From a virus, in IMG/VR virus record IMGVR_UViG_3300042938_001744, positions 1 through 50,626 of that record: DNA of 50,626 nucleotides; one strand, given 5' to 3'. The number at the start of each line of letters is the position of its first letter. Within the stretch, counting starts at the first letter, position 1. Position numbers and translations under genes: made by a program. This document shows positions 1 to 50,626 of this stretch, piece by piece. The notes under the pieces are model-generated. The model had not been told where the DNA came from. It did no database searches and worked only from the letters and a program-made list of their open reading frames with translations.

Positions 1-91
1 GACCCCCCGAAACGCTATAACATCATGCCACCCATCGGTTTATTTTTTTGTCTGCCGTTCGTAGACCCCCCGAAACGGGCTAGACCCCCCG
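1..91. repeat. Three short GACCCCCCG repeats at the left edge
   Basis: GACCCCCCGAAACG occurs at 1-14 and again at 64-77, and a third shorter copy (GACCCCCCGCCTCG) begins at 83. No convincing gene covers this stretch. The copies lie beyond the terminator of the leftward operon. They could be binding sites, part of a genome terminus or the edge of a convergent intergenic region. The function cannot be told from sequence. Confidence 0.6.
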
Positions 92-103
92 CCTCGAAGC
101 AAA

Positions 104-137
104 AAACCGCTCCTGAAGTATATCTCAAGAGCGGTTT
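104..137 (-). terminator. Rho-independent terminator of the leftward operon
   Basis: AAACCGCTC at 104-112 is perfectly complementary to GAGCGGTTT at 129-137, a 9-bp stem with a 16-nt loop. Read on the minus strand the stem is followed directly by a run of T (GGTTTTTTGC), which is the classical intrinsic terminator layout. It lies about 70 bp beyond the last minus-strand gene and so probably ends the whole early transcript. Confidence 0.85.
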
Positions 138-165
138 GTATACGCTTTGTTTACGCGCTTACGGC

Positions 166-210
166 TTTCGTGCGCCTTAAACTATTAGCTGACTTTTGTT
201 TCGTGCGCCT
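166..210. repeat. 12-bp direct repeat TTTCGTGCGCCT
   Basis: TTTCGTGCGCCT occurs at 166-177 and 199-210. The second copy reaches into the stop codon of the lipoprotein gene. The role is unknown; it may only reflect a small duplication at the gene's 3' end. Confidence 0.5.
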
Positions 211-583
211 ATAACCGCTTTCCCCTCAATTTTAGGTTTCCGTGATCATACCAAGATATGACCTTCGGGGTCCTCCCTCCGCTGAATTTAACATTCGAGT
301 ATCCGAAATAGGCGATCCCCATTCGCTCCATCAACGCAGAAGGAGGCCCCTGAATGGCGACGACCTCTTGGTAGGTCGAGCCGAGGCCAAAACCATCGCG
401 GACTGGAATCACTGCTGGAACTTCTTCATCTCCTACATGAGTCGTTGAAGTTATGCCGCCACTCTTCTCTGAAACGCCGATAGCCATAATCCTCGCGGAG
501 TAGGTTTGATCTATCTGCGTGTTTCGTGGTGCGTAGGTGCAGGAGGCTATGAATGGGACGAGGAGTAGTAGTGAGCGTGTCAT
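209..583 (-). CDS. Small lipoprotein with BamE/SmpA-like domain
   Basis: The 124-aa product starts with a short signal peptide ending in a lipobox (PFIASC), so Cys15 should be lipidated and the protein anchored in a membrane. The remainder contains a GSTYQEVVAIQGPP motif followed by AYFGYSNVKF and a final basic stretch. This is the pattern of small BamE/SmpA-like lipoprotein domains (GST..EV...G.P......YG.S.V.F). I chose the ATG at 583 because it gives a compact signal peptide; an upstream in-frame ATG at 619 would add 12 residues. It is the last gene of the leftward operon, where phages often carry cargo genes. A role in altering the host envelope or excluding other phages is inference. Confidence 0.75.
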   Translation of the reverse strand: MTRSLLLLVPFIASCTYAPRNTQIDQTYSARIMAIGVSEKSGGITSTTHVGDEEVPAVIPVRDGFGLGSTYQEVVAIQGPPSALMERMGIAYFGYSNVKFSGGRTPKVISWYDHGNLKLRGKRL

Positions 584-637
584 TGTATGCTTAGACACCT
601 TTACGAGGTTATCGTTCAAATTTAATAACCCGCCCCA

Positions 638-659
638 GGTACATGTTGAAATGTACCTA
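638..659. repeat. 8-bp inverted repeat AGGTACAT/ATGTACCT
   Basis: AGGTACAT and ATGTACCT flank a 6-nt loop between the micropeptide gene and the lipoprotein gene. There is no T-run on the minus strand, so it is not a standard terminator. It may be an RNA hairpin that separates expression of the lipoprotein from the upstream genes, or a protein-binding palindrome. Confidence 0.5.
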
Positions 660-664
660 GGTAT

Positions 665-748
665 CTACTCGTCGAACCCTTTCATGCCGTCGTATACAAC
701 GTACAGTATAATGGCTGCTAATACGATATAAGCGATAATGTATCCCAT
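665..748 (-). CDS. 27-aa single-pass membrane micropeptide
   Basis: Reading frame of 27 codons: MGYIIAYIVLAAIILYVVYD then GMKGFDE. Residues 3-19 form an uninterrupted hydrophobic helix long enough to span a membrane, followed by a short charged tail. The start follows the stop of the upstream micropeptide by three bases (stop at 752-754), so translation could be coupled. No Shine-Dalgarno is seen of its own. I do not recognise a family. Its size and placement beside another membrane micropeptide and a lipoprotein suggest membrane-directed accessory functions. Confidence 0.55.
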   Translation of the reverse strand: MGYIIAYIVLAAIILYVVYDGMKGFDE

Positions 749-751
749 ATA

Positions 752-817
752 TCAGTGTTTCCTGATCCAGTGAAGCAGGACGAGGTTCGTCAGAAGAAGT
801 GCTACTATGATTGGCAT
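752..817 (-). CDS. 21-aa hydrophobic micropeptide with strong ribosome binding site
   Basis: A 21-codon frame, MPIIVALLLTNLVLLHWIRK followed by H. It is hydrophobic over residues 2-16 and basic at the C-terminus, as expected of a membrane-inserted peptide. The case for translation is the ribosome binding site: AAAGGAGGG lies about nine bases before the ATG, one of the best Shine-Dalgarno matches in the window. The start overlaps the end of the upstream 80-aa gene (805). No family recognised. Confidence 0.55.
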   Translation of the reverse strand: MPIIVALLLTNLVLLHWIRKH

Positions 818-1047
818 GACTCGGACCCTCCTTTAAGGGAGTACCACCCTTGGGTGTCTTTGAATACTTTACCCTGCGTCTCCATGTGTTCGAGGGTACG
901 TTCTGCTAATTCTTTGGCGTCTGACCAGAGTGATTTTTTCGCGCCGTTTGGGTATATTTGGGCGATTACATCTAGCCTATCGATGGCCCCTCGTCGGCGC
1001 GATTCTGATTCTTTAAACGCCTGCATGACATAATGCTCAATGTTCAT
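805..1047 (-). CDS. Hypothetical protein, winged-helix-like
   Basis: An 80-aa soluble protein whose start overlaps the stop of the upstream gene by ATGA (1044-1047). The sequence alternates predicted helices (residues 2-13, 36-58) with a short C-terminal strand-turn-strand (KVFKDTQGWYSLKG), which resembles a small winged-helix domain. That is only a fold-level impression and I do not recognise the family. It sits in the string of small early genes, so a regulatory or host-modulating role is possible. Confidence 0.65.
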   Translation of the reverse strand: MNIEHYVMQAFKESESRRRGAIDRLDVIAQIYPNGAKKSLWSDAKELAERTLEHMETQGKVFKDTQGWYSLKGGSESCQS

Positions 1048-1235
1048 TCTTTGTCACCTCCTACCATCTCGTTGTAGATTTCGAGGTGTTTTGACACTTG
1101 TTCTTTGGCAGAGGTGCAGCCGTGAGTCTCCTTGAGTTTTCGGTAGTGGGCTACGGCTTGGGGCCATTGGTCGTGCCAGCCGGATGAGTTTACTAGCCTG
1201 TCGGCACATTCTTCCCAGATTGATTTAGCGTTCAT
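1044..1235 (-). CDS. Hypothetical small early protein
   Basis: 63 aa beginning MNAKSIWEEC. This start was preferred over the in-frame ATG at 1274 because GGAGGG lies about nine bases upstream of 1235, while the longer form would overlap the neighbouring gene by 50 bases. The protein is acidic-basic mixed and helical, rich in Trp and His, without a recognised motif. It overlaps the next gene downstream by ATGA. Confidence 0.65.
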   Translation of the reverse strand: MNAKSIWEECADRLVNSSGWHDQWPQAVAHYRKLKETHGCTSAKEQVSKHLEIYNEMVGGDKE

Positions 1236-1491
1236 TGTGCTCCCTCCATTCCACGTCCACCGCCCGATGGTCATTGCGTGCGTTTTGCAGGAGGATCACA
1301 GCATCAGCGAGAGTATACCCTTTCGCATCTTCCCCTAGGTGTAGCCGGATGCCGTAGAGTTCCGCCCTCGCCTCGTCGCGCTCGCGTTCTAGCTTGCGAC
1401 AAAATTCCGCTTTGCACACGGCAATCAACTCCTCGCCTGAGCTGTCAGTCCAGCAGTGGAAATCTGTCTCTGGTGTTGGTTGGTTATTCAT
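1225..1491 (-). CDS. Hypothetical coiled-coil protein
   Basis: 88 aa with a heptad-like, highly charged segment (CRKLERERDEARAELYGIRL) around residues 31-50, predicted to form a coiled coil. The N-terminus (NNQPTPETD) is polar. The ERERDEAR segment also occurs in the upstream 133-aa protein and the corresponding DNA is repeated, so part of the two genes is related by duplication. Its ATG overlaps the upstream stop (ATGA, 1488-1491). No function assigned. Confidence 0.65.
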   Translation of the reverse strand: MNNQPTPETDFHCWTDSSGEELIAVCKAEFCRKLERERDEARAELYGIRLHLGEDAKGYTLADAVILLQNARNDHRAVDVEWREHNER

Positions 1492-1889
1492 TTCGCGCCC
1501 TCCAATGCTTCTCTGGCAATAGTTCCCATCGTTTCGCGGTCTGCGTAAATATCTGTCCCGTCAATAAATAAATCCTCGATCTTCATTAACGCCACACGCG
1601 CCTCGTCGCGCTCGCGTTCTGTTTTTTCTAACTCATCCCTGTGAAAAAGGTGTATGATATTTCCATCGTGCCACATTTCCAATTCAGTCCGCGCCTCGTC
1701 CCGCTCGCCCTTCAGGGTTTTCGCCAGGTTAGAAATCTCCTCTAGGGCGATTTGAAGTGAGTCGCGCTCTGCTCGTAGTTCATAAACTGCTTTCGGTGTC
1801 CAGTCTACATCATGGCAACCGCATTCGCTTGAGCTGCGGGCGAAGCACTTGCAGCCCTTCCCCTCGTAGTATTTTTCTAGGTGTTTCAT
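1488..1889 (-). CDS. Hypothetical coiled-coil protein with N-terminal Cys cluster
   Basis: 133 aa. The first 30 residues contain four Cys and a His (GCKCFARSSSECGCHDVDW) that could bind a metal. The rest is a charged coiled coil with three ERDEAR/ERDSL-type repeats at roughly residues 41, 62 and 91. The DNA for these repeats (around 1600-1620 and 1693-1712) matches a stretch in the downstream gene. Coupled to both neighbours by 4-nt overlaps. No family recognised. Confidence 0.65.
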   Translation of the reverse strand: MKHLEKYYEGKGCKCFARSSSECGCHDVDWTPKAVYELRAERDSLQIALEEISNLAKTLKGERDEARTELEMWHDGNIIHLFHRDELEKTERERDEARVALMKIEDLFIDGTDIYADRETMGTIAREALEGAK

Positions 1890-2140
1890 AGTGGTGTTTT
1901 TCTTTGGTTTTGTCGGAAATATGTATGCTTTTTTCCGCCAGAACTTTGTAGCTCGTAGAACTTCTTTCCCTTACCTGTGAACCAGTTAGCAAAGTGGCCG
2001 AAGTCCCTGGGTTCGGTGACGTTGTTATTGAGTTCGCACACGTCACATTTGCCAAAGTGCCAGGAGGCGATTCGGGGCTTCTTGGTACCGTGCTTCACGC
2101 CGCATTCCCAGCAGCACCAGTGCGGGTAGTCTCTAGTCAT
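1886..2140 (-). CDS. Zinc-ribbon-like small phage protein
   Basis: 84 aa starting MTRDYPHWCCWECGVKHG. Two CxxC pairs (CCWEC near residue 9 and KCDVCE near residue 31) are spaced like a treble-clef or zinc ribbon, followed by VTEPRDFGHF, a motif I associate with small uncharacterised phage proteins. The ATG at 2140 overlaps the upstream gene by eight bases and was preferred to the distant in-frame ATG at 2224, which would overlap it by about 90. DNA or RNA binding is an inference from the Cys pattern. Confidence 0.65.
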   Translation of the reverse strand: MTRDYPHWCCWECGVKHGTKKPRIASWHFGKCDVCELNNNVTEPRDFGHFANWFTGKGKKFYELQSSGGKKHTYFRQNQRKTPL

Positions 2141-2351
2141 AGTTGCGGCAGAGTTTGAACATCTTGTTGATGGCTGCTCGGACATGAACCCACTCGTCCG
2201 CGTCGAAGCGTAGCTTTTTACCATCCTGGCTAATCTCTAGGAACTCCCCACCTGCTTCGTCGATGATCTCGATCTCGGTAATGCTCTCGGAGAAGAGTTG
2301 CTCCCCTTTGACCCCGACTATGATCTTCGTTATTCGTGTTTCGTATGTCAT
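2133..2351 (-). CDS. Hypothetical small phage protein
   Basis: 72 aa: an N-terminal beta-rich half (TRITKIIVGVKGEQLFSESI) and a C-terminal helix after a DADEWVHVRAAI motif. The layout resembles a group of uncharacterised phage proteins in replication neighbourhoods, though I cannot name a family. Start overlaps the preceding stop by ATGA at 2348-2351, implying translational coupling. Confidence 0.65.
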   Translation of the reverse strand: MTYETRITKIIVGVKGEQLFSESITEIEIIDEAGGEFLEISQDGKKLRFDADEWVHVRAAINKMFKLCRNYD

Positions 2352-2557
2352 TTAAGTCCTAGTAGGGCTCTAAAGCCTTTGAGTTTTTCGTTCATATCCT
2401 CGAATTTTTCTATTTCGCTTTCGTGGACTTCGTAGGTTGTCCATTGTCGGGAGCAGCCAAGTTTCTGGCAGTACCGTTTCCGCATGACTCGGTTTCCCGT
2501 CTTGCGGGAATCGGATACCATTGAGTCGGAGTCACATTTGGGGCAGTGTTTCGCCAT
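2348..2557 (-). CDS. NrdR-type zinc-ribbon protein
   Basis: 69 aa. The sequence CPKCDSDSMVSDSRKTGN followed by RKRYCQKLGCSRQWTTYEVH matches the plan of the NrdR zinc ribbon: two CxxC/CxxxxC pairs, a DSR motif after the first pair and an RxTTYE-like end. The ATP-cone domain of true NrdR is missing, so only the DNA-binding module remains. It probably binds DNA and may act as a small transcription factor. A short gap separates it from the 82-aa gene upstream. Confidence 0.7.
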   Translation of the reverse strand: MAKHCPKCDSDSMVSDSRKTGNRVMRKRYCQKLGCSRQWTTYEVHESEIEKFEDMNEKLKGFRALLGLK

Positions 2558-2558
2558 A

Positions 2559-2807
2559 TTATTTAAGAGCTGCTATTCGGATTTTGTCTGCTGGGATTGT
2601 GAGAGCTTCGCAAACCTCATTAAAGAACCCGCTCTTGAAGAAGTGTTTCGCTGTCATTTTGTTCTTTGTTGCATTGGAGTTGTCATAAGTTCTTTTATAT
2701 TCCGAGTCACCTCGGAGGTCTGAGTAGGCACATAGAATCATTCCGCATAGGAGGTTGCGGGTGAATGATAATTCTATGTGTAGTTGTTTCTCGTCTTCGG
2801 GGTTCAT
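2559..2807 (-). CDS. Hypothetical protein, paralogue of the 105-aa early protein
   Basis: 82 aa. Residues 38-75 share a pattern with the protein at 5224-5541: an ILCA segment, then A..F..S...(Y/F)..(I/V)CE.L.(L/I)PAD.IR. The final PADKIR helix looks like the recognition part of a small helix-turn-helix, but this is not proven. It is the first gene after a long structured leader (2808-2954) with a TGTAATAACC motif at its head, so its expression is likely controlled separately from the replication genes. Confidence 0.7.
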   Translation of the reverse strand: MNPEDEKQLHIELSFTRNLLCGMILCAYSDLRGDSEYKRTYDNSNATKNKMTAKHFFKSGFFNEVCEALTIPADKIRIAALK

Positions 2808-2831
2808 TGATTTATTTTGTAAAAAGTGGGT

Positions 2832-2933
2832 ACCCGCCTTCCGTGGTTAGGCCACTCGCGGCGGGTGTACGAGTTAGAAAGAGGAAGGAGACCTGAACTC
2901 TCCCACCACGGCCAGGGCACTCACGGCTTGCCC
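2832..2933 (-). promoter_or_regulatory. Structured RNA leader upstream of the 82-aa gene
   Basis: Three stems can be drawn in this untranslated leader: ACCCGCC (2832-2838) with GGCGGGT (2860-2866), enclosing GTGG/CCAC (2843-2846, 2852-2855); GGAGA/TCTCC (2887-2903); and GGGCA/TGCCC (2915-2933). Two segments, GCCGTGAGTGCCCT and GCCGCGAGTGGCCT on the minus strand, are near repeats. The region has no convincing frame and begins right behind a TGTAATAACC motif. It could be a riboswitch-like element, an antisense RNA or an attenuator. Confidence 0.45.
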
Positions 2934-2944
2934 AATAATTATGC

Positions 2945-2954
2945 GGTTATTACA
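2945..2954 (-). promoter_or_regulatory. TGTAATAACC motif
   Basis: Exact TGTAATAACC on the minus strand, directly behind the stop codon of the replicative helicase and 137 bp before the next gene. It would head the transcript covering the structured leader and the small genes 2807-209. Confidence 0.5.
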
Positions 2955-4295
2955 TTATTGCCGAGCATCATAAGTTGCAGGTTCTGGAGCGTCCACCCAA
3001 GGAAGGTATATCTTGAATTTGAGAGATTTCTTGGAAAGTGGGGACTTCGGCAGGACTTCAACGCCCATGTCCCCTCGTGCCGCTAGTTCGCGGAGCTTGA
3101 ATGATAGGATGGTTTGGTTCAGTCCACGGAGTTGCTCGGGGCTATTCCTGAAACAGGCGCCTAATTCCTCTAGGATCGCTGATGCCGTTCCTACGAAGGG
3201 GGTTAGCCTCTCTGGTGCAGTGCGCCGTGACCACCATTCGTTGAGCTTCTCGTGAACGGCTCCGGTGTAGGACGATTGAAACTGCTTCTCCTTGATCTCG
3301 TTTGCAACGATAGCGCGGATTCCGTAGCGCCCACGGTTGTCGATGAGTTCGTCTGGTGGAGTCCAACTGAGAAGCCAAGCGAGGAAGTGGGGGAGTTCCG
3401 TTGTTTCAATGTTGTCGAAGACATTGGAGGCAGGGTGATCCGCCCAAGATTTCAAGTAGACGCCGATGATTTTGTCCGCGTTGGAGAGTTCCATCGTTGG
3501 CATGAGGCGGATAGAGACAGGATCGTCGTTCAGGGCAAGGACGACACGCCCCCGCCATTCGACCTCGGTAGGCGTCTGGTACTTTTCATGGTACATGTGA
3601 CTGCCGTGGGCGACGAGTTTCTTGAGGGCGCTGGCGTAGGCGAGACGCTTATCCTCAGAGCTGGCTCCTTGGGAATCGTCAATAACTGCGAGTGGGGAGC
3701 GGAAGACCTCGGCGTTGAACCCTCCAGCTTGTCCGTTTGCCATGTTGGACATATCTGAAAACCCACCCATTGCGGGCTTGAGGATTTTATGAATCGTCCA
3801 TGACTTGTAGCAGTGAACCGGACCAACAAGGGCCAATATTTGACCGATGGCTGGGTCGCCTGCTAGGGCGGTGGAGTAGAAGCGTTTGAACCAAGCGAAG
3901 AAAAGGAACTTGTAAGTATCTGATGCGAAGACGTTATCATATACTTGAGCAATGATCGGAAACTTCTCTCCCCAAGCGGAGGACGCATCTGCTGGCTGCA
4001 TGACCTTCACGAACGAGAGGTTCAGGAACTTGCGACCTGACTTATCGACAATGTCGTTCTTGTCGTACAGGAACGGGGCTGCTCCATCTACGCGGCGAGT
4101 CTTGAGGATAGTCAGCATCGCCTTGTCGAAGGGGGACGCCGCTTGACCCTTAGCTGCCTTGGTTGTAAACCCGCGAACCTTGACATGGCTGGATACCATT
4201 ACTGCGCTGAGAGGTCTCCAGAAACCATCCGCTGCACGGTCGTAGAATCCCTTGCCGTCGTAGGCGAGGTCATCAAACGCCGCTGGATCGACCAT
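2955..4295 (-). CDS. SF3-like replicative helicase (primase-associated)
   Basis: 446 aa from the proposed ATG at 4295. The frame is open further, to 4604, but that extension would be an acidic low-complexity stretch overlapping the conserved end of the primase gene. The ATG at 4295 sits five bases after the primase stop. An N-terminal domain (FDDLAYDGKGFYDRAADGFW) is followed by an ATPase core: a P-loop-like GPVHCYKSW, a Walker B-like LAVIDDS, an NxxFN-type segment and a sensor-like LNDDP. The order matches the helicase part of phage and plasmid primase-helicases (DUF5906-like). The P-loop is unusual, with Tyr where Gly is expected. It should unwind DNA at the fork with the upstream primase. 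Confidence 0.75.
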   Translation of the reverse strand: MVDPAAFDDLAYDGKGFYDRAADGFWRPLSAVMVSSHVKVRGFTTKAAKGQAASPFDKAMLTILKTRRVDGAAPFLYDKNDIVDKSGRKFLNLSFVKVMQPADASSAWGEKFPIIAQVYDNVFASDTYKFLFFAWFKRFYSTALAGDPAIGQILALVGPVHCYKSWTIHKILKPAMGGFSDMSNMANGQAGGFNAEVFRSPLAVIDDSQGASSEDKRLAYASALKKLVAHGSHMYHEKYQTPTEVEWRGRVVLALNDDPVSIRLMPTMELSNADKIIGVYLKSWADHPASNVFDNIETTELPHFLAWLLSWTPPDELIDNRGRYGIRAIVANEIKEKQFQSSYTGAVHEKLNEWWSRRTAPERLTPFVGTASAILEELGACFRNSPEQLRGLNQTILSFKLRELAARGDMGVEVLPKSPLSKKSLKFKIYLPWVDAPEPATYDARQ

Positions 4296-4300
4296 CGACC

Positions 4301-5227
4301 CTATGCCGCTCGCTTGGGCAAAAGCCCTATAGGCAGCAGCATCGGATTCGGGTTCAGAAACAGAAGGCTCTGCTCCCGCAGGTTGTCCGCCCTCGTTACC
4401 TTCGGAAGTCTCGTCAGCCTCACTGCTGTCAGGCTCCCTGGGCAAGCTCCCAGTGGGACTACTATCGACGCTAGGTCCCGAGTTATCCTCGTCCACTCGG
4501 TTTTGTTGGGCGCTGACACTTGCACTAGGGCGTGTGCCGATGAGTTCCCCGACAAGGTTATAGATGTGATGCGGATTGGGAGTTGTTTCAGGATCGTGAG
4601 CCATAGTTCAGGTGCTATATTGTCGCTCTCAATGAGGGCGTATTTGAAGTTTGTTGTGTTTTCCTCGGAGCGACGACTTGCTTTCCCAAGACGTGCGATC
4701 TGTTGGTAGTTTCCGGTGACTGGGTTCATTAGGAACCAAGCACCGTTCTGGTTGTGCCGGATGACTCTATCGAGTTCTTCCTGCGTGGTTGAGTGTGACC
4801 ATACGAGCTGCCCTTGAGTGCGGTCGTTGGTGAAGATAATAGTTTTTTCGTTAGGTCCGAAGATGGCTCTGAGTGTTCCAGTAAGAGAAATCCAGTCTGG
4901 ATCGATCGGGCTCAATGCCTTGATCTCCTCGAAGCTGGTCGGCCCTTGTGCCGTGAGTCGCTTGATTGCGGTTGGATCAACAGTGAACTTCGGGATATAC
5001 TCGGCTGACGTCGGCCCTCCTTGCGTTGCCCTGCGGATCGTATTCTCGATTTCGCTTGGTTGTGGGGGGCGAGTCATCCACTCTGTAACGAGGTCGAGGA
5101 TTTCGTCTTCTTCTATCTCGTTGCGGATGAGAGCACTCACCGCTGACATGAGCCAGCGATGGCATCCTTCCCCTGATGGGGGACAGTCGGCTACGCCAAA
5201 CTCACTCGGGCTTTTTAACGTCATCAT
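4301..5227 (-). CDS. Primase-polymerase (AEP-like) domain protein
   Basis: 308 aa. The N-terminal third is helical and resembles a PriCT-type segment (residues 15-75). The C-terminal half has the arrangement seen in phage and plasmid prim-pol proteins: FKYALIESDNI, then LPIRITSITLSGNSSAHALV (a strand followed by a SGxSxHAxV signature), then a basic RLTRLPKV and LLFLNPNP near the end. By family knowledge this domain makes primers for replication. It lies directly upstream of the helicase with a five-base gap, whereas the two activities are often fused. The first acidic catalytic motif is weak, so the catalytic assignment is provisional. Starts with ATGA overlap to the upstream gene. Confidence 0.65.
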   Translation of the reverse strand: MMTLKSPSEFGVADCPPSGEGCHRWLMSAVSALIRNEIEEDEILDLVTEWMTRPPQPSEIENTIRRATQGGPTSAEYIPKFTVDPTAIKRLTAQGPTSFEEIKALSPIDPDWISLTGTLRAIFGPNEKTIIFTNDRTQGQLVWSHSTTQEELDRVIRHNQNGAWFLMNPVTGNYQQIARLGKASRRSEENTTNFKYALIESDNIAPELWLTILKQLPIRITSITLSGNSSAHALVQVSAPNKTEWTRITRDLASIVVPLGACPGSLTAVRLTRLPKVTRADNLREQSLLFLNPNPMLLPIGLLPKRAA

Positions 5228-5541
5228 TTTTCGGTTCCTCCTTCTTCTTGAAGATCAAGTCGTAATTCTCCCTGAACTTTTTGTGGTCGAACCCTTTTCT
5301 TGTTTGGTCGCCCTTCCCGTTTCGTACTCTGATTATGTCTTGTGTCATAAATTGAATTTCTAATTGTATCTGCTGGCAAATTTAGTGTTTCGCATATTGT
5401 TTCGTAGGTGTCTGAACTTAGAAACTTAACTGCCAGTGCTTTGTTGGTTCCTTTGCAGAATTTCGCGTCGTGGGCCGATTGCTCGATTATGGCGCATAAA
5501 ACAGCTCGCACTCCCACTCCGCAAACTTCACTATTTTGCAT
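5224..5541 (-). CDS. Hypothetical DNA-binding-like protein, paralogue of the 82-aa protein
   Basis: 105 aa. Residues 11-60 contain the pattern shared with the gene at 2559-2807: VLCAII, then AVKFLSSDTYETICETLNLP and ADTIRNSI. The C-terminal third is very basic (KREGRPNKKRVRPQK), which fits nucleic-acid binding. It lies between the DNA polymerase (overlap 11 bases) and the primase (ATGA overlap), so it is co-expressed with the replisome. No named family recognised. Confidence 0.65.
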   Translation of the reverse strand: MQNSEVCGVGVRAVLCAIIEQSAHDAKFCKGTNKALAVKFLSSDTYETICETLNLPADTIRNSIYDTRHNQSTKREGRPNKKRVRPQKVQGELRLDLQEEGGTEK

Positions 5542-7333
5542 ACCGCTTCATTACTTCTGCTTCCGCGCCTACTGGTAGCGTCTTGCACCACTCTGGCGTT
5601 GTTGACATTAGGGTTTCGATCTCTTTTCTGGAGTCTTCTGCGGTTGCTTCATCGACGATACAGACGACTTCATCGTGGACTCGCAGGATAACCTCGTAGC
5701 CTTTTTCCGTCACCGCCGCCACTCGATCCATGAAGACGTCGCGGGCGAAAGCCTGAGTGAGATTCTCAGCTAACAGCCCGCCGTAAAGTTTGCTACGGAG
5801 CATCTTGCCGTTGCGTGGGATTACTCCGCTATACCCCGTTTTATGAATTCCATTGAAGTCATTTACTTTTTCCCACTTTTTAGGGCAAAATGTTTGAGGT
5901 AGCCCAGTAACGGCACGGTATATGAGTTGACGACCGCTTGGGAGCGTAACAGTTAGGTGTGATCCTTGTGACTTTCTGAGGCAGTCTTCTAGCGCCCCCC
6001 ACAATGCCACGATTTTCGGATTAGATTTGCGGTAGTCTGTGACAACGCGCTCCGCTTCTTGCGGTGAAATCTCCAACCCTGCCATCATTTTCGCTACGAC
6101 TTGAAACTTGTTAGCCCCGCATCCGAATCCAAGCCCTAGGACGCGAGCTTTAGCCAGTTGGCGTAATGCTTTATCGACATCTTTGAGCGGACGAGGGTCA
6201 TTGTAGCCCATCGTTGCCCTTGCGTGAGCCTCGTAGACATCAACGCCCGTGCGAAGAACCTCAAGTGTGGCTTTATCTCTGGCTAGATAAAGTATGCAAC
6301 GGGCTTCAATTTGAGCTAGATCGCAGACCACGAGCATCTTCCCTTCTGGGGCTTCGATGAGTGAGCGAATATCTACGCCTGAAACTACGTCTCTGGGTAG
6401 GTTTTGAGCGTTCCAACCGCCTGATCCCGAGTCGCGGCCTGTGGTAGCTCCGAAATACTTCAAATCGTAGCCCATTCGACCGCATGGACGGGTGCGAGTG
6501 AGCATGGTTTGGATGGTTTTAAGGTGCTTATTGGCCTTTCGGTGGTCGCGGATCGCTCGAACCCAAGGATAAGTGTCTTGGAAGGCTTCTTCCCACCTCT
6601 GAGCGTCGTCTTCTTTCTCTGCGAAGCTCTCTGGAGCCCAAATCCCCTCTTTAGTGCATTGATCCCTGACCGCGTGAAGCGATAAAGCAGGGCGGTCGGG
6701 GTGCCAAGGCAGGAGATCGCGTGTTTTTTCGCTCGTTTCGGCTAAAGTTATAGCACTTTCGCGTAACTTCTTTATATTTACGGGCACTCCACGCATTGTC
6801 ATCTCGCGTGTGAGCTTAGAAATTGTCCTTTCGCGCTCGGGCCACTTATCCCCATGCTTGAGCCAAAGATTCAGCGTATTCTCGGCATCCGAGAGGGCAT
6901 ATTTCCGAACATCTTCCTGAAAGTCTGGGGTCATGGTCGCCCACTGCTTCTTTTTCATCTTATCCCGCACGTCTTTTGAGATTTCCAGCCCTAGCAGATG
7001 GTGAGATGCCTCTTTCAAGGATCGCGGGTAGCTGAAAAAGGCGGTCATGTCTGCGGTATCGTAGACCTTCTCCGCGTAAACAGGCTGGACGATTTCTTTT
7101 TCAATGAGGCAATCCAAGAGAGTCAGATCGAATGCCGCGTTGTGCATGATCCAAGTCGCCCCGTTCACGACCTCCCAAGGGGCATCTTTTGGGTGCCCGA
7201 CGAAACGTAGTCCGTTATCCCCCGCCATAGACACTAGGTAGATGTCAGTCGCCCGCGCGTAATGCCACCCACCCAGCGTCGTTATGCTGGTTTCATTGTC
7301 GTAGTACGACTCGAAATCAATAGCACAGATCAT
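5531..7333 (-). CDS. Family A DNA polymerase with 3'-5' exonuclease
   Basis: 600 aa, phage-sized Pol I. Exonuclease motifs are visible: IDFES (Asp6, Glu8), MHNAAFDLTLL (Asn65, Asp69) and YALSDAEN (Asp149). Polymerase motif A is VVCDLAQIEAR (Asp338), motif B is RQLAKARVLGLGFGCG (Arg391, Lys395) and motif C is RVHDEV (Asp554). All catalytic acids are present, so it should be an active replicative enzyme with proofreading. The residue equivalent to E. coli Phe762 is Leu399, and Tyr766 is Phe403. There is no 5' nuclease domain, as usual in phages. Its start overlaps the upstream stop by one base. It leads primase and helicase in one operon. Confidence 0.95.
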   Translation of the reverse strand: MICAIDFESYYDNETSITTLGGWHYARATDIYLVSMAGDNGLRFVGHPKDAPWEVVNGATWIMHNAAFDLTLLDCLIEKEIVQPVYAEKVYDTADMTAFFSYPRSLKEASHHLLGLEISKDVRDKMKKKQWATMTPDFQEDVRKYALSDAENTLNLWLKHGDKWPERERTISKLTREMTMRGVPVNIKKLRESAITLAETSEKTRDLLPWHPDRPALSLHAVRDQCTKEGIWAPESFAEKEDDAQRWEEAFQDTYPWVRAIRDHRKANKHLKTIQTMLTRTRPCGRMGYDLKYFGATTGRDSGSGGWNAQNLPRDVVSGVDIRSLIEAPEGKMLVVCDLAQIEARCILYLARDKATLEVLRTGVDVYEAHARATMGYNDPRPLKDVDKALRQLAKARVLGLGFGCGANKFQVVAKMMAGLEISPQEAERVVTDYRKSNPKIVALWGALEDCLRKSQGSHLTVTLPSGRQLIYRAVTGLPQTFCPKKWEKVNDFNGIHKTGYSGVIPRNGKMLRSKLYGGLLAENLTQAFARDVFMDRVAAVTEKGYEVILRVHDEVVCIVDEATAEDSRKEIETLMSTTPEWCKTLPVGAEAEVMKRYAK

Positions 7334-7590
7334 TATAAAAGCTCTGGCAACTGTCTCTCTTGTTTCAACTCAATGAGAACGTCGCGGACGATCTCAACTG
7401 TCGTGTAGTCTGGCTTAACGAGGATTCCATCTTCGTCCCTCCACTTAGAAAGCAAGCCGCAATCGTGGTTGAGGAGCGATCTGATTTCGTTGAGTAGGTC
7501 GTCGATGACTAGCAATGCGTCCACCCCCTTAAGGGCGTAGAGATGCTCGTTTTGTTCTTCTGGTAGATTAAATTCTAGTGTGGCTTTCAT
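7333..7590 (-). CDS. Small phage protein (MKATLEFNLPEE type)
   Basis: 85 aa starting MKATLEFNLPEEQNEHLYAL. The ATG at 7590 forms an ATGA overlap with the upstream stop; an earlier in-frame ATG at 7620 is less likely. This N-terminal signature (beta strand, LPEE, then helix with LKG) occurs in a common small phage protein found beside replication genes, whose function I do not know. The product is acidic and mostly helical. Confidence 0.7.
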   Translation of the reverse strand: MKATLEFNLPEEQNEHLYALKGVDALLVIDDLLNEIRSLLNHDCGLLSKWRDEDGILVKPDYTTVEIVRDVLIELKQERQLPELL

Positions 7591-7847
7591 TTTGATGACT
7601 TGCTTCCTTCGCATTTCCATTTTTTACGGGACAGGTTGTTCGGGCTATTGGGGTCACTCTTCCAGTCACCCTTTATTTTTGCTGACCTAGCGCAGTAAGC
7701 GTCCCCCTTTGCTGTACCTGGCCTGATACGGTCTCCTCCGTCTTTTGCCGCGCCCGCTTGACCAAACTTGACGGTTTTAGTCCGTCCTGTTTCTGGATTT
7801 TTAACTATTTTTGCGAATCGTTTTTCCATAAGAGATATAGGTTGCAT
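7587..7847 (-). CDS. Small basic phage protein (DUF6321-like)
   Basis: About 86 aa from ATG 7847, or 80 aa from ATG 7829. Contains RFAKIVKNPETGRTKTVKFG, then GTAKGDAYCARSAKIKGDW and a C-terminal SPNNLSRKKWKC, an arrangement I recall from a small phage family (probably DUF6321). The protein is strongly basic with two Cys. Unusually, a TAATAACC motif ends directly at the 7847 ATG, inside a perfect inverted repeat, so the true start may be 7829 with the palindrome in the leader. Confidence 0.65.
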   Translation of the reverse strand: MQPISLMEKRFAKIVKNPETGRTKTVKFGQAGAAKDGGDRIRPGTAKGDAYCARSAKIKGDWKSDPNSPNNLSRKKWKCEGSKSSK

Positions 7848-7867
7848 GGTTATTACTCCATGCAACC
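7840..7867. repeat. Perfect 10-bp inverted repeat around a TAATAACC motif
   Basis: GGTTGCATGG (7840-7849) and CCATGCAACC (7858-7867) are perfect complements separated by eight bases. The minus-strand motif AGTAATAACC (7848-7857) occupies the loop and two bases of the arm. It could be an operator that overlaps a promoter element, or an RNA hairpin at the start codon of the 86-aa gene. Confidence 0.6.
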
Positions 7868-7878
7868 CATTTGTTGAC

Positions 7879-8631
7879 TCAGGGGAGTGTGTTAATGAGT
7901 TCTTTTTGGGCTTCGGTTACGAGACCCGCCGAACGAATCGTCGGTGTCCACCATGACTTGTCAGCCTTAGTGGTGATGAGCGAACCGAGGTCCCACTGCC
8001 CACCTTTAAGACCGCAAGCTGCGAGGTGTGTGCGAAGCGAAGTTGCGATTGGAACTGCGACACCGCTGTACGATGTCGAAGCAAATGTTGCAACGGCTCG
8101 TGTGTAGCGAGTGCCGTCGGAAGCGATGTTGTAGAACAAGGATTCACTCTCTTCGCAAAGCCCCTCGATTGCCTGAATCAGGAACTCAACGGTGGCGATC
8201 TCCGAGAAGAAATTCGCCCCACGAGTCCAATGCACCTGACCCCCTACATCCCGCACCTGTGCGGCTGTGGAGAACATTCGGACTTGCGTGTTTTCACGGT
8301 CGTCGTAGGGAATATTTTCTTGATACTGCTTCATCATTTGCAACGCGATGACGCGAAGTGCGACTCCCTTTTTCTTGTCCTTCGGATCGATCCCACTGAT
8401 CTGGTGTTGCTTGTCGAGAACCCAAGTTCCTGGGCTGAATTGATCCGCTAGAACGCCCGTCTTGTTGACGAGGTTGATGCGTGGGAGCTTCGTGTCGCTT
8501 GCGCTCCAATCTCCGATGAGCCCCTTGTCGGAGTAGTCATTGGTGCTGATATTTGCGAGCGCGTTTGCTTCCGGCTGCGTTGTTACGAGTTGTTTCGTGT
8601 TTTCGATTTCGTCGAATGATATGGTTGCCAT
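7879..8631 (-). CDS. Probable ssDNA-binding/recombination accessory protein
   Basis: 250 aa, soluble. The centre of the N-terminal half reads SDTKLPRINLVNKTG followed by FSPGTWVLD, close to the D..IPRL.L.Q pattern of phage proteins that sit with recombination nucleases. No transmembrane segment, and the C-terminus is mixed rather than strongly acidic. In nuclease operons of this type (DUF2800 proteins) the neighbouring gene usually codes for an ssDNA-binding protein, which is the main reason for this call. It has its own TGTAATAACC motif 42 bp upstream. A structural or unknown replication role is also possible. Confidence 0.5.
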   Translation of the reverse strand: MATISFDEIENTKQLVTTQPEANALANISTNDYSDKGLIGDWSASDTKLPRINLVNKTGVLADQFSPGTWVLDKQHQISGIDPKDKKKGVALRVIALQMMKQYQENIPYDDRENTQVRMFSTAAQVRDVGGQVHWTRGANFFSEIATVEFLIQAIEGLCEESESLFYNIASDGTRYTRAVATFASTSYSGVAVPIATSLRTHLAACGLKGGQWDLGSLITTKADKSWWTPTIRSAGLVTEAQKELINTLP

Positions 8632-8673
8632 TTTTAGTATTTTAGTGGTTTAGTTTTGTTGTTCTGGTTATGG

Positions 8674-8683
8674 GGTTATTACA
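8674..8683 (-). promoter_or_regulatory. TGTAATAACC motif
   Basis: Exact TGTAATAACC on the minus strand between the helicase-nuclease gene and the 250-aa gene, 42 bp before the latter's ATG. The following sequence is A-rich with little Shine-Dalgarno character. Confidence 0.5.
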
Positions 8684-8708
8684 TGAGACGCGGAATTTAT
8701 CAATCCGT

Positions 8709-11093
8709 TCAAACTATTTTTGACTTTTTCAAAAAAAGAATCGTCCCTTCTACTTTTGCCGCATTCGCGTCAATGAGAGCATCTCGCAAAGCTGTTTTAG
8801 ACTTAGCCATTTGCCCTCGTTCTGCGGTGCGTGAAACAGCTTTTTCTAGTTCACCAATTTTTAGTTTGGCGCAAGCTGCGAAAGCTTCTGGGGTGATTTT
8901 ATTTTTCACGACTTCCCATGCTGCTTGAGCGTCGGTGATGTCAAACGCACTAGAGCGTTCGGCAAGTTCCCAACCTGGGATTTCCACCCCCGAGAGTCGA
9001 AGCTCTAGGGCGCGGGCGTCTACTTTTTCCGCCCATCCCTTTAAGATCGGCGAGAGTCTTTTCGCTAATGCCATTTTCTCTGGATCGGTGATGATCGCGG
9101 GATCAAACTGCGGTGGGAGAGCCAGCTCGTCAGGCTGATATTTACGAGCGATGGTGAGGGCGAGGCTGTTGAGCTTCGGGCACTCGGCGCGGTGAGCGCA
9201 CCATGCACAATGACCCCCTGTTAAATAGGCTGCTGGGTCGTTCCGCTTCGCGGCTTCAATGATCGCCGTTACTTGCGCTACGAGGCGGTCTAGGTCTTCT
9301 GAGCGAGTCCAACTAACTACGTCTATGATCCCTTGGAAGGGGAGAACAACGTGAACTGTGAGGGTTTCTACTCTTTCATGCGCGTGGAAAATGCCAATGG
9401 CGTAAGCCCAAAATTGAGGCGAGTCGGCTTCGTATTTTCCCCATGCAAATTTGTAGTCCACCAATTCTGCACTGGTTCCGTGAACCATGACGTGATCGAT
9501 ATGCCCGAACTGATCGAGTACTACATAACGACGCTCGCGAATATCTTCCACAGGTGCTTGGCACTTGGCTCGCAGAGAGGTGAGGTACTGCAAGCACAGC
9601 CCTGCACTTTTGCGGAGAAACTCGTCGTCGGCAGGGATGACATCGAGGTTTTCTTTCTCGACGGCAAGGTGCCCTAGGGAGCCTCTATCTGCTGCGGTAG
9701 TATCGCGGGTTTGGTCATTACGAAAGCCTGGGCATTTCGCTTTTTCTTTCAGAGAGGACGGCGAATGCTCGGCGTGTTCTCTCTCGTTGTTTGCTAACGC
9801 GAGTGAGACTTCTCTCACGTCGCGCAGTTGTGTTGTTGTGTCTGACATAATTCCTTCGTTAAAAATTGTTGTATTCTCGCGCTTGTGGGCTGTGAGGTGC
9901 AGTGCTGCTTGCTCCACGGTCCCTGAGACAAACAATCGGAGAACCAATGCGCGGTTTTTTCCACCAAATCGTCGGATGCGACCTATTGCTTGTTCCTCTG
10001 CGGTGCCGCTAAATTGTGGGCAGATTAGGGCAGTGCGTGGAGCGTTACCATGAACGTCGTGGAGGTCGATACTCTGGCCTCCAGCGCCGATTTGAATGAC
10101 GAGGCAGCGGAGGATATTTGCCTGGAATTTATCGCGGCTCAACTGTCGCATATTCTGCGACACCCTCCCGTCTATTGTTTCGGAGATGTCGCCAAGAAGC
10201 TTTGAAGCGAGATCGATGGAAGCATGGAAGTTGAGGAACATGACTGCACTGCCTCCGTCTTCCACGATCGCTGCTGCACGCTCTACGAGGTAAGGAATTT
10301 TTATGAGTTCGATCGCTTGGCGCTGCCTCAAGTTCTTCACAGCCGCTGGGTCTTCGATGTCCACCATCTCTGAGTAGAGCTTGTGAATTTCTTCACGGTC
10401 GAGTGGTGATATAAAAATGGGTTCGTCGGAAAGCGTGAGGTCTGGGAGCTGCTCGCTTAAAACCGCGTCAGGCGTCCTGTTGCCGCGAGTTGTAAACACG
10501 GAATCGTGGAGGTGCTGCATTCGCAGTTTGTTTTCTTTTACCTTCGGGTCCCATTCTAGCCCGCCCCATTGACCTCGTTCGGCCCCCATGTGAGCGGCCC
10601 AGTTCCAGAATTGACGTGAGTGAAATAGCCCTAGTTTCACTCCAATGCTTTTCATTCGGAGCGGGCTCTCTGCGGCTGTGGCAGAAAGCATGAGAGTGCG
10701 GTAGGGAGAGGCTTCGAGCATCTTTCCGTTGGCGGATTTTATACCCGCGCACATGTGAACTTCATCGACTATGAGAAGGATCGATTCGGGCACCCATTTA
10801 AAATTACTACCCACTTTTTTTAACCATGCGGTGTTTCCAGCACGGAGTTTTTCAGGGTTCTCGACAAACACGGGATCAATGCCGAACGACTCCAGAGTGG
10901 CTTGCCACTTGGCTTTGACGCTCTTTGGGCAGATCACTCCGACTGGCAGCGCGTAGCGCCGAGCGACTTCACAAGCGATGATGGTTTTCCCCCCGCCGCA
11001 GCCAGTCGCCTCTAAAGAGGCACCGTTTGCATCTAGGCTTTTGAGGTTTTTTTCCACCGCTTCTTGTTGAAACGGGTAGAGGGTAAATTTCAT
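8709..11093 (-). CDS. SF2 helicase fused to Cas4/RecB-type Fe-S nuclease
   Basis: 794 aa. Residues 1-415 are a superfamily 2 helicase: Q-like N-terminus (YPFQQEAV), Walker A ATGCGGGKT (29-37), DEVH box (110-113), SAT (137-139) and motif VI QAIGRIRRF (368-376). Residues 416-794 look like a DUF2800-type exonuclease: KCPG (Cys454), RGSLGH (His475), GHIDH (Asp533), LVDYK (Asp546, Lys548), SPQFWAYA (Gln560) and GHCAWCAHRAEC (Cys629, 632, 638). The four Cys fit a 4Fe-4S cluster. The halves are usually separate genes. An in-frame Met416 is preceded by GAAGGA six bases upstream, so the nuclease could also be made alone. Likely role: DNA end processing and recombination during phage replication. Confidence 0.85.
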   Translation of the reverse strand: MKFTLYPFQQEAVEKNLKSLDANGASLEATGCGGGKTIIACEVARRYALPVGVICPKSVKAKWQATLESFGIDPVFVENPEKLRAGNTAWLKKVGSNFKWVPESILLIVDEVHMCAGIKSANGKMLEASPYRTLMLSATAAESPLRMKSIGVKLGLFHSRQFWNWAAHMGAERGQWGGLEWDPKVKENKLRMQHLHDSVFTTRGNRTPDAVLSEQLPDLTLSDEPIFISPLDREEIHKLYSEMVDIEDPAAVKNLRQRQAIELIKIPYLVERAAAIVEDGGSAVMFLNFHASIDLASKLLGDISETIDGRVSQNMRQLSRDKFQANILRCLVIQIGAGGQSIDLHDVHGNAPRTALICPQFSGTAEEQAIGRIRRFGGKNRALVLRLFVSGTVEQAALHLTAHKRENTTIFNEGIMSDTTTQLRDVREVSLALANNEREHAEHSPSSLKEKAKCPGFRNDQTRDTTAADRGSLGHLAVEKENLDVIPADDEFLRKSAGLCLQYLTSLRAKCQAPVEDIRERRYVVLDQFGHIDHVMVHGTSAELVDYKFAWGKYEADSPQFWAYAIGIFHAHERVETLTVHVVLPFQGIIDVVSWTRSEDLDRLVAQVTAIIEAAKRNDPAAYLTGGHCAWCAHRAECPKLNSLALTIARKYQPDELALPPQFDPAIITDPEKMALAKRLSPILKGWAEKVDARALELRLSGVEIPGWELAERSSAFDITDAQAAWEVVKNKITPEAFAACAKLKIGELEKAVSRTAERGQMAKSKTALRDALIDANAAKVEGTILFLKKSKIV
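9846..9861 (-). promoter_or_regulatory. Internal ribosome binding site and start inside the helicase-nuclease gene
   Basis: On the minus strand GAAGGA stands six bases before an in-frame ATG (9848) that begins MSDTTTQLRD, exactly at the helicase/nuclease domain border. It may be the relic start of a formerly separate nuclease gene or a working second start producing free nuclease. Confidence 0.45.
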
Positions 11094-11371
11094 TCTTCCT
11101 CGAATTTAGAAATCTGCGAACTGCATTTGGCGTAGCCTGCGATGTCGACATAAGTGTCGCGTGTGGGAGTGTAGCAAGCGCGAGCCATTTTGAGCACGAT
11201 CATCATGTGAGCCACATCCAGAGCGGATAGCGGAGCCTCGGGCTCTTTCCTCGCTTTGAGGTACCAGTTCCATCCATCAGCGATTCTTTGGTGGTTCGAG
11301 GTCGCTTTGTCGTAATCTCGACGACGATCACCCGTCGTCACTTCCATTGCTGTTTCAAGTATGCTGTTCAT
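11090..11371 (-). CDS. DUF6378-like phage protein
   Basis: 93 aa, all helical by inspection. The sequence GDRRRDYDKATSNHQRIADG, then SALDVAHMMIVLKMARAC and a closing DTYVDIAGYAKC matches the layout of the widespread phage family DUF6378. Family members look like the all-alpha NTP-pyrophosphatase group (MazG-like), which would suggest nucleotide clean-up, but that link is an inference. Coupled by ATGA overlaps to the genes on both sides. Confidence 0.75.
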   Translation of the reverse strand: MNSILETAMEVTTGDRRRDYDKATSNHQRIADGWNWYLKARKEPEAPLSALDVAHMMIVLKMARACYTPTRDTYVDIAGYAKCSSQISKFEEE

Positions 11372-11709
11372 TTAACTAGAGAGGATTCACGGAGGATGGA
11401 GATAAAATCTTCAGCGCGTAAAACGACGATCCATCCGTGGTCATTGCGCTTATGAAAAACGGTGGGGATTTTACCCTCTTTGGCGTCTCTCACCGCCTGT
11501 TCGAGCCACACATAGGGGTTCCCCGCCTCGACGCGCTTGCATTCGATATGCAGTGGGAGAGAGTCGCAAATGACATCGTCTCCAGTTAGTCCAAATCGCC
11601 CTTGGCTGAATTGAACTCCGCGTTTGGCGGGGAACCCCTCCTCGGTCAGAAAAGAGGCCAGCTCTCGCTCGCCCCTAGCGCCTTTCGCTCGTGAATTTAT
11701 TTTTCCCAT
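11368..11709 (-). CDS. PD-(D/E)XK endonuclease, resolvase/VRR-type
   Basis: 113 aa. A basic N-terminus (KINSRAKGARGERELASFL) with a conserved Glu is followed by GDDVICDSLPLHIECKR, the PD-(D/E)XK core (Asp44 and the ECK triad near 56-58), then a helix with QAVRDAK. This is the plan of small archaeal-type Holliday junction resolvases and related phage nucleases. It probably cuts branched or specific DNA intermediates and fits the recombination genes next to it. Start overlaps the upstream gene by 13 bases and lies 10 bases after a TGTAATAACC motif. Confidence 0.8.
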   Translation of the reverse strand: MGKINSRAKGARGERELASFLTEEGFPAKRGVQFSQGRFGLTGDDVICDSLPLHIECKRVEAGNPYVWLEQAVRDAKEGKIPTVFHKRNDHGWIVVLRAEDFISILRESSLVK

Positions 11710-12014
11710 GCGGTGATGTGGTTATTACATTTAGACTGACCCTTAGCCCACTTGGTAAGGTCAGCTTCTTTGTATACGAACTTTTTTAATCCGAGCTTCC
11801 GGTAAGGAAGGTGCATATTATCGCGCCAGTAGGCAAGGTTGCCACGGGAGACTTTTCTCCCGAGCAACTCGCTCAACCGCTCTATTGCTGCTTCGGCCTC
11901 GTATGAGGCTTCGGCGTCTTTCCCTTTTGGGGTAGCCCCTTTTACTTCGAGGCTTATTTTGCCGTCCCCCAGAGGGGTTGCGGTGAAAGAACTGCATTCA
12001 AGTATTAGTGTCAT
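11697..12014 (-). CDS. Excisionase-like helix-turn-helix protein
   Basis: 105 aa. Residues 40-90 contain a helix-turn-helix with wing typical of MerR/excisionase-like domains: IERLSELLGRKVSRGNLAYW, then LPYRKLGLKKFVYKEADLTKW. The N-terminal 35 residues are beta-rich and less typical. Its position two small genes downstream of the integrase supports a role as recombination directionality factor or as a small regulator. The 3' end of the gene contains the motif for the next gene. Confidence 0.65.
   Translation of the reverse strand: MTLILECSSFTATPLGDGKISLEVKGATPKGKDAEASYEAEAAIERLSELLGRKVSRGNLAYWRDNMHLPYRKLGLKKFVYKEADLTKWAKGQSKCNNHITAWEK
11720..11729 (-). promoter_or_regulatory. TGTAATAACC motif
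   Basis: Exact TGTAATAACC on the minus strand, embedded in the 3' end of the excisionase-like gene (encoding part of CNNHIT) and ending 10 bases before the nuclease start at 11709. Confidence 0.5.
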
Positions 12015-12057
12015 ATTTGATACTGGGGGGAGTTACCCTCCCCTTGTAATACAATTT

Positions 12058-12237
12058 TTAAGTGGTTATTATGCAATCAGACTTTTCACCGAGTAGTTCT
12101 GAATCATCGGAAGCGGACCTTACCATATCTTCTACAAATTCCGCTGCTAAAACTTCGATTTCGACGCCACTATTTTCAGCGAAGATACGAAGTTTCTCAT
12201 GGATTGTGGAGTTTACGGCGATGGTGATTTTTGTCAT
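12058..12237 (-). CDS. Small ribbon-helix-helix-type protein
   Basis: 59 aa. A short N-terminal strand (TKITIAVNS) followed by two helices (TIHEKLRIFAENSG, EIEVLAAEFVEDMV) is the layout of Arc/MetJ/CopG ribbon-helix-helix proteins, which bind operators as dimers. The acidic tail (SASDDSELLGEKSD) is extra. It is the second of two such genes between integrase and excisionase-like gene, so it may act in the integration/lysogeny switch. It stops just before the next block, and its last codons contain a CATAATAACC motif. Confidence 0.65.
   Translation of the reverse strand: MTKITIAVNSTIHEKLRIFAENSGVEIEVLAAEFVEDMVRSASDDSELLGEKSDCIITT
12064..12073 (-). promoter_or_regulatory. CATAATAACC motif
   Basis: Minus-strand CATAATAACC, a one-class variant of the shared motif, within the last codons of the 59-aa gene and 49 bp before the excisionase-like gene at 12014. 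Confidence 0.45.
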
Positions 12238-12323
12238 ATTGTGTATGGTCTAAAACTGCACCGTGAGGGTTAATATTCACGAAATGGCAGTTGGGGTTTT
12301 GGTTTGGGGGTTAAACGCTCGGC

Positions 12324-12611
12324 TTATCTGCCGAGCATAGCAATTTTCTTCAAGCGTTCGAGTGTTGCTAAGTCCAAAGACTCAGAGACTCTTTCGTCAG
12401 GGCTGTCTGATTGTTTTTCAATCAAGTGTCTTGCTAGTGAGATTGTTTCTCCACTTGGGTCTTCTTTCTTCAAGAAGTCTATAACCGCTTGTCGGATGAG
12501 TGCGCTAATTGTCACCCCTTTTGCACCCGCGAGCAGAGTGATTGCTTTATTGTTTAATTTTGATTCAACATACGACACGCGGAGCGTGCCTTCTCTTAAT
12601 TTATTTGGCAT
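12324..12611 (-). CDS. Ribbon-helix-helix/plasmid-type regulator
   Basis: 95 aa. After a basic arm (MPNKLREG) comes TLRVSYVESKLNNKAITLLA and GAKGVTISALIRQAVIDFLK, a strand-helix-helix arrangement typical of ribbon-helix-helix regulators. The C-terminal 40 residues are charged and helical. It probably binds operators in this region and may be the repressor or antirepressor of the phage, but there is no direct evidence of which. A GATAATAACC motif lies 61 bp upstream. Confidence 0.65.
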   Translation of the reverse strand: MPNKLREGTLRVSYVESKLNNKAITLLAGAKGVTISALIRQAVIDFLKKEDPSGETISLARHLIEKQSDSPDERVSESLDLATLERLKKIAMLGR

Positions 12612-12672
12612 TTTATTTCAGTTGGTTGGTTTGATGTGGGCCCCGCTGTCTTACTCATCTCGATTAAATCGG

Positions 12673-12682
12673 GGTTATTATC
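12673..12682 (-). promoter_or_regulatory. GATAATAACC motif
   Basis: Minus-strand GATAATAACC in the 153-bp gap between integrase and the 95-aa regulator. A small palindrome CGATTAAATCG lies next to it (12661-12671) and a short hairpin (ACACC/GGTGT, 12687-12707) on the other side. Confidence 0.45.
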
Positions 12683-12764
12683 TTAGACACCATGTTTGCA
12701 CAGGTGTTCAATCTTTTTTTTGTTTTTTTTATGGGATAGTTTTAGGCGCATGAAAGTAAAATCT

Positions 12765-14003
12765 TTACCACGCTAAAGCGATCCCTTTTTTCTTGGCAAA
12801 CTGGCGAACCACATCAGGGGTGATGTTAAACCACTGTTCCGCTGCAACCGTGGATACAAGCGCCTTGTAGTGCTTTTTTAGCATATCGACTGAGTTCCCC
12901 GCTACCTCTGATGTCAACTCGGAGTTACGATGGAGCGCGATATGGTAGCTGCAAAACGAGTGGCGCAGCGCGTTGTCTTTTGTGAACTTGGGTTTCTTCT
13001 TGGCGCATCCGCCGCTGCTGTCTTCAACCCCGCACAGCTTGAGCACGGCTTCGTCTGGCGGCGTTATTTTTATTATCTTTGCGATCGGTCCTTTTTCAGG
13101 CGCGAATCTATCGAGCCAAACTTGGAGGTTGTCGGGGATGTTGAGTGCTCTACCTGTCCCCGTCTTAGTTATCTCCGGCCCGAGCCGAATCATTCTTTCC
13201 GCGAACAGAATATTTTTTCTGGTGAGCTTCCGACTACTAGCCTCTGATCTTCTAGTCCCGCCAAAAGCCATCAGAGCGGTATAGGCTAAGAACCTAGGTT
13301 CAGTAGCCGCGAATATCGCACACAGCTCGTCAGGTGTGTAGAACTCAGGGGTCACTTCTTTCTCCGAGGGAAAATTTGTCTCCATTTCAGTTTTATCCTT
13401 TGAGATGAATCGTTGATTCTTTTTCGCCGCCCACCGCAGTAATGAGGAGAGGGTGCCGAAAAGATTTCGCATACTTTTCGGGCTATACTTCGACTTACTC
13501 AAGAAGGCCAAATACTCTTCAGGTGCGATAGTATCTATGAATCTTTTTCCGAATTCAGGCTCCCAAGCATTCCGGTGATTTCGGAGGGTCTGGTAGTAGC
13601 GCGAGGATAGCTGGCGTTCTTCGGCTTTCGCGTACCACAGATTCCATACTTCGGAAAATGTTTGTGGGTTCGTGCGCTCATGGAACTTCAAATAGAATTC
13701 AACCGCGACGTGCATCGGCGTTGATCCTAGACGCTCCTTGCACTCGTTGAAGTAGCTCACGTCCTGCCCGCTCAGGGCCGTTACGCTTCCGTCACAGGTT
13801 GCGAGGTGCCTCACAATTCTATCCGCTTCTGCGAGTGCCGAAGCTTCCGAGTTGTAGCTCCTGCGAAAAGTTTTCTTCCCGACTTTCCATGCCAGTCGAT
13901 GTGTTGTGTACGGGCCGCGATCTAGTTTGCTGATCCGCACAATGGCATGACCGCATTTTAATATTGTTGTTTTGGCGTCAGGTTTTTCAGTCTGGATTTT
14001 CAT
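12765..14003 (-). CDS. int: Tyrosine recombinase / phage integrase
   Basis: 412 aa. An N-terminal arm and core-binding domain (to about 215) precede the catalytic domain. Catalytic residues: Arg251 and Glu254 in GGTRRSEA, probable Lys280 in the beta hairpin (ITKTGTG), Arg347 in NALRHSF, and nucleophile Tyr379 in KKHYKAL. Two positions usually His are Asn (Asn344 of the HxxR box, Asn370 in AGNS). I remember this combination from integrases of Verrucomicrobiota. It catalyses site-specific integration and excision. It is the first gene of the leftward arm next to a control region with inverted repeats and a tRNA-end-like sequence that may be the attachment site. Confidence 0.9.
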   Translation of the reverse strand: MKIQTEKPDAKTTILKCGHAIVRISKLDRGPYTTHRLAWKVGKKTFRRSYNSEASALAEADRIVRHLATCDGSVTALSGQDVSYFNECKERLGSTPMHVAVEFYLKFHERTNPQTFSEVWNLWYAKAEERQLSSRYYQTLRNHRNAWEPEFGKRFIDTIAPEEYLAFLSKSKYSPKSMRNLFGTLSSLLRWAAKKNQRFISKDKTEMETNFPSEKEVTPEFYTPDELCAIFAATEPRFLAYTALMAFGGTRRSEASSRKLTRKNILFAERMIRLGPEITKTGTGRALNIPDNLQVWLDRFAPEKGPIAKIIKITPPDEAVLKLCGVEDSSGGCAKKKPKFTKDNALRHSFCSYHIALHRNSELTSEVAGNSVDMLKKHYKALVSTVAAEQWFNITPDVVRQFAKKKGIALAW

Positions 14004-14032
14004 TTTTCAGTTTGTTTTTGGTTTGTGATTAT

Positions 14033-14049
14033 GTCCCAGAAGTTGGGAC
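14033..14049. promoter_or_regulatory. Inverted repeat GTCCCA-TGGGAC (operator or integrase arm site)
   Basis: GTCCCA and TGGGAC flank five bases. The flanks (TGTCCCAGAA and TTGGGACAAAA) recur at 14136-14162, so this is a repeated binding site in the divergent control region. Confidence 0.55.
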
Positions 14050-14064
14050 AAAACGTGTTATTGG

Positions 14065-14075
14065 GTGTATTAACC
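14065..14075 (+). promoter_or_regulatory. GTGTATTAACC, variant of the shared motif
   Basis: GTGTATTAACC differs by one base from GTGTAATAACC and is identical to the site before the gene at 16085. It lies about 205 bp before the terminase gene. Confidence 0.4.
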
Positions 14076-14084
14076 TAATACAGT

Positions 14085-14090
14085 TTTATA
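14085..14090 (-). promoter_or_regulatory. Extended -10-like box for the leftward operon
   Basis: Minus-strand TTGTATAAAAC contains TG-TATAAA, an extended -10 resemblance, about 80 bp before the integrase start. No convincing -35 box was found. It mirrors a similar box on the other strand at 14203. Confidence 0.35.
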
Positions 14091-14135
14091 CAACCGCAAA
14101 TGAAAAAACCCGTATCTTTACCTAGTGAGCGGAGA

Positions 14136-14162
14136 TTTTGTCCCAGAAAATTTTGGACAAAA
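14136..14162. promoter_or_regulatory. Inverted repeat TTTTGTCC-GGACAAAA (operator or arm site)
   Basis: TTTTGTCC (14136-14143) and GGACAAAA (14155-14162) are perfect complements around 11 bases. Shares TGTCCCAGAA and ACAAAA with the repeat at 14033. A third half-like TTGTCCCCAG ends at the base before the terminase ATG. Confidence 0.55.
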
Positions 14163-14170
14163 AGGGGCAG

Positions 14171-14200
14171 CGCATACGGGATTTGAATTCGACTACGATT
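14171..14200 (-). other. tRNA-3'-end-like sequence, candidate attP core
   Basis: GGGATTTGAATTC (14178-14190) resembles the reverse complement of a tRNA T-arm and 3' end. It is not a tRNA: the bases that should pair with the T stem do not. Phage attachment cores often copy a tRNA 3' end and lie beside the integrase gene, as here. Speculative. Confidence 0.3.
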
Positions 14201-14202
14201 TT

Positions 14203-14210
14203 GTATAAAT
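14203..14210 (+). promoter_or_regulatory. Extended -10-like box for the rightward operon
   Basis: TTGTATAAAT has an extended -10 look (TG-TATAAA) 72 bp before the terminase ATG. A poor -35 candidate TTGAAT lies 15 bp upstream at 14183. With the box at 14085 it would form a divergent pair around the inverted repeats. Confidence 0.35.
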
Positions 14211-14281
14211 AGTTTATAGATCAATGGTTTTTGCAAAGTCGTATTTGACCTTGAACCAAGTTAGACCTACCTTGTCCCCAG

Positions 14282-16060
14282 ATGTTCAAAAAAAGTTCGG
14301 GGACGTTCGTTGATGATGGCAAGACGCCAGTTCCAAAAGGTAGCATAGTTAGATACGGTTTTGTTTATCCTCCAGGCACCGCTGACTGGACGATTGAACT
14401 TCATGCTTACCGCAGTATCGCTCCTGACGGAACGCTCCGTGAAGATAATTTTCGTCGAGCCGCGCAGATGTTTTTCTCGAAAAGTTCGGAGCCTTTTGTT
14501 TGGCACCCTTGGGCTGAATCTATGTTGCATGAATGCTGCACCAGCCAGTTCGTCGGGTTCGCTGGTTGCGGCTCCTCGGGTAAATCCGATTTCATGGCGG
14601 TTTGGATTTTACTCAACTGGCTCGCGGCTCCGTACCACACGCTAGGACTGCTGACATCAACTTCGATTCGTGACTCTAAGAAGCGTGTGTGGGGTGCGGT
14701 GCAAAGATACTGGCCCGCGATTAAGGCTGTTGCCCCTGCGAAGCTCACGGATACTCCAACTCCGGCGATTTATGTTATGCGAGACGGCGCTCGAATGGAG
14801 CAGGCGGGAATTTATTTGATCCCCGCTGAAGCTAAGAAGACCGCAGAAGTGACGGGAAAGATGCGAGGCATGAAAGCCCCGCGAGTCTTTCTGGCAGCGG
14901 ATGAGTTGTCGGAGTTGTCTCACTCACTCCTTGACACTGCGATCTCCAACTTGAGTAACAATGCGGTTCTCCACATCTGCGCGGCGGCAAATCCTGTCTC
15001 TTACTACGATCCATTCGGAAAGTTCGTTGAACCGAAAGATGGATGGTCTTCCGTGTCGGTAAACGATGATAGGTGGGAAACCAAGCTGGGTGGGATTTGT
15101 TTGCACTTTGATGCGCTGCGAAACCCAAATTATATCGCCCGTGAAAATCTTTGGCCCATTCAGAAGTTCGAGAAGATCGATGAGGCACACGATCGACTTG
15201 GCGAGGACTCTCCGATGTTCTGGCGCGACTTCAGGGGCTTTTGGCCTCCACAAGGAGTCAGCAAGGCGATCTACAGCGAGAGTGAGATAATAAAATTCAA
15301 GGGCGACCAACCTCCCATCTGGCAGGGTGGAACAACGCGCATTGCGGGAATCGACCCATCGTTTGTTTCGGGTGGTGACCGTTGCGTTCTTTATGTCGGA
15401 AGCTATGGACTTAATAGAGATGGGAACGAGCAGGTATCGTTTGACAGCTTCCATTACATCGAAGACGACGCGAGTTCTAAAGACCCGCGCACTTTTCAAG
15501 TGGCGCAGAAGATCGCAACCATTTTGGATCGCGAGAAAGTCAAGATGCAATATGTCGGAGTGGACGTGACGGGCGGCGGCGTTCCATTCTGTGACGCTTT
15601 GTCACGGGTTCTTGGAAGCAATGAATTTTTGCGAGTCCATTTTGGAGGGTCGCCTACCGAGCGTCCCCTTTCCGCTTACGACTCGACTCAGGCAAAAGAC
15701 AAATACATCAATCGAGTCACGGAACTTTGGTTCGGTGCGAAGGAGTACCTTCAGAACGGGCAACTTCGCGGCATTGTCCCCGACCTCGCCCAAGAGATGA
15801 CCGCCCGAAACTTTGAAACCCGAAAGTCGGGCGGCATGAAACTCTGCGTCGAGCCTAAAGCGGATATGAAATCTCGGATGGGACGATCCCCCGACATCGC
15901 TGATGCGGCATTCGTTCTTCTCGAAACGGTTCGTGAGCGGCTGGGACTTAGACCGCCGCAGGAGGGTGGGAATGGAAACCGAGCGGGGACTCCGTGGCGG
16001 CGGATGATGGATAAAAAGTTTGCCCCTAGGAGAAATACTCCTTGTCTTTTAACCCCCTAG
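14282..16060 (+). CDS. terL: Terminase large subunit
   Basis: 592 aa. ATPase: Walker A GFAGCGSSGKS (92-102), Walker B VFLAADE (202-208), and a coupling-type AAANP near 234. Nuclease: AGIDPSF (Asp358), VGVDVTGGG (Asp428) and a C-terminal SPDIADAA segment supply acids for the RNase H-like fold. It is the motor that packages DNA into the procapsid and cuts it. It is the first rightward gene; no small terminase subunit was recognised nearby. It is separated from portal and capsid by about 14 kb of fibre and lysis genes, an uncommon order. The stop codon lies in a CCCTAGGG palindrome. Confidence 0.92.
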   Translation: MFKKSSGTFVDDGKTPVPKGSIVRYGFVYPPGTADWTIELHAYRSIAPDGTLREDNFRRAAQMFFSKSSEPFVWHPWAESMLHECCTSQFVGFAGCGSSGKSDFMAVWILLNWLAAPYHTLGLLTSTSIRDSKKRVWGAVQRYWPAIKAVAPAKLTDTPTPAIYVMRDGARMEQAGIYLIPAEAKKTAEVTGKMRGMKAPRVFLAADELSELSHSLLDTAISNLSNNAVLHICAAANPVSYYDPFGKFVEPKDGWSSVSVNDDRWETKLGGICLHFDALRNPNYIARENLWPIQKFEKIDEAHDRLGEDSPMFWRDFRGFWPPQGVSKAIYSESEIIKFKGDQPPIWQGGTTRIAGIDPSFVSGGDRCVLYVGSYGLNRDGNEQVSFDSFHYIEDDASSKDPRTFQVAQKIATILDREKVKMQYVGVDVTGGGVPFCDALSRVLGSNEFLRVHFGGSPTERPLSAYDSTQAKDKYINRVTELWFGAKEYLQNGQLRGIVPDLAQEMTARNFETRKSGGMKLCVEPKADMKSRMGRSPDIADAAFVLLETVRERLGLRPPQEGGNGNRAGTPWRRMMDKKFAPRRNTPCLLTP

Positions 16061-16062
16061 GG

Positions 16063-16088
16063 TGTATTAACCTTAAAGGTTATTATGA
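16063..16088 (+). promoter_or_regulatory. Palindromic double motif before the glycine-rich fibre gene
   Basis: TGTATTAACC at 16063-16072 is followed by GGTTATTATG, whose reverse complement is CATAATAACC, so the two facing copies build a near-perfect palindrome centred on 16075. The right half includes the ATG at 16085. This leaves almost no leader for ribosome binding. Confidence 0.5.
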
Positions 16089-17794
16089 ATCTCAGCACTA
16101 TAACAAAAGTCACTACCGCAAAACTCGCTGATAGCGCGGTCTCCTTGGCGAAGTTAGACTACGACGTAATCGAAAAGTTTGATGACAAACAGAACGTGGT
16201 TACGGGGGCTATTACTACCTGTACAACAACCAATTTAACTGCTGGAGCAGTCGTCATAACTAACGCGGCAGGCAAACTAGCGGTTTCTACTGGAGTCCAA
16301 GCGGCTGAACTAGAGTTCCTTGGAGGGGCGAATCATAACATCCAAGCTCAACTTGACCGCATAGGCTTTATGCCGATTACCGACGTGCTAGTAATTGCGG
16401 GCGGAGGCGCGGGTGGGGGTCAACTTTACGCGGGTGGGGGTGGGGCTGGAGGATTTTTACAGGAGTCCGTTCAGTTTATAGCAAATCAAAAGTATGCGGT
16501 TTTTATTGGCGCTGGCGGGAGTTCGTCAAATACAAAGGACGGAGACGAATTCGCCACGGGATTTAAAGGTGAACCTTCGGGAATATACGGGCCTGGGGTT
16601 AGGGTAGTGGCTGAAGGTGGAGGAGGAGGTGGCTCAGGTGCGGCAGCTAATGGTCAGTCACGAGGCAAAGATGGGGGCTCGGGTGGTGGTGCTTCGGGGT
16701 ATGCTAAATATGACGGAGCGGGGGGTGACGAAACTTTTGGGCAGGGAAAGCGCGGCGGTAGAGGAGGTTTTTACGCAGCGGGAGGCGGTGGAGGCGCGAG
16801 TGAGGTAGGTTTCAATGGCGTTGCAAACACCGATGGGGGAGCTGGCGGCGATGGCGCGGTTTGGTCAAAAGCAAAAACGGCTGGGGTAGCCACTTTTTCT
16901 GGGTCCGGCGACTCCATCGCTACAAACAAAATAACTTTTGCAGGCGGAGGCGGAGGAGGTTCGGGGCAGTCTCCCACAAGCACCAGCAAAGTATCGGCGG
17001 GGGGGAAAGGCGGCGGGGGCACTGGGGGTAACGAAAGCCTTTTAGCGCCTACTCCAGGATTGGCTAATACAGGCAGCGGAGGAGGGGGGATGAGTGTTGA
17101 GTCTCCTGACACAAAAAACGCATCTACCGCAGGGGGCTCAGGACTAGTTTGCATCAACTACCCCAAGGGATTTATAGCCTCGGCTATTGATAAAGGCGTT
17201 GTGCAGAAGGATAAAAACGGCAAGAATGCGGCTGTTTTGTTTAAAGTATCGGGGTCTCTTTTTTGGCTTGCCGAGCCTCCTACTGTAACTACTGCGAGCG
17301 TTGGTGGGACTGTAGGTGTCACCTTAACTTACCAAGTTATTGATAGTGGTGAAGTCGATAAGTTTGCGTCTTCCCTTACAGTGGTTGGGGTGGCTTTCAG
17401 CACTGACACGGGTACCTTTATTGGTATTCCGACAAAAGCGGGCACCTTCGCCACTACCGTCACTGCGAACCTCCTTGATGGCTCAACCAACGTCGGCACC
17501 GGAAAGGGAATTATTACTTTTACAATAGCTAAAGGGACTCAGGTGATTACCCAAAATGATAGCTCCGTACCTATGCAAGTCGGAGACCCTGCATACTCGT
17601 TAGGAGCGGCTACAACATCGGGGCTTCCTCTTACTTATACGTCCAATAATTTAACTGTTGCTACAGTGAGCGCTGCTGGGCTGGTTACTATTTTGGCTGC
17701 GGGGACTGCTATAATAACTATCTCTCAGGTTGGAAATACCGATTGGAAAGCCGCCGCCAACCTCACTCACACCGTAACCGTAACTAACACTTAA
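16085..17794 (+). CDS. Glycine-rich virion protein with Ig-like domains
   Basis: 569 aa. Residues 1-95 look like a virion-attachment region with a short coiled segment. Residues 100-360 are a glycine-rich domain (VLVIAGGGAGGG, many GGGGG runs) like those of phage tail-tip and adhesin-like proteins. The C-terminal 200 residues contain a putative Ig (He_PIG-like) segment (FIGIPTKAGTFATTVTA) and a BIG2-like domain (YTSNNLTVATVSAAGLVTIL). Such proteins normally decorate the virion and contact the host surface. It is the first of the fibre genes and shows high GC from its glycine codons. Confidence 0.75.
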   Translation: MNLSTITKVTTAKLADSAVSLAKLDYDVIEKFDDKQNVVTGAITTCTTTNLTAGAVVITNAAGKLAVSTGVQAAELEFLGGANHNIQAQLDRIGFMPITDVLVIAGGGAGGGQLYAGGGGAGGFLQESVQFIANQKYAVFIGAGGSSSNTKDGDEFATGFKGEPSGIYGPGVRVVAEGGGGGGSGAAANGQSRGKDGGSGGGASGYAKYDGAGGDETFGQGKRGGRGGFYAAGGGGGASEVGFNGVANTDGGAGGDGAVWSKAKTAGVATFSGSGDSIATNKITFAGGGGGGSGQSPTSTSKVSAGGKGGGGTGGNESLLAPTPGLANTGSGGGGMSVESPDTKNASTAGGSGLVCINYPKGFIASAIDKGVVQKDKNGKNAAVLFKVSGSLFWLAEPPTVTTASVGGTVGVTLTYQVIDSGEVDKFASSLTVVGVAFSTDTGTFIGIPTKAGTFATTVTANLLDGSTNVGTGKGIITFTIAKGTQVITQNDSSVPMQVGDPAYSLGAATTSGLPLTYTSNNLTVATVSAAGLVTILAAGTAIITISQVGNTDWKAAANLTHTVTVTNT

Positions 17795-17796
17795 AT

Positions 17797-18090
17797 ATGC
17801 ACTTTGCAAAAGTAAATGATGGAGTTGTGACTAGAGTGGTTGTTGCAGATAGCCTTGAAACTCTTCAAAGTATAGATTCAACTCCTGGTAGGTGGATTCA
17901 AACGTCTTACAACACTTACAGGGGAGTGCATTCTCAAGGCGGAACCCCCCTCAGAAAGAACTTTGCGAGCACTGGTTTTACTTACGACTACGAACTGGAC
18001 GCGTTTATCCCTCCGAGACCTTCACCTGAACATACTATTCTTAACAAGGACTTTGGAGTATGGGAACGTCCGAGCCTGCCAGAAACTTAA
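17797..18090 (+). CDS. Small tail/fibre-associated protein
   Basis: 97 aa. Contains a pattern familiar from small structural proteins of marine and freshwater phages: W...SYN...G.H......LRKNFASTGFTYDYELDAFIP followed by a proline-rich turn and a terminal aromatic strand. Role in the virion not known; its place between fibre genes suggests a fibre component or linker. The stop TAA overlaps the next ATG by one base (TAATG). Confidence 0.65.
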   Translation: MHFAKVNDGVVTRVVVADSLETLQSIDSTPGRWIQTSYNTYRGVHSQGGTPLRKNFASTGFTYDYELDAFIPPRPSPEHTILNKDFGVWERPSLPET

Positions 18091-18431
18091 TGGAGTCTAC
18101 TGAATACCCACTTACTATTGAGCAAGGCAGCACGTTCCAAAAGCAACTGCGGTGGAAAGTGGACGGCGTCCTTATGAATTTGACCGGATACACTGCCAAG
18201 ATGCAGCTCCGCAGGCGAGCTAATGCGGCTGTTATTTTTGAACTGTCGGATTCTAATAGTCGGATACTTCTAGGTGGTACTGCGGGAACTATTTCTATGG
18301 AGGTCACTGCTGAAGATACCGCGACTATCCCTGCTGGAAATTACGTCTACGATTTAGAACTTACATCAAGCTCGACTACAGGGAAATTACTCCGAGGGAC
18401 GGCAGTTGTTTCAGGGGAGGTTACGAAATGA
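18090..18431 (+). CDS. Beta-sandwich structural protein, short paralogue
   Basis: 113 aa from the ATG at 18090, chosen because TAATG couples it to the upstream gene; an earlier ATG at 18060 would overlap by 31 bases. The order TEYPLTIEQG, LRWKVDGV, MQLRRR, then PAGNYVYDLEL and LLRGTAVVSGEV looks like a beta sandwich used in phage baseplate or fibre proteins (BppU-N-like, by impression). The next gene repeats this domain with a large insertion. Confidence 0.65.
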   Translation: MESTEYPLTIEQGSTFQKQLRWKVDGVLMNLTGYTAKMQLRRRANAAVIFELSDSNSRILLGGTAGTISMEVTAEDTATIPAGNYVYDLELTSSSTTGKLLRGTAVVSGEVTK

Positions 18432-19087
18432 TCGCGGCTACCGAGTACCCATTTTCGCTTACGAAGGGCGAGGCGTTTAACAAACAGTTCCGTTGGACTG
18501 TTGATGGCGCTATACCTAACTTCATTGGGGCTACCGCAAACATGCAACTGCGTAGAAAGCGCACAGGCCCTGTTGTTTTTGAGCTTTCGAGTGAGAATAG
18601 GCGAATTATTTTAGGCGTTCGAGCCCAGAACTCGCAAACTAGGTCAGTTGCGGCTTCAAACTCTAATCAATCAAACTTCGACCTTTTTTTAACTGATTTG
18701 CAGCCGTATCTCACTGTTGAATCGAGCGGAGACGTAAACCTGAGTCCTGGTCGCCCCACGGGCGATTTCAAAGCCCCCTCCCAGCTTGAGATTTACGTTG
18801 GGGGGGTACTTGTAAACAGCAACAATAATTTTACTGATATTTTAATGCCCAATAGGGGTCAGGTTAGTGCCCGTATACGGGACTCAAGGCATCCCGACAA
18901 CATAGGCTTTTATAATGTAACTATTACTACTTCGGGTTTTGCTCCGTTGATAACTGTCGATCTTTCGTCCGAGGACACCCGAGCTATCTCTGAAGGAAAT
19001 TATGTTTATGACTTAGAAATTTCTAAGGACGACGTGGTTCGCAAGTTTATTAAGGGCACGATTGTTGTAATGGAGGCTTCTGTATGA
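18428..19087 (+). CDS. Beta-sandwich structural protein with ~115-aa insertion
   Basis: 219 aa, a tandem paralogue of the upstream gene. The flanks align well (TEYPFSLTKG, FRWTVDGA, MQLRRKR, RRIILG at the start; EGNYVYDLEIS, FIKGTIVV at the end). Residues about 64-178 are new: a polar, Asn/Ser-rich domain (LFLTDLQPYLTVESSGDVNL) inserted between two strands. The insert may be the variable, host-facing part. ATGA overlaps on both sides. Confidence 0.65.
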   Translation: MIAATEYPFSLTKGEAFNKQFRWTVDGAIPNFIGATANMQLRRKRTGPVVFELSSENRRIILGVRAQNSQTRSVAASNSNQSNFDLFLTDLQPYLTVESSGDVNLSPGRPTGDFKAPSQLEIYVGGVLVNSNNNFTDILMPNRGQVSARIRDSRHPDNIGFYNVTITTSGFAPLITVDLSSEDTRAISEGNYVYDLEISKDDVVRKFIKGTIVVMEASV

Positions 19088-19617
19088 GTGATATTATTGA
19101 GATCATCGGCTCAGGACTCACTGGGCCTCAAGGACCTAGAGGGCTTCAAGGGCTATTAGGCCCTGTGGGCGTAACTGGACCTAAAGGCGACACGGGGGCT
19201 GCTGGGACGAATGGGGCTGCTGGAGCACAAGGTTTTCCAGGCATCCAAGGACCTAGAGGGCTGCAAGGACTGAAAGGCGATTCTGTTACTGGGCCTCAAG
19301 GCGCTCAAGGATTAGCTGGCGCGGTCGGCCCTCGTGGCATTGAGGGGCCAATCGGCCCTCAAGGCATTAGCGGCCCTGATGGAGCTACTGGCGCGGTCGG
19401 CCCTAGGGGCAATACCGGCCCCCAAGGAAGTCGCGGCGATGCAGGACCAGCCGGAACAGTCGGCCCTCGTGGATTGCAGGGATTTGATGGTGTAAAAGGG
19501 GATAAGGGCGACCGTGGCGATCGCGGATTCGTAGGCCCTGCGGGACCAGTCGGTCGGCAAGGTGAAATGAGTAGAGCATCAGTAATGGCGCTCTCAATAG
19601 CTTTAGGAGGCGTATGA
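19084..19617 (+). CDS. Collagen-like fibre protein
   Basis: 177 aa, mostly Gly-X-Y triplets from residue about 12 to 165 (GPQGPRGLQGLLGPVGVTGP and so on), which should form a collagen triple helix and therefore a trimeric shaft. Short non-collagen ends (SDIIEIIG; SRASVMALSIALGGV) may be trimerisation or docking segments. Phage fibres use such shafts as rigid rods. Coupled by ATGA overlaps to both neighbours. Confidence 0.85.
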   Translation: MSDIIEIIGSGLTGPQGPRGLQGLLGPVGVTGPKGDTGAAGTNGAAGAQGFPGIQGPRGLQGLKGDSVTGPQGAQGLAGAVGPRGIEGPIGPQGISGPDGATGAVGPRGNTGPQGSRGDAGPAGTVGPRGLQGFDGVKGDKGDRGDRGFVGPAGPVGRQGEMSRASVMALSIALGGV

Positions 19618-20693
19618 AACAGCAATTTAAAGGACCCATCACGTTAGACATCGCCGCAAGGACGGTTACGCTTCACGACATTCAGTTGACCCCTGACCGA
19701 GTACTTCTCGTCGTCAACGCGACAGTAGGTTACATTTACCATAATTTTTCTATCGACGACCCTGCGGTAATCACCACAGTCGTTCGAGCCCCCGCCTCAT
19801 CGACATTATGGCCCGACATGGTTGACGGGACGGATACTGTAATTCACTTTTCGGACTACAAAGACTGCGACACCCACCAAAACTCCGACGCAATTTCTGT
19901 TTTTTACGAAGATGGCGTTGACTTGGGCAAGCTCATTAAAGACGAGAGCGACGAGACGCAGACACTCCTCCAGGCAGAGTTTGACGAAACTCAAGTCCAA
20001 CTAACCGCTTTCCAAGTAGAGGTCAAAGCGGAGAACGACGAGACGCAGACACTCCTTCAGGCTGAACTTGACGCGACTCAAGTCCAACTAACCGCTTTCC
20101 AAGTCGAGGTCAAGGGCGAGAGCGACGAGACGCAGACGCTTCTCCAGACTGAGTTTGACGAAACTCAAACTCAACTCACTGCCTTCCAAGTCGAGGTCAA
20201 AGCTGAGAGTGATGCTACTCAGACACTGCTCCAGACGGAATTCGACCAGACGCAGACGCAGCTCACCGCTTTCCAAGCCGAAGTCAAAGCTGAGAGTGAC
20301 GAGACGCAGACGCTTCTTCAGACTGAGTTTGACCAGACGCAGACGCAGCTCACCGCTTTCCAAGCCGAAGTCAAAGCTGAGAGTGACGAGACGCAGACGC
20401 TTCTCCAGACGGAGTTCGACCAGACGCAGACTGATCTAGCCGCGTTTCGTACAGAAGTTAAATTGGAGAGTGATGAGACGCAGACCATTCTAAACTCCAA
20501 GTTGCCAACTTTGGTCAATGGCAGAATACCTGTTGTCAGCACGGACGCCTACAGCCCTATGAATGGGTATTCTACAGCAATTACAAACGGTCAATACGGT
20601 CCAACGACGATCACTTATACAAAAGCCGGAGTTGTAGCTTTAGTAGTTAATCTCACTTATGACGCCAATGGAAAACTTATTTCAGTAGTATGA
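19614..20693 (+). CDS. Coiled-coil repeat fibre protein, copy 1
   Basis: 359 aa. An N-terminal domain of about 110 residues (FKGPITLDIAARTVTLHDIQ ... YKDCDTHQNSDAISVFYEDG) is followed by six 29-residue repeats and a partial seventh (unit ESDETQTLLQTEFDQTQTQL then TAFQAEVKA), then a 60-residue C-terminal domain (GPTTITYTKAG). The repeats should make a long coiled-coil shaft. A paralogue with the same plan is encoded at 27052. Repeats 4-6 are almost identical at the DNA level, indicating recent expansion or gene conversion. Confidence 0.75.
   Translation: MKQQFKGPITLDIAARTVTLHDIQLTPDRVLLVVNATVGYIYHNFSIDDPAVITTVVRAPASSTLWPDMVDGTDTVIHFSDYKDCDTHQNSDAISVFYEDGVDLGKLIKDESDETQTLLQAEFDETQVQLTAFQVEVKAENDETQTLLQAELDATQVQLTAFQVEVKGESDETQTLLQTEFDETQTQLTAFQVEVKAESDATQTLLQTEFDQTQTQLTAFQAEVKAESDETQTLLQTEFDQTQTQLTAFQAEVKAESDETQTLLQTEFDQTQTDLAAFRTEVKLESDETQTILNSKLPTLVNGRIPVVSTDAYSPMNGYSTAITNGQYGPTTITYTKAGVVALVVNLTYDANGKLISVV
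19944..20465 (+). repeat. Six 87-bp in-frame tandem repeats
   Basis: Each unit encodes 29 residues (ESDETQTLLQ...). Units share long identical stretches, such as GACGAGACGCAGACGCTTCT and the TCACCGCTTTCCAAGC block. The same unit family recurs in the paralogous gene at 27547-28068. Confidence 0.85.
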
Positions 20694-23600
20694 GATTTTT
20701 ACTCAACCCTATTTCAGGTCAGTTGACCGCCGCTCCATCCAAGGAGATTATTTATTCTGACACGGCTCCCTTTGCGCCACTTGAAGGACTCCGCTGGGCA
20801 GACACAACTACCCTTCGCGAGTATATTTTTACTGACGGGTATTGGATCGAAGTCGGCGTTGGATTTGTTGGACCTATCGGGCCTACTGGCTTGACTGGGG
20901 CCACGGGAACCGCTGCAACCCTTGCAGTGGGTACAACGACAACTGGGGCGGCGGGCACTTCTGCGGATGTTTCAAACTCGGGCACTTCTTCTGCTGCCAC
21001 TTTAAACTTCACCATTCCTAAAGGGGTGGATGGGATAAACGGAGCGGTTGGGCCGATTGGAGATAGCGCGTACCAATCTGCGGTTAAGGGGGGCTATGCT
21101 TTTTCTGAGGCAGCATGGGTTGCCTCCTTGAAGGGGGTTACGGGAGACGCTGCAACCGTTGCAGTGGGTACGACGACGACTGGGGCGGCTGGGACTTCTG
21201 CGGCTGTTTCAAACTCGGGCACTACGTCAGCAGCCGTTTTCAATTTCACTGTCCCCAAAGGAGACGTAGGCGCGACTGGAACGGCTGCGACGGTCGCAGT
21301 GGGTACAACGACGACTGGAGTTGCTGGGACTTCTGCGACGGTTTCAAACTCGGGTACTACGTCAGCCGCCGTTTTAAATTTCACTATCCCTAAAGGTGAT
21401 ACAGGTGCCGATGGCACTAGCGTCGTCATTAAAGGGTCCGTTGCAACTTCAGCCTCTCTTCCCACTATTATACCCATGCAACCCCCGCCGACAATTGGGG
21501 ACGTATGGATCGCGAGCGATACTGGTTTTGGATGGGCGTGGAGTGGAAGCACTTGGTCGAATGTTGGTAAGATTCAAGGGCCCGCCTGTACTGTTGCAGT
21601 GGGTACCACTACAACTGGAGTTGCTGGCACTTCTGCCTCCGTCTCAAACTCAGGAACTTCTTCTGCCGCCGTTTTCAATTTCACTATTCCAAAAGGGGAC
21701 GCTGGCGTTGCTGGACCCCAAGGCATAAAAGGGGATACGGGGCTGACCGGAATACAGGGGCCCGCTGGCCCCGCACCTAGTGGAACGGGCGCGGTCGTTG
21801 TATCCAATGGAGTTTTACAAACTCCAATCGTTGTTGCTACCGCAAATACGTCTAGCACAATAGTTCAGAGGGACGCATCAGGAAATTTCTCAGCGGGGAC
21901 TATTACTGCGAACTTAGCTGGAAACGTAACGGGGAATGTGACTGGGACAACTAGCGGAAACGCGGGTAGCGCAACCAAGTTAGCCACTGCACGCAACATC
22001 AATGTCTCTGGGGACGTGACTGGAACGGCTCAGGCATTCGACGGTTCTGCAAATATCACCATCCCAACGGCGATTACGGCGGACTCGATTGTCAATGCCG
22101 ACATTAACTCAGCCGCAGCTATCGCGGACACTAAACTAGCGACCATAGCGACAGCAGGGAAAGTATCAAACTCCGCTACCACTGCTACGACTGCGAATAC
22201 CGCAAACACAATCGTCGCTCGAGACAATAGCGGCAATTTCTCAGCAGGGACTATTATGGCAAATTTAACTGGTAGTGTCAGTGGAAATGCCGCCAATGTT
22301 ACTGGTATCGTCGCTATCGCCAACGGAGGAACTGGATCGAATTCCGCCGCCGCTGCTTTGATTGCTCTAGGGGCTGCCGCAACTTCGCACCAGCACGGAG
22401 CAGGCGACATCACCAGTGGAACTCTGGCTAACGCTCAACTCCCTGCAAGATTGCAAGCGGCTTCGCAGACCATCACCGATTGGAACAATGCTGTTGAGAA
22501 TGGGTGGTATCAAGGAAGCCAAGCAGCAAACGCTCCCGAAGGGGTGCTTGATTGGTGGCTTGGGTATGTGGAGACCCATTATGCCCGTTGGGTGACTCAA
22601 ACGGTTCACCGTTTCACCGTAGACGCCCCGACAAATACTCAGATTTGGAGGAGGAGTTCTGCTGATGCAGGTGCTACGGTATTTAGTCCGTGGTATAAAT
22701 TGCAGCTATCCCAAGGCGAGCAAGACGCTCGTTATGCGGCTACCTCGCATACGCACGACGACCGCTATTACACCGAGGCGGAGACGACTACTCTGTTGTC
22801 AGGAAAGGCAGCAACTTCGCACACGCACGACGACCGCTACTACACCGAGGCGGAGACGACTACTCTGTTGTCAGGAAAGGCAGCAACTTCGCACACGCAC
22901 GACGACCGCTACTACACCGAGACGGAGACGAATTCTCTGTTGTCAGGAAAGGCAGCAACTTCGCATACGCACGCCTACTCGCAAATCACTGACAGCCCTT
23001 ACAAAGACGGAGTGACTGTGGCTACGACCGGAGCGCTTGCGGCGTATGGTTCTCAAAAAGATGCCCCTTTACTTTTAACGGGGGACGTTCAAGCCGCTAC
23101 TTACACCCCCATTCCAATAATTGATGGCGTTACTGTGACGGTCGGGATGCGAATCCTTGTTAAAAATCAAGGTCTAGGAAATGTCAACGATCCTTTCTAC
23201 GACTACCCTGAAGAGAACGGTATTTACGTTGTTACGAGACTCGGTACAGCTACTACAGGCTGGCTGCTAACTCGTGCTGCCGACGCAGATTCAAATTCCG
23301 AACTTGCTGGAGCCTCTGTGAGCGTCGATAGGGGAACTGCCAACGGGGGGAAGTTGTTTAAAACTTCTTTCAATTCGACTAACACGGTTGGAACAACCGC
23401 TTGCAGATGGCCGCAAATTGTGACAAGTGATTTTAGCGAGCTATTCCCAGCAGGAGCAATTATGCCCTTTGCTAGGAATAAGGTTCCTGCTGGTTGGTTG
23501 GCGGCAAACGGATCATTAGTCGATCGCACTGTGTATGCCAATCTATTCGCACAAATCGGTGAGGTTTATGGGGCTGGAAATGGGTATGGCACTTTTGGTT

Positions 23601-23914
23601 TACCTGACCTAAGAGCGTTTTTTGTGCGCGGGGCGGGAACAAATGGTGACGGGACTGCCTCTGGAGCTTTTGGTGCAGATCAAACTGACGCCATCCAAAA
23701 CATTATAGGGAAAATAAATTTGAGCACAAATGCAGGATTTAATGTGACTATGTCAGGTGCATTTTACTCAACCGAGGGATCCACATCCACCCAAGTTCGT
23801 TTTGGTAGTGGAGATGCTGAAGGAGATTATACTTTTGACGCCAGTAGGGTTGTACGAACTGCTACTGAAACTAGACCCCGCAATATTGCAATGCTTTACT
23901 GTATTAAATATTAA
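20690..23914 (+). CDS. Large tail fibre with tail-collar domain
   Basis: 1074 aa, the largest complete gene in the window. It starts with a 70-residue attachment domain. Five repeats of the type TVAVGTTTTGAAGTSAAVSN ... FNFTIPKGD follow, with short collagen pieces, then a Thr/Ala/Asn-rich shaft (GNVTGNVTG). Three exact 24-residue repeats (AATSHTHDDRYYTEAETTTL LSGK) come next, and a C-terminal phage tail-collar domain (GAIMPFARNKVPAGWLAANG ... FGLPDLRAFFVRG) ending in ARPRN-like ETRPRNIAMLYCIKY. Collar domains sit at the tip of receptor-binding fibres. The following gene is a fibre chaperone. Confidence 0.88.
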   Translation: MRFLLNPISGQLTAAPSKEIIYSDTAPFAPLEGLRWADTTTLREYIFTDGYWIEVGVGFVGPIGPTGLTGATGTAATLAVGTTTTGAAGTSADVSNSGTSSAATLNFTIPKGVDGINGAVGPIGDSAYQSAVKGGYAFSEAAWVASLKGVTGDAATVAVGTTTTGAAGTSAAVSNSGTTSAAVFNFTVPKGDVGATGTAATVAVGTTTTGVAGTSATVSNSGTTSAAVLNFTIPKGDTGADGTSVVIKGSVATSASLPTIIPMQPPPTIGDVWIASDTGFGWAWSGSTWSNVGKIQGPACTVAVGTTTTGVAGTSASVSNSGTSSAAVFNFTIPKGDAGVAGPQGIKGDTGLTGIQGPAGPAPSGTGAVVVSNGVLQTPIVVATANTSSTIVQRDASGNFSAGTITANLAGNVTGNVTGTTSGNAGSATKLATARNINVSGDVTGTAQAFDGSANITIPTAITADSIVNADINSAAAIADTKLATIATAGKVSNSATTATTANTANTIVARDNSGNFSAGTIMANLTGSVSGNAANVTGIVAIANGGTGSNSAAAALIALGAAATSHQHGAGDITSGTLANAQLPARLQAASQTITDWNNAVENGWYQGSQAANAPEGVLDWWLGYVETHYARWVTQTVHRFTVDAPTNTQIWRRSSADAGATVFSPWYKLQLSQGEQDARYAATSHTHDDRYYTEAETTTLLSGKAATSHTHDDRYYTEAETTTLLSGKAATSHTHDDRYYTETETNSLLSGKAATSHTHAYSQITDSPYKDGVTVATTGALAAYGSQKDAPLLLTGDVQAATYTPIPIIDGVTVTVGMRILVKNQGLGNVNDPFYDYPEENGIYVVTRLGTATTGWLLTRAADADSNSELAGASVSVDRGTANGGKLFKTSFNSTNTVGTTACRWPQIVTSDFSELFPAGAIMPFARNKVPAGWLAANGSLVDRTVYANLFAQIGEVYGAGNGYGTFGLPDLRAFFVRGAGTNGDGTASGAFGADQTDAIQNIIGKINLSTNAGFNVTMSGAFYSTEGSTSTQVRFGSGDAEGDYTFDASRVVRTATETRPRNIAMLYCIKY
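22736..22951 (+). repeat. Three 72-bp tandem repeats in the collar fibre
   Basis: Units at 22736, 22808 and 22880 encode AATSHTHDDRYYTEAETTTL plus LSGK; a fourth partial unit follows. Nearly identical in DNA, so a likely site of unit gain or loss that would change shaft length. Confidence 0.85.
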
Positions 23915-23916
23915 CT

Positions 23917-24318
23917 ATGAAAAACGCATACGCATTTCATCCCGAGACCCGAGTTTTTATTGGTATCGAGCCCTCTCAAGAGTCTCCTTTGCAGCCAGGG
24001 GTTTTTCTGTTGCCCGCAGGATCGACTTTTGAGGAGCCACCACATGCTGAAGGCAAGCAAGCGGTTTGGAGTGGGGAGTCTTGGGCGTTGCAAGACTACC
24101 CCTCGCCCCCTGAACCCGAGCCTAAAGCTCCTTTGACTTGGGCGACAGTTCGAGACCGACGAAACTCTTTGCTTTTTATCAGCGATTGGACCCAACTTGC
24201 CGATGCCCCTCTGAGTTCTGAACAAAAGACCGAGTGGTTAATCTATCGGCAGGCGTTGCGCGATGTGCCCCTTAACTTCAACTCACCCGAAGAAGTTGTC
24301 TGGCCTGAGCAACCTTAA
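23917..24318 (+). CDS. Tail fibre assembly chaperone-like protein
   Basis: 133 aa. N-terminal half is a small beta domain ([20 protein letters not shown]). The C-terminal half has the signature of phage fibre-assembly proteins: [20 protein letters not shown], then [14 protein letters not shown] and [10 protein letters not shown]. Such proteins help fibres trimerise and often remain bound to the tip. It lies immediately after the collar fibre, its likely client. Confidence 0.8.
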
Positions 24319-24323
24319 TACTT

Positions 24324-24668
24324 ATGATCGACTTTCCAAATAGCCCTAGCGTCAACGATATTTTCACCGTCAATGGCCGAGTTTGGACGTGGACAGGGTC
24401 TGTATGGGCGGTAGTTGTCTCGTCAGCTCCTCCTGGACCCGCTGGCCCTACGGGACCCGTTGGACCCGCTGGACCCGCTGGCCCACAAGGCCCGCAAGGA
24501 AATTTAGGTTCTGATGGACCCGCTGGCCCTGCTGGCCCTGCTGGCTCTACTGGAGCCCCTGGCCCTCAAGGCCCTGTCGGCCCCGCCCCTAGTGGGACTG
24601 GCTTTGTGAGTGTCGCAAGCGGGGTACTCGAAACTCCGTCCAACATTTTAGATTGCGGAAACTACTAA
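24324..24668 (+). CDS. Short collagen-like protein
   Basis: 114 aa. A 35-residue N-terminal domain ([24 protein letters not shown]) typical of phage fibre starts, a collagen segment of about 17 triplets ([16 protein letters not shown]...), and a short tail ([20 protein letters not shown]). The tail resembles the piece after the collagen part of the large fibre (PAPSGTGAVVVSNGVLQTP), showing that modules move between these genes. Confidence 0.75.
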
Positions 24669-24709
24669 TCTACCCCCATAACATAAACAACAACAACAAA
24701 ATATAAAAT

Positions 24710-25327
24710 ATGGCAACACCTATTATTCAAATCAAACGGGGTTCTGGTAATCCCCCATCGCTGGCTCTCGGTGAGTTGGCATTCGACACAACTGGAAAAT
24801 CGCTCATCGTCGGAACGGCTTCTGGCCTTCTCGCCGTGGGCGGCGAACTCGTATTCGCAAAAAAGACCTACGCTGACGCTGCCGTCCTCGTAGAGACAAA
24901 CCGTGCAACGGCTGCTGAAGGCGTCCTCACGACGGATTTGGCTTCGGAAGTGACCAACAGAACTTCTGCTGACGCCGCCCTCGGCGTTCGTATTGATAAC
25001 ATCCTTACCAATACAACCGCAGGGTCCCTCGATTCCCTCACGGAAATCGTATCGGCATTCCAAGCGGCTGATAGCACCCTCAATGGAGCGATCACTACCC
25101 TCTCCAGCGCAGCGAGCACTGGCCTGACAAATGAAGTAAACCGCGCAACGGCTGCTGAAGGTGTCCTCACGACAAACCTGGCGAATGAAGTGACCCGTGC
25201 AACGGCTGCTGAAGGTGTCCTCACGACCGATTTGGCTTCGGAAGTGACCCGTGCGACTGGCGCTGAAGGTGCCTTGAGCACACGCGTTGCGGCCCTCGAA
25301 GGGTCGGTTGACGGCGGCACTTACTAA
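24710..25327 (+). CDS. Coiled-coil fibre protein with repeat module
   Basis: 205 aa. Begins IIQIKRGSGNPPSLALGELA FDTTGKSLIVGT, a widely used N-terminal fibre domain. The rest consists of repeated RATAAEGVLTTDLASEVT units (four close copies) predicted to form a coiled coil. The leader is very A-rich (CAACAACAACAAAATATAAA before the ATG) without Shine-Dalgarno, like that of the capsid gene, suggesting high expression by a non-canonical start mechanism. Confidence 0.7.
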   Translation: MATPIIQIKRGSGNPPSLALGELAFDTTGKSLIVGTASGLLAVGGELVFAKKTYADAAVLVETNRATAAEGVLTTDLASEVTNRTSADAALGVRIDNILTNTTAGSLDSLTEIVSAFQAADSTLNGAITTLSSAASTGLTNEVNRATAAEGVLTTNLANEVTRATAAEGVLTTDLASEVTRATGAEGALSTRVAALEGSVDGGTY

Positions 25328-25335
25328 GTGTAAGG

Positions 25336-25345
25336 TGTAATAACC
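25336..25345 (+). promoter_or_regulatory. TGTAATAACC motif
   Basis: Exact TGTAATAACC in the 80-bp gap after the coiled-coil fibre gene, 62 bp before the next ATG. Followed by a strong hairpin. Confidence 0.5.
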
Positions 25346-25364
25346 ACATATCCCCAACCCAAGT

Positions 25365-25392
25365 CCTCTAGGGGGATCAAAACCCCTAGGGG
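25365..25392 (+). terminator. CTAGGGG/CCCCTAG hairpin in a gene leader
   Basis: CTAGGGG (25368-25374) pairs with CCCCTAG (25383-25389), extended by three more pairs including one G-T. No T-run follows, so it is an untypical terminator or a leader hairpin that protects or regulates the downstream mRNA. Confidence 0.45.
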
Positions 25393-25407
25393 CAACCCCA
25401 TTCTATA

Positions 25408-25983
25408 ATGGACACAAAAATTATACCTAAAAAGTCGGTTCTCTTGGGCGCTGTGCCCCCTAGCGGATCACTCGGTCTTGGCGAGATCGCCATCAATCAC
25501 GCAGACAAAAAACTTTACGCCAAGCATCCCAATGGGACAGTACAGGAGATCGGCGGCACTGTGGTTCACTCCCACGACGAGCTTTATTCCGCCGACTTGT
25601 CTAAGCGTATTGAGCTACAAAACGACGGCACGCTTGTTTCAACTGGAGCGACGACCAAAACTTTCACTCTCCCTAGCGCGTCGGGTACGATTGCTACGCT
25701 GTCCGACATTTCTGGAAGCGTATCTGGAGTCACTTCCGTCAACACCCGCACGGGCGCGGTGACGCTCACGAAATCCGATGTCGCGCTTGATAATGTGGAC
25801 AATACGTCAGATGCTACCAAGCCGATTTCTACGGCTACGCAGACTGCTCTGAATGCCAAAGTCGGCTCGGTCACTACAGGCATTGCTCCCGCAACGCCGA
25901 TCACGAACATGATGCAAATTACTTTGGCAGGGTATAATGCGATAACCCCTGCGGCGAACACGCTTTACATAATTGTCGGATGA
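25408..25983 (+). CDS. Fibre protein with standard N-terminal domain
   Basis: 191 aa. Residues 8-50 (KSVLLGAVPPSGSLGLGEIA INHADKKLYAKHPNGTVQEI G) form a common phage fibre start. The middle contains SVNTRTGAVTLTKSDVALDN VDNTSD, a motif seen in many phage tail fibres. The end (LAGYNAITPAANTLYIIVG) is a beta segment that runs by ATGA overlap into the PATR-repeat gene, so the two may form one fibre. Confidence 0.75.
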   Translation: MDTKIIPKKSVLLGAVPPSGSLGLGEIAINHADKKLYAKHPNGTVQEIGGTVVHSHDELYSADLSKRIELQNDGTLVSTGATTKTFTLPSASGTIATLSDISGSVSGVTSVNTRTGAVTLTKSDVALDNVDNTSDATKPISTATQTALNAKVGSVTTGIAPATPITNMMQITLAGYNAITPAANTLYIIVG

Positions 25984-26843
25984 TTTTAACAAATTCCAGC
26001 GCGGCGAAGGTTGGCAATAGTAATGTTACGGCAATAGCATCTGCAACTGCGACTCTTCGTCAGATTATGTGCTTTGCGGCGACGACGATTTCCTCCGCGA
26101 TTACAGGCACAACTGGGCTTGTTAAGAATGGGGTTGGTCAATTAACTCTATCTGGAGTCTGCAACTATACTGGGGCGACTCAAATCAACGCTGGCTCCCT
26201 TGCGATCACAAACTCTTCGACACTTAATGGGGTTATTAGCGGAGCGGGATCGCTGACAAAAAGTGGTTCATTTGCTGTAACTATTGGAGGCAACAATACC
26301 TACACGGGAGGCACTACATTTTCGTTGGGAACGATAACATATGCGTCTGGAAATGCTTTTGGAACTGGGCTTTTTACCGCGCAAACCGCGACACAAATTA
26401 TCACACCAAACAATGTAACTTTGCCAAATAATTTTTTGGTAAATGCTGGAGCTACTTTGCAATATCGCACCACAGGCGCACCCACGATAACAGTGACGGG
26501 CAATATTGCAGGGAGCGGAAACATAAACAAAACGGGCAATGGATACTTAGATTTAACTGCGTCAACGCTGAGTTACACGGGATCAACGACCCTTCAAGGT
26601 GGGTTCATTCGAGCTAGAAAAACTACTGGAGCGTCAACGGCAACCGCAACATTCCAATCTGCCCCGGGACTTTCGTTGGTTGTTTCGTTTAATGTTTCCC
26701 CGCCATCTGGCACAACAACCTTCCGATTTTTCGCAGGAACGACGACGCAAACTTATGCGTCAGTTACTTTGGTGGGGCTTCCATCTGGCTCAACCGCAAC
26801 TTATACCTCCGCAACCTCAACCCTTTCAGTTACAGTCCCATGA
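25980..26843 (+). CDS. PATR-repeat (autotransporter-type beta-helix) fibre protein
   Basis: 287 aa. Contains passenger-associated repeats: GLVKNGVGQLTLSGVCNYTG ATQINAGSLAI, then GSLTKSGSFAVTIGGNNTYTGGT and NINKTGNGYLDLTASTLSYT GSTTLQGGFIRA. This G.L.K.G.G.L.L.....Y.G.T....G.L pattern is the autotransporter-associated beta strand, which forms beta helices. Such repeats belong to secreted bacterial proteins and are abundant in Verrucomicrobiota. No autotransporter barrel or signal peptide is present. In this position it is likely a host-derived binding domain used as a fibre. Confidence 0.7.
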   Translation: MILTNSSAAKVGNSNVTAIASATATLRQIMCFAATTISSAITGTTGLVKNGVGQLTLSGVCNYTGATQINAGSLAITNSSTLNGVISGAGSLTKSGSFAVTIGGNNTYTGGTTFSLGTITYASGNAFGTGLFTAQTATQIITPNNVTLPNNFLVNAGATLQYRTTGAPTITVTGNIAGSGNINKTGNGYLDLTASTLSYTGSTTLQGGFIRARKTTGASTATATFQSAPGLSLVVSFNVSPPSGTTTFRFFAGTTTQTYASVTLVGLPSGSTATYTSATSTLSVTVP

Positions 26844-27055
26844 TCTCACCTAGCGAAAACGGTTGGTCGTTTGACGATTCAAACTCGTGGAAACTCGTCC
26901 ATGATGGAACCAATATTATATTTTTTGAGCAAACAAACAAATCAATCTCTACACAGAGTATTTTATTTACAGGGACTCAAGAAGAATGTGAGGCGGAAAT
27001 TGCACAACTAGGGTTGAAACATCCGCACGAAATTGAGGAGTCAGAGGAGCCATGA
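26840..27055 (+). CDS. Small fibre-associated protein
   Basis: 71 aa, with a beta-rich N-terminal half (GWSFDDSNSWKLVHDGTNII FFEQ) and an acidic helical end (EECEAEIAQLGLKHPHEIEE). ATGA overlaps on both sides. Size and position suggest a fibre chaperone or linker; no family recognised. Confidence 0.6.
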   Translation: MISPSENGWSFDDSNSWKLVHDGTNIIFFEQTNKSISTQSILFTGTQEECEAEIAQLGLKHPHEIEESEEP

Positions 27056-28287
27056 AGCAGCAGTTCACAGGCCCCATCTCGCTCGATGTAGCAGCTAGAA
27101 CGGTTACGCTGCACGGCATAGCCCTGCCTGCTGAACGCGTTCTTCTTGCGGTCAACTCTACGGTTGGTTTTATCTACCATATCCATGAGCATGAGCCAGC
27201 GAATATCAGCACCGTGGCGGATGCTACGGGTGGGATTCTATCTGCGGTAGGCTACGATGCCATAGGATCATTTAACGGCAATCTCAATATCTACCAAGGT
27301 GGGATTGACAAAGGCGGCATCGTTCACATAAGCGGCGGTGTAATAACCATTGTCAACGAGGGTAGTGGTTACACAGCAGGGTTCGCTAATACGGTTGGAG
27401 GGACAAGGCTTGTCATAGCCATCGACCCTTCTTTCAGCACGGTAATCCATTTTGCGGCTTACAAAGACTGCGACACGCACCAAAATACTGATGCGGTCTC
27501 TGTTTTTTATGAGGACGGCGTTGACTTAGGGAAGCTCATTAAGGACGAGAGTGACGAGACTCAGGCGCTCCTTCAGGCTGAGTTTGATGAAACTCAAGTT
27601 CAACTCACCGCTTTCCAAGCGGAGGTCAAAGCGGAGAACGACGAGACGCAGACTCTCCTTCAGGCTGTGTTCGACCAGACGCAGACGCAACTAACCCCTT
27701 TCCAAGCGGAGGTCAAAGCGGAGAACGACGAGACGCAGACACTCCTCCAGACGGAGTTTGACCAGACGCAGACGCAGCTCACCGCTTTCCAAGCGGAGGT
27801 CAAAGCGGAGAACGACGAGACGCAGACACTCCTCCAGACGGAGTTTGACGACACTCGCGCTCAACTAACCGCTTTCCAAGCGGAGGTCAAAGCGGATAAC
27901 GACGAGACGCAGACCCTCCTCCAGACGGAGTTTGACGACACTCGCACTCAACTAACCGCTTTCCAAGCGGAAGTCAAAGCGGAGAATGACGAGACGCAGA
28001 CCCTCCTCCAGACGGAGTTTGATGCGACTCAAGTCCAACTCACCGCTTTCCAAGCGGAGGTCAAGTTAGAGAGTAACGAGACGCAGACCCTACTAGGCGC
28101 GAGGCTTCCAGTTCCAGACCCTAATGCAGGCTCTCCAGTCTTAAACATCCCCAACTCTAGTTACGTCATATTAAATTCAGGCCCACATGGACCTACTACA
28201 ATCAGACACACTTCGGACGGAGTTTCGACTTTGATTCAACTTTCTTACAACTCGGGGGGAGATTTAACACTTATTGAGCCGGTATGA
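27052..28287 (+). CDS. Coiled-coil repeat fibre protein, copy 2
   Basis: 411 aa, paralogue of the gene at 19614: same start (QQFTGPISLDVAARTVTLHG), same YKDCDTHQNTDAVSVFYEDG block, six 29-residue repeats plus a partial one, and a related C-terminal domain (GPHGPTTIRHTSDGV). It differs by an insertion of about 50 residues in the head (residues 60-110; GGVITIVNEGSGYTAG). The two copies bracket the fibre cluster and probably form two alternative or paired fibres. Runs by ATGA overlap into the lysis cassette. Confidence 0.75.
   Translation: MKQQFTGPISLDVAARTVTLHGIALPAERVLLAVNSTVGFIYHIHEHEPANISTVADATGGILSAVGYDAIGSFNGNLNIYQGGIDKGGIVHISGGVITIVNEGSGYTAGFANTVGGTRLVIAIDPSFSTVIHFAAYKDCDTHQNTDAVSVFYEDGVDLGKLIKDESDETQALLQAEFDETQVQLTAFQAEVKAENDETQTLLQAVFDQTQTQLTPFQAEVKAENDETQTLLQTEFDQTQTQLTAFQAEVKAENDETQTLLQTEFDDTRAQLTAFQAEVKADNDETQTLLQTEFDDTRTQLTAFQAEVKAENDETQTLLQTEFDATQVQLTAFQAEVKLESNETQTLLGARLPVPDPNAGSPVLNIPNSSYVILNSGPHGPTTIRHTSDGVSTLIQLSYNSGGDLTLIEPV
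27547..28068 (+). repeat. Six 87-bp in-frame tandem repeats, second locus
   Basis: Units encode (E/D)(N/S)DETQTLLQTEFD... and match those at 19944-20465. In this copy GCGGAGAACGACGAGACGCA is shared by most units, while copy 1 uses GAGAGTGACGAGACGCAGAC, so each array has homogenised within itself. Confidence 0.85.
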
Positions 28288-28550
28288 TTGATAACCTGAA
28301 CAAAACCCTCGATGTCGGCTTGAAGGTGGCAACACCAGTCGGCGTAGTGGTCATGCTTTTTATGCAGTCGCAGTTTGTAACGCGGGGTGAGTTTGCAAAC
28401 TCCAGCGAGCGAGTTGATGCCCGCCTGAGCAAAATCGAAACCGTTCTCGTTCGCATGGAGGCGGGAGCCGAAGCCGATAAAAGACATGACGTTTTGTTGG
28501 CTGATCACGAAACGCGCATACGCAATATTGAAAGAGTAACCCCGAAATGA
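28284..28550 (+). CDS. Probable inner-membrane spanin
   Basis: 88 aa. A transmembrane helix near the N-terminus (residues 13-31, LKVATPVGVVVMLFMQSQF) is followed by a periplasmic coiled coil (SSERVDARLSKIETVLVRME). It overlaps by ATGA a gene for a small proline-containing lipoprotein. This pairing and order are those of i-spanin/o-spanin systems, which fuse inner and outer membranes at the end of lysis. An alternative is a haemolysin-XhlA-like holin partner. Confidence 0.65.
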   Translation: MIDNLNKTLDVGLKVATPVGVVVMLFMQSQFVTRGEFANSSERVDARLSKIETVLVRMEAGAEADKRHDVLLADHETRIRNIERVTPK

Positions 28551-28747
28551 AAACTAAATTACTGCTACTCTCTATTTTATTAGTAACTGGGTGCGTCTCG
28601 GTACCGATCCCCCCCGCTGGAGACCATGTTGGCGAGCTGGGCTACGTCAAAATTTCTCTCAAATTTCAGTATCTCCCCACAGAACCACCAAACCTCGATT
28701 GGTTTAACCCAATAGTACCACAACCTAAATTGTATAAGGACAAATAA
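28547..28747 (+). CDS. Probable outer-membrane lipoprotein spanin
   Basis: 66 aa. Signal peptide with lipobox LLVTGC (Cys16). The mature part is about 50 residues, rich in proline (VSVPIPPAG, LPTEPPNLDW, VPQPK) like o-spanins. It follows the membrane/coiled-coil gene by ATGA overlap. The role in disrupting the outer membrane implies a Gram-negative host envelope. Confidence 0.65.
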   Translation: MKTKLLLLSILLVTGCVSVPIPPAGDHVGELGYVKISLKFQYLPTEPPNLDWFNPIVPQPKLYKDK

Positions 28748-28748
28748 T

Positions 28749-28919
28749 ATGATCGCATTAAACTACATACTCGCTCGACTCGCTGAAGCCTCAACTTGGA
28801 GAGGGCTTGCGTTCGTTCTCTCCGCAGCAGGCGTGACACTCGTTCCAGAGCAGGCAAATTCTATTGCGGCTGCTGGGATGGCAGTAGTCGGCGCAATAAA
28901 CGTATTTCGCAAAGGGTAA
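28749..28919 (+). CDS. Small holin-like membrane protein
   Basis: 56 aa: MIALNYILARLAEASTWRGL AFVLSAAGVTLV, then PEQANSIAAAGMAVVGAINVF RKG. Two hydrophobic segments (residues 19-32 and 39-53) are separated by a short polar turn containing PEQ. The ..STWRG......AG......E......G pattern occurs in small phage holins. Positioned between spanins and endolysin, it should permeabilise the inner membrane. The start lies two bases after the spanin stop. Confidence 0.7.
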   Translation: MIALNYILARLAEASTWRGLAFVLSAAGVTLVPEQANSIAAAGMAVVGAINVFRKG

Positions 28920-28920
28920 T

Positions 28921-29004
28921 ATGGAAGCGAAGCACATAGCGTTATCGCTGATTGTGTTGTCGTTCGTGTTCCTTGGAATTGGAATTTTCTTTATTTTAAA
29001 ATGA
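28921..29004 (+). CDS. 27-aa single-pass membrane micropeptide in the lysis cassette
   Basis: MEAKHIALSLIVLSFVFLGI followed by GIFFILK: charged N-terminus, one long hydrophobic helix, terminal Lys. It fills the space between holin (two-base gap) and endolysin (ATGA overlap) exactly, which argues for a real gene. It may be a second holin, an antiholin or a lysis modulator. Confidence 0.6.
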   Translation: MEAKHIALSLIVLSFVFLGIGIFFILK

Positions 29005-29513
29005 TTCATAAACTTACCGCAATAGCACAAGCCGAGATCGGCGTCCTCGAAATTGGGGGTAATAACCGTGGCTCTAGGATCGTTGAATACCAACGCGCAA
29101 CATCATTAGTGCCTGATAATTGGCCCTGGTGCGCTGCGTTTGTGGATTGGTGCATTCAGCAGTGGATCAAAGACCCCGAAGCTGCAAATTGGCTTAAACT
29201 TCAAGTGCGTACCCCCGAGGAGTGGCGACCCAAAACCGCGCTGGCGTATGGTCTAACCACTTGGGCTAAAGCAAGGCCCGCGACGACGACGATTCTCACG
29301 GAGGCGGACACCGCGAGACTCGGGGATATTGTGACTTTTGATTTCAGCCACACGGGTATCGTTCTTGAAGATGACGGCAAGTATATCGTTACCGTTGAAG
29401 GCAACACAAATGGGAAAGGCGACAGAGATAGCGAGAGCGGAGACGGCGTGTGGAGAAAAATCCGCCGCAAAACCCTGGCAAAAAACTTTATCCGCATACA
29501 CCCTAGGGCCTAA
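29001..29513 (+). CDS. CHAP-domain endolysin
   Basis: 170 aa. Active-site Cys44 in WPWCAAFVDWC, His117 in FDFSHTGIVLED and the third polar residue in VEGNTN (Glu133/Asn135) define a CHAP amidase/endopeptidase. The N-terminus has GGNNRGSRIVEYQRA, typical for this phage subgroup. It degrades peptidoglycan at the end of infection. There is no signal peptide, so it depends on the holin for release. Its stop overlaps the HNH gene's ATG by one base. Confidence 0.88.
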   Translation: MIHKLTAIAQAEIGVLEIGGNNRGSRIVEYQRATSLVPDNWPWCAAFVDWCIQQWIKDPEAANWLKLQVRTPEEWRPKTALAYGLTTWAKARPATTTILTEADTARLGDIVTFDFSHTGIVLEDDGKYIVTVEGNTNGKGDRDSESGDGVWRKIRRKTLAKNFIRIHPRA

Positions 29514-29791
29514 TGCCACCTAAAGTATCCAACGCATACCGAGGGAAAGTTTTATCTTTTATTAAGAGATATAAGTTAAAAATGGGTTGCGCTCGCTGCA
29601 AAGAGAACGGGAATGCCGAAGCTTTAGATTTCCATCATATAAACCCCGAAACTAAAGTAAACCCCATAAATGTGTTAGTGAGAACCTCGGGGCTTCTAGC
29701 CGTCTTGGAGGAGGTCGAAAAGTGCATTGTCCTCTGCGCGAATTGTCACCGAAAAGAACATACGAGGAAGCCCCGTGTTAAAAAGCACTAA
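29513..29791 (+). CDS. HNH endonuclease
   Basis: 92 aa. A zinc-binding CARC (Cys26-Cys29) and CANC pair frame the nuclease motif LDFHHINPETK and the final CHRKEH, a canonical small HNH fold. It could be a homing-type nuclease or a packaging helper. It overlaps the endolysin stop (TAATG) and the start of the metallopeptidase-like gene. Confidence 0.85.
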   Translation: MPPKVSNAYRGKVLSFIKRYKLKMGCARCKENGNAEALDFHHINPETKVNPINVLVRTSGLLAVLEEVEKCIVLCANCHRKEHTRKPRVKKH

Positions 29792-30056
29792 GATACGAAT
29801 TCGAGGCAAATGGTGGCGGCTTGAAATCAAACAACTTGCTCCGGTTAAGCGCGAGGGGTCTTGGGTTCCCCTCTACGGTCTATGTAATTATGAAACTCGG
29901 GTGGTTACTTTGAACCCTCAGTTTGATATGGGCGCAACCCTTCTACATGAAATCACCCATGCCTGCCAACCAGACCTAGATGAGGTCACGGTAGAGGAAA
30001 TCGAAGATGCCCACATAAATGCTAAAAAAGCCCTCGAAAAACTAATTGCGAAATGA
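29775..30056 (+). CDS. Zincin-like metallopeptidase
   Basis: About 93 aa from the GTG at 29775; an ATG at 29727 would add 16 residues that overlap the conserved end of the HNH gene. Contains YGLCNYETRVVTLNPQFDMG ATLLHEITHACQPDLDE, with the HExxH zinc site, followed by an acidic helix (VEEIEDAHINAKKALEKL). This resembles small ImmA/IrrE- or SprT-like phage metallopeptidases. Substrate unknown; processing of a virion protein or a regulator is possible. Confidence 0.7.
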   Translation: MLKSTKIRIRGKWWRLEIKQLAPVKREGSWVPLYGLCNYETRVVTLNPQFDMGATLLHEITHACQPDLDEVTVEEIEDAHINAKKALEKLIAK

Positions 30057-30057
30057 A

Positions 30058-30065
30058 TAATAACC
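30058..30065 (+). promoter_or_regulatory. TAATAACC motif
   Basis: AATAATAACC just after the metallopeptidase stop and 16 bp before the ATG at 30082. Confidence 0.45.
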
Positions 30066-30081
30066 TTGTAACCTCACGGCG

Positions 30082-30738
30082 ATGCTTTTAATCCTTCCCT
30101 TTAACCAAAACCATAAACCCCTTTACGAGCATATCGTCGCTCTTGGCGGGGATGGGGGGCACGATTTGTTGCTTGTAGGGAGTAAATCCCATGCGCGTAT
30201 GATGGAGGACGCGGTCGATGAGTTCACAAAAGTCTTTGCCCATGTGGATGTTTTCGCAGTGGATGGAGAGCCCAGCAGAAACAGGCTTTTTTCCGAGACT
30301 GTGAAATGGCTTGATCTTGTGGCAAACGAGGCTCCTTTTTATTGGTTTGAAGATAGCGTCCCTGTCCGAGCCTCGTGGCTGGATGACATTTATATGGAGT
30401 ATCGAATCAAACAGACGCCGTACCTTGGGGCCGTGGAGGCGTCTATTGAGGTGGACCCCGCTACAGGGAAGAAGTTTGAGGAAAGCCCCCGTTTGATGGC
30501 GTCTAGCATTTATCCCGCAGACTTATATCAGCGGTCTACCCTCGTTCGGCAACTCTGCTTTCGAGGCGCACCCGCTTGGAATGTCCAGATGCGGTTTGAG
30601 ATTCGACGCGAAGCCACGGTGTCCGCGCACATTCAGATGATAGGTGGGGCGATACTGCCCGCAACTAGTGTAATAACTGGTGCCAACGACCCGACAATTT
30701 TACAACCAAAAAAGGAAAAAGACCATGCACGAAAGTAG
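30082..30738 (+). CDS. Glycosyltransferase-like protein
   Basis: 218 aa. A Rossmann-like N-terminus (LLILPFNQNHKPLYEHIVAL) and a central APFYWFEDSVPVRASWLDDI with an acidic pair where GT-A enzymes have DxD. Then YLGAVEASIE and LMASSIYPADLY, which correspond to the M.G..vYP block of this phage family. It may transfer sugars to virion proteins or DNA, but catalysis is unproven. It lies directly upstream of the portal gene, overlapping it by 14 bases. Confidence 0.55.
   Translation: MLLILPFNQNHKPLYEHIVALGGDGGHDLLLVGSKSHARMMEDAVDEFTKVFAHVDVFAVDGEPSRNRLFSETVKWLDLVANEAPFYWFEDSVPVRASWLDDIYMEYRIKQTPYLGAVEASIEVDPATGKKFEESPRLMASSIYPADLYQRSTLVRQLCFRGAPAWNVQMRFEIRREATVSAHIQMIGGAILPATSVITGANDPTILQPKKEKDHARK
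30669..30678 (+). promoter_or_regulatory. TGTAATAACT, motif variant before portal
   Basis: Nine of ten bases of the shared motif, within the 3' end of the glycosyltransferase-like gene and 46 bp before the portal ATG. Confidence 0.4.
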
Positions 30739-33049
30739 CTCTCTTGAAATAAAGGGGTTAGACCCTATAACGGGCGCAGCCCCTAAGTGCCGCGTCGATA
30801 ATGTGGACGCGGGCAGGGCGATTTACCTTGCAACAAAAAAAGCCGATGAAGGGAGCAGCCGCAATCGCGCCTTGATCGACAGTATGTTCAATGGCGCTCC
30901 TCCGTTCAATGCCAACGATCTGATTGAGATGGGGCAGGGCGACCGAACGAACCTCGATTTCGGCGATGCAGCAGCCCTCAAAGACCAAGCTCTTGCAGGC
31001 TACTACGACTTGACAAGCTCAGTTGATAAACTGGCTCGCGTTCAAACAAGCCACGGCGCACCCGAGCAGCAAGCCGAGTGGAATGAAATCATTTCCGAGG
31101 AGTTCCATCGCACGTTAAGGGAATGGAAGGAGTTTGAGTTTAACCACCAGCGACTCTGCGACTACTTTGTGAGCCACGGCGTCGGGGTGACTTTCTTTGA
31201 GGATGAAGTGGACTGGCGCTGGCGCGTTGCCGGGCTTTCGGAGTTCCGCATCCCTAGGGCGACTAGGGCTAGTGAGCATGAGATCGAAGTTGCAATGGCT
31301 GATCGCGAATACCGCGCCGACGAACTTTACGCATTCATCAAAGATGCTGAGATCGCTGCGGAACTTGGGTGGGATGTCAAAACCACAAGGTCGGCTATCC
31401 AACGTGCGTGCCAAGAAGACCAATCCATGAGTCTTGGAGACTGGGAAAAACTGGAGGTGGAGCTTAAAAACAACGACATTCTGTATGGTCACGCCAAGAG
31501 CAAAGTGGTGAAGGTCGTACACATGTGGGTGCGAGAATTTTCGGGCAAAGTCTCTCACTTAATGTTCCTCCAAGACCCTTTGAATAGTTTAACAAAAGAC
31601 GAGAAATTCCTATTTAAGCGGGAAAATCGTTTCGAGTCTCCAACGAATTGTTTTGTGACATTCTGTTACGGGGTAGGCAATGGGACTTACCACGGCATAC
31701 GCGGGCTTGGGTTTAAAATTTACCCCCACATTCAAGTCCTGAACCGCTTGCGATGCGGAATGGTGGACGGGGCTCTCTTGTCCTCTTCCCTCATTGTTCA
31801 GCCTAGCGACAGCTCCTCTAGGGCGATTGACGACCTGACTTTGACTTACTACGGGCCTTACGCGCTCTTTCCGCCAGGTCTCAAAATTGTTGAAAAAGCA
31901 GTACCGAATTTGCAACAAAACATCATCCCTGTCATATCCGACATGGCGATGCAGATGCAGAATAACGCAGGGGCTTACCAGACTCGCGCTGCCGCCCCTG
32001 ATGGACAGTCGCGAACTGCCTATGAAGTACGAAGCCAGTTGCAAAAAGAGGCAACCCTGTCTTCTGCCTCGATCAACCTTTTCTACCATCCGTGGAAACG
32101 CCTGTTGGCTGAAGTGTATCATAGATTATGCCGCGCCGACTATAGCGCCCTAGAGCCTGGCGGTCGTGAGGCGATTGACTTCCGCAAACGCTGCATTAAA
32201 CGCGGCGTCCCGCTGGAGGCTATTATCAAAGTCAAACAAGTCGATCCTGTCCGCGCTATTGGCTACGGAAGCCCTCAGATGCGAACTGCGGCGATAGACG
32301 AAACAATGAGCATATTTGGCTCGCTCGATGAACAAGGTCGCATCAATCTTTTGCGCGATCGCATTGCCTGTCGTTTTGGGCAGGAGGTCGTTGACCGCTA
32401 CTTGCCGCCTCCGAACACCAATCTTCGCCCCCCGTTGGATTACAAAATTGCGGTTTTGGAAAACGCGACCATGTCGAGCGGAAGCCCGATACCTGTCAGC
32501 CCAGGAGAAAATCATTTCATTCACGCGGGCACTCATTTGCAAGCCCTCGATCAACTCGATCAAGCCATTGCGTCTGGTCAGGCGAATCCGCAAAACGCGC
32601 TTATGGCGATGCAGAACTTCTTGCCACATACTCAAGAGCACGTTGCCGCTCTAGGGCAGGACTTGGTACGCAAAGACCAAGTTGCGCTAATGACTCAGCG
32701 CCTCCAACAACTCGGGGCAAGTTCCAAGCGGTTGCAGGACGAACTGCAAGCTCAGGCTGAGAATGAGCAGAAAGGTGCAGAGGCCGAAGCGCAGAGGCAG
32801 CAGACCGCTATGGAAGCTGATTACCGAGCGATGCAGGATAAGATCGCTAAGATGGAACAGCTAAGTCCAGAAGCCCAGCAAAAGCTTCTTGAGAAGAGGG
32901 CCGATATGCAGATGAAGATCGAAAAACACCAAATTGAAATGCAGATGAAAGCCGCCGCGTCGCAGCAAAAAATGATTCTTGATGACGCGGTGGCTGCATC
33001 GAAAGTTAGATCAACTTCTTCAGTTGCAAAAGTCCCGCCACAGGTGTAA
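30725..33049 (+). CDS. Portal protein
   Basis: 774 aa from ATG 30725, which has AAAAGGAAAAAG upstream. The core contains the T7-type connector pattern: DLIEMGQGDRTNLDFGDAAA, KDQALAGYYDL, long helices with REWKEFEFNHQRLCDYFVSH GVGVTFFEDE, and a C-terminal half with GQSRTAYEVRSQ. The last 130 residues are a Gln/Lys/Glu-rich coiled coil (QRLQQLGASSKRLQDELQAQ ...). The dodecameric portal is the DNA channel at the head vertex. It is longer than T7 gp8 because of the C-terminal coil. A TGTAATAACC motif follows its stop codon. Confidence 0.85.
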   Translation: MHESSSLEIKGLDPITGAAPKCRVDNVDAGRAIYLATKKADEGSSRNRALIDSMFNGAPPFNANDLIEMGQGDRTNLDFGDAAALKDQALAGYYDLTSSVDKLARVQTSHGAPEQQAEWNEIISEEFHRTLREWKEFEFNHQRLCDYFVSHGVGVTFFEDEVDWRWRVAGLSEFRIPRATRASEHEIEVAMADREYRADELYAFIKDAEIAAELGWDVKTTRSAIQRACQEDQSMSLGDWEKLEVELKNNDILYGHAKSKVVKVVHMWVREFSGKVSHLMFLQDPLNSLTKDEKFLFKRENRFESPTNCFVTFCYGVGNGTYHGIRGLGFKIYPHIQVLNRLRCGMVDGALLSSSLIVQPSDSSSRAIDDLTLTYYGPYALFPPGLKIVEKAVPNLQQNIIPVISDMAMQMQNNAGAYQTRAAAPDGQSRTAYEVRSQLQKEATLSSASINLFYHPWKRLLAEVYHRLCRADYSALEPGGREAIDFRKRCIKRGVPLEAIIKVKQVDPVRAIGYGSPQMRTAAIDETMSIFGSLDEQGRINLLRDRIACRFGQEVVDRYLPPPNTNLRPPLDYKIAVLENATMSSGSPIPVSPGENHFIHAGTHLQALDQLDQAIASGQANPQNALMAMQNFLPHTQEHVAALGQDLVRKDQVALMTQRLQQLGASSKRLQDELQAQAENEQKGAEAEAQRQQTAMEADYRAMQDKIAKMEQLSPEAQQKLLEKRADMQMKIEKHQIEMQMKAAASQQKMILDDAVAASKVRSTSSVAKVPPQV

Positions 33050-33054
33050 TAACC
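33045..33054 (+). promoter_or_regulatory. TGTAATAACC motif
   Basis: Exact TGTAATAACC overlapping the portal stop codon (TAA) and 11 bp before the HNH start. Confidence 0.5.
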
Positions 33055-33065
33055 ATCTAACCTCT

Positions 33066-33284
33066 ATGAGAGACTACAAACGCGAATACGAAACGTATCA
33101 TGCCAACCCCGAGCAGAAGAAGCGACGAGCGGGCCGCAATGCAGCTCGCCGCAAATTGACTGCGGAGGGGAGAGTAAAAAAAGGCGACGGGATGGATGTA
33201 GATCACCGCAACCATAATACGCTCGATAATAGCCCCGCCAATTTACGCGTACTGAGAGCTAAAGTAAATCGATCCCTGCAATGA
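33066..33284 (+). CDS. HNH-like structural-cluster endonuclease
   Basis: 72 aa, very basic. MRDYKREYETYHANPEQKKR RAGRNAARRK and KGDGMDVDHRNHNTLDNSPA NLRVL: the VDH...N...NLR block is an HNH-type active site without the Cys pairs. This small protein is common in head-gene clusters of podoviruses. A role in packaging or DNA nicking is inferred. ATGA overlap with the next gene. Confidence 0.75.
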   Translation: MRDYKREYETYHANPEQKKRRAGRNAARRKLTAEGRVKKGDGMDVDHRNHNTLDNSPANLRVLRAKVNRSLQ

Positions 33285-33502
33285 TGTTAAAAAACATTCT
33301 GACTGACGCTGCCAGATGGGCTAAGTCGGGTTTCGCAATAGCGAAGGCGGAGACAATTAAGGAACGGCTTGAAAAATGTAGTGGCTGTGAATTTTGGGAT
33401 AAGAAGTCTTACGGAGGCTCTGGGAAGTGCCTTGTATGCGGGTGCAGCACTAAAGCCAAACTCGCGTTAGCAACATCCAAATGCCCTAAACAAAAGTGGT
33501 AA
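33281..33502 (+). CDS. Zinc-ribbon protein of the head cluster
   Basis: 73 aa. CSGCEFWDKKSYGGSGKCLV CGCSTKAKLALA ... CPKQKW carries six Cys arranged as two zinc-binding pairs, the plan of a small DUF6171-like phage family. Function unknown. Its gene lies between the HNH and an unknown gene upstream of the scaffold. Confidence 0.7.
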   Translation: MMLKNILTDAARWAKSGFAIAKAETIKERLEKCSGCEFWDKKSYGGSGKCLVCGCSTKAKLALATSKCPKQKW

Positions 33503-33503
33503 A

Positions 33504-33788
33504 ATGACAATCGAACAATTCCGAGGCAATGAAGTGATGGTGACTTCTTTTGCATCTCTACTAAAAACAAACGAGTTCCAGGTCGCACTTGCTATTGTGC
33601 GAGAGCTAGGCATACCGCGAGAGACGGGGGCTCCTGCCGGAGCTACTTTTGCGGAGTGGAACAGCCATCAAAACACGAGGCGCGAGGGGTTCCACCTCGC
33701 TTTAGACTCGCTACTCGCCCTAGGGACGCCAACTCCCAAACGCCGAAATGACCGCGATCTCATGCCGTCGCTGTCTAAGGAAGATTAA
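33504..33788 (+). CDS. Hypothetical head-cluster protein
   Basis: 94 aa. Helical N-terminus (FASLLKTNEFQVALAIVREL) and a conserved-looking EWNSHQNTRREGFHLALDSL motif that I associate with small podovirus proteins next to the scaffold gene. No functional assignment. Confidence 0.6.
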   Translation: MTIEQFRGNEVMVTSFASLLKTNEFQVALAIVRELGIPRETGAPAGATFAEWNSHQNTRREGFHLALDSLLALGTPTPKRRNDRDLMPSLSKED

Positions 33789-33793
33789 CTTTT

Positions 33794-34996
33794 ATGTCAG
33801 ATACCAACGAAAACACACCCGCCAACGAAACATCCGCTGAAAACCTTCAAGGTAACGGAGGAATGATGAGCTTTGACGCTGCTTCGGGCATCGCTGAAGC
33901 ATTTGAAAAACTACAAATCGCTCCAGAACCGCCTGCGGCTGAGCCTGAGCCCAGCGCGCCTGAGCCTGAAAAGTCTTACGCAAACGACCCCGTCGAGCGG
34001 ACACGCGTTTTAGACGAGGCGAGCCGAAGGCTGCGTACCGCCGCTAAGTCAGATAAAGAGGCTTCCGTAGAGTCTGAGCCCGAAAGCTCCGAGGAGCTAC
34101 CTAAAGAAGCCGCCTCTTTGAAGAAGTGGGCGGTCAACATGAAGAAGGATTGGAAGGCTGAAAGAAGTCGCCGAGAAGAATTAGAGGCTAAAGTAGCGGA
34201 GTTAGAATCAGGACGTAGCGCGGACGCGCCCGAAGAAGTCCAGCGTTTGCGAGCGCAAAATGAAGAGTATGAGCGTGAGCTTCAAATCGCACGCGTAGAG
34301 GCTACGCAAGAGTTTAAAGACGCGGTGGTAGCTCCCATGCAACAAGTCAGGAACTCGATAGACTCGTTTGCGGCTAAGTACGAAATAGCGCCAAAGGAAA
34401 TCTATGAGGCTCTTTCAGATGATGACGCGAGTGCCCGCGCTGATAAACTCAGCGACTTAGCGGCAGGAATGAATGACCGCGATAAATACTCTCTCTACGA
34501 GCTTGAAAAGCAGTATTTAGCCGTCGAAGCCACCCGTGAAAAAGTAGTGAGCCACGCCAAGCTCGCGCTTCAAAAAATCCAAGAGCACCGCGAGGAGGAA
34601 GCAAAACTTCAGCATGGCGAGGCTAAAAAAAGATACAGCGCAGCGTTTAACCAAGTATGGGAGATCACTCAGCAAAATCTGCCTATGCTTCGACCTATCG
34701 AGGGGGACAATGAGTGGAACTCGCAGATCAATGGAATCGTGGAGTATGCAGCCAACCCTAATTTCGAGGGTTTAGACGACACAGAGCGAGCAAAAGTCGC
34801 CATCCGTTCGGCAGCAGCACCGCTTTTAGTGAATCAGTTTCTTCAGCTCTACGGAAAATACCAGGAGCTTGAAAAAGCGATGAGCAAATATCAAGCAGTC
34901 ACCCCTAGGGCGGGCGGCGGCACCTCCCCTAGCGCGGCCCCAAAAGAGGAGTTCGAGGGTTTCCTTGAGGCGATTAGCGCCAAATTAAATACTTGA
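33794..34996 (+). CDS. Scaffolding protein
   Basis: 400 aa, acidic. N-terminal 95 residues are low-complexity and rich in Pro/Glu (APEPPAAEPEPSAPEPEKSY). A long coiled coil covers about 120-180 (WKAERSRREELEAKVAELES). The C-terminal part is helical and ends in a short basic-containing helix (FEGFLEAISAKLNT), the usual capsid-binding end of scaffolds. Immediately upstream of the capsid gene, as normal. Confidence 0.8.
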   Translation: MSDTNENTPANETSAENLQGNGGMMSFDAASGIAEAFEKLQIAPEPPAAEPEPSAPEPEKSYANDPVERTRVLDEASRRLRTAAKSDKEASVESEPESSEELPKEAASLKKWAVNMKKDWKAERSRREELEAKVAELESGRSADAPEEVQRLRAQNEEYERELQIARVEATQEFKDAVVAPMQQVRNSIDSFAAKYEIAPKEIYEALSDDDASARADKLSDLAAGMNDRDKYSLYELEKQYLAVEATREKVVSHAKLALQKIQEHREEEAKLQHGEAKKRYSAAFNQVWEITQQNLPMLRPIEGDNEWNSQINGIVEYAANPNFEGLDDTERAKVAIRSAAAPLLVNQFLQLYGKYQELEKAMSKYQAVTPRAGGGTSPSAAPKEEFEGFLEAISAKLNT

Positions 34997-35170
34997 AAAT
35001 AGCACGTTGACGGTTACGCGGTTATTATGCTAATTTCTCTTCGACGCTGCTTGCAGGCGGTTAATCTGCATGTTGACGCTGGTTACGGCGGTAAAAGTAA
35101 CAAAACTTAGTATCGCGGTTTAATAACCACGCAACCCAACATTCAGATAACCAACTAACATAATAATAAT
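34997..35170 (+). promoter_or_regulatory. Capsid gene leader with paired motifs and direct repeat
   Basis: This 174-bp gap holds a minus-strand motif (GCGGTTATTATGC at 35028-35040) and a plus-strand motif (TTTAATAACC at 35119-35128), facing outward-in as a wide inverted pair. It also has a direct repeat around GTTGACGGTTACGCGG / GTTGACGCTGGTTACGGCGG. The last 40 bases are A-rich with AATAATAATATGG and no Shine-Dalgarno, consistent with strong expression by an unusual start. Confidence 0.5.
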
Positions 35171-36505
35171 ATGGCAGCATTACAAAACATTGAACAACTC
35201 TTCGTAGAGTGGGGCGGTCTTATCCGCAACAACGTCGCGAAGAACATCGTAACCTCAGACTTCTATCTCAAATATCTTCCAAAAGATAAATGGGTTGACG
35301 GTCAGGGCAACCAAATCAGCTACCCCATCTACGAGCGTTCGCTCTCTAGCGCAGCGATCAATACTCCAGGTGGCGTAACTTTTGAAAACTGGACCTCGTC
35401 CGGTGGAGATGGCGACAATGCCACCAAGAGCGGAACCTACACAGCGAGCCCCACAAACTCCAACGTCGTTGGCGCTAATGGCGGTCCTCTTTCCCGTAGT
35501 GGAACGCTTGGCGGCGGTAGCAACATCGTAGGTCAGAAGATTGATTCTTTCGGCGTAACGATTCGCACCATGTCGCTCAAAAAGGCGGCTCTGAATAGCC
35601 CTGACATCTGTCTGGACGATCTTCAGTTCGCATGGCAGGTCGAAGACCAAGTCAAGAACGTCGTTCGCGTCCTCTCTGAGAACACGAAGTATGTCTGGAC
35701 GAACACCTACCAAGACGAATACGTAGAAGCTTGTGGTCACAAATCTGTCGCTAAGGCAGGCTACGACCCCTTGACATCCTCCTTCGCGCTCACCCCAGCT
35801 ACGAGCAAGCTCACTTGGGGCATCCTCGAAGCGATCTACGAGCAACTCGGCTACCAAGGCGGCTCGATCAACCCGTTCAAACGCGTTGACGAGATGACCC
35901 CAATCTACGCTGCTGTTGGCGAACGCTACACGTTCTCCGACCTCAAGCGCCAAGACGCCAATGTTCGTGACGACTATCGTTACGCTTACATGGGCAGCGG
36001 CGACAGCAATCCAATGATGGCTGCTCCTGGTTTGAACACCATCACTCGCGGCTTCCAATTCTTCACCGTGGAGCTTCCTCCTCGCTACGAATTCGACGCT
36101 GTAGCTGGAGCTTGGGTGCGCGTATACCCTTACGAGCCAATCGCAACGAGCCGTGGAATGAAGTGGGAGATCAGTGCCCGCTACAAAGCCGCTCCTTACA
36201 CCGACACCGTCATCTACCATCAAGATGTGATGAAAGTTCTCACGCCTTCCGCTCGCACGAGCAAGGGTGGCGGAATGACCTACAACCCATCCTACTCATG
36301 GGCTGGTGAGTTCGTCTGGCGCAACATCCCCGACCGCGACTCCAACATCGATGGATCGACAGGCTTCTTCCGTGCGCTTTACGCCTACGGCACGAAGGTT
36401 GAGCGTCCCGACCTCGGATTCGCAGTCCGTCACTTGCGCTGCAACGACCGCGCTAATGACTTGACCGATTGCGCTGGCGACCACGTCTGCCCACCAGCAG
36501 TCTAA
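35171..36505 (+). CDS. Major capsid protein
   Basis: 444 aa. Assigned by position after the scaffold, size, own leader and downstream hairpin, and by its codon use: strongly C-ending codons (AAC, TAC, CTC, CGC) unlike neighbours, a sign of very high expression. The N-terminus (LFVEWGGLIRNNVAKNIVTS DFY) and later helices followed by beta segments fit an HK97-type fold, though I cannot prove it by eye. Forms the icosahedral shell. Confidence 0.8.
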   Translation: MAALQNIEQLFVEWGGLIRNNVAKNIVTSDFYLKYLPKDKWVDGQGNQISYPIYERSLSSAAINTPGGVTFENWTSSGGDGDNATKSGTYTASPTNSNVVGANGGPLSRSGTLGGGSNIVGQKIDSFGVTIRTMSLKKAALNSPDICLDDLQFAWQVEDQVKNVVRVLSENTKYVWTNTYQDEYVEACGHKSVAKAGYDPLTSSFALTPATSKLTWGILEAIYEQLGYQGGSINPFKRVDEMTPIYAAVGERYTFSDLKRQDANVRDDYRYAYMGSGDSNPMMAAPGLNTITRGFQFFTVELPPRYEFDAVAGAWVRVYPYEPIATSRGMKWEISARYKAAPYTDTVIYHQDVMKVLTPSARTSKGGGMTYNPSYSWAGEFVWRNIPDRDSNIDGSTGFFRALYAYGTKVERPDLGFAVRHLRCNDRANDLTDCAGDHVCPPAV

Positions 36506-36521
36506 GTCGTAGCTTCAACAT

Positions 36522-36549
36522 CCGCCTCCGGCCCTAGGGTCGGGGGCGG
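36522..36549 (+). terminator. GC-rich hairpin after the capsid gene
   Basis: CCGCCTCCG (36522-36530) pairs with CGGGGGCGG (36541-36549) over nine positions with one G-T pair; the 10-nt loop is built around CCCTAGGG. There is no T-run, so it may partly terminate or stabilise the abundant capsid mRNA. Confidence 0.55.
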
Positions 36550-36590
36550 CATTGAGGTTGTGATGAACACGCCTTTTGCAGTAAAAAATT

Positions 36591-36842
36591 ATGGCTTATC
36601 TTAAATTCCCAATGCCGGAAGGTTTCACGCCACCAGAAGGTGCCGAAAAAGGTACCTTCGAGGCACTAGCAACACTTGAGATGGAGGAGGGTGGAACTCT
36701 CTGCCTCGTAGCAATCGATGGAATCCCACTCGGGTCAGAAGAATCCGAAGAGCCCGCGCCCGAAGGAGACGAGTATGAAGAGGCTACGGCCCCTGATACA
36801 GGCGACTTTGAGAAGGCGATGGCAATGGGAATGTCACGTTAA
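36591..36842 (+). CDS. Small acidic virion-cluster protein
   Basis: 83 aa, highly acidic C-terminal half (GSEESEEPAPEGDEYEEATA). N-terminus KFPMPEGFTPPEGAEKGTFE resembles small podovirus proteins located after the capsid gene. Possibly a head decoration or assembly factor; function unknown. Confidence 0.65.
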   Translation: MAYLKFPMPEGFTPPEGAEKGTFEALATLEMEEGGTLCLVAIDGIPLGSEESEEPAPEGDEYEEATAPDTGDFEKAMAMGMSR

Positions 36843-36860
36843 ATTAGAAAAACTAAAAAT

Positions 36861-37049
36861 ATGTTTGAAGCAGCAGCAGCAGCACTAGCAACCAAACAAC
36901 TTCAAAAGGGCATCTCCCCTGGCGTACAAGCGAGTGGCCCTTTCAAAAAAATAATCTCGCAAGCTCAAGGGAGAAACATCCCCCGCGTTTCTCTCACAAA
37001 ACAAAAAGCGCAAAATGTACGCGCCGCAACAGTGGCAGCGACGATGTAA
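36861..37049 (+). CDS. Small basic virion-cluster protein
   Basis: 62 aa, Ala-rich N-terminus (FEAAAAALATKQLQKG) and basic rest. Starts after an A-rich leader and ends three bases before the next gene. Not recognised; a minor virion or head-completion component is possible. Confidence 0.6.
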   Translation: MFEAAAAALATKQLQKGISPGVQASGPFKKIISQAQGRNIPRVSLTKQKAQNVRAATVAATM

Positions 37050-37052
37050 AAC

Positions 37053-39218
37053 ATGATAAATGACAAACTCAGGCTAGTTGACGGTTTCCGTGGCTTACCT
37101 GGGGGTGTCGATGGTAGCCAAGACCCCGAACTCACGCCTGCCACATCGGTTTACCATGCAGAAAATGTAATATTCCGAGGCGGGTCCGGCCCTAGGACGC
37201 GCTCTGGATTTACCTACGTCAAGCTGGAAGGTGCTGGGGCCTTCTATGGAGCAACTAATGTTCAATGTGCTGCCGTTTTTGAACCGCCCGACCGCGACCC
37301 CGTAATTGTTTTAGTCGTTGATGGCACAGTTTTAGTAGTAGACGTCCGCACTAAAATTTGTACGAGGGTTGCTAAAACTGAGGACGGAAAATCCCTTGAG
37401 CCGTTCACTAACAGAACTAAGCCTTGTTACGCCTGCCAAGTCGAGGAGTTTCTTGTCATACAAGATGGTTCTACCTATAACGAGGGCTGGACTAACGGGC
37501 CGAAAATTTTAAGTTTTAAGAGCGACGGCACTCCTTTCTTAGAGCTGACCTCTAAGTATTGCCAAGGTAACAAACTGACGCGTATGCCGTCTGGGGCTCA
37601 AATGGTTTATGGGCAGGGAAGATTATTTGTAGCGAGTGCTTCCGGTAGAGAAATTATAGCTGGCGACATTGCTTTTGGTGGAAGTCTACAAGCAACTTCG
37701 ATAGTCACTTCAGCGCCGGAAACAGTAGGGCGCACAAAAGTAACAACCGCAGCAGCTCACGACTTTATTGTAGGGGACTATGTAACTATTACGGGGCATA
37801 GCAACCCGATTAACTCTTCGTTTAGGGTTGAGGCAGCACCTTCAAAGACTGAGTTTTCTATAAATGCTACAACTACTGCTGAAGGGGCTGGGGGGTACGC
37901 AACTGAGTTTACTGCGGGTAAATCTAGTGATGCTTTAAATTTTAGTGAGACCACTTTTATTAACGAGGGTGGTAATCTGCTGATCCCTCTCTATATGGGG
38001 CCTATTAAGTTTTTAACTTTTTTGCCAGTCCAAGACGTAGCTACAGGTCAAGGGGATTTGATTGCGATGGGCGCGAATGGCGCGGTTAGTTTCTCAGTGA
38101 CGGTACCGAGAGATAAATGGAAGGAAACAGTAGGATTTCAGCGCGTGCTATTTTCCGACATTGGATCACTTTCAAGTTCTAGTGTTTGCATAAATGGGGA
38201 CATTTATTTTCGTTCTAGGCAGGGAAATGGGATTCGCACTTACCGAAGCGCCCGATCGGAGTTTGGGGGGTTTGGCATGGCTCCGATCTCCGCTGAGTTA
38301 GACCGTGTGTTTTCACAGGAGACAATCTCCTATTTATCACAAGTTTCAATGATTCATTTTGATGATCGGCTATTGATTACTTGCGATCCCGTCAAAACAA
38401 ACAACAAGCTAACCTACAAGGGCATAATACCACTAGATTTTAGACCTTGCTCTGTAAATAATGGTAAGACGGGAGCAATTTACGACGGGGTCTGGAGGGG
38501 CTTATTAGTTGTTCAGCTACTAAAAATAACCCTAGATAGTGAGGACCGTGCCTTTGCAATATGCTACCACGATAACCTGTTTCAGATGTGGGAAATAACT
38601 AAAGACGCGTATGTGGATAAAAATCCCCAAGAAAAGGATACTGCAATCAAGTCTTTAGTTCTCACAAGGGGGTATGAATTTGAATCCCCATTCTCAGAGA
38701 AGAAGTTATTGCATGGAGATTTGTGGTTTAGTGATTTGGGCGGGGTGAGCACTAAAAAATTTGAAGTGGATTTAAAGTTTCGGCCTGACTCAAACCCGAA
38801 TTGGACTGACTGGGGAAACTGGAACCTGTGTTTCACTGAAGGGGCTACTGGGGCTGCTCGTGGGTATTCTGAACTGAGGGCCGCTGTCCCGCCTGAAGGG
38901 AGCAATGGTTTTACTAAACGGTTAATTGGTCGAGGCTACGACTTTAAATTGCGGATCGCATGGCGTGGGCGGGGGAAACTTGAAAAGCTAATATCTCACG
39001 CAGTTCAGACGGTCGAGGCTGTCGGGGCAAGTTCGGTTGAGGATTCTTGCATTCGCGTCAACCACGACAGCATTACTGACACGCTCGACTACAAGGCTTG
39101 GGAATTTGACGGAACCATTACCCCGTATTCAATTTTACTACTAGTCGGGGGAACGGACTTTTTAATAACAGAAACCAATGACCTTATATCAGGAGAGCTA
39201 GAATACATATCTAATTAA
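37053..39218 (+). CDS. Tail nozzle / tail tubular B-like protein
   Basis: 721 aa. The N-terminus LVDGFRGLPGGVDGSQDPEL TP...YHAENVIFRGGSGPRTRSGFTYV is typical of the podovirus tail nozzle family (T7 gp12-like), where it lines up with GG...P..L....A....N...R.G...PR.G. The body is beta-rich, with repeated strands expected of a beta propeller, and includes an inserted Ig-like piece (residues about 225-290). It probably closes the DNA channel of the short tail. Confidence 0.7.
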   Translation: MINDKLRLVDGFRGLPGGVDGSQDPELTPATSVYHAENVIFRGGSGPRTRSGFTYVKLEGAGAFYGATNVQCAAVFEPPDRDPVIVLVVDGTVLVVDVRTKICTRVAKTEDGKSLEPFTNRTKPCYACQVEEFLVIQDGSTYNEGWTNGPKILSFKSDGTPFLELTSKYCQGNKLTRMPSGAQMVYGQGRLFVASASGREIIAGDIAFGGSLQATSIVTSAPETVGRTKVTTAAAHDFIVGDYVTITGHSNPINSSFRVEAAPSKTEFSINATTTAEGAGGYATEFTAGKSSDALNFSETTFINEGGNLLIPLYMGPIKFLTFLPVQDVATGQGDLIAMGANGAVSFSVTVPRDKWKETVGFQRVLFSDIGSLSSSSVCINGDIYFRSRQGNGIRTYRSARSEFGGFGMAPISAELDRVFSQETISYLSQVSMIHFDDRLLITCDPVKTNNKLTYKGIIPLDFRPCSVNNGKTGAIYDGVWRGLLVVQLLKITLDSEDRAFAICYHDNLFQMWEITKDAYVDKNPQEKDTAIKSLVLTRGYEFESPFSEKKLLHGDLWFSDLGGVSTKKFEVDLKFRPDSNPNWTDWGNWNLCFTEGATGAARGYSELRAAVPPEGSNGFTKRLIGRGYDFKLRIAWRGRGKLEKLISHAVQTVEAVGASSVEDSCIRVNHDSITDTLDYKAWEFDGTITPYSILLLVGGTDFLITETNDLISGELEYISN

Positions 39219-39223
39219 GTTTT

Positions 39224-39832
39224 ATGGCAAACAAAACAATTTCACAACTCACTGAAAAACCCATCCCCGAGGTGTCGGACTATTTTGTTGTTTGGGACTC
39301 TAGCACGAGTCAAACAACAAAACTTAAAGCTGAGAACCTCGATAAAATCATATACCGAACGGCGCGTACAAATACAAGCGTCGCGGCTGCAAAAATGATT
39401 CCTATTACCAGCTCTGCGGGGGTGACCGAGGATATTGTATTTGAAGATTTTAACAGCAAGCTTATTATCGAGACGGCTAACCTTAAAGCAAACGCAATAA
39501 CCTCCGATAAGTTAGCTGCGAACATTCGCGAGTCACCGTGGATTGAAAAAATCACTACCTACCAAGCTGTTGAGTATGATCGTATTTTGGCAGATACTTC
39601 GGCAGCGGCCTTCACTATAACACTGCCAAAAACCCCAGCGGTGTATGAGTGGTTAATAATCTCGGATGTGAGGCGGACTTGGGACACGAAAAACCTGACT
39701 GTGAAAAGGGATGCAAAGACGACGCTCATAAATGGCTTGGCCGAAGACCTTGTGTGCGATGTGACCGCAGAACTCATTTTGCGATACGAGGGCAATGTTG
39801 ACGGCTGGAGGGTATACGCTTATGGCTACTAG
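39224..39832 (+). CDS. Neck-fibre-like structural protein
   Basis: 202 aa. Starts NKTISQLTEKPIPEVSDYFV VWDSSTSQTTKLKAENL, the N-terminal module used by many phage fibre and neck proteins to dock on the virion. The C-terminal half is beta-rich (FTITLPKTPAVYEWLIISD). Overlaps the next gene by 11 bases. Confidence 0.65.
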   Translation: MANKTISQLTEKPIPEVSDYFVVWDSSTSQTTKLKAENLDKIIYRTARTNTSVAAAKMIPITSSAGVTEDIVFEDFNSKLIIETANLKANAITSDKLAANIRESPWIEKITTYQAVEYDRILADTSAAAFTITLPKTPAVYEWLIISDVRRTWDTKNLTVKRDAKTTLINGLAEDLVCDVTAELILRYEGNVDGWRVYAYGY

Positions 39833-40469
39833 TTTTACAGATGCGTGTGACGCTCTAGCAAGCTGCGTCGATAACGGGGTGGCGAGTACCGATACGCGGG
39901 TGGCTAAAAGAGTCAATGAAGCCCAACGCAGGCTGATTGACCAGTATAATTTCCTTGTGAGGAGAGAGGAATTACAAAGCACCCAGCTTGTCTACGCGCC
40001 GAACCCCACTAACCTTATCTTCGATAATATCGATGCGACAAAGGTGATGATCTTATCACTCTGGCGTGAAGAGAATAATGAGCTGGAGATGGCGGCGGTG
40101 CTAGAGAAGAAAGCGATAGATATGGTCGAGCGCGACATCTTGCAAGCCGTGGAAACAGATAGGCGGGGAAAATATCAGACCCTCGAAGCAGGAACAACTA
40201 CACCATACAATACTCTAGGCGGACTAGTCGGTAGGCTCGGGCTAGAGATAATACCAAGATACCGGATAGCCCCAGATAGAATGCGTTCATACGTCCGCGC
40301 TAGTTACCGCATGGCAGTAGACCATCATAACTACATAGTTCGTAGAGAGTCGCTGCACCTCCCAGCGATTACCGATAATACCCTTCCTTTTGACAGTTCA
40401 GAGTTAAAAATATCTCCAGAAATTATCCGAGAATTAGTAATCAACCAAGTAACCCAAGATAACACATAA
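39822..40469 (+). CDS. Adaptor-like protein, one full repeat module
   Basis: 215 aa from ATG 39822 (an ATG at 39795 would lengthen the overlap). It begins with the end of a module (RVNEAQRRLIDQYNFLVRRE EL) and then has one complete copy: ERDILQAVETDRRGKYQTLE, GGLVGRLGLEIIPRYR, DRMRSYVRASYRMAVDHHNY IVRRE. The same module recurs twice in the next gene and, divergent, two to three times in the third. The family ends in a tail tubular A/neck-like domain in the third protein, so these are likely ring or connector proteins between portal and tail. Confidence 0.65.
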   Translation: MATSFTDACDALASCVDNGVASTDTRVAKRVNEAQRRLIDQYNFLVRREELQSTQLVYAPNPTNLIFDNIDATKVMILSLWREENNELEMAAVLEKKAIDMVERDILQAVETDRRGKYQTLEAGTTTPYNTLGGLVGRLGLEIIPRYRIAPDRMRSYVRASYRMAVDHHNYIVRRESLHLPAITDNTLPFDSSELKISPEIIRELVINQVTQDNT

Positions 40470-40470
40470 T

Positions 40471-41340
40471 ATGGCACAAGACGCCTCGCTGCGAAATGCA
40501 GCAGACCCAACAAAAATATCTGCCTTTGACCTCATCGAGCGCAACATTATGCGCGACGTCGAGGGAGATCGCAAAACTCAGTTCCAAGGTCTCGAGTCAT
40601 CAGGCAACCAAAATACTTTCGGGGGGTTGGTAGGTCGAATTGGCTTGGAAACCTTTGACAAATATGGAAGTACTGTGTCGCGGGTGGCGAGCTATGTAAA
40701 CCAAGCACATCAGATGTCGATCGACCACCATAACTTTCTCGTCCGCCGCGAGGAGTTAAACGAAACGGGTGCAACGGAAATGACGTTTGTTGCTAAAGAC
40801 ATTGCCAATCCCACGGATAAAGCATTCACGTTTGACGCTAGGGTTCCTTCTGAAGTGATCCGAATGCTTTCGGTTGCCCTTATGATGATGGACGCGGGGG
40901 TGCCAATATCGGAATCCGTAGGCATGAAACAGCAGGCAGTAGCCCTCATCGAAAGAAATGTAGTCACTGCGGTAGAGAAGGCTCGTCGGGGGGTATTTCA
41001 ACTTCTTGCTACTGCGTCTAACCAGAATACATTTGGCGGACTGGCAGGTCGCATTGGCCTTGAGACCGTAGCTCGCTACCGCCTCTCTGCGGATCGTATC
41101 AAATCCTACATCAATCAAGCTTACCAATCAGCGATAGACCATCACAACTTTATCGCTCGCCGCGAGACGTTCGACCGGGCTGCGTTGACGTTTACTGCCC
41201 TCACAGCAGATACCGATGTATTCTCAAACGTCATCCCCGCCGAAGTTGTTCGGCTGATCGTGCTGTCCTACATCCAGAACGATCAGGCTGCAACTCCAAC
41301 GGCAGGCCCCCTAACCGCATTGGCAGAAAGACAATCGTAG
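40471..41340 (+). CDS. Adaptor-like protein, two repeat modules
   Basis: 289 aa made of two copies of the module: DLIERNIMRDVEGDRKTQFQ ... GGLVGRIGLE ... SIDHHNFLVRREEL and LIERNVVTAVEKARRGVFQL ... GGLAGRIGLE ... AIDHHNFIARRETF. The copies are joined by a segment with VPSEVIRMLSVALMM. Internal duplication is plain in both protein and DNA. Together with the flanking genes it represents an expanded adaptor family. Confidence 0.65.
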   Translation: MAQDASLRNAADPTKISAFDLIERNIMRDVEGDRKTQFQGLESSGNQNTFGGLVGRIGLETFDKYGSTVSRVASYVNQAHQMSIDHHNFLVRREELNETGATEMTFVAKDIANPTDKAFTFDARVPSEVIRMLSVALMMMDAGVPISESVGMKQQAVALIERNVVTAVEKARRGVFQLLATASNQNTFGGLAGRIGLETVARYRLSADRIKSYINQAYQSAIDHHNFIARRETFDRAALTFTALTADTDVFSNVIPAEVVRLIVLSYIQNDQAATPTAGPLTALAERQS

Positions 41341-41341
41341 C

Positions 41342-42712
41342 ATGGAGTCACAACAACCGACAGATAGGTACCGTTCAGAAGCTTTTGATCTTTTAGAGCG
41401 CAACATTGCTGCTGCTGTCGAAAAGGATCGCAGTAGCGTGACGGGAGACGTCGGCAGGCTTCATAACGAGCTTCCAGATGGACTTAAATTTCCTACGGCG
41501 CGGTTGACGACATTGCTCGCCCAAGCGAGTACGGAAGCAGCCGCTCAGTTGGAGTTTCTTCAACGGCGTGAGGAGTTGGACGGGACAGGCGTTACGCTAG
41601 TCATCTCTTTCGAGGTGAAGAAGAAACTCGTTGAAAGCTACCTCGCTACCTCCCAAGCGGCTGTCGAAATTGCGACCGCTGCCAAGCAAGAGGCGGTTGC
41701 AATTATTGAAAGGGATGTCACCGCAGCGGTTGAAAAGCTACGCAAGGCCAAGACGGGCGACGAGGGGCGACTCCACAACGAGCTTGTTTTGGGATTAACT
41801 GTCCCGACTGCTCGTATGACTAAGCTTTTAAACCAAGCGGTATCTGACATAATGTCGCACCAAAGCTTCTTGCAGAGGGGCGACGATGATTTGATGGCCC
41901 CGCCAGCGGCAACTTTTGAACAGAAGAAGGCACTCGTTGAGAGCTACCTAGCTAGTTCTTCTGGGTCTACGGATCAGGCGAATGTTTTGAAGAAAGGCGC
42001 ACTAGAGTTTGTAGAGCGCGACTATAAAGCCCAAGTAGAGTCAACTCGCCGTGATGATAGGCTCGCTCTTTCTCTGACGGCACCAACTTCATTCGGATAC
42101 CACTGGGGGAGAATCGGACTAGGGTTTGACGGCGTGTTGGGTTTTTCCAATAACCTCATCAAGCAAGCCGTTACTTCGGCGGAGGAATCTCTTATGAACG
42201 CGGGGAAGTGGGTCGGAACCGTGGCAGAATACACGCTCACGTTGAGCGCGAGCGGGGAAGTGTTTTTGCCGCGTGAGATTGATACGGTTCTCTTTACCTC
42301 GTTTGACGGGGACCCTCGCCCTGTGCATGATAGGTATGCGGGATATATGAGAGGGGGTAGTGGGGTTAAGTCGCTAGATAATACAGGCAGAAGCGGATTC
42401 TCTGACTTGGGAAATGCGGTTGACCCTGCGGACGGAAAAACAAAACGAAAATACTTTGTGTCCGTTCCCACTGAGGGAGAGCAGACTGAGGTTCGCTACC
42501 TAGCAAAACGGAGGTTTGTTCCGCACGTTTTAGATACAGAGAAAATGTATTTAGACAACTATAGTGCAGTGGAACAGGCTGCACTGGCAATCTTAACGCA
42601 GGGCAAGATGGGGGTTTTTGAGTCCGCTAAAAAACTCCTCGCGGACCAAGTCGCTCAAGATTTTTTCAAGTCTCAGATTTGGAGCCCTAGGAAGATAAAT
42701 TCATTGCGGTAG
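41342..42712 (+). CDS. Adaptor/neck protein (tail tubular A-like C-terminus) with divergent modules
   Basis: 456 aa. Two N-terminal divergent modules (LLERNIAAAVEKDRSSVTGD ... and IIERDVTAAVEKLRKAKTGD, each with GRLHNEL and an A......FLQR(R/G)(E/D) end) and a third (FVERDYKAQVESTRRDDRLA). The latter merges into a connector-like domain: NAGKWVGTVAEYTLTLSASG EVFLPREIDTVLFTSFDGDP RP, then YLAKRRF and KMYLDNYSAVEQAALAIL. That C-terminal part matches podovirus neck/adaptor proteins (T7 gp11-like). The gene likely encodes the main adaptor ring. Confidence 0.7.
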   Translation: MESQQPTDRYRSEAFDLLERNIAAAVEKDRSSVTGDVGRLHNELPDGLKFPTARLTTLLAQASTEAAAQLEFLQRREELDGTGVTLVISFEVKKKLVESYLATSQAAVEIATAAKQEAVAIIERDVTAAVEKLRKAKTGDEGRLHNELVLGLTVPTARMTKLLNQAVSDIMSHQSFLQRGDDDLMAPPAATFEQKKALVESYLASSSGSTDQANVLKKGALEFVERDYKAQVESTRRDDRLALSLTAPTSFGYHWGRIGLGFDGVLGFSNNLIKQAVTSAEESLMNAGKWVGTVAEYTLTLSASGEVFLPREIDTVLFTSFDGDPRPVHDRYAGYMRGGSGVKSLDNTGRSGFSDLGNAVDPADGKTKRKYFVSVPTEGEQTEVRYLAKRRFVPHVLDTEKMYLDNYSAVEQAALAILTQGKMGVFESAKKLLADQVAQDFFKSQIWSPRKINSLR

Positions 42713-42713
42713 G

Positions 42714-42740
42714 TGTATTATCTGCTAAGGTTAATAACAT
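42714..42740 (+). promoter_or_regulatory. Motif variants before the cupin gene
   Basis: TGTATTATCT at 42714 and TTAATAACAT at 42731 stand in the 26-bp gap; both resemble TGTAATAACC, and the arrangement parallels the double site at 16063-16088. Confidence 0.35.
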
Positions 42741-43218
42741 GGAACTCACGCCTTCTTCAAGCCCTAAAATTGAAGCTTACAATAAGCTGGAGCTTGAGTT
42801 GACTAAACTCGAACAGGTTAATTTTAAATACGTCCATCGGTTTACACCTGGTTTATATGCGCGAGAAATGTTTATCCCGAAGGGAACTTTGCTTGGTGGC
42901 GCTCTGCACAAGACCCAGCACATGTTTGTGATTTCAATGGGCGAAATATCTACTTGCGACGTGTCGGGTAATGTCGTGCACATGAAAGCCCCGTTTACAG
43001 GGATAACTGAAGTGGGTACGCGGAGGTTTGGTTTTGCTCACGAAGATACAATAATGACTTCGTTTCACGCAACTGACGAAACAGACCCAGACAAGATCGC
43101 GGAACAAATAGTTGATATGCGAGCGAATCCCCTATTAAGCGAGTCTGACGTAGCTGCGATGCCTTTGTGGACTCGTAATCACACAACAATTATTGAACCT
43201 AATTTAATAGAGCCCTAA
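42739..43218 (+). CDS. Cupin-like virion-cluster protein
   Basis: 159 aa. Residues 30-115 have the cupin outline: YAREMFIPKGTLLGGALHKT QHMFVISMGEISTCDVSG, then PFTGITEVGTRRFGFAHEDT IMTSFHAT, with His residues at the metal-binding positions. Similar cupins sit next to internal virion genes in many phages, and their substrate is unknown. The C-terminal 40 residues are helical. Confidence 0.7.
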   Translation: MELTPSSSPKIEAYNKLELELTKLEQVNFKYVHRFTPGLYAREMFIPKGTLLGGALHKTQHMFVISMGEISTCDVSGNVVHMKAPFTGITEVGTRRFGFAHEDTIMTSFHATDETDPDKIAEQIVDMRANPLLSESDVAAMPLWTRNHTTIIEPNLIEP

Positions 43219-43221
43219 ACC

Positions 43222-44616
43222 ATGCCTAGTTGCCTTACTCGCCATCCAGAAGAAGTATTATTTAATAAACACCCGCAGCAGTTCTTTATGTTCCCAACCC
43301 TTGGGGCTGCGGTCGGAGCCTTAGCTATTGGTACGGTTGTTGCTGGAGTTGCAACGGCAGGAGCGGCGATGTATACCGCAAATAAACAAGCGGAAGCTAG
43401 TGACCGAGCGAACAGGGCGGCTGCAAAAGCAACGGCAGCTTCTAAGAAGGAATCCCTAGCCGCTTCTAAGGAGGGGTTTAAAGAAACGAACGCGCTTCTC
43501 GAAACCTATCGTCCCGCGCAGGAAAAACTAACAACGAGATTCGGGGGCGGGCTCAACGCTAACGTCGATAAGTATGCCGAAGACACGGATGCGGCTATCT
43601 ACGCGTACAATAAATCGGTATCCGAACTTGCAGGGAAATCTGATGCCAACGCAAGTGCGTTTGCTCTGCGGTCTAAAAATCTAGCAGCGGAATCCGCTGA
43701 TGAGACATTTAATTATAATAAATCAAAATTTGAAGAATTTTCTGCGTTTGCAGATAAGATTAGCACAGAGAACCAAAAAACTCGTCAAGACTTAATTAAC
43801 AACGCAAACCCTTTTTGGCAGGCTCAAAAACAGCAAGCGGCGACTGATAACATGCAAGCGGCACAAGGCATTCTCTCGGCTGACGCTACGGCTCAGGCTG
43901 CGCGCGCGGGGGCCCAAAGCTCCCTGGGTAGTGGGGCGCTCGGCAGCGCCCTAGGGAGAAACCTAGTTGGTCGCGACTTGGGGCTAGGCGCAATGGATTT
44001 AAAAGACCGAGCCCAGAAAAATATGTTGGCGTGGTCCGATGAGATTTACAATAAAGAAGTCGCAGGGACTCAAGTTGGCGTTGGAGACGTGTATAACACG
44101 AATGGGCTTAATGTTCAGCAAGTGTATAATAACAATCAGGCAAATAACTTGGCGGCTCTCGGAGCCCAGAATGCAGGGCTTCAATATAGCATGACCGGAC
44201 TGAATAACGCACTCTCCACAAAGGGGGCTTCGGCTACAAACACCATGACAAGTCGCAATGCAGCCTTGAGCCAAGCGTACACGCAGGAGTCCGAAGTCCT
44301 TCGTGATTACCTCTCGGGGAAAGTAGGTGCGGTCACGGATAGGACGAATGTCAAACTTGGCGTAAGCTCGCAAGGGCTTTCAAATTCTTACGCTAGTGCG
44401 AACCGCACGCTCCAGAGTGGTCTAGCGAGCGCCCAACTGATCGGGGGCGCAATCTCAACAATCGGGGGTTCAGTAGGTGGCGCTATATCTGGTGGCGCAT
44501 TTAGCGGTGGTGGTGGTGGATTTTCATCATACGGACAGATGCAATCAGCCACCGCGCCAGGCACAACAGGCAGCTACACTAATTCGGGATGGGTGCCAAA
44601 AGCAACAGCAGCGTGA
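43222..44616 (+). CDS. Internal virion protein, copy 1 (gp14-like)
   Basis: 464 aa; an in-frame ATG at 43288 (MFPTLGAAVGALAIG) is an alternative start. A hydrophobic N-terminal helix (GAAVGALAIGTVVAGVATAG AAMY) is followed by a long Ala/Asn/Gln-rich helical body and a glycine-rich C-terminus with small hydrophobic segments (GGAISTIGGSVGGAISGG). This is the style of podovirus internal core or ejection proteins. The body is closely related to the gene at 44960, showing tandem duplication. Confidence 0.7.
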   Translation: MPSCLTRHPEEVLFNKHPQQFFMFPTLGAAVGALAIGTVVAGVATAGAAMYTANKQAEASDRANRAAAKATAASKKESLAASKEGFKETNALLETYRPAQEKLTTRFGGGLNANVDKYAEDTDAAIYAYNKSVSELAGKSDANASAFALRSKNLAAESADETFNYNKSKFEEFSAFADKISTENQKTRQDLINNANPFWQAQKQQAATDNMQAAQGILSADATAQAARAGAQSSLGSGALGSALGRNLVGRDLGLGAMDLKDRAQKNMLAWSDEIYNKEVAGTQVGVGDVYNTNGLNVQQVYNNNQANNLAALGAQNAGLQYSMTGLNNALSTKGASATNTMTSRNAALSQAYTQESEVLRDYLSGKVGAVTDRTNVKLGVSSQGLSNSYASANRTLQSGLASAQLIGGAISTIGGSVGGAISGGAFSGGGGGFSSYGQMQSATAPGTTGSYTNSGWVPKATAA

Positions 44617-45008
44617 AACGTGAACTTGAACTCCAAATCCTTAATTTATACAGGCTCTACCCGCAGACGCGATCCTTCGCGGAAGAAGTCGGGCTTACCG
44701 CGTGGAATGGGGTCGTCGTCAACACCGAGGATTTCTTTTTGCTCACCCGCCCAGTGGACATTTACGACCCTGAAGAAAGGTGGCGTGATGCGTCCTACAC
44801 ATACAATAGGTCGCGTCAGAATTGCTGGTTTGTCACAATATATGGTGGCATCAGTCAAAAAAACCCTTTTAGTTTTGTCCCCTATGCGTTGCCTTTGGTT
44901 GCGTGGAGTAGGCGAAACAATCCCGCTCGAATCTACGAAGCCGTCAAAATCCAAAAACGATGCGACTTACTGACCACGAGAACAATCCCATCCTTTCGGG
45001 CGTCATAG
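44589..45008 (+). CDS. Hypothetical protein between duplicated internal virion genes
   Basis: 139 aa, rich in aromatic residues (GVVVNTEDFFLLTRPVDIYD, NCWFVTIYGG, PYALPLVAWSRRNNPARIYE). It overlaps the copy-1 gene by 28 bases and the copy-2 gene by 49. Placement recalls the small acetyltransferase-like gp13 of T7 among internal virion genes, but similarity is not clear. This frame was preferred to a 117-aa frame on the same strand because its composition looks more protein-like. Confidence 0.6.
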   Translation: MGAKSNSSVKRELELQILNLYRLYPQTRSFAEEVGLTAWNGVVVNTEDFFLLTRPVDIYDPEERWRDASYTYNRSRQNCWFVTIYGGISQKNPFSFVPYALPLVAWSRRNNPARIYEAVKIQKRCDLLTTRTIPSFRAS

Positions 45009-46228
45009 TCTGGTTTGGCGGCGGGAAACCAAAAGCCCCCAAAGGGCCTTGGTCTGCTTCAAAGGAGGAGTTTGAAGCTGCTTCAGCGGAGGGGTTTAAA
45101 GACACGAATAAGTTACTGGAAACTTATCGTCCCGCGCAGGATAAACTGACAGCACAATTTGGAGGCGGGCTCAACGCTAACGTCGATAAGTATGCTTCGG
45201 ATACTGATACCGCGCTTCTGCGATACAACGAAGCGGTTGCCTCACTTGCAGGAAAATCTGACGCCAACGCAAGTTCGTTTGCTCTGCGGTCTCAAAATCT
45301 AGCGGCGGAATCCGCTGATGAGACATTTAAGTACAACTCAAGTAGACTTAGTGATTTTACTTCATTTGCGGATAAGCTAAGTGCCGAGAATCAAACAACC
45401 CGCCAGAAGTTAATAAACAACGCGAATCCGTATTGGCAGGCTCAAAAAGACCAAGCGGGGGCAGACAACCTTCAACTGCAAAAAGGTATTCTACCAGCGG
45501 ACATTGCACTTCAGTCAGCTCGCTCTGGAGCCGAAGGGCTGGTGCAGAGTGGAGTCGGCTGGGGCGCGCTAGGGGCAAACCGAGTGGCTCGCGACTTTGG
45601 GTTTACGAGTCTGGACCTAAAACAACGGGGGCAGCAAGGCGCATTGGCGTTGCAGAGCCAGATTTACAACCAAGAAGTAGCTGGGACTCATGTTGGTAGC
45701 TCAGACGTGTATAACACGAACGGACTTAACTCCCAGCAGGTCTACTCGTACAACCACCAGAATAATATGGGGTTGTTAGCCGCTCAAAATGAGGGACTTC
45801 AATATAGCATGACCGCGCTAGGGAATACGCTTTCGGCTAAAGGAACCGCCGCAACAAATGAGATGTCAGCACGAAATGCAGGGCTCTCTCAATCTTACAC
45901 GCAACAGTCTGAAGTCCTTCGCGATTACATGGCTGGAAAGGTCGGCGCAGTCACGGATAGGACAAACGTCAAAGTCGGCGTGGCTTCGCAAGGGCTTGCA
46001 AACGCGTATGCTAGTGCCAATAGGGAATTGCAAAGTGGTCTAGCTACTGCTAACATTATAGGAAACACAGTGTCTTCTATCGGGGGCTCTCTTATAGGAG
46101 CTTTTGTCGGGGGAGCCTTCTCAGGAGGGGCCTTCTCAGGGGGTGCAAACAGTTCCACTTACGCGGCCCAACAGCAAAAAGGGGCTACCTCGATGCAGGA
46201 CTTAAATCTTTCAGGGATACAACGGTAA
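44960..46228 (+). CDS. Internal virion protein, copy 2
   Basis: 422 aa, paralogue of the gene at 43222 over almost its full body (GFKDTNKLLETYRPAQDKL, FGGGLNANVDKYASDTDTAL, NLAAESADETFKYN, YNTNGLNSQQVYSYN, KVGAVTDRTNVKVGVASQGL). It lacks the N-terminal transmembrane helix of copy 1, replaced by a short unrelated start. The C-terminus again ends in glycine-rich hydrophobic repeats (GAFVGGAFSGGAFSGG). The two proteins may form a mixed channel. Confidence 0.7.
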   Translation: MRLTDHENNPILSGVIVWFGGGKPKAPKGPWSASKEEFEAASAEGFKDTNKLLETYRPAQDKLTAQFGGGLNANVDKYASDTDTALLRYNEAVASLAGKSDANASSFALRSQNLAAESADETFKYNSSRLSDFTSFADKLSAENQTTRQKLINNANPYWQAQKDQAGADNLQLQKGILPADIALQSARSGAEGLVQSGVGWGALGANRVARDFGFTSLDLKQRGQQGALALQSQIYNQEVAGTHVGSSDVYNTNGLNSQQVYSYNHQNNMGLLAAQNEGLQYSMTALGNTLSAKGTAATNEMSARNAGLSQSYTQQSEVLRDYMAGKVGAVTDRTNVKVGVASQGLANAYASANRELQSGLATANIIGNTVSSIGGSLIGAFVGGAFSGGAFSGGANSSTYAAQQQKGATSMQDLNLSGIQR

Positions 46229-46249
46229 ACAATCAAACTATAAAACATT

Positions 46250-46696
46250 ATGCCATTCGGAAGCCTCGGAGTTAGACCACAACCAGTAGTAGAACAGCAA
46301 ATCCCAAACTATGCCCAGTGGGACTGGGACATGGGAGGGAAGGCTCAAAAGGCTATGGAGTCAACGCATAAGATGACTCAGGATGCACAGAATCAGCCGC
46401 TTCTCAGGCAGAAGCAGTCGCTCGAAAATGAGCTAGAATCAGCGTTATTCCCGACAAAGTTGACCGAGATGACGGCAAAAATAGAGCAAATGAAGGCCGA
46501 TACGAATTATCGTAATGCAATGGCTCAAAAGGCGCTCGGCGAGGTTTCAACTAGTAACAATATAGCGAGCGGGGGCAGATATGCTGACTTTATCTCTAAG
46601 AAATTGAGCTTGCAGAATCTTGGCATGCCCTCTGGCTACACCCCTATGGACTCGGATGAAAAAGCATCTCTTTTCAAAAACAACACAGGAGGCTAA
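46250..46696 (+). CDS. Hypothetical coiled-coil virion protein
   Basis: 148 aa. Proline-containing start (PFGSLGVRPQPVVEQQIPNY), then a Gln/Lys/Glu-rich coiled coil (residues 30-95) and a polar end. Lies between internal virion genes; probably a small core component. No family recognised. Confidence 0.6.
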   Translation: MPFGSLGVRPQPVVEQQIPNYAQWDWDMGGKAQKAMESTHKMTQDAQNQPLLRQKQSLENELESALFPTKLTEMTAKIEQMKADTNYRNAMAQKALGEVSTSNNIASGGRYADFISKKLSLQNLGMPSGYTPMDSDEKASLFKNNTGG

Positions 46697-46699
46697 ATT

Positions 46700-48265
46700 A
46701 TGGCTTGGAACTTAATAGATACACTTAATAGCGACTTAAAAACTGAAAACTTGTTTGATGGTCTTCCTGAAAATGCCAAAAAACTCTCAGGTCAAGCTCT
46801 GCCGCCTGAAAAGGTTCAAGAAATCGCAGCGCCCCCGCGTTTAGACGATTCGCCTGAAAGCATTCGATGGGCTCGACTCAAACAAGACGTAGGGCAGGCA
46901 CAAGTTTTTAATTCTGCGAAACCTGTTTCAGAGATAGGGGTTTTTGATTCTATCCCCGCAGTGGAGAAGACTCAATTTACTGAGGCCCAGCCGGTAAGGG
47001 AAGAGGCACGAAAAGCAACCCTCGGAGAAGTTTTTAATCAAGGTGTAGGGCATGTACGGGATATTGAAGCCTCGTTCAAAGCCAATAACTACGGCAAAGA
47101 TGGAGAAAAGGGAGAAAATACCGCAGTTCACGCAGCTTGGAAGGCCGCGTATTTGGAAAAACTGAGTTCGCACGTCGAGGATAATTATGGGATTCCGAGG
47201 GATCAAGTGGGGACTATTTTTGCTACGCTCGCAAAAACGAACGGCGGTTTCCGAACGGCCCGAGAAATGGATGAGATCATCAAAATCCAAAAAGAGGGCG
47301 TGTCGTTTACGGGAGTGGACGGCGAAGTTACGGTCGGCCCTGATGAACCTTGGGAGGTAGCACTTGGAGCTTACAAGGCAAAACAAACGGCGGCACTTCG
47401 CGGGAAAGAGCCAGTAGACCTAGTGAAACGGACGGGAGAAATTCAAGGGGTTTTAAAAAACGCTACTGACGCCAACGGAGAGCCTCTCCCAGGTCAAGAA
47501 GCAGTTTTCGATAACGCTCTCAAGGCACTTGCTCAACTAAACGGAATCCCCACAGAAACGAGTCAATATGGATACGGGGTCGGGCGGCTTTCTAAACAAA
47601 TGAGTGAGTTTCAAAACGCTCAGGCGGTTGAAGCTGCATCCTACGGTGGTGTAACTTCCGATCAGTTCGGCGCAAGAATCTCTGAACTGCAAATTCAAAT
47701 ACAGGAGAAGGCGATTAAGGATGCGCCCACCTTTAATACCATTGATGAAAGGGCGAAGTGGCTTTCAAATAGAGAAACAGCGGGCCTCCCATTCTTTATG
47801 GGTATAGGCGGTAAAAAAGCTCTGGTGAGGGCAACGGGGGAGCCAAATATAGTGGAAGAATTTGTATCACAGGGGAAATCAGGGTCGCCTGAAATGATAA
47901 AGCATGACTTAGCAGCTTCACCTAAAATTGAGCCTGAGAAACCTAAGAGTGAATTTACTGGTGCGGGCGAGTCGGGTCAAAGAGTGAGAAGAGGCATCGG
48001 AAAAGTCGGTAACGCGTCATCAGCGGCCTTGGACATGGTCGCAAATGCTATCTCAGACATCCCGTCCCAAGCAGCGAACGCGGCTTCAGGTGTAGCTGAA
48101 TTCGGAGCTGGAGTTGCTGGCTATAACATAGATGTCCCAGAAGTTAATACCCCTGCCCGATTAAAAAACCCCTTTAGGGATGACCGATGGTTCGGGCATG
48201 GCGTTCCGACTGTCGAACAAATCCGTAAAGATCAGGAGATGATTGCTAAAAGGAAGAAAAAATAA
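46700..48265 (+). CDS. Large internal virion-like protein
   Basis: 521 aa, soluble, helical, no catalytic motif recognised. N-terminal part is polar with a repeated (F)DGLPE/IP motif. The middle (residues 110-380) is charged helix. The C-terminal 80 residues have Ala/Gly-rich helices (SSAALDMVANAISDIPSQAA NAASGVAEFG) and a basic end (MIAKRKKK). Located directly before the giant virion gene, it fits an ejection-core protein. Confidence 0.6.
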   Translation: MAWNLIDTLNSDLKTENLFDGLPENAKKLSGQALPPEKVQEIAAPPRLDDSPESIRWARLKQDVGQAQVFNSAKPVSEIGVFDSIPAVEKTQFTEAQPVREEARKATLGEVFNQGVGHVRDIEASFKANNYGKDGEKGENTAVHAAWKAAYLEKLSSHVEDNYGIPRDQVGTIFATLAKTNGGFRTAREMDEIIKIQKEGVSFTGVDGEVTVGPDEPWEVALGAYKAKQTAALRGKEPVDLVKRTGEIQGVLKNATDANGEPLPGQEAVFDNALKALAQLNGIPTETSQYGYGVGRLSKQMSEFQNAQAVEAASYGGVTSDQFGARISELQIQIQEKAIKDAPTFNTIDERAKWLSNRETAGLPFFMGIGGKKALVRATGEPNIVEEFVSQGKSGSPEMIKHDLAASPKIEPEKPKSEFTGAGESGQRVRRGIGKVGNASSAALDMVANAISDIPSQAANAASGVAEFGAGVAGYNIDVPEVNTPARLKNPFRDDRWFGHGVPTVEQIRKDQEMIAKRKKK

Positions 48266-48270
48266 ATAAA

Positions 48271-50626
48271 ATGCTAACTGATAAAGACTGGGCTAAATCT
48301 CCGTTGACTCGCGAGGAGTTGGGTTGGGATGCGATTCCCGAACCGCAACCCGCTGATCAAAACACCCAAGTAGTTTCTACGAATTCCAAAGGCGAGATAA
48401 TCAATGATCTGGAGGAGTATAGAAAACCTCCCCTCACCGCAGGAGAGTTCACGGGCAAGATGATAGGTGCGGGCGTAGACCAAGTTCAAGGACTTGGGTA
48501 TGGCGCATTGGGTCTCGCTGGGGACATAGCCGAAGTCGAGGGGGTTAAGAACTGGGGCCTCGAAGGCTTTAACGAAAATATGCGGGCTGCTGCCCTCGCC
48601 AATAAAGAGGCAGGCATGGGCGAATTCTCTGACATCGAAGACGTGGGTGACGCTGCAAAGTGGGCCTACGGAACTTTCTTGCAGCAGGTCCCTCAACTCC
48701 TCCCGACGATTGCATTGGGTGGCGCAGGAGGTATAGCGGGTAAGCAGCTTGCGAAGGGCTTCATAACTAGCGCCATGCAAAAAGGAATCGCTTCAGGACT
48801 AACTGAGGAGGCGGCAGCAGCAGCAGTCGCTAACGCAGTCGCTTCCCGTGGTGGAATGAAGTGGGCGGCACGTCGGCTCATGGAAGGTGGGTTCACCAGG
48901 GAAGCCGCTGAAGGTTCCCTAGGGCAGATAGCCAAACGACAAATGGCTCCCGTAGCGGGTGTCGCAGCAGGCAACATTGCAACAGGTATCGGCATGGAGA
49001 CCGGATCAATCTACGGAGAAACCGAAGACGCTGGTCTAGCATTGAAGTACGGAATCCCTGCTGGTATGATCGAGGGCCTCACTGATTCAATTATTGGCTC
49101 GCCGTTTGTTAGACGGGCGTTCGGCGTTAATGCCGTCAAATCAGTTGCGAAAGAGGAAGAAGCGTCGCTCCTTAAGGACTTAGGGAAGGGCGTTGCAAAG
49201 GGGCTTGCAGTAGAAGGCCCGTTGGAAGAGTTGCCGCAGACTTACCTTGAGCAACTAGCTAACCTCGAAAAAGACCCGAACCATTATGGCCCTGGAGGCA
49301 TCGATAGTGAAATGGCAAAGCGGGAGCGCATGAACGCGATGGCGGCGGGGTCACTTATTGGCAGCGCCATTGGTGGGGCTGGTGGGGTAGTTAAGCATTT
49401 AGCTCCCCTGACCACTAGTGCGGTTATGCAAAAGTTTACCGATCCCGAGACGGGAAAGACAGACTTTACCGAGAACCCCACAGCAGAAGAAAAAATCCCA
49501 TCTGGGGAACTTCTCTACGATAACGATTCGGTTGACATTGACGGAGTCACCATGCGTCGGTGGAACATTGAAAAGACGGGGGACTCAGGGTGGGCAGTAG
49601 AAAATGCACCACAGGAAACTCTGGATAAACTCGCAGCGGCTAAGAGCGGCGTCGTCTCCAATGGGAAGCTATTGATTTTTCCAAACAATGAAGAGGGAGC
49701 CACGCTCATTGATCGAGCTGAGACAGCAAGAGCGAGGGCCCTAGGGGAGCTTGACGACAAGGACGGGGACGGCATACCGGACAAAGAACAAGACGACAAA
49801 ACTCTTACCCCATTAAAATTAACGAGAGGTCTCCCAGTCGAAGGTGCTGAATATGGGAAAGAGGTGGGGCTCTACGATGTATTCTCTAATGTTACGCGGG
49901 AGGTGGGTTCGACTGCGGTACTGCCCCCTTCTAAAATCAAGCCCGCCCCAGAGGCGCTAGGTAAGAGGGTTCAGTATGAGGGGTACGAAGGTGTCCTCTC
50001 GAATAACGGAGCAAGGTATCAAATTTTTGTAGATAAAGACACGGTTGTTGATCTCCCTGCGGATGCCGAAGTTGAGGTGGGGGTTCCATTGCCAGCTCCT
50101 CGCGGGGAGACGGCGCTTACGACTGCGGTTACTCCAGCAGATAGAGACATCGTCAAGGATTTCGGGATCGCTAAAGCCGAGCCGCCAAAAGAGGAGATGC
50201 CCCCTGAGCAGCAGCAGGGTATCGACGCTATCGGGGAAATATCAAAAGCGGTTCTTGACCGAGATGAAGTTGGAATCCTTGATTCAGTGGAAGAGGTCTC
50301 CAAAGTAGAGCCGCTCGATGAAAATGCCGTAGCTATCTTAGGGGATGCCCAGCGGTCGTTAGAAGACGCCATCACGGGGATCGAGGCGCGCAACCTGCCA
50401 AGCGCAGCAAAGGAAGCAGCAACCGCTCCGCTTTACGATAAGCTAGTCCAGATTGATCGGATTCATGGAGTCGCTGGCACTGAAGCCCCAGTTGAAGCTG
50501 CCCCAGTTGAAGCTGCCCCAGTTGAAGCTGCCCCAGTTGAAGCTGCCCCAGTTGAAGCTGCCCCAGTTGAAGCTGCCCCAGTTGAAGCTGCCCCAGTTGA
50601 AGCTGCCCCAGTTGAAGCTGCCCCAG
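48271..50626 (+). CDS. Giant virion/ejection protein, truncated by the window edge
   Basis: Open from ATG 48271 to the window end, 785 codons without a stop. N-terminal 350 residues alternate charged helices with Gly/Ala-rich membrane-active segments (LPTIALGGAGGIAGKQLA; AAGSLIGSAIGGAGGVV), the style of large podovirus internal proteins that enter the host envelope. Around codon 491-505 is DDKDGDGIPDKEQDDK, a calcium-binding thrombospondin-3-like repeat. Two later beta-rich domains follow. The visible end is a perfect 15-bp repeat encoding APVEA. The full protein may be much larger and could carry an enzymatic domain beyond the window. Confidence 0.75.
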   Translation, partial: MLTDKDWAKSPLTREELGWDAIPEPQPADQNTQVVSTNSKGEIINDLEEYRKPPLTAGEFTGKMIGAGVDQVQGLGYGALGLAGDIAEVEGVKNWGLEGFNENMRAAALANKEAGMGEFSDIEDVGDAAKWAYGTFLQQVPQLLPTIALGGAGGIAGKQLAKGFITSAMQKGIASGLTEEAAAAAVANAVASRGGMKWAARRLMEGGFTREAAEGSLGQIAKRQMAPVAGVAAGNIATGIGMETGSIYGETEDAGLALKYGIPAGMIEGLTDSIIGSPFVRRAFGVNAVKSVAKEEEASLLKDLGKGVAKGLAVEGPLEELPQTYLEQLANLEKDPNHYGPGGIDSEMAKRERMNAMAAGSLIGSAIGGAGGVVKHLAPLTTSAVMQKFTDPETGKTDFTENPTAEEKIPSGELLYDNDSVDIDGVTMRRWNIEKTGDSGWAVENAPQETLDKLAAAKSGVVSNGKLLIFPNNEEGATLIDRAETARARALGELDDKDGDGIPDKEQDDKTLTPLKLTRGLPVEGAEYGKEVGLYDVFSNVTREVGSTAVLPPSKIKPAPEALGKRVQYEGYEGVLSNNGARYQIFVDKDTVVDLPADAEVEVGVPLPAPRGETALTTAVTPADRDIVKDFGIAKAEPPKEEMPPEQQQGIDAIGEISKAVLDRDEVGILDSVEEVSKVEPLDENAVAILGDAQRSLEDAITGIEARNLPSAAKEAATAPLYDKLVQIDRIHGVAGTEAPVEAAPVEAAPVEAAPVEAAPVEAAPVEAAPVEAAPVEAAPVEAAP
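50485..50626 (+). repeat. Perfect 15-bp tandem repeat at the right edge
   Basis: GCCCCAGTTGAAGCT is repeated nine times without a mismatch and cut within a tenth copy by the window end. It encodes Ala-Pro-Val-Glu-Ala, a flexible or extended linker. Perfect identity points to slippage, and an assembly may have stopped here. Confidence 0.9.

Follow-up and report, generated by a model that had tools for sequence, protein, structure and literature searches.

What does a phage gain from a small lipoprotein gene placed at the border of its early genes? The question is raised by the 50,626-base linear viral contig IMGVR_UViG_3300042938_001744, which is, in its whole length, called the window here. 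Its genes include a phage DNA polymerase, a primase, a helicase/exonuclease, a RusA-like resolvase, an integrase, a terminase and tail genes, and it is ascribed to a tailed phage of a presumed Gram-negative host. An earlier note had claimed a lipobox lipoprotein with the motifs GSTYQEVVAIQGPP and YFGYSNVKF near the start of the window. Both motifs and the lipobox were found in the product of the ORF at 209-583 on the minus strand, named P0001 here (Table 1).

The N-terminus of P0001, MTRSLLLLVPFIASC, fits a lipobox-like pattern (FIASC), which is matched by both phage proteins, P0001 and its homologue P0002. Such a start is found in 2 of the 127 ATG-started window ORFs of at least 60 aa, and in 20 of 10,000 shuffles of P0001. 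The signal peptide is short, with 14 residues. In E. coli, the Lol sorting rule predicts an outer-membrane location for a lipoprotein whose residue +2 is other than Asp; since residue +2 after Cys15 of P0001 is Thr, an outer-membrane location is predicted for it by that rule. The gene for a lipobox protein is confirmed, with export and lipidation predicted from the sequence pattern. An in-frame TTG at 619 is unlikely to be the start, because the matching TTG in the related phage contig L014 lies 35, not 36, bases before the ATG and is out of frame, so that the frame of P0001 is taken to start at ATG 583. A lipobox scan also returned a small lipoprotein ORF at 14803-15018 of another relative (L019), which was found by sequence searches to be unrelated to P0001.

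Table 1. Features at the lipoprotein gene, in window positions.
Feature	Position	Strand	Remarks
Lipoprotein gene (P0001)	209..583	-	124 aa, ATG start, TAG stop; dN/dS ~0.16 vs L014 homologue
Signal peptide, residues 1-14 (MTRSLLLLVPFIAS)	542..583	-	Lipobox-like pattern at residues 5-15; predicted cleavage
Codon of presumed lipid-bearing Cys15	539..541	-	C-T-Y-A-P after cysteine also in L014 homologue
Residues 16-60, without predicted structure, starting CTYAPRNTQI	404..538	-	pLDDT <50 for residues 21-48
BamE-superfamily domain, ~residues 64-120	224..394	-	HMM 39.5 bits over residues 65-120; model; structure matches
GGTGTCTAA; likely ribosome-binding GGTG inside	591..599	-	9/9 identical upstream of gene in both phages; putative role
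GGTTATTAAATTTGAACG; candidate promoter or leader element	613..630	-	18/18 bases identical in L014; end of inverted block 214-630; putative role
Perfect 8+8 inverted repeat AGGTACAT-6-ATGTACCT; possible operator or hairpin	637..658	.	Just outside block 214-630
Terminator-like hairpin with T run, downstream of P0001 gene	104..137	-	

Viral relatives of the window (61 loci, L002-L062) were gathered via the neighbouring primase-like protein and the polymerase. One of them, L014 (contig IMGVR_UViG_3300044646_002195), encodes P0002, a protein of 121 aa that is 74% identical to P0001, and the CTYAPRNTQI stretch is well conserved between the two. Over 117 codons, the genes differ at 20/17/53 first, second and third codon positions, and ~56% of synonymous sites differ. 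A dS of 1.05 against a dN of 0.17 argues for purifying selection on the protein, and a genuine protein gene is confirmed at the sequence level. Scans of viral records with P0002 and with the pair recovered nothing beyond the L014 contig; records very near the window may have been excluded from them. Nineteen of the 61 loci, on 18 contigs, reach at least 4.9 kb past the primase match, and the gene is present in one of these 18 contigs.

When P0001 was searched directly in Pfam, PHROGs, NCBIfam and PDB sequences, no useful match came up, the one PDB line being Tom40 at E 0.87, and direct family searches with P0002 found no match. The only phage-record match to P0001 at E 1, Brevundimonas phage Domovoi, is antisense to annotated genes and was ascribed to chance. 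Plasmid and phage searches with P0002 returned no match at E 1, and its domain alone returned only a Gordonia phage at E 6. A search for DUF4124 gave no match anywhere, controls included.

The family was reached through a postulated consensus of a bacterial domain family, which retrieved a Paenibacillus plasmid protein with three repeats and 27 loci in the genome collection; a viral scan with this consensus found no relative. An HMM was built from 70 cellular domain copies, after the first copy of locus L092 had been dropped. Among 14,665 sequences, it scored P0001 at 39.5 bits (E 2.3e-10) and P0002 at 51.9 bits (E 3.2e-14), as compared with 6.1 bits for the best of 1,000 shuffles and at most 6.5 for all other window ORFs. 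Because the consensus was a postulated one, a reverse test was run with a phage-only profile of P0001 and P0002. At E 0.001, this profile matched 14 of 297 genomes in the phylum of the Desulfobacca record, 3 of 288 in that of the Chthoniobacter record, 2 of 297 in that of the Acidobacterium record and 1 of 296 in that of the Rhodothermales record. The domain was confirmed in the matched loci except L100, an Acidobacterium-phylum match over query columns 13-57, in which no domain was found and which was taken as chance. The confirmed matches are confined to the C-terminal domain, and none of them is a full-length host homologue. Profile-profile comparison of the phage pair with the cellular domains gave 99.1%, the best of 100 column shuffles reaching 6.3%, and the reciprocal match between the phage domain and the BamE-like repeats of cellular J-domain proteins is significant.

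These J-domain proteins with tandem BamE-like repeats, from Desulfobacterota, Acidobacteriota, Verrucomicrobiota and others, are the closest domain sequence family found for P0001. Fifteen of the distinct matched proteins listed carry HPD near the N-terminus and two to four domain stretches (five listed in one), and Pfam DnaJ was confirmed in four of six cellular proteins checked (L074, L083, L066 and L079; not L078 or L069). Unlike P0001, they are not lipoproteins but membrane proteins that have their J-domain in the cytoplasm and, as a rule, 2-4 repeats. Alike in make-up are two lipoproteins of the Verrucomicrobiota phylum, one of 220 aa with a single domain at residues 60-123 (L095, locus L134) and one of 280 aa with two domains (L096, locus L135). 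Like P0001, both have a lipobox, a stretch of ~40 residues and a domain from residues 60-65 onward, but both have long C-terminal extensions, and the L095 domain is ~38% identical to that of P0001. A domain tree, based on ~55 residues and with long branches, places the phage pair beside L095 at a local support of 0.80. Such a sequence family, linking small phage lipoproteins, cellular J-domain repeat proteins and BamE, provides a handle for annotating unnamed phage and host proteins. As a separate observation, proteins that combine a J-domain, a transmembrane segment and BamE-like repeats (L066-L092) are widespread, and their repeat is mostly without a Pfam match beyond borderline PF04355.

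The link to BamE itself was sought through PF04355, the Pfam family of BamE/SmpA/OmlA. Neither P0001 nor P0002 matches it even at E 10, and the L095 lipoprotein (L134:5128-5790) has no Pfam match at E 0.1. The phage-only profile finds a Verrucomicrobiota protein at E 9.0e-5 that itself passes the PF04355 cut-off: this intermediate, L135:3069-3911, scores 47.3 bits in two stretches (cut-off 23.2). Six other cellular proteins gave 21.7, 21.2, 14.4, 13.0, none and 26.1 bits. The Paenibacillus plasmid protein came to 22.6 bits. Against a set of BamE, OsmE and PF04355 hits, the profile of the cellular domains gave 88.6% over 42 columns (shuffles 3.0%), and that of the phage pair a weak 33.7% over 18 columns (shuffles 3.4%); against E. 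coli BamE and OsmE alone, the cellular domains gave 13.2%, a figure without shuffle control.

An AlphaFold2 model of P0001 was obtained from a 48-sequence alignment that included 46 of 71 cellular domain copies. Its pLDDT is 90-98 per ten-residue block over residues 61-120. The single predicted model comprises a helix at 71-78 and strands at 83-85, 90-93, 96-100 and 107-112, with no N-terminal helix. BamE is built of two helices followed by a three-strand sheet. With VIA-align, 22 chains reached Z of at least 5 before realignment, the rows being BamE, OsmE, BLIP, YjgB, BtiO and similar. E. coli BamE (9mgg_E) aligned at Z 6.6 with an rmsd of 2.7 over 53 residues, and Bartonella BamE at Z 6.8 with an rmsd of 10.2, which is no clean superposition. 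OsmE (4dm5) gave Z 5.8, an rmsd of 1.9 over 50 and 28% identity, YjgB Z 6.2, the Bacteroides T6SS immunity protein BtiO Z 5.7 and BLIP Z ~5. All of these lie below Z 8, a range in which, according to the tool's note, a match may reflect just a common arrangement. Foldseek found no PDB or viral match to the model at E 0.001 or better, the best being 0.49 (PDB) and 0.17 (viral). At the fold level, the helix and beta-meander core of the model superposes on solved BamE, OsmE and BLIP members.

The BamE/SmpA-like domain of the earlier note thus holds for the superfamily, through the L135 intermediate and the alignment of the model with BamE and OsmE. The structure prediction that had been proposed as a check, with a lack of any similarity to such folds counting against the claim, came out in its favour. 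Membership of the domain in the BamE/OsmE/BLIP superfamily is well supported by sequence intermediates, whereas strict BamE membership is not supported, since neither phage protein matches PF04355, and the single predicted model shows one helix against two in BamE. Compared with BamE, a part of the BAM complex, P0001 is likewise a lipoprotein and shares the helix motif G-(S/M)-T-x-x-x-V-x-x-x-x-G-x-P with a beta meander after it, but its tether is different. OsmE, an osmotically inducible E. coli lipoprotein encoded by a stress-induced host chromosomal gene, is also a lipoprotein and gives the best superposition of the P0001 domain, yet it has no closer sequence relation to P0001 and matches it weakly by profile (E 0.46). 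Among viral structures, the best match is A0A8E4ZK99, an annotated lipoprotein of Winogradskyella phage Peternella_1 (probability 0.98, rmsd 1.6 over 48 columns), but at an E of just 0.17 and 12% identity. The host of that phage is a flavobacterium (PMC8776804).

The surroundings of the gene differ between the two phages in one respect. All along the early genes (window 1978-15963), the alignment with L014, in which they are reversed, keeps one sense. The C-rich repeat flank (window 62-117) follows that sense, though its alignment is weak (E 0.019). The block 214-630, which holds the gene and ~47 bases upstream of it, aligns in the opposite sense (E 1.7e-47). In both phages the gene lies between the last early genes and the C-rich repeat/terminator region, and from these alignments it looks like the same spot occupied in opposite directions. 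The genes preceding P0001 in the window run in its direction; the L014 copy faces the end of the early genes. The gene had been described as the last of the early operon before the terminator, and so it stands in the window, with same-direction genes before it and the hairpin behind it; because it is reversed in L014, it is not a fixed member of that operon. In the relative L002, the early-strand ORFs end, ahead of the C-rich repeats, with a gene for an ECF-type sigma factor in place of the lipoprotein gene.

The upstream elements GGTTATTAAATTTGAACG and GGTGTCTAA are identical in the two phages while so many synonymous sites differ, a contrast that suggests a control region belonging to the gene itself. 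A scan for sigma-70-type promoters listed none in the block 214-630. The inverted repeat outside the block has one window match at up to 3 mismatches, the chance mean being 0.06, and none was seen in the L014 sequence. The opposite orientation together with the identical 18-base upstream element fits an accessory, 'moron'-like gene, and the arrangement is consistent with a self-contained unit exchanged or inverted between related phages.

Several minor features were seen around the gene. By eye, a short direct repeat (ATAACC...CGC) flanks the gene block in both phages, at 209-215 and 613-630 in the window and around 16520-16534 and 16926-16943 in L014; it may be a recombination site or due to chance. 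Repeats of the [GC]TA[AG]ACCCCCC type adjoin the gene at 1-96 in the window and at 17030-17360 in L014. Two tiny hydrophobic ORFs on the minus strand, 665-748 (27 aa) and 752-817 (21 aa), separate the lipoprotein gene from the early operon. The leader of the gene (584-670, minus strand), which covers the likely ribosome-binding site, has an unusually good RNA fold (z -4.17); a conserved RNA was dropped as a candidate there, the L014 leader having z -1.19 and Rfam giving no match at E 1 over window 1-1100. The ECF-type sigma factor gene of L002 (12873-13370, plus strand), at the early-gene end, matches Sigma70_r2 and r4, and an ORF similar to it by eye occurs in L010, in which the C-rich pattern was not found.

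What such a protein does was approached through its superfamily. By analogy with BamE, OsmE, BLIP and the immunity proteins, the role of P0001 would be to bind proteins in the periplasm, and it may alter the host cell surface. A precedent is Llp of phage T5, a small phage lipoprotein that faces the periplasm at the outer membrane and blocks the receptor FhuA (PMC9586334); Llp is likened to P0001 in mode of action, not in fold or sequence. Given that known superfamily members bind proteins and that T5 Llp offers the precedent, we read P0001, tentatively and at somewhat less than even confidence, as a tethered protein that binds an outer-membrane protein from the periplasm, the most likely gain being superinfection exclusion; the identity part of this reading alone is very probable. 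The signal peptide would be removed and Cys15 lipidated, after which the protein would be carried to the outer membrane, facing the periplasm. A flexible tether of ~45 residues would then present one small BamE/OsmE/BLIP-superfamily domain, which may grip a host outer-membrane protein, either a phage receptor or a BAM component, from below. Such binding would protect the cell from infection by a second phage, as happens when T5 Llp blocks FhuA. The gene appears to carry its own upstream signals, with a putative promoter of its own. Should this role be confirmed, the BamE-type domain, a common module for binding proteins in the periplasm, would be shown to serve phages in controlling the host outer membrane. 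Among the open-licence papers listed, none dealt with a phage-encoded BamE-like lipoprotein, which does not imply absence from print.

A bolder version, which seems quite unlikely, makes P0001 a minimal BamE mimic, tethered to the outer membrane, that would replace BamE at the BAM complex, redirect or stall outer-membrane protein assembly and so remove phage receptors from infected cells or lysogens, its gene moving as a unit that inverts or is reinserted together with an upstream signal of its own. Another possibility, of limited likelihood yet to be taken seriously, is a captured host envelope protein of the BamE/OsmE type that keeps a host-like function: while the phage infects or persists as a lysogen, it would help to build the outer membrane or keep it intact, perhaps by stabilising the BAM complex or the cell wall, and would not exclude other phages. 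Cellular lipoproteins with one or two such domains do occur in two Verrucomicrobiota genomes, and the phage pair groups with one of them, but that grouping rests on few residues and long branches, the L095 protein lacks a Pfam match, and the genome matches cover the C-terminal domain with no full-length host homologue. Since cellular lipoproteins of like make-up exist, gene capture from a host, for which the earlier note had proposed a search for host homologues, is plausible from the sequences, but no close donor was found.

The structure matches to BtiO and BLIP would also fit an inhibitor that silences a periplasmic enzyme or an incoming toxin and protects the infected cell from competitors or a defence, and an AAA gene, itself followed by one with a SMODS domain, lies on the same strand 456 bp downstream of L095. 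A common fold, however, proves no function, and the neighbourhood comes from one relative; this account appears unlikely. That locus (L134 1946-5790, minus strand), with its single-domain lipoprotein near SMODS-domain (CD-NTase-like) and AAA ATPase genes, has an arrangement like that of a CBASS defence locus. Neutral cargo, a decaying remnant or a chance ORF would agree with the presence of the gene in a single one of the 18 far-reaching contigs, but was already disfavoured and is very improbable in view of the purifying selection and the conserved upstream block. The least credible reading is that of a lysis lipoprotein, an outer-membrane spanin: phage lipoproteins are often o-spanins, but the P0001 gene sits away from the better window candidate, a 66-aa lipobox ORF near a CHAP-domain ORF, and its folded domain is of a different type. 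The host was also sought through the terminase: among 276 genomes of the Verrucomicrobiota phylum, one has a 27% relative, which is too weak for a call. The better spanin candidate belongs to a possible lysis cassette at 28284-29513 on the plus strand, in which an 88-aa ORF is followed by the overlapping 66-aa ORF (28547-28747, o-spanin-like by eye), a short hydrophobic ORF at ~28750-28920 and the CHAP ORF at 29001-29513, and this cassette suggests a Gram-negative host.
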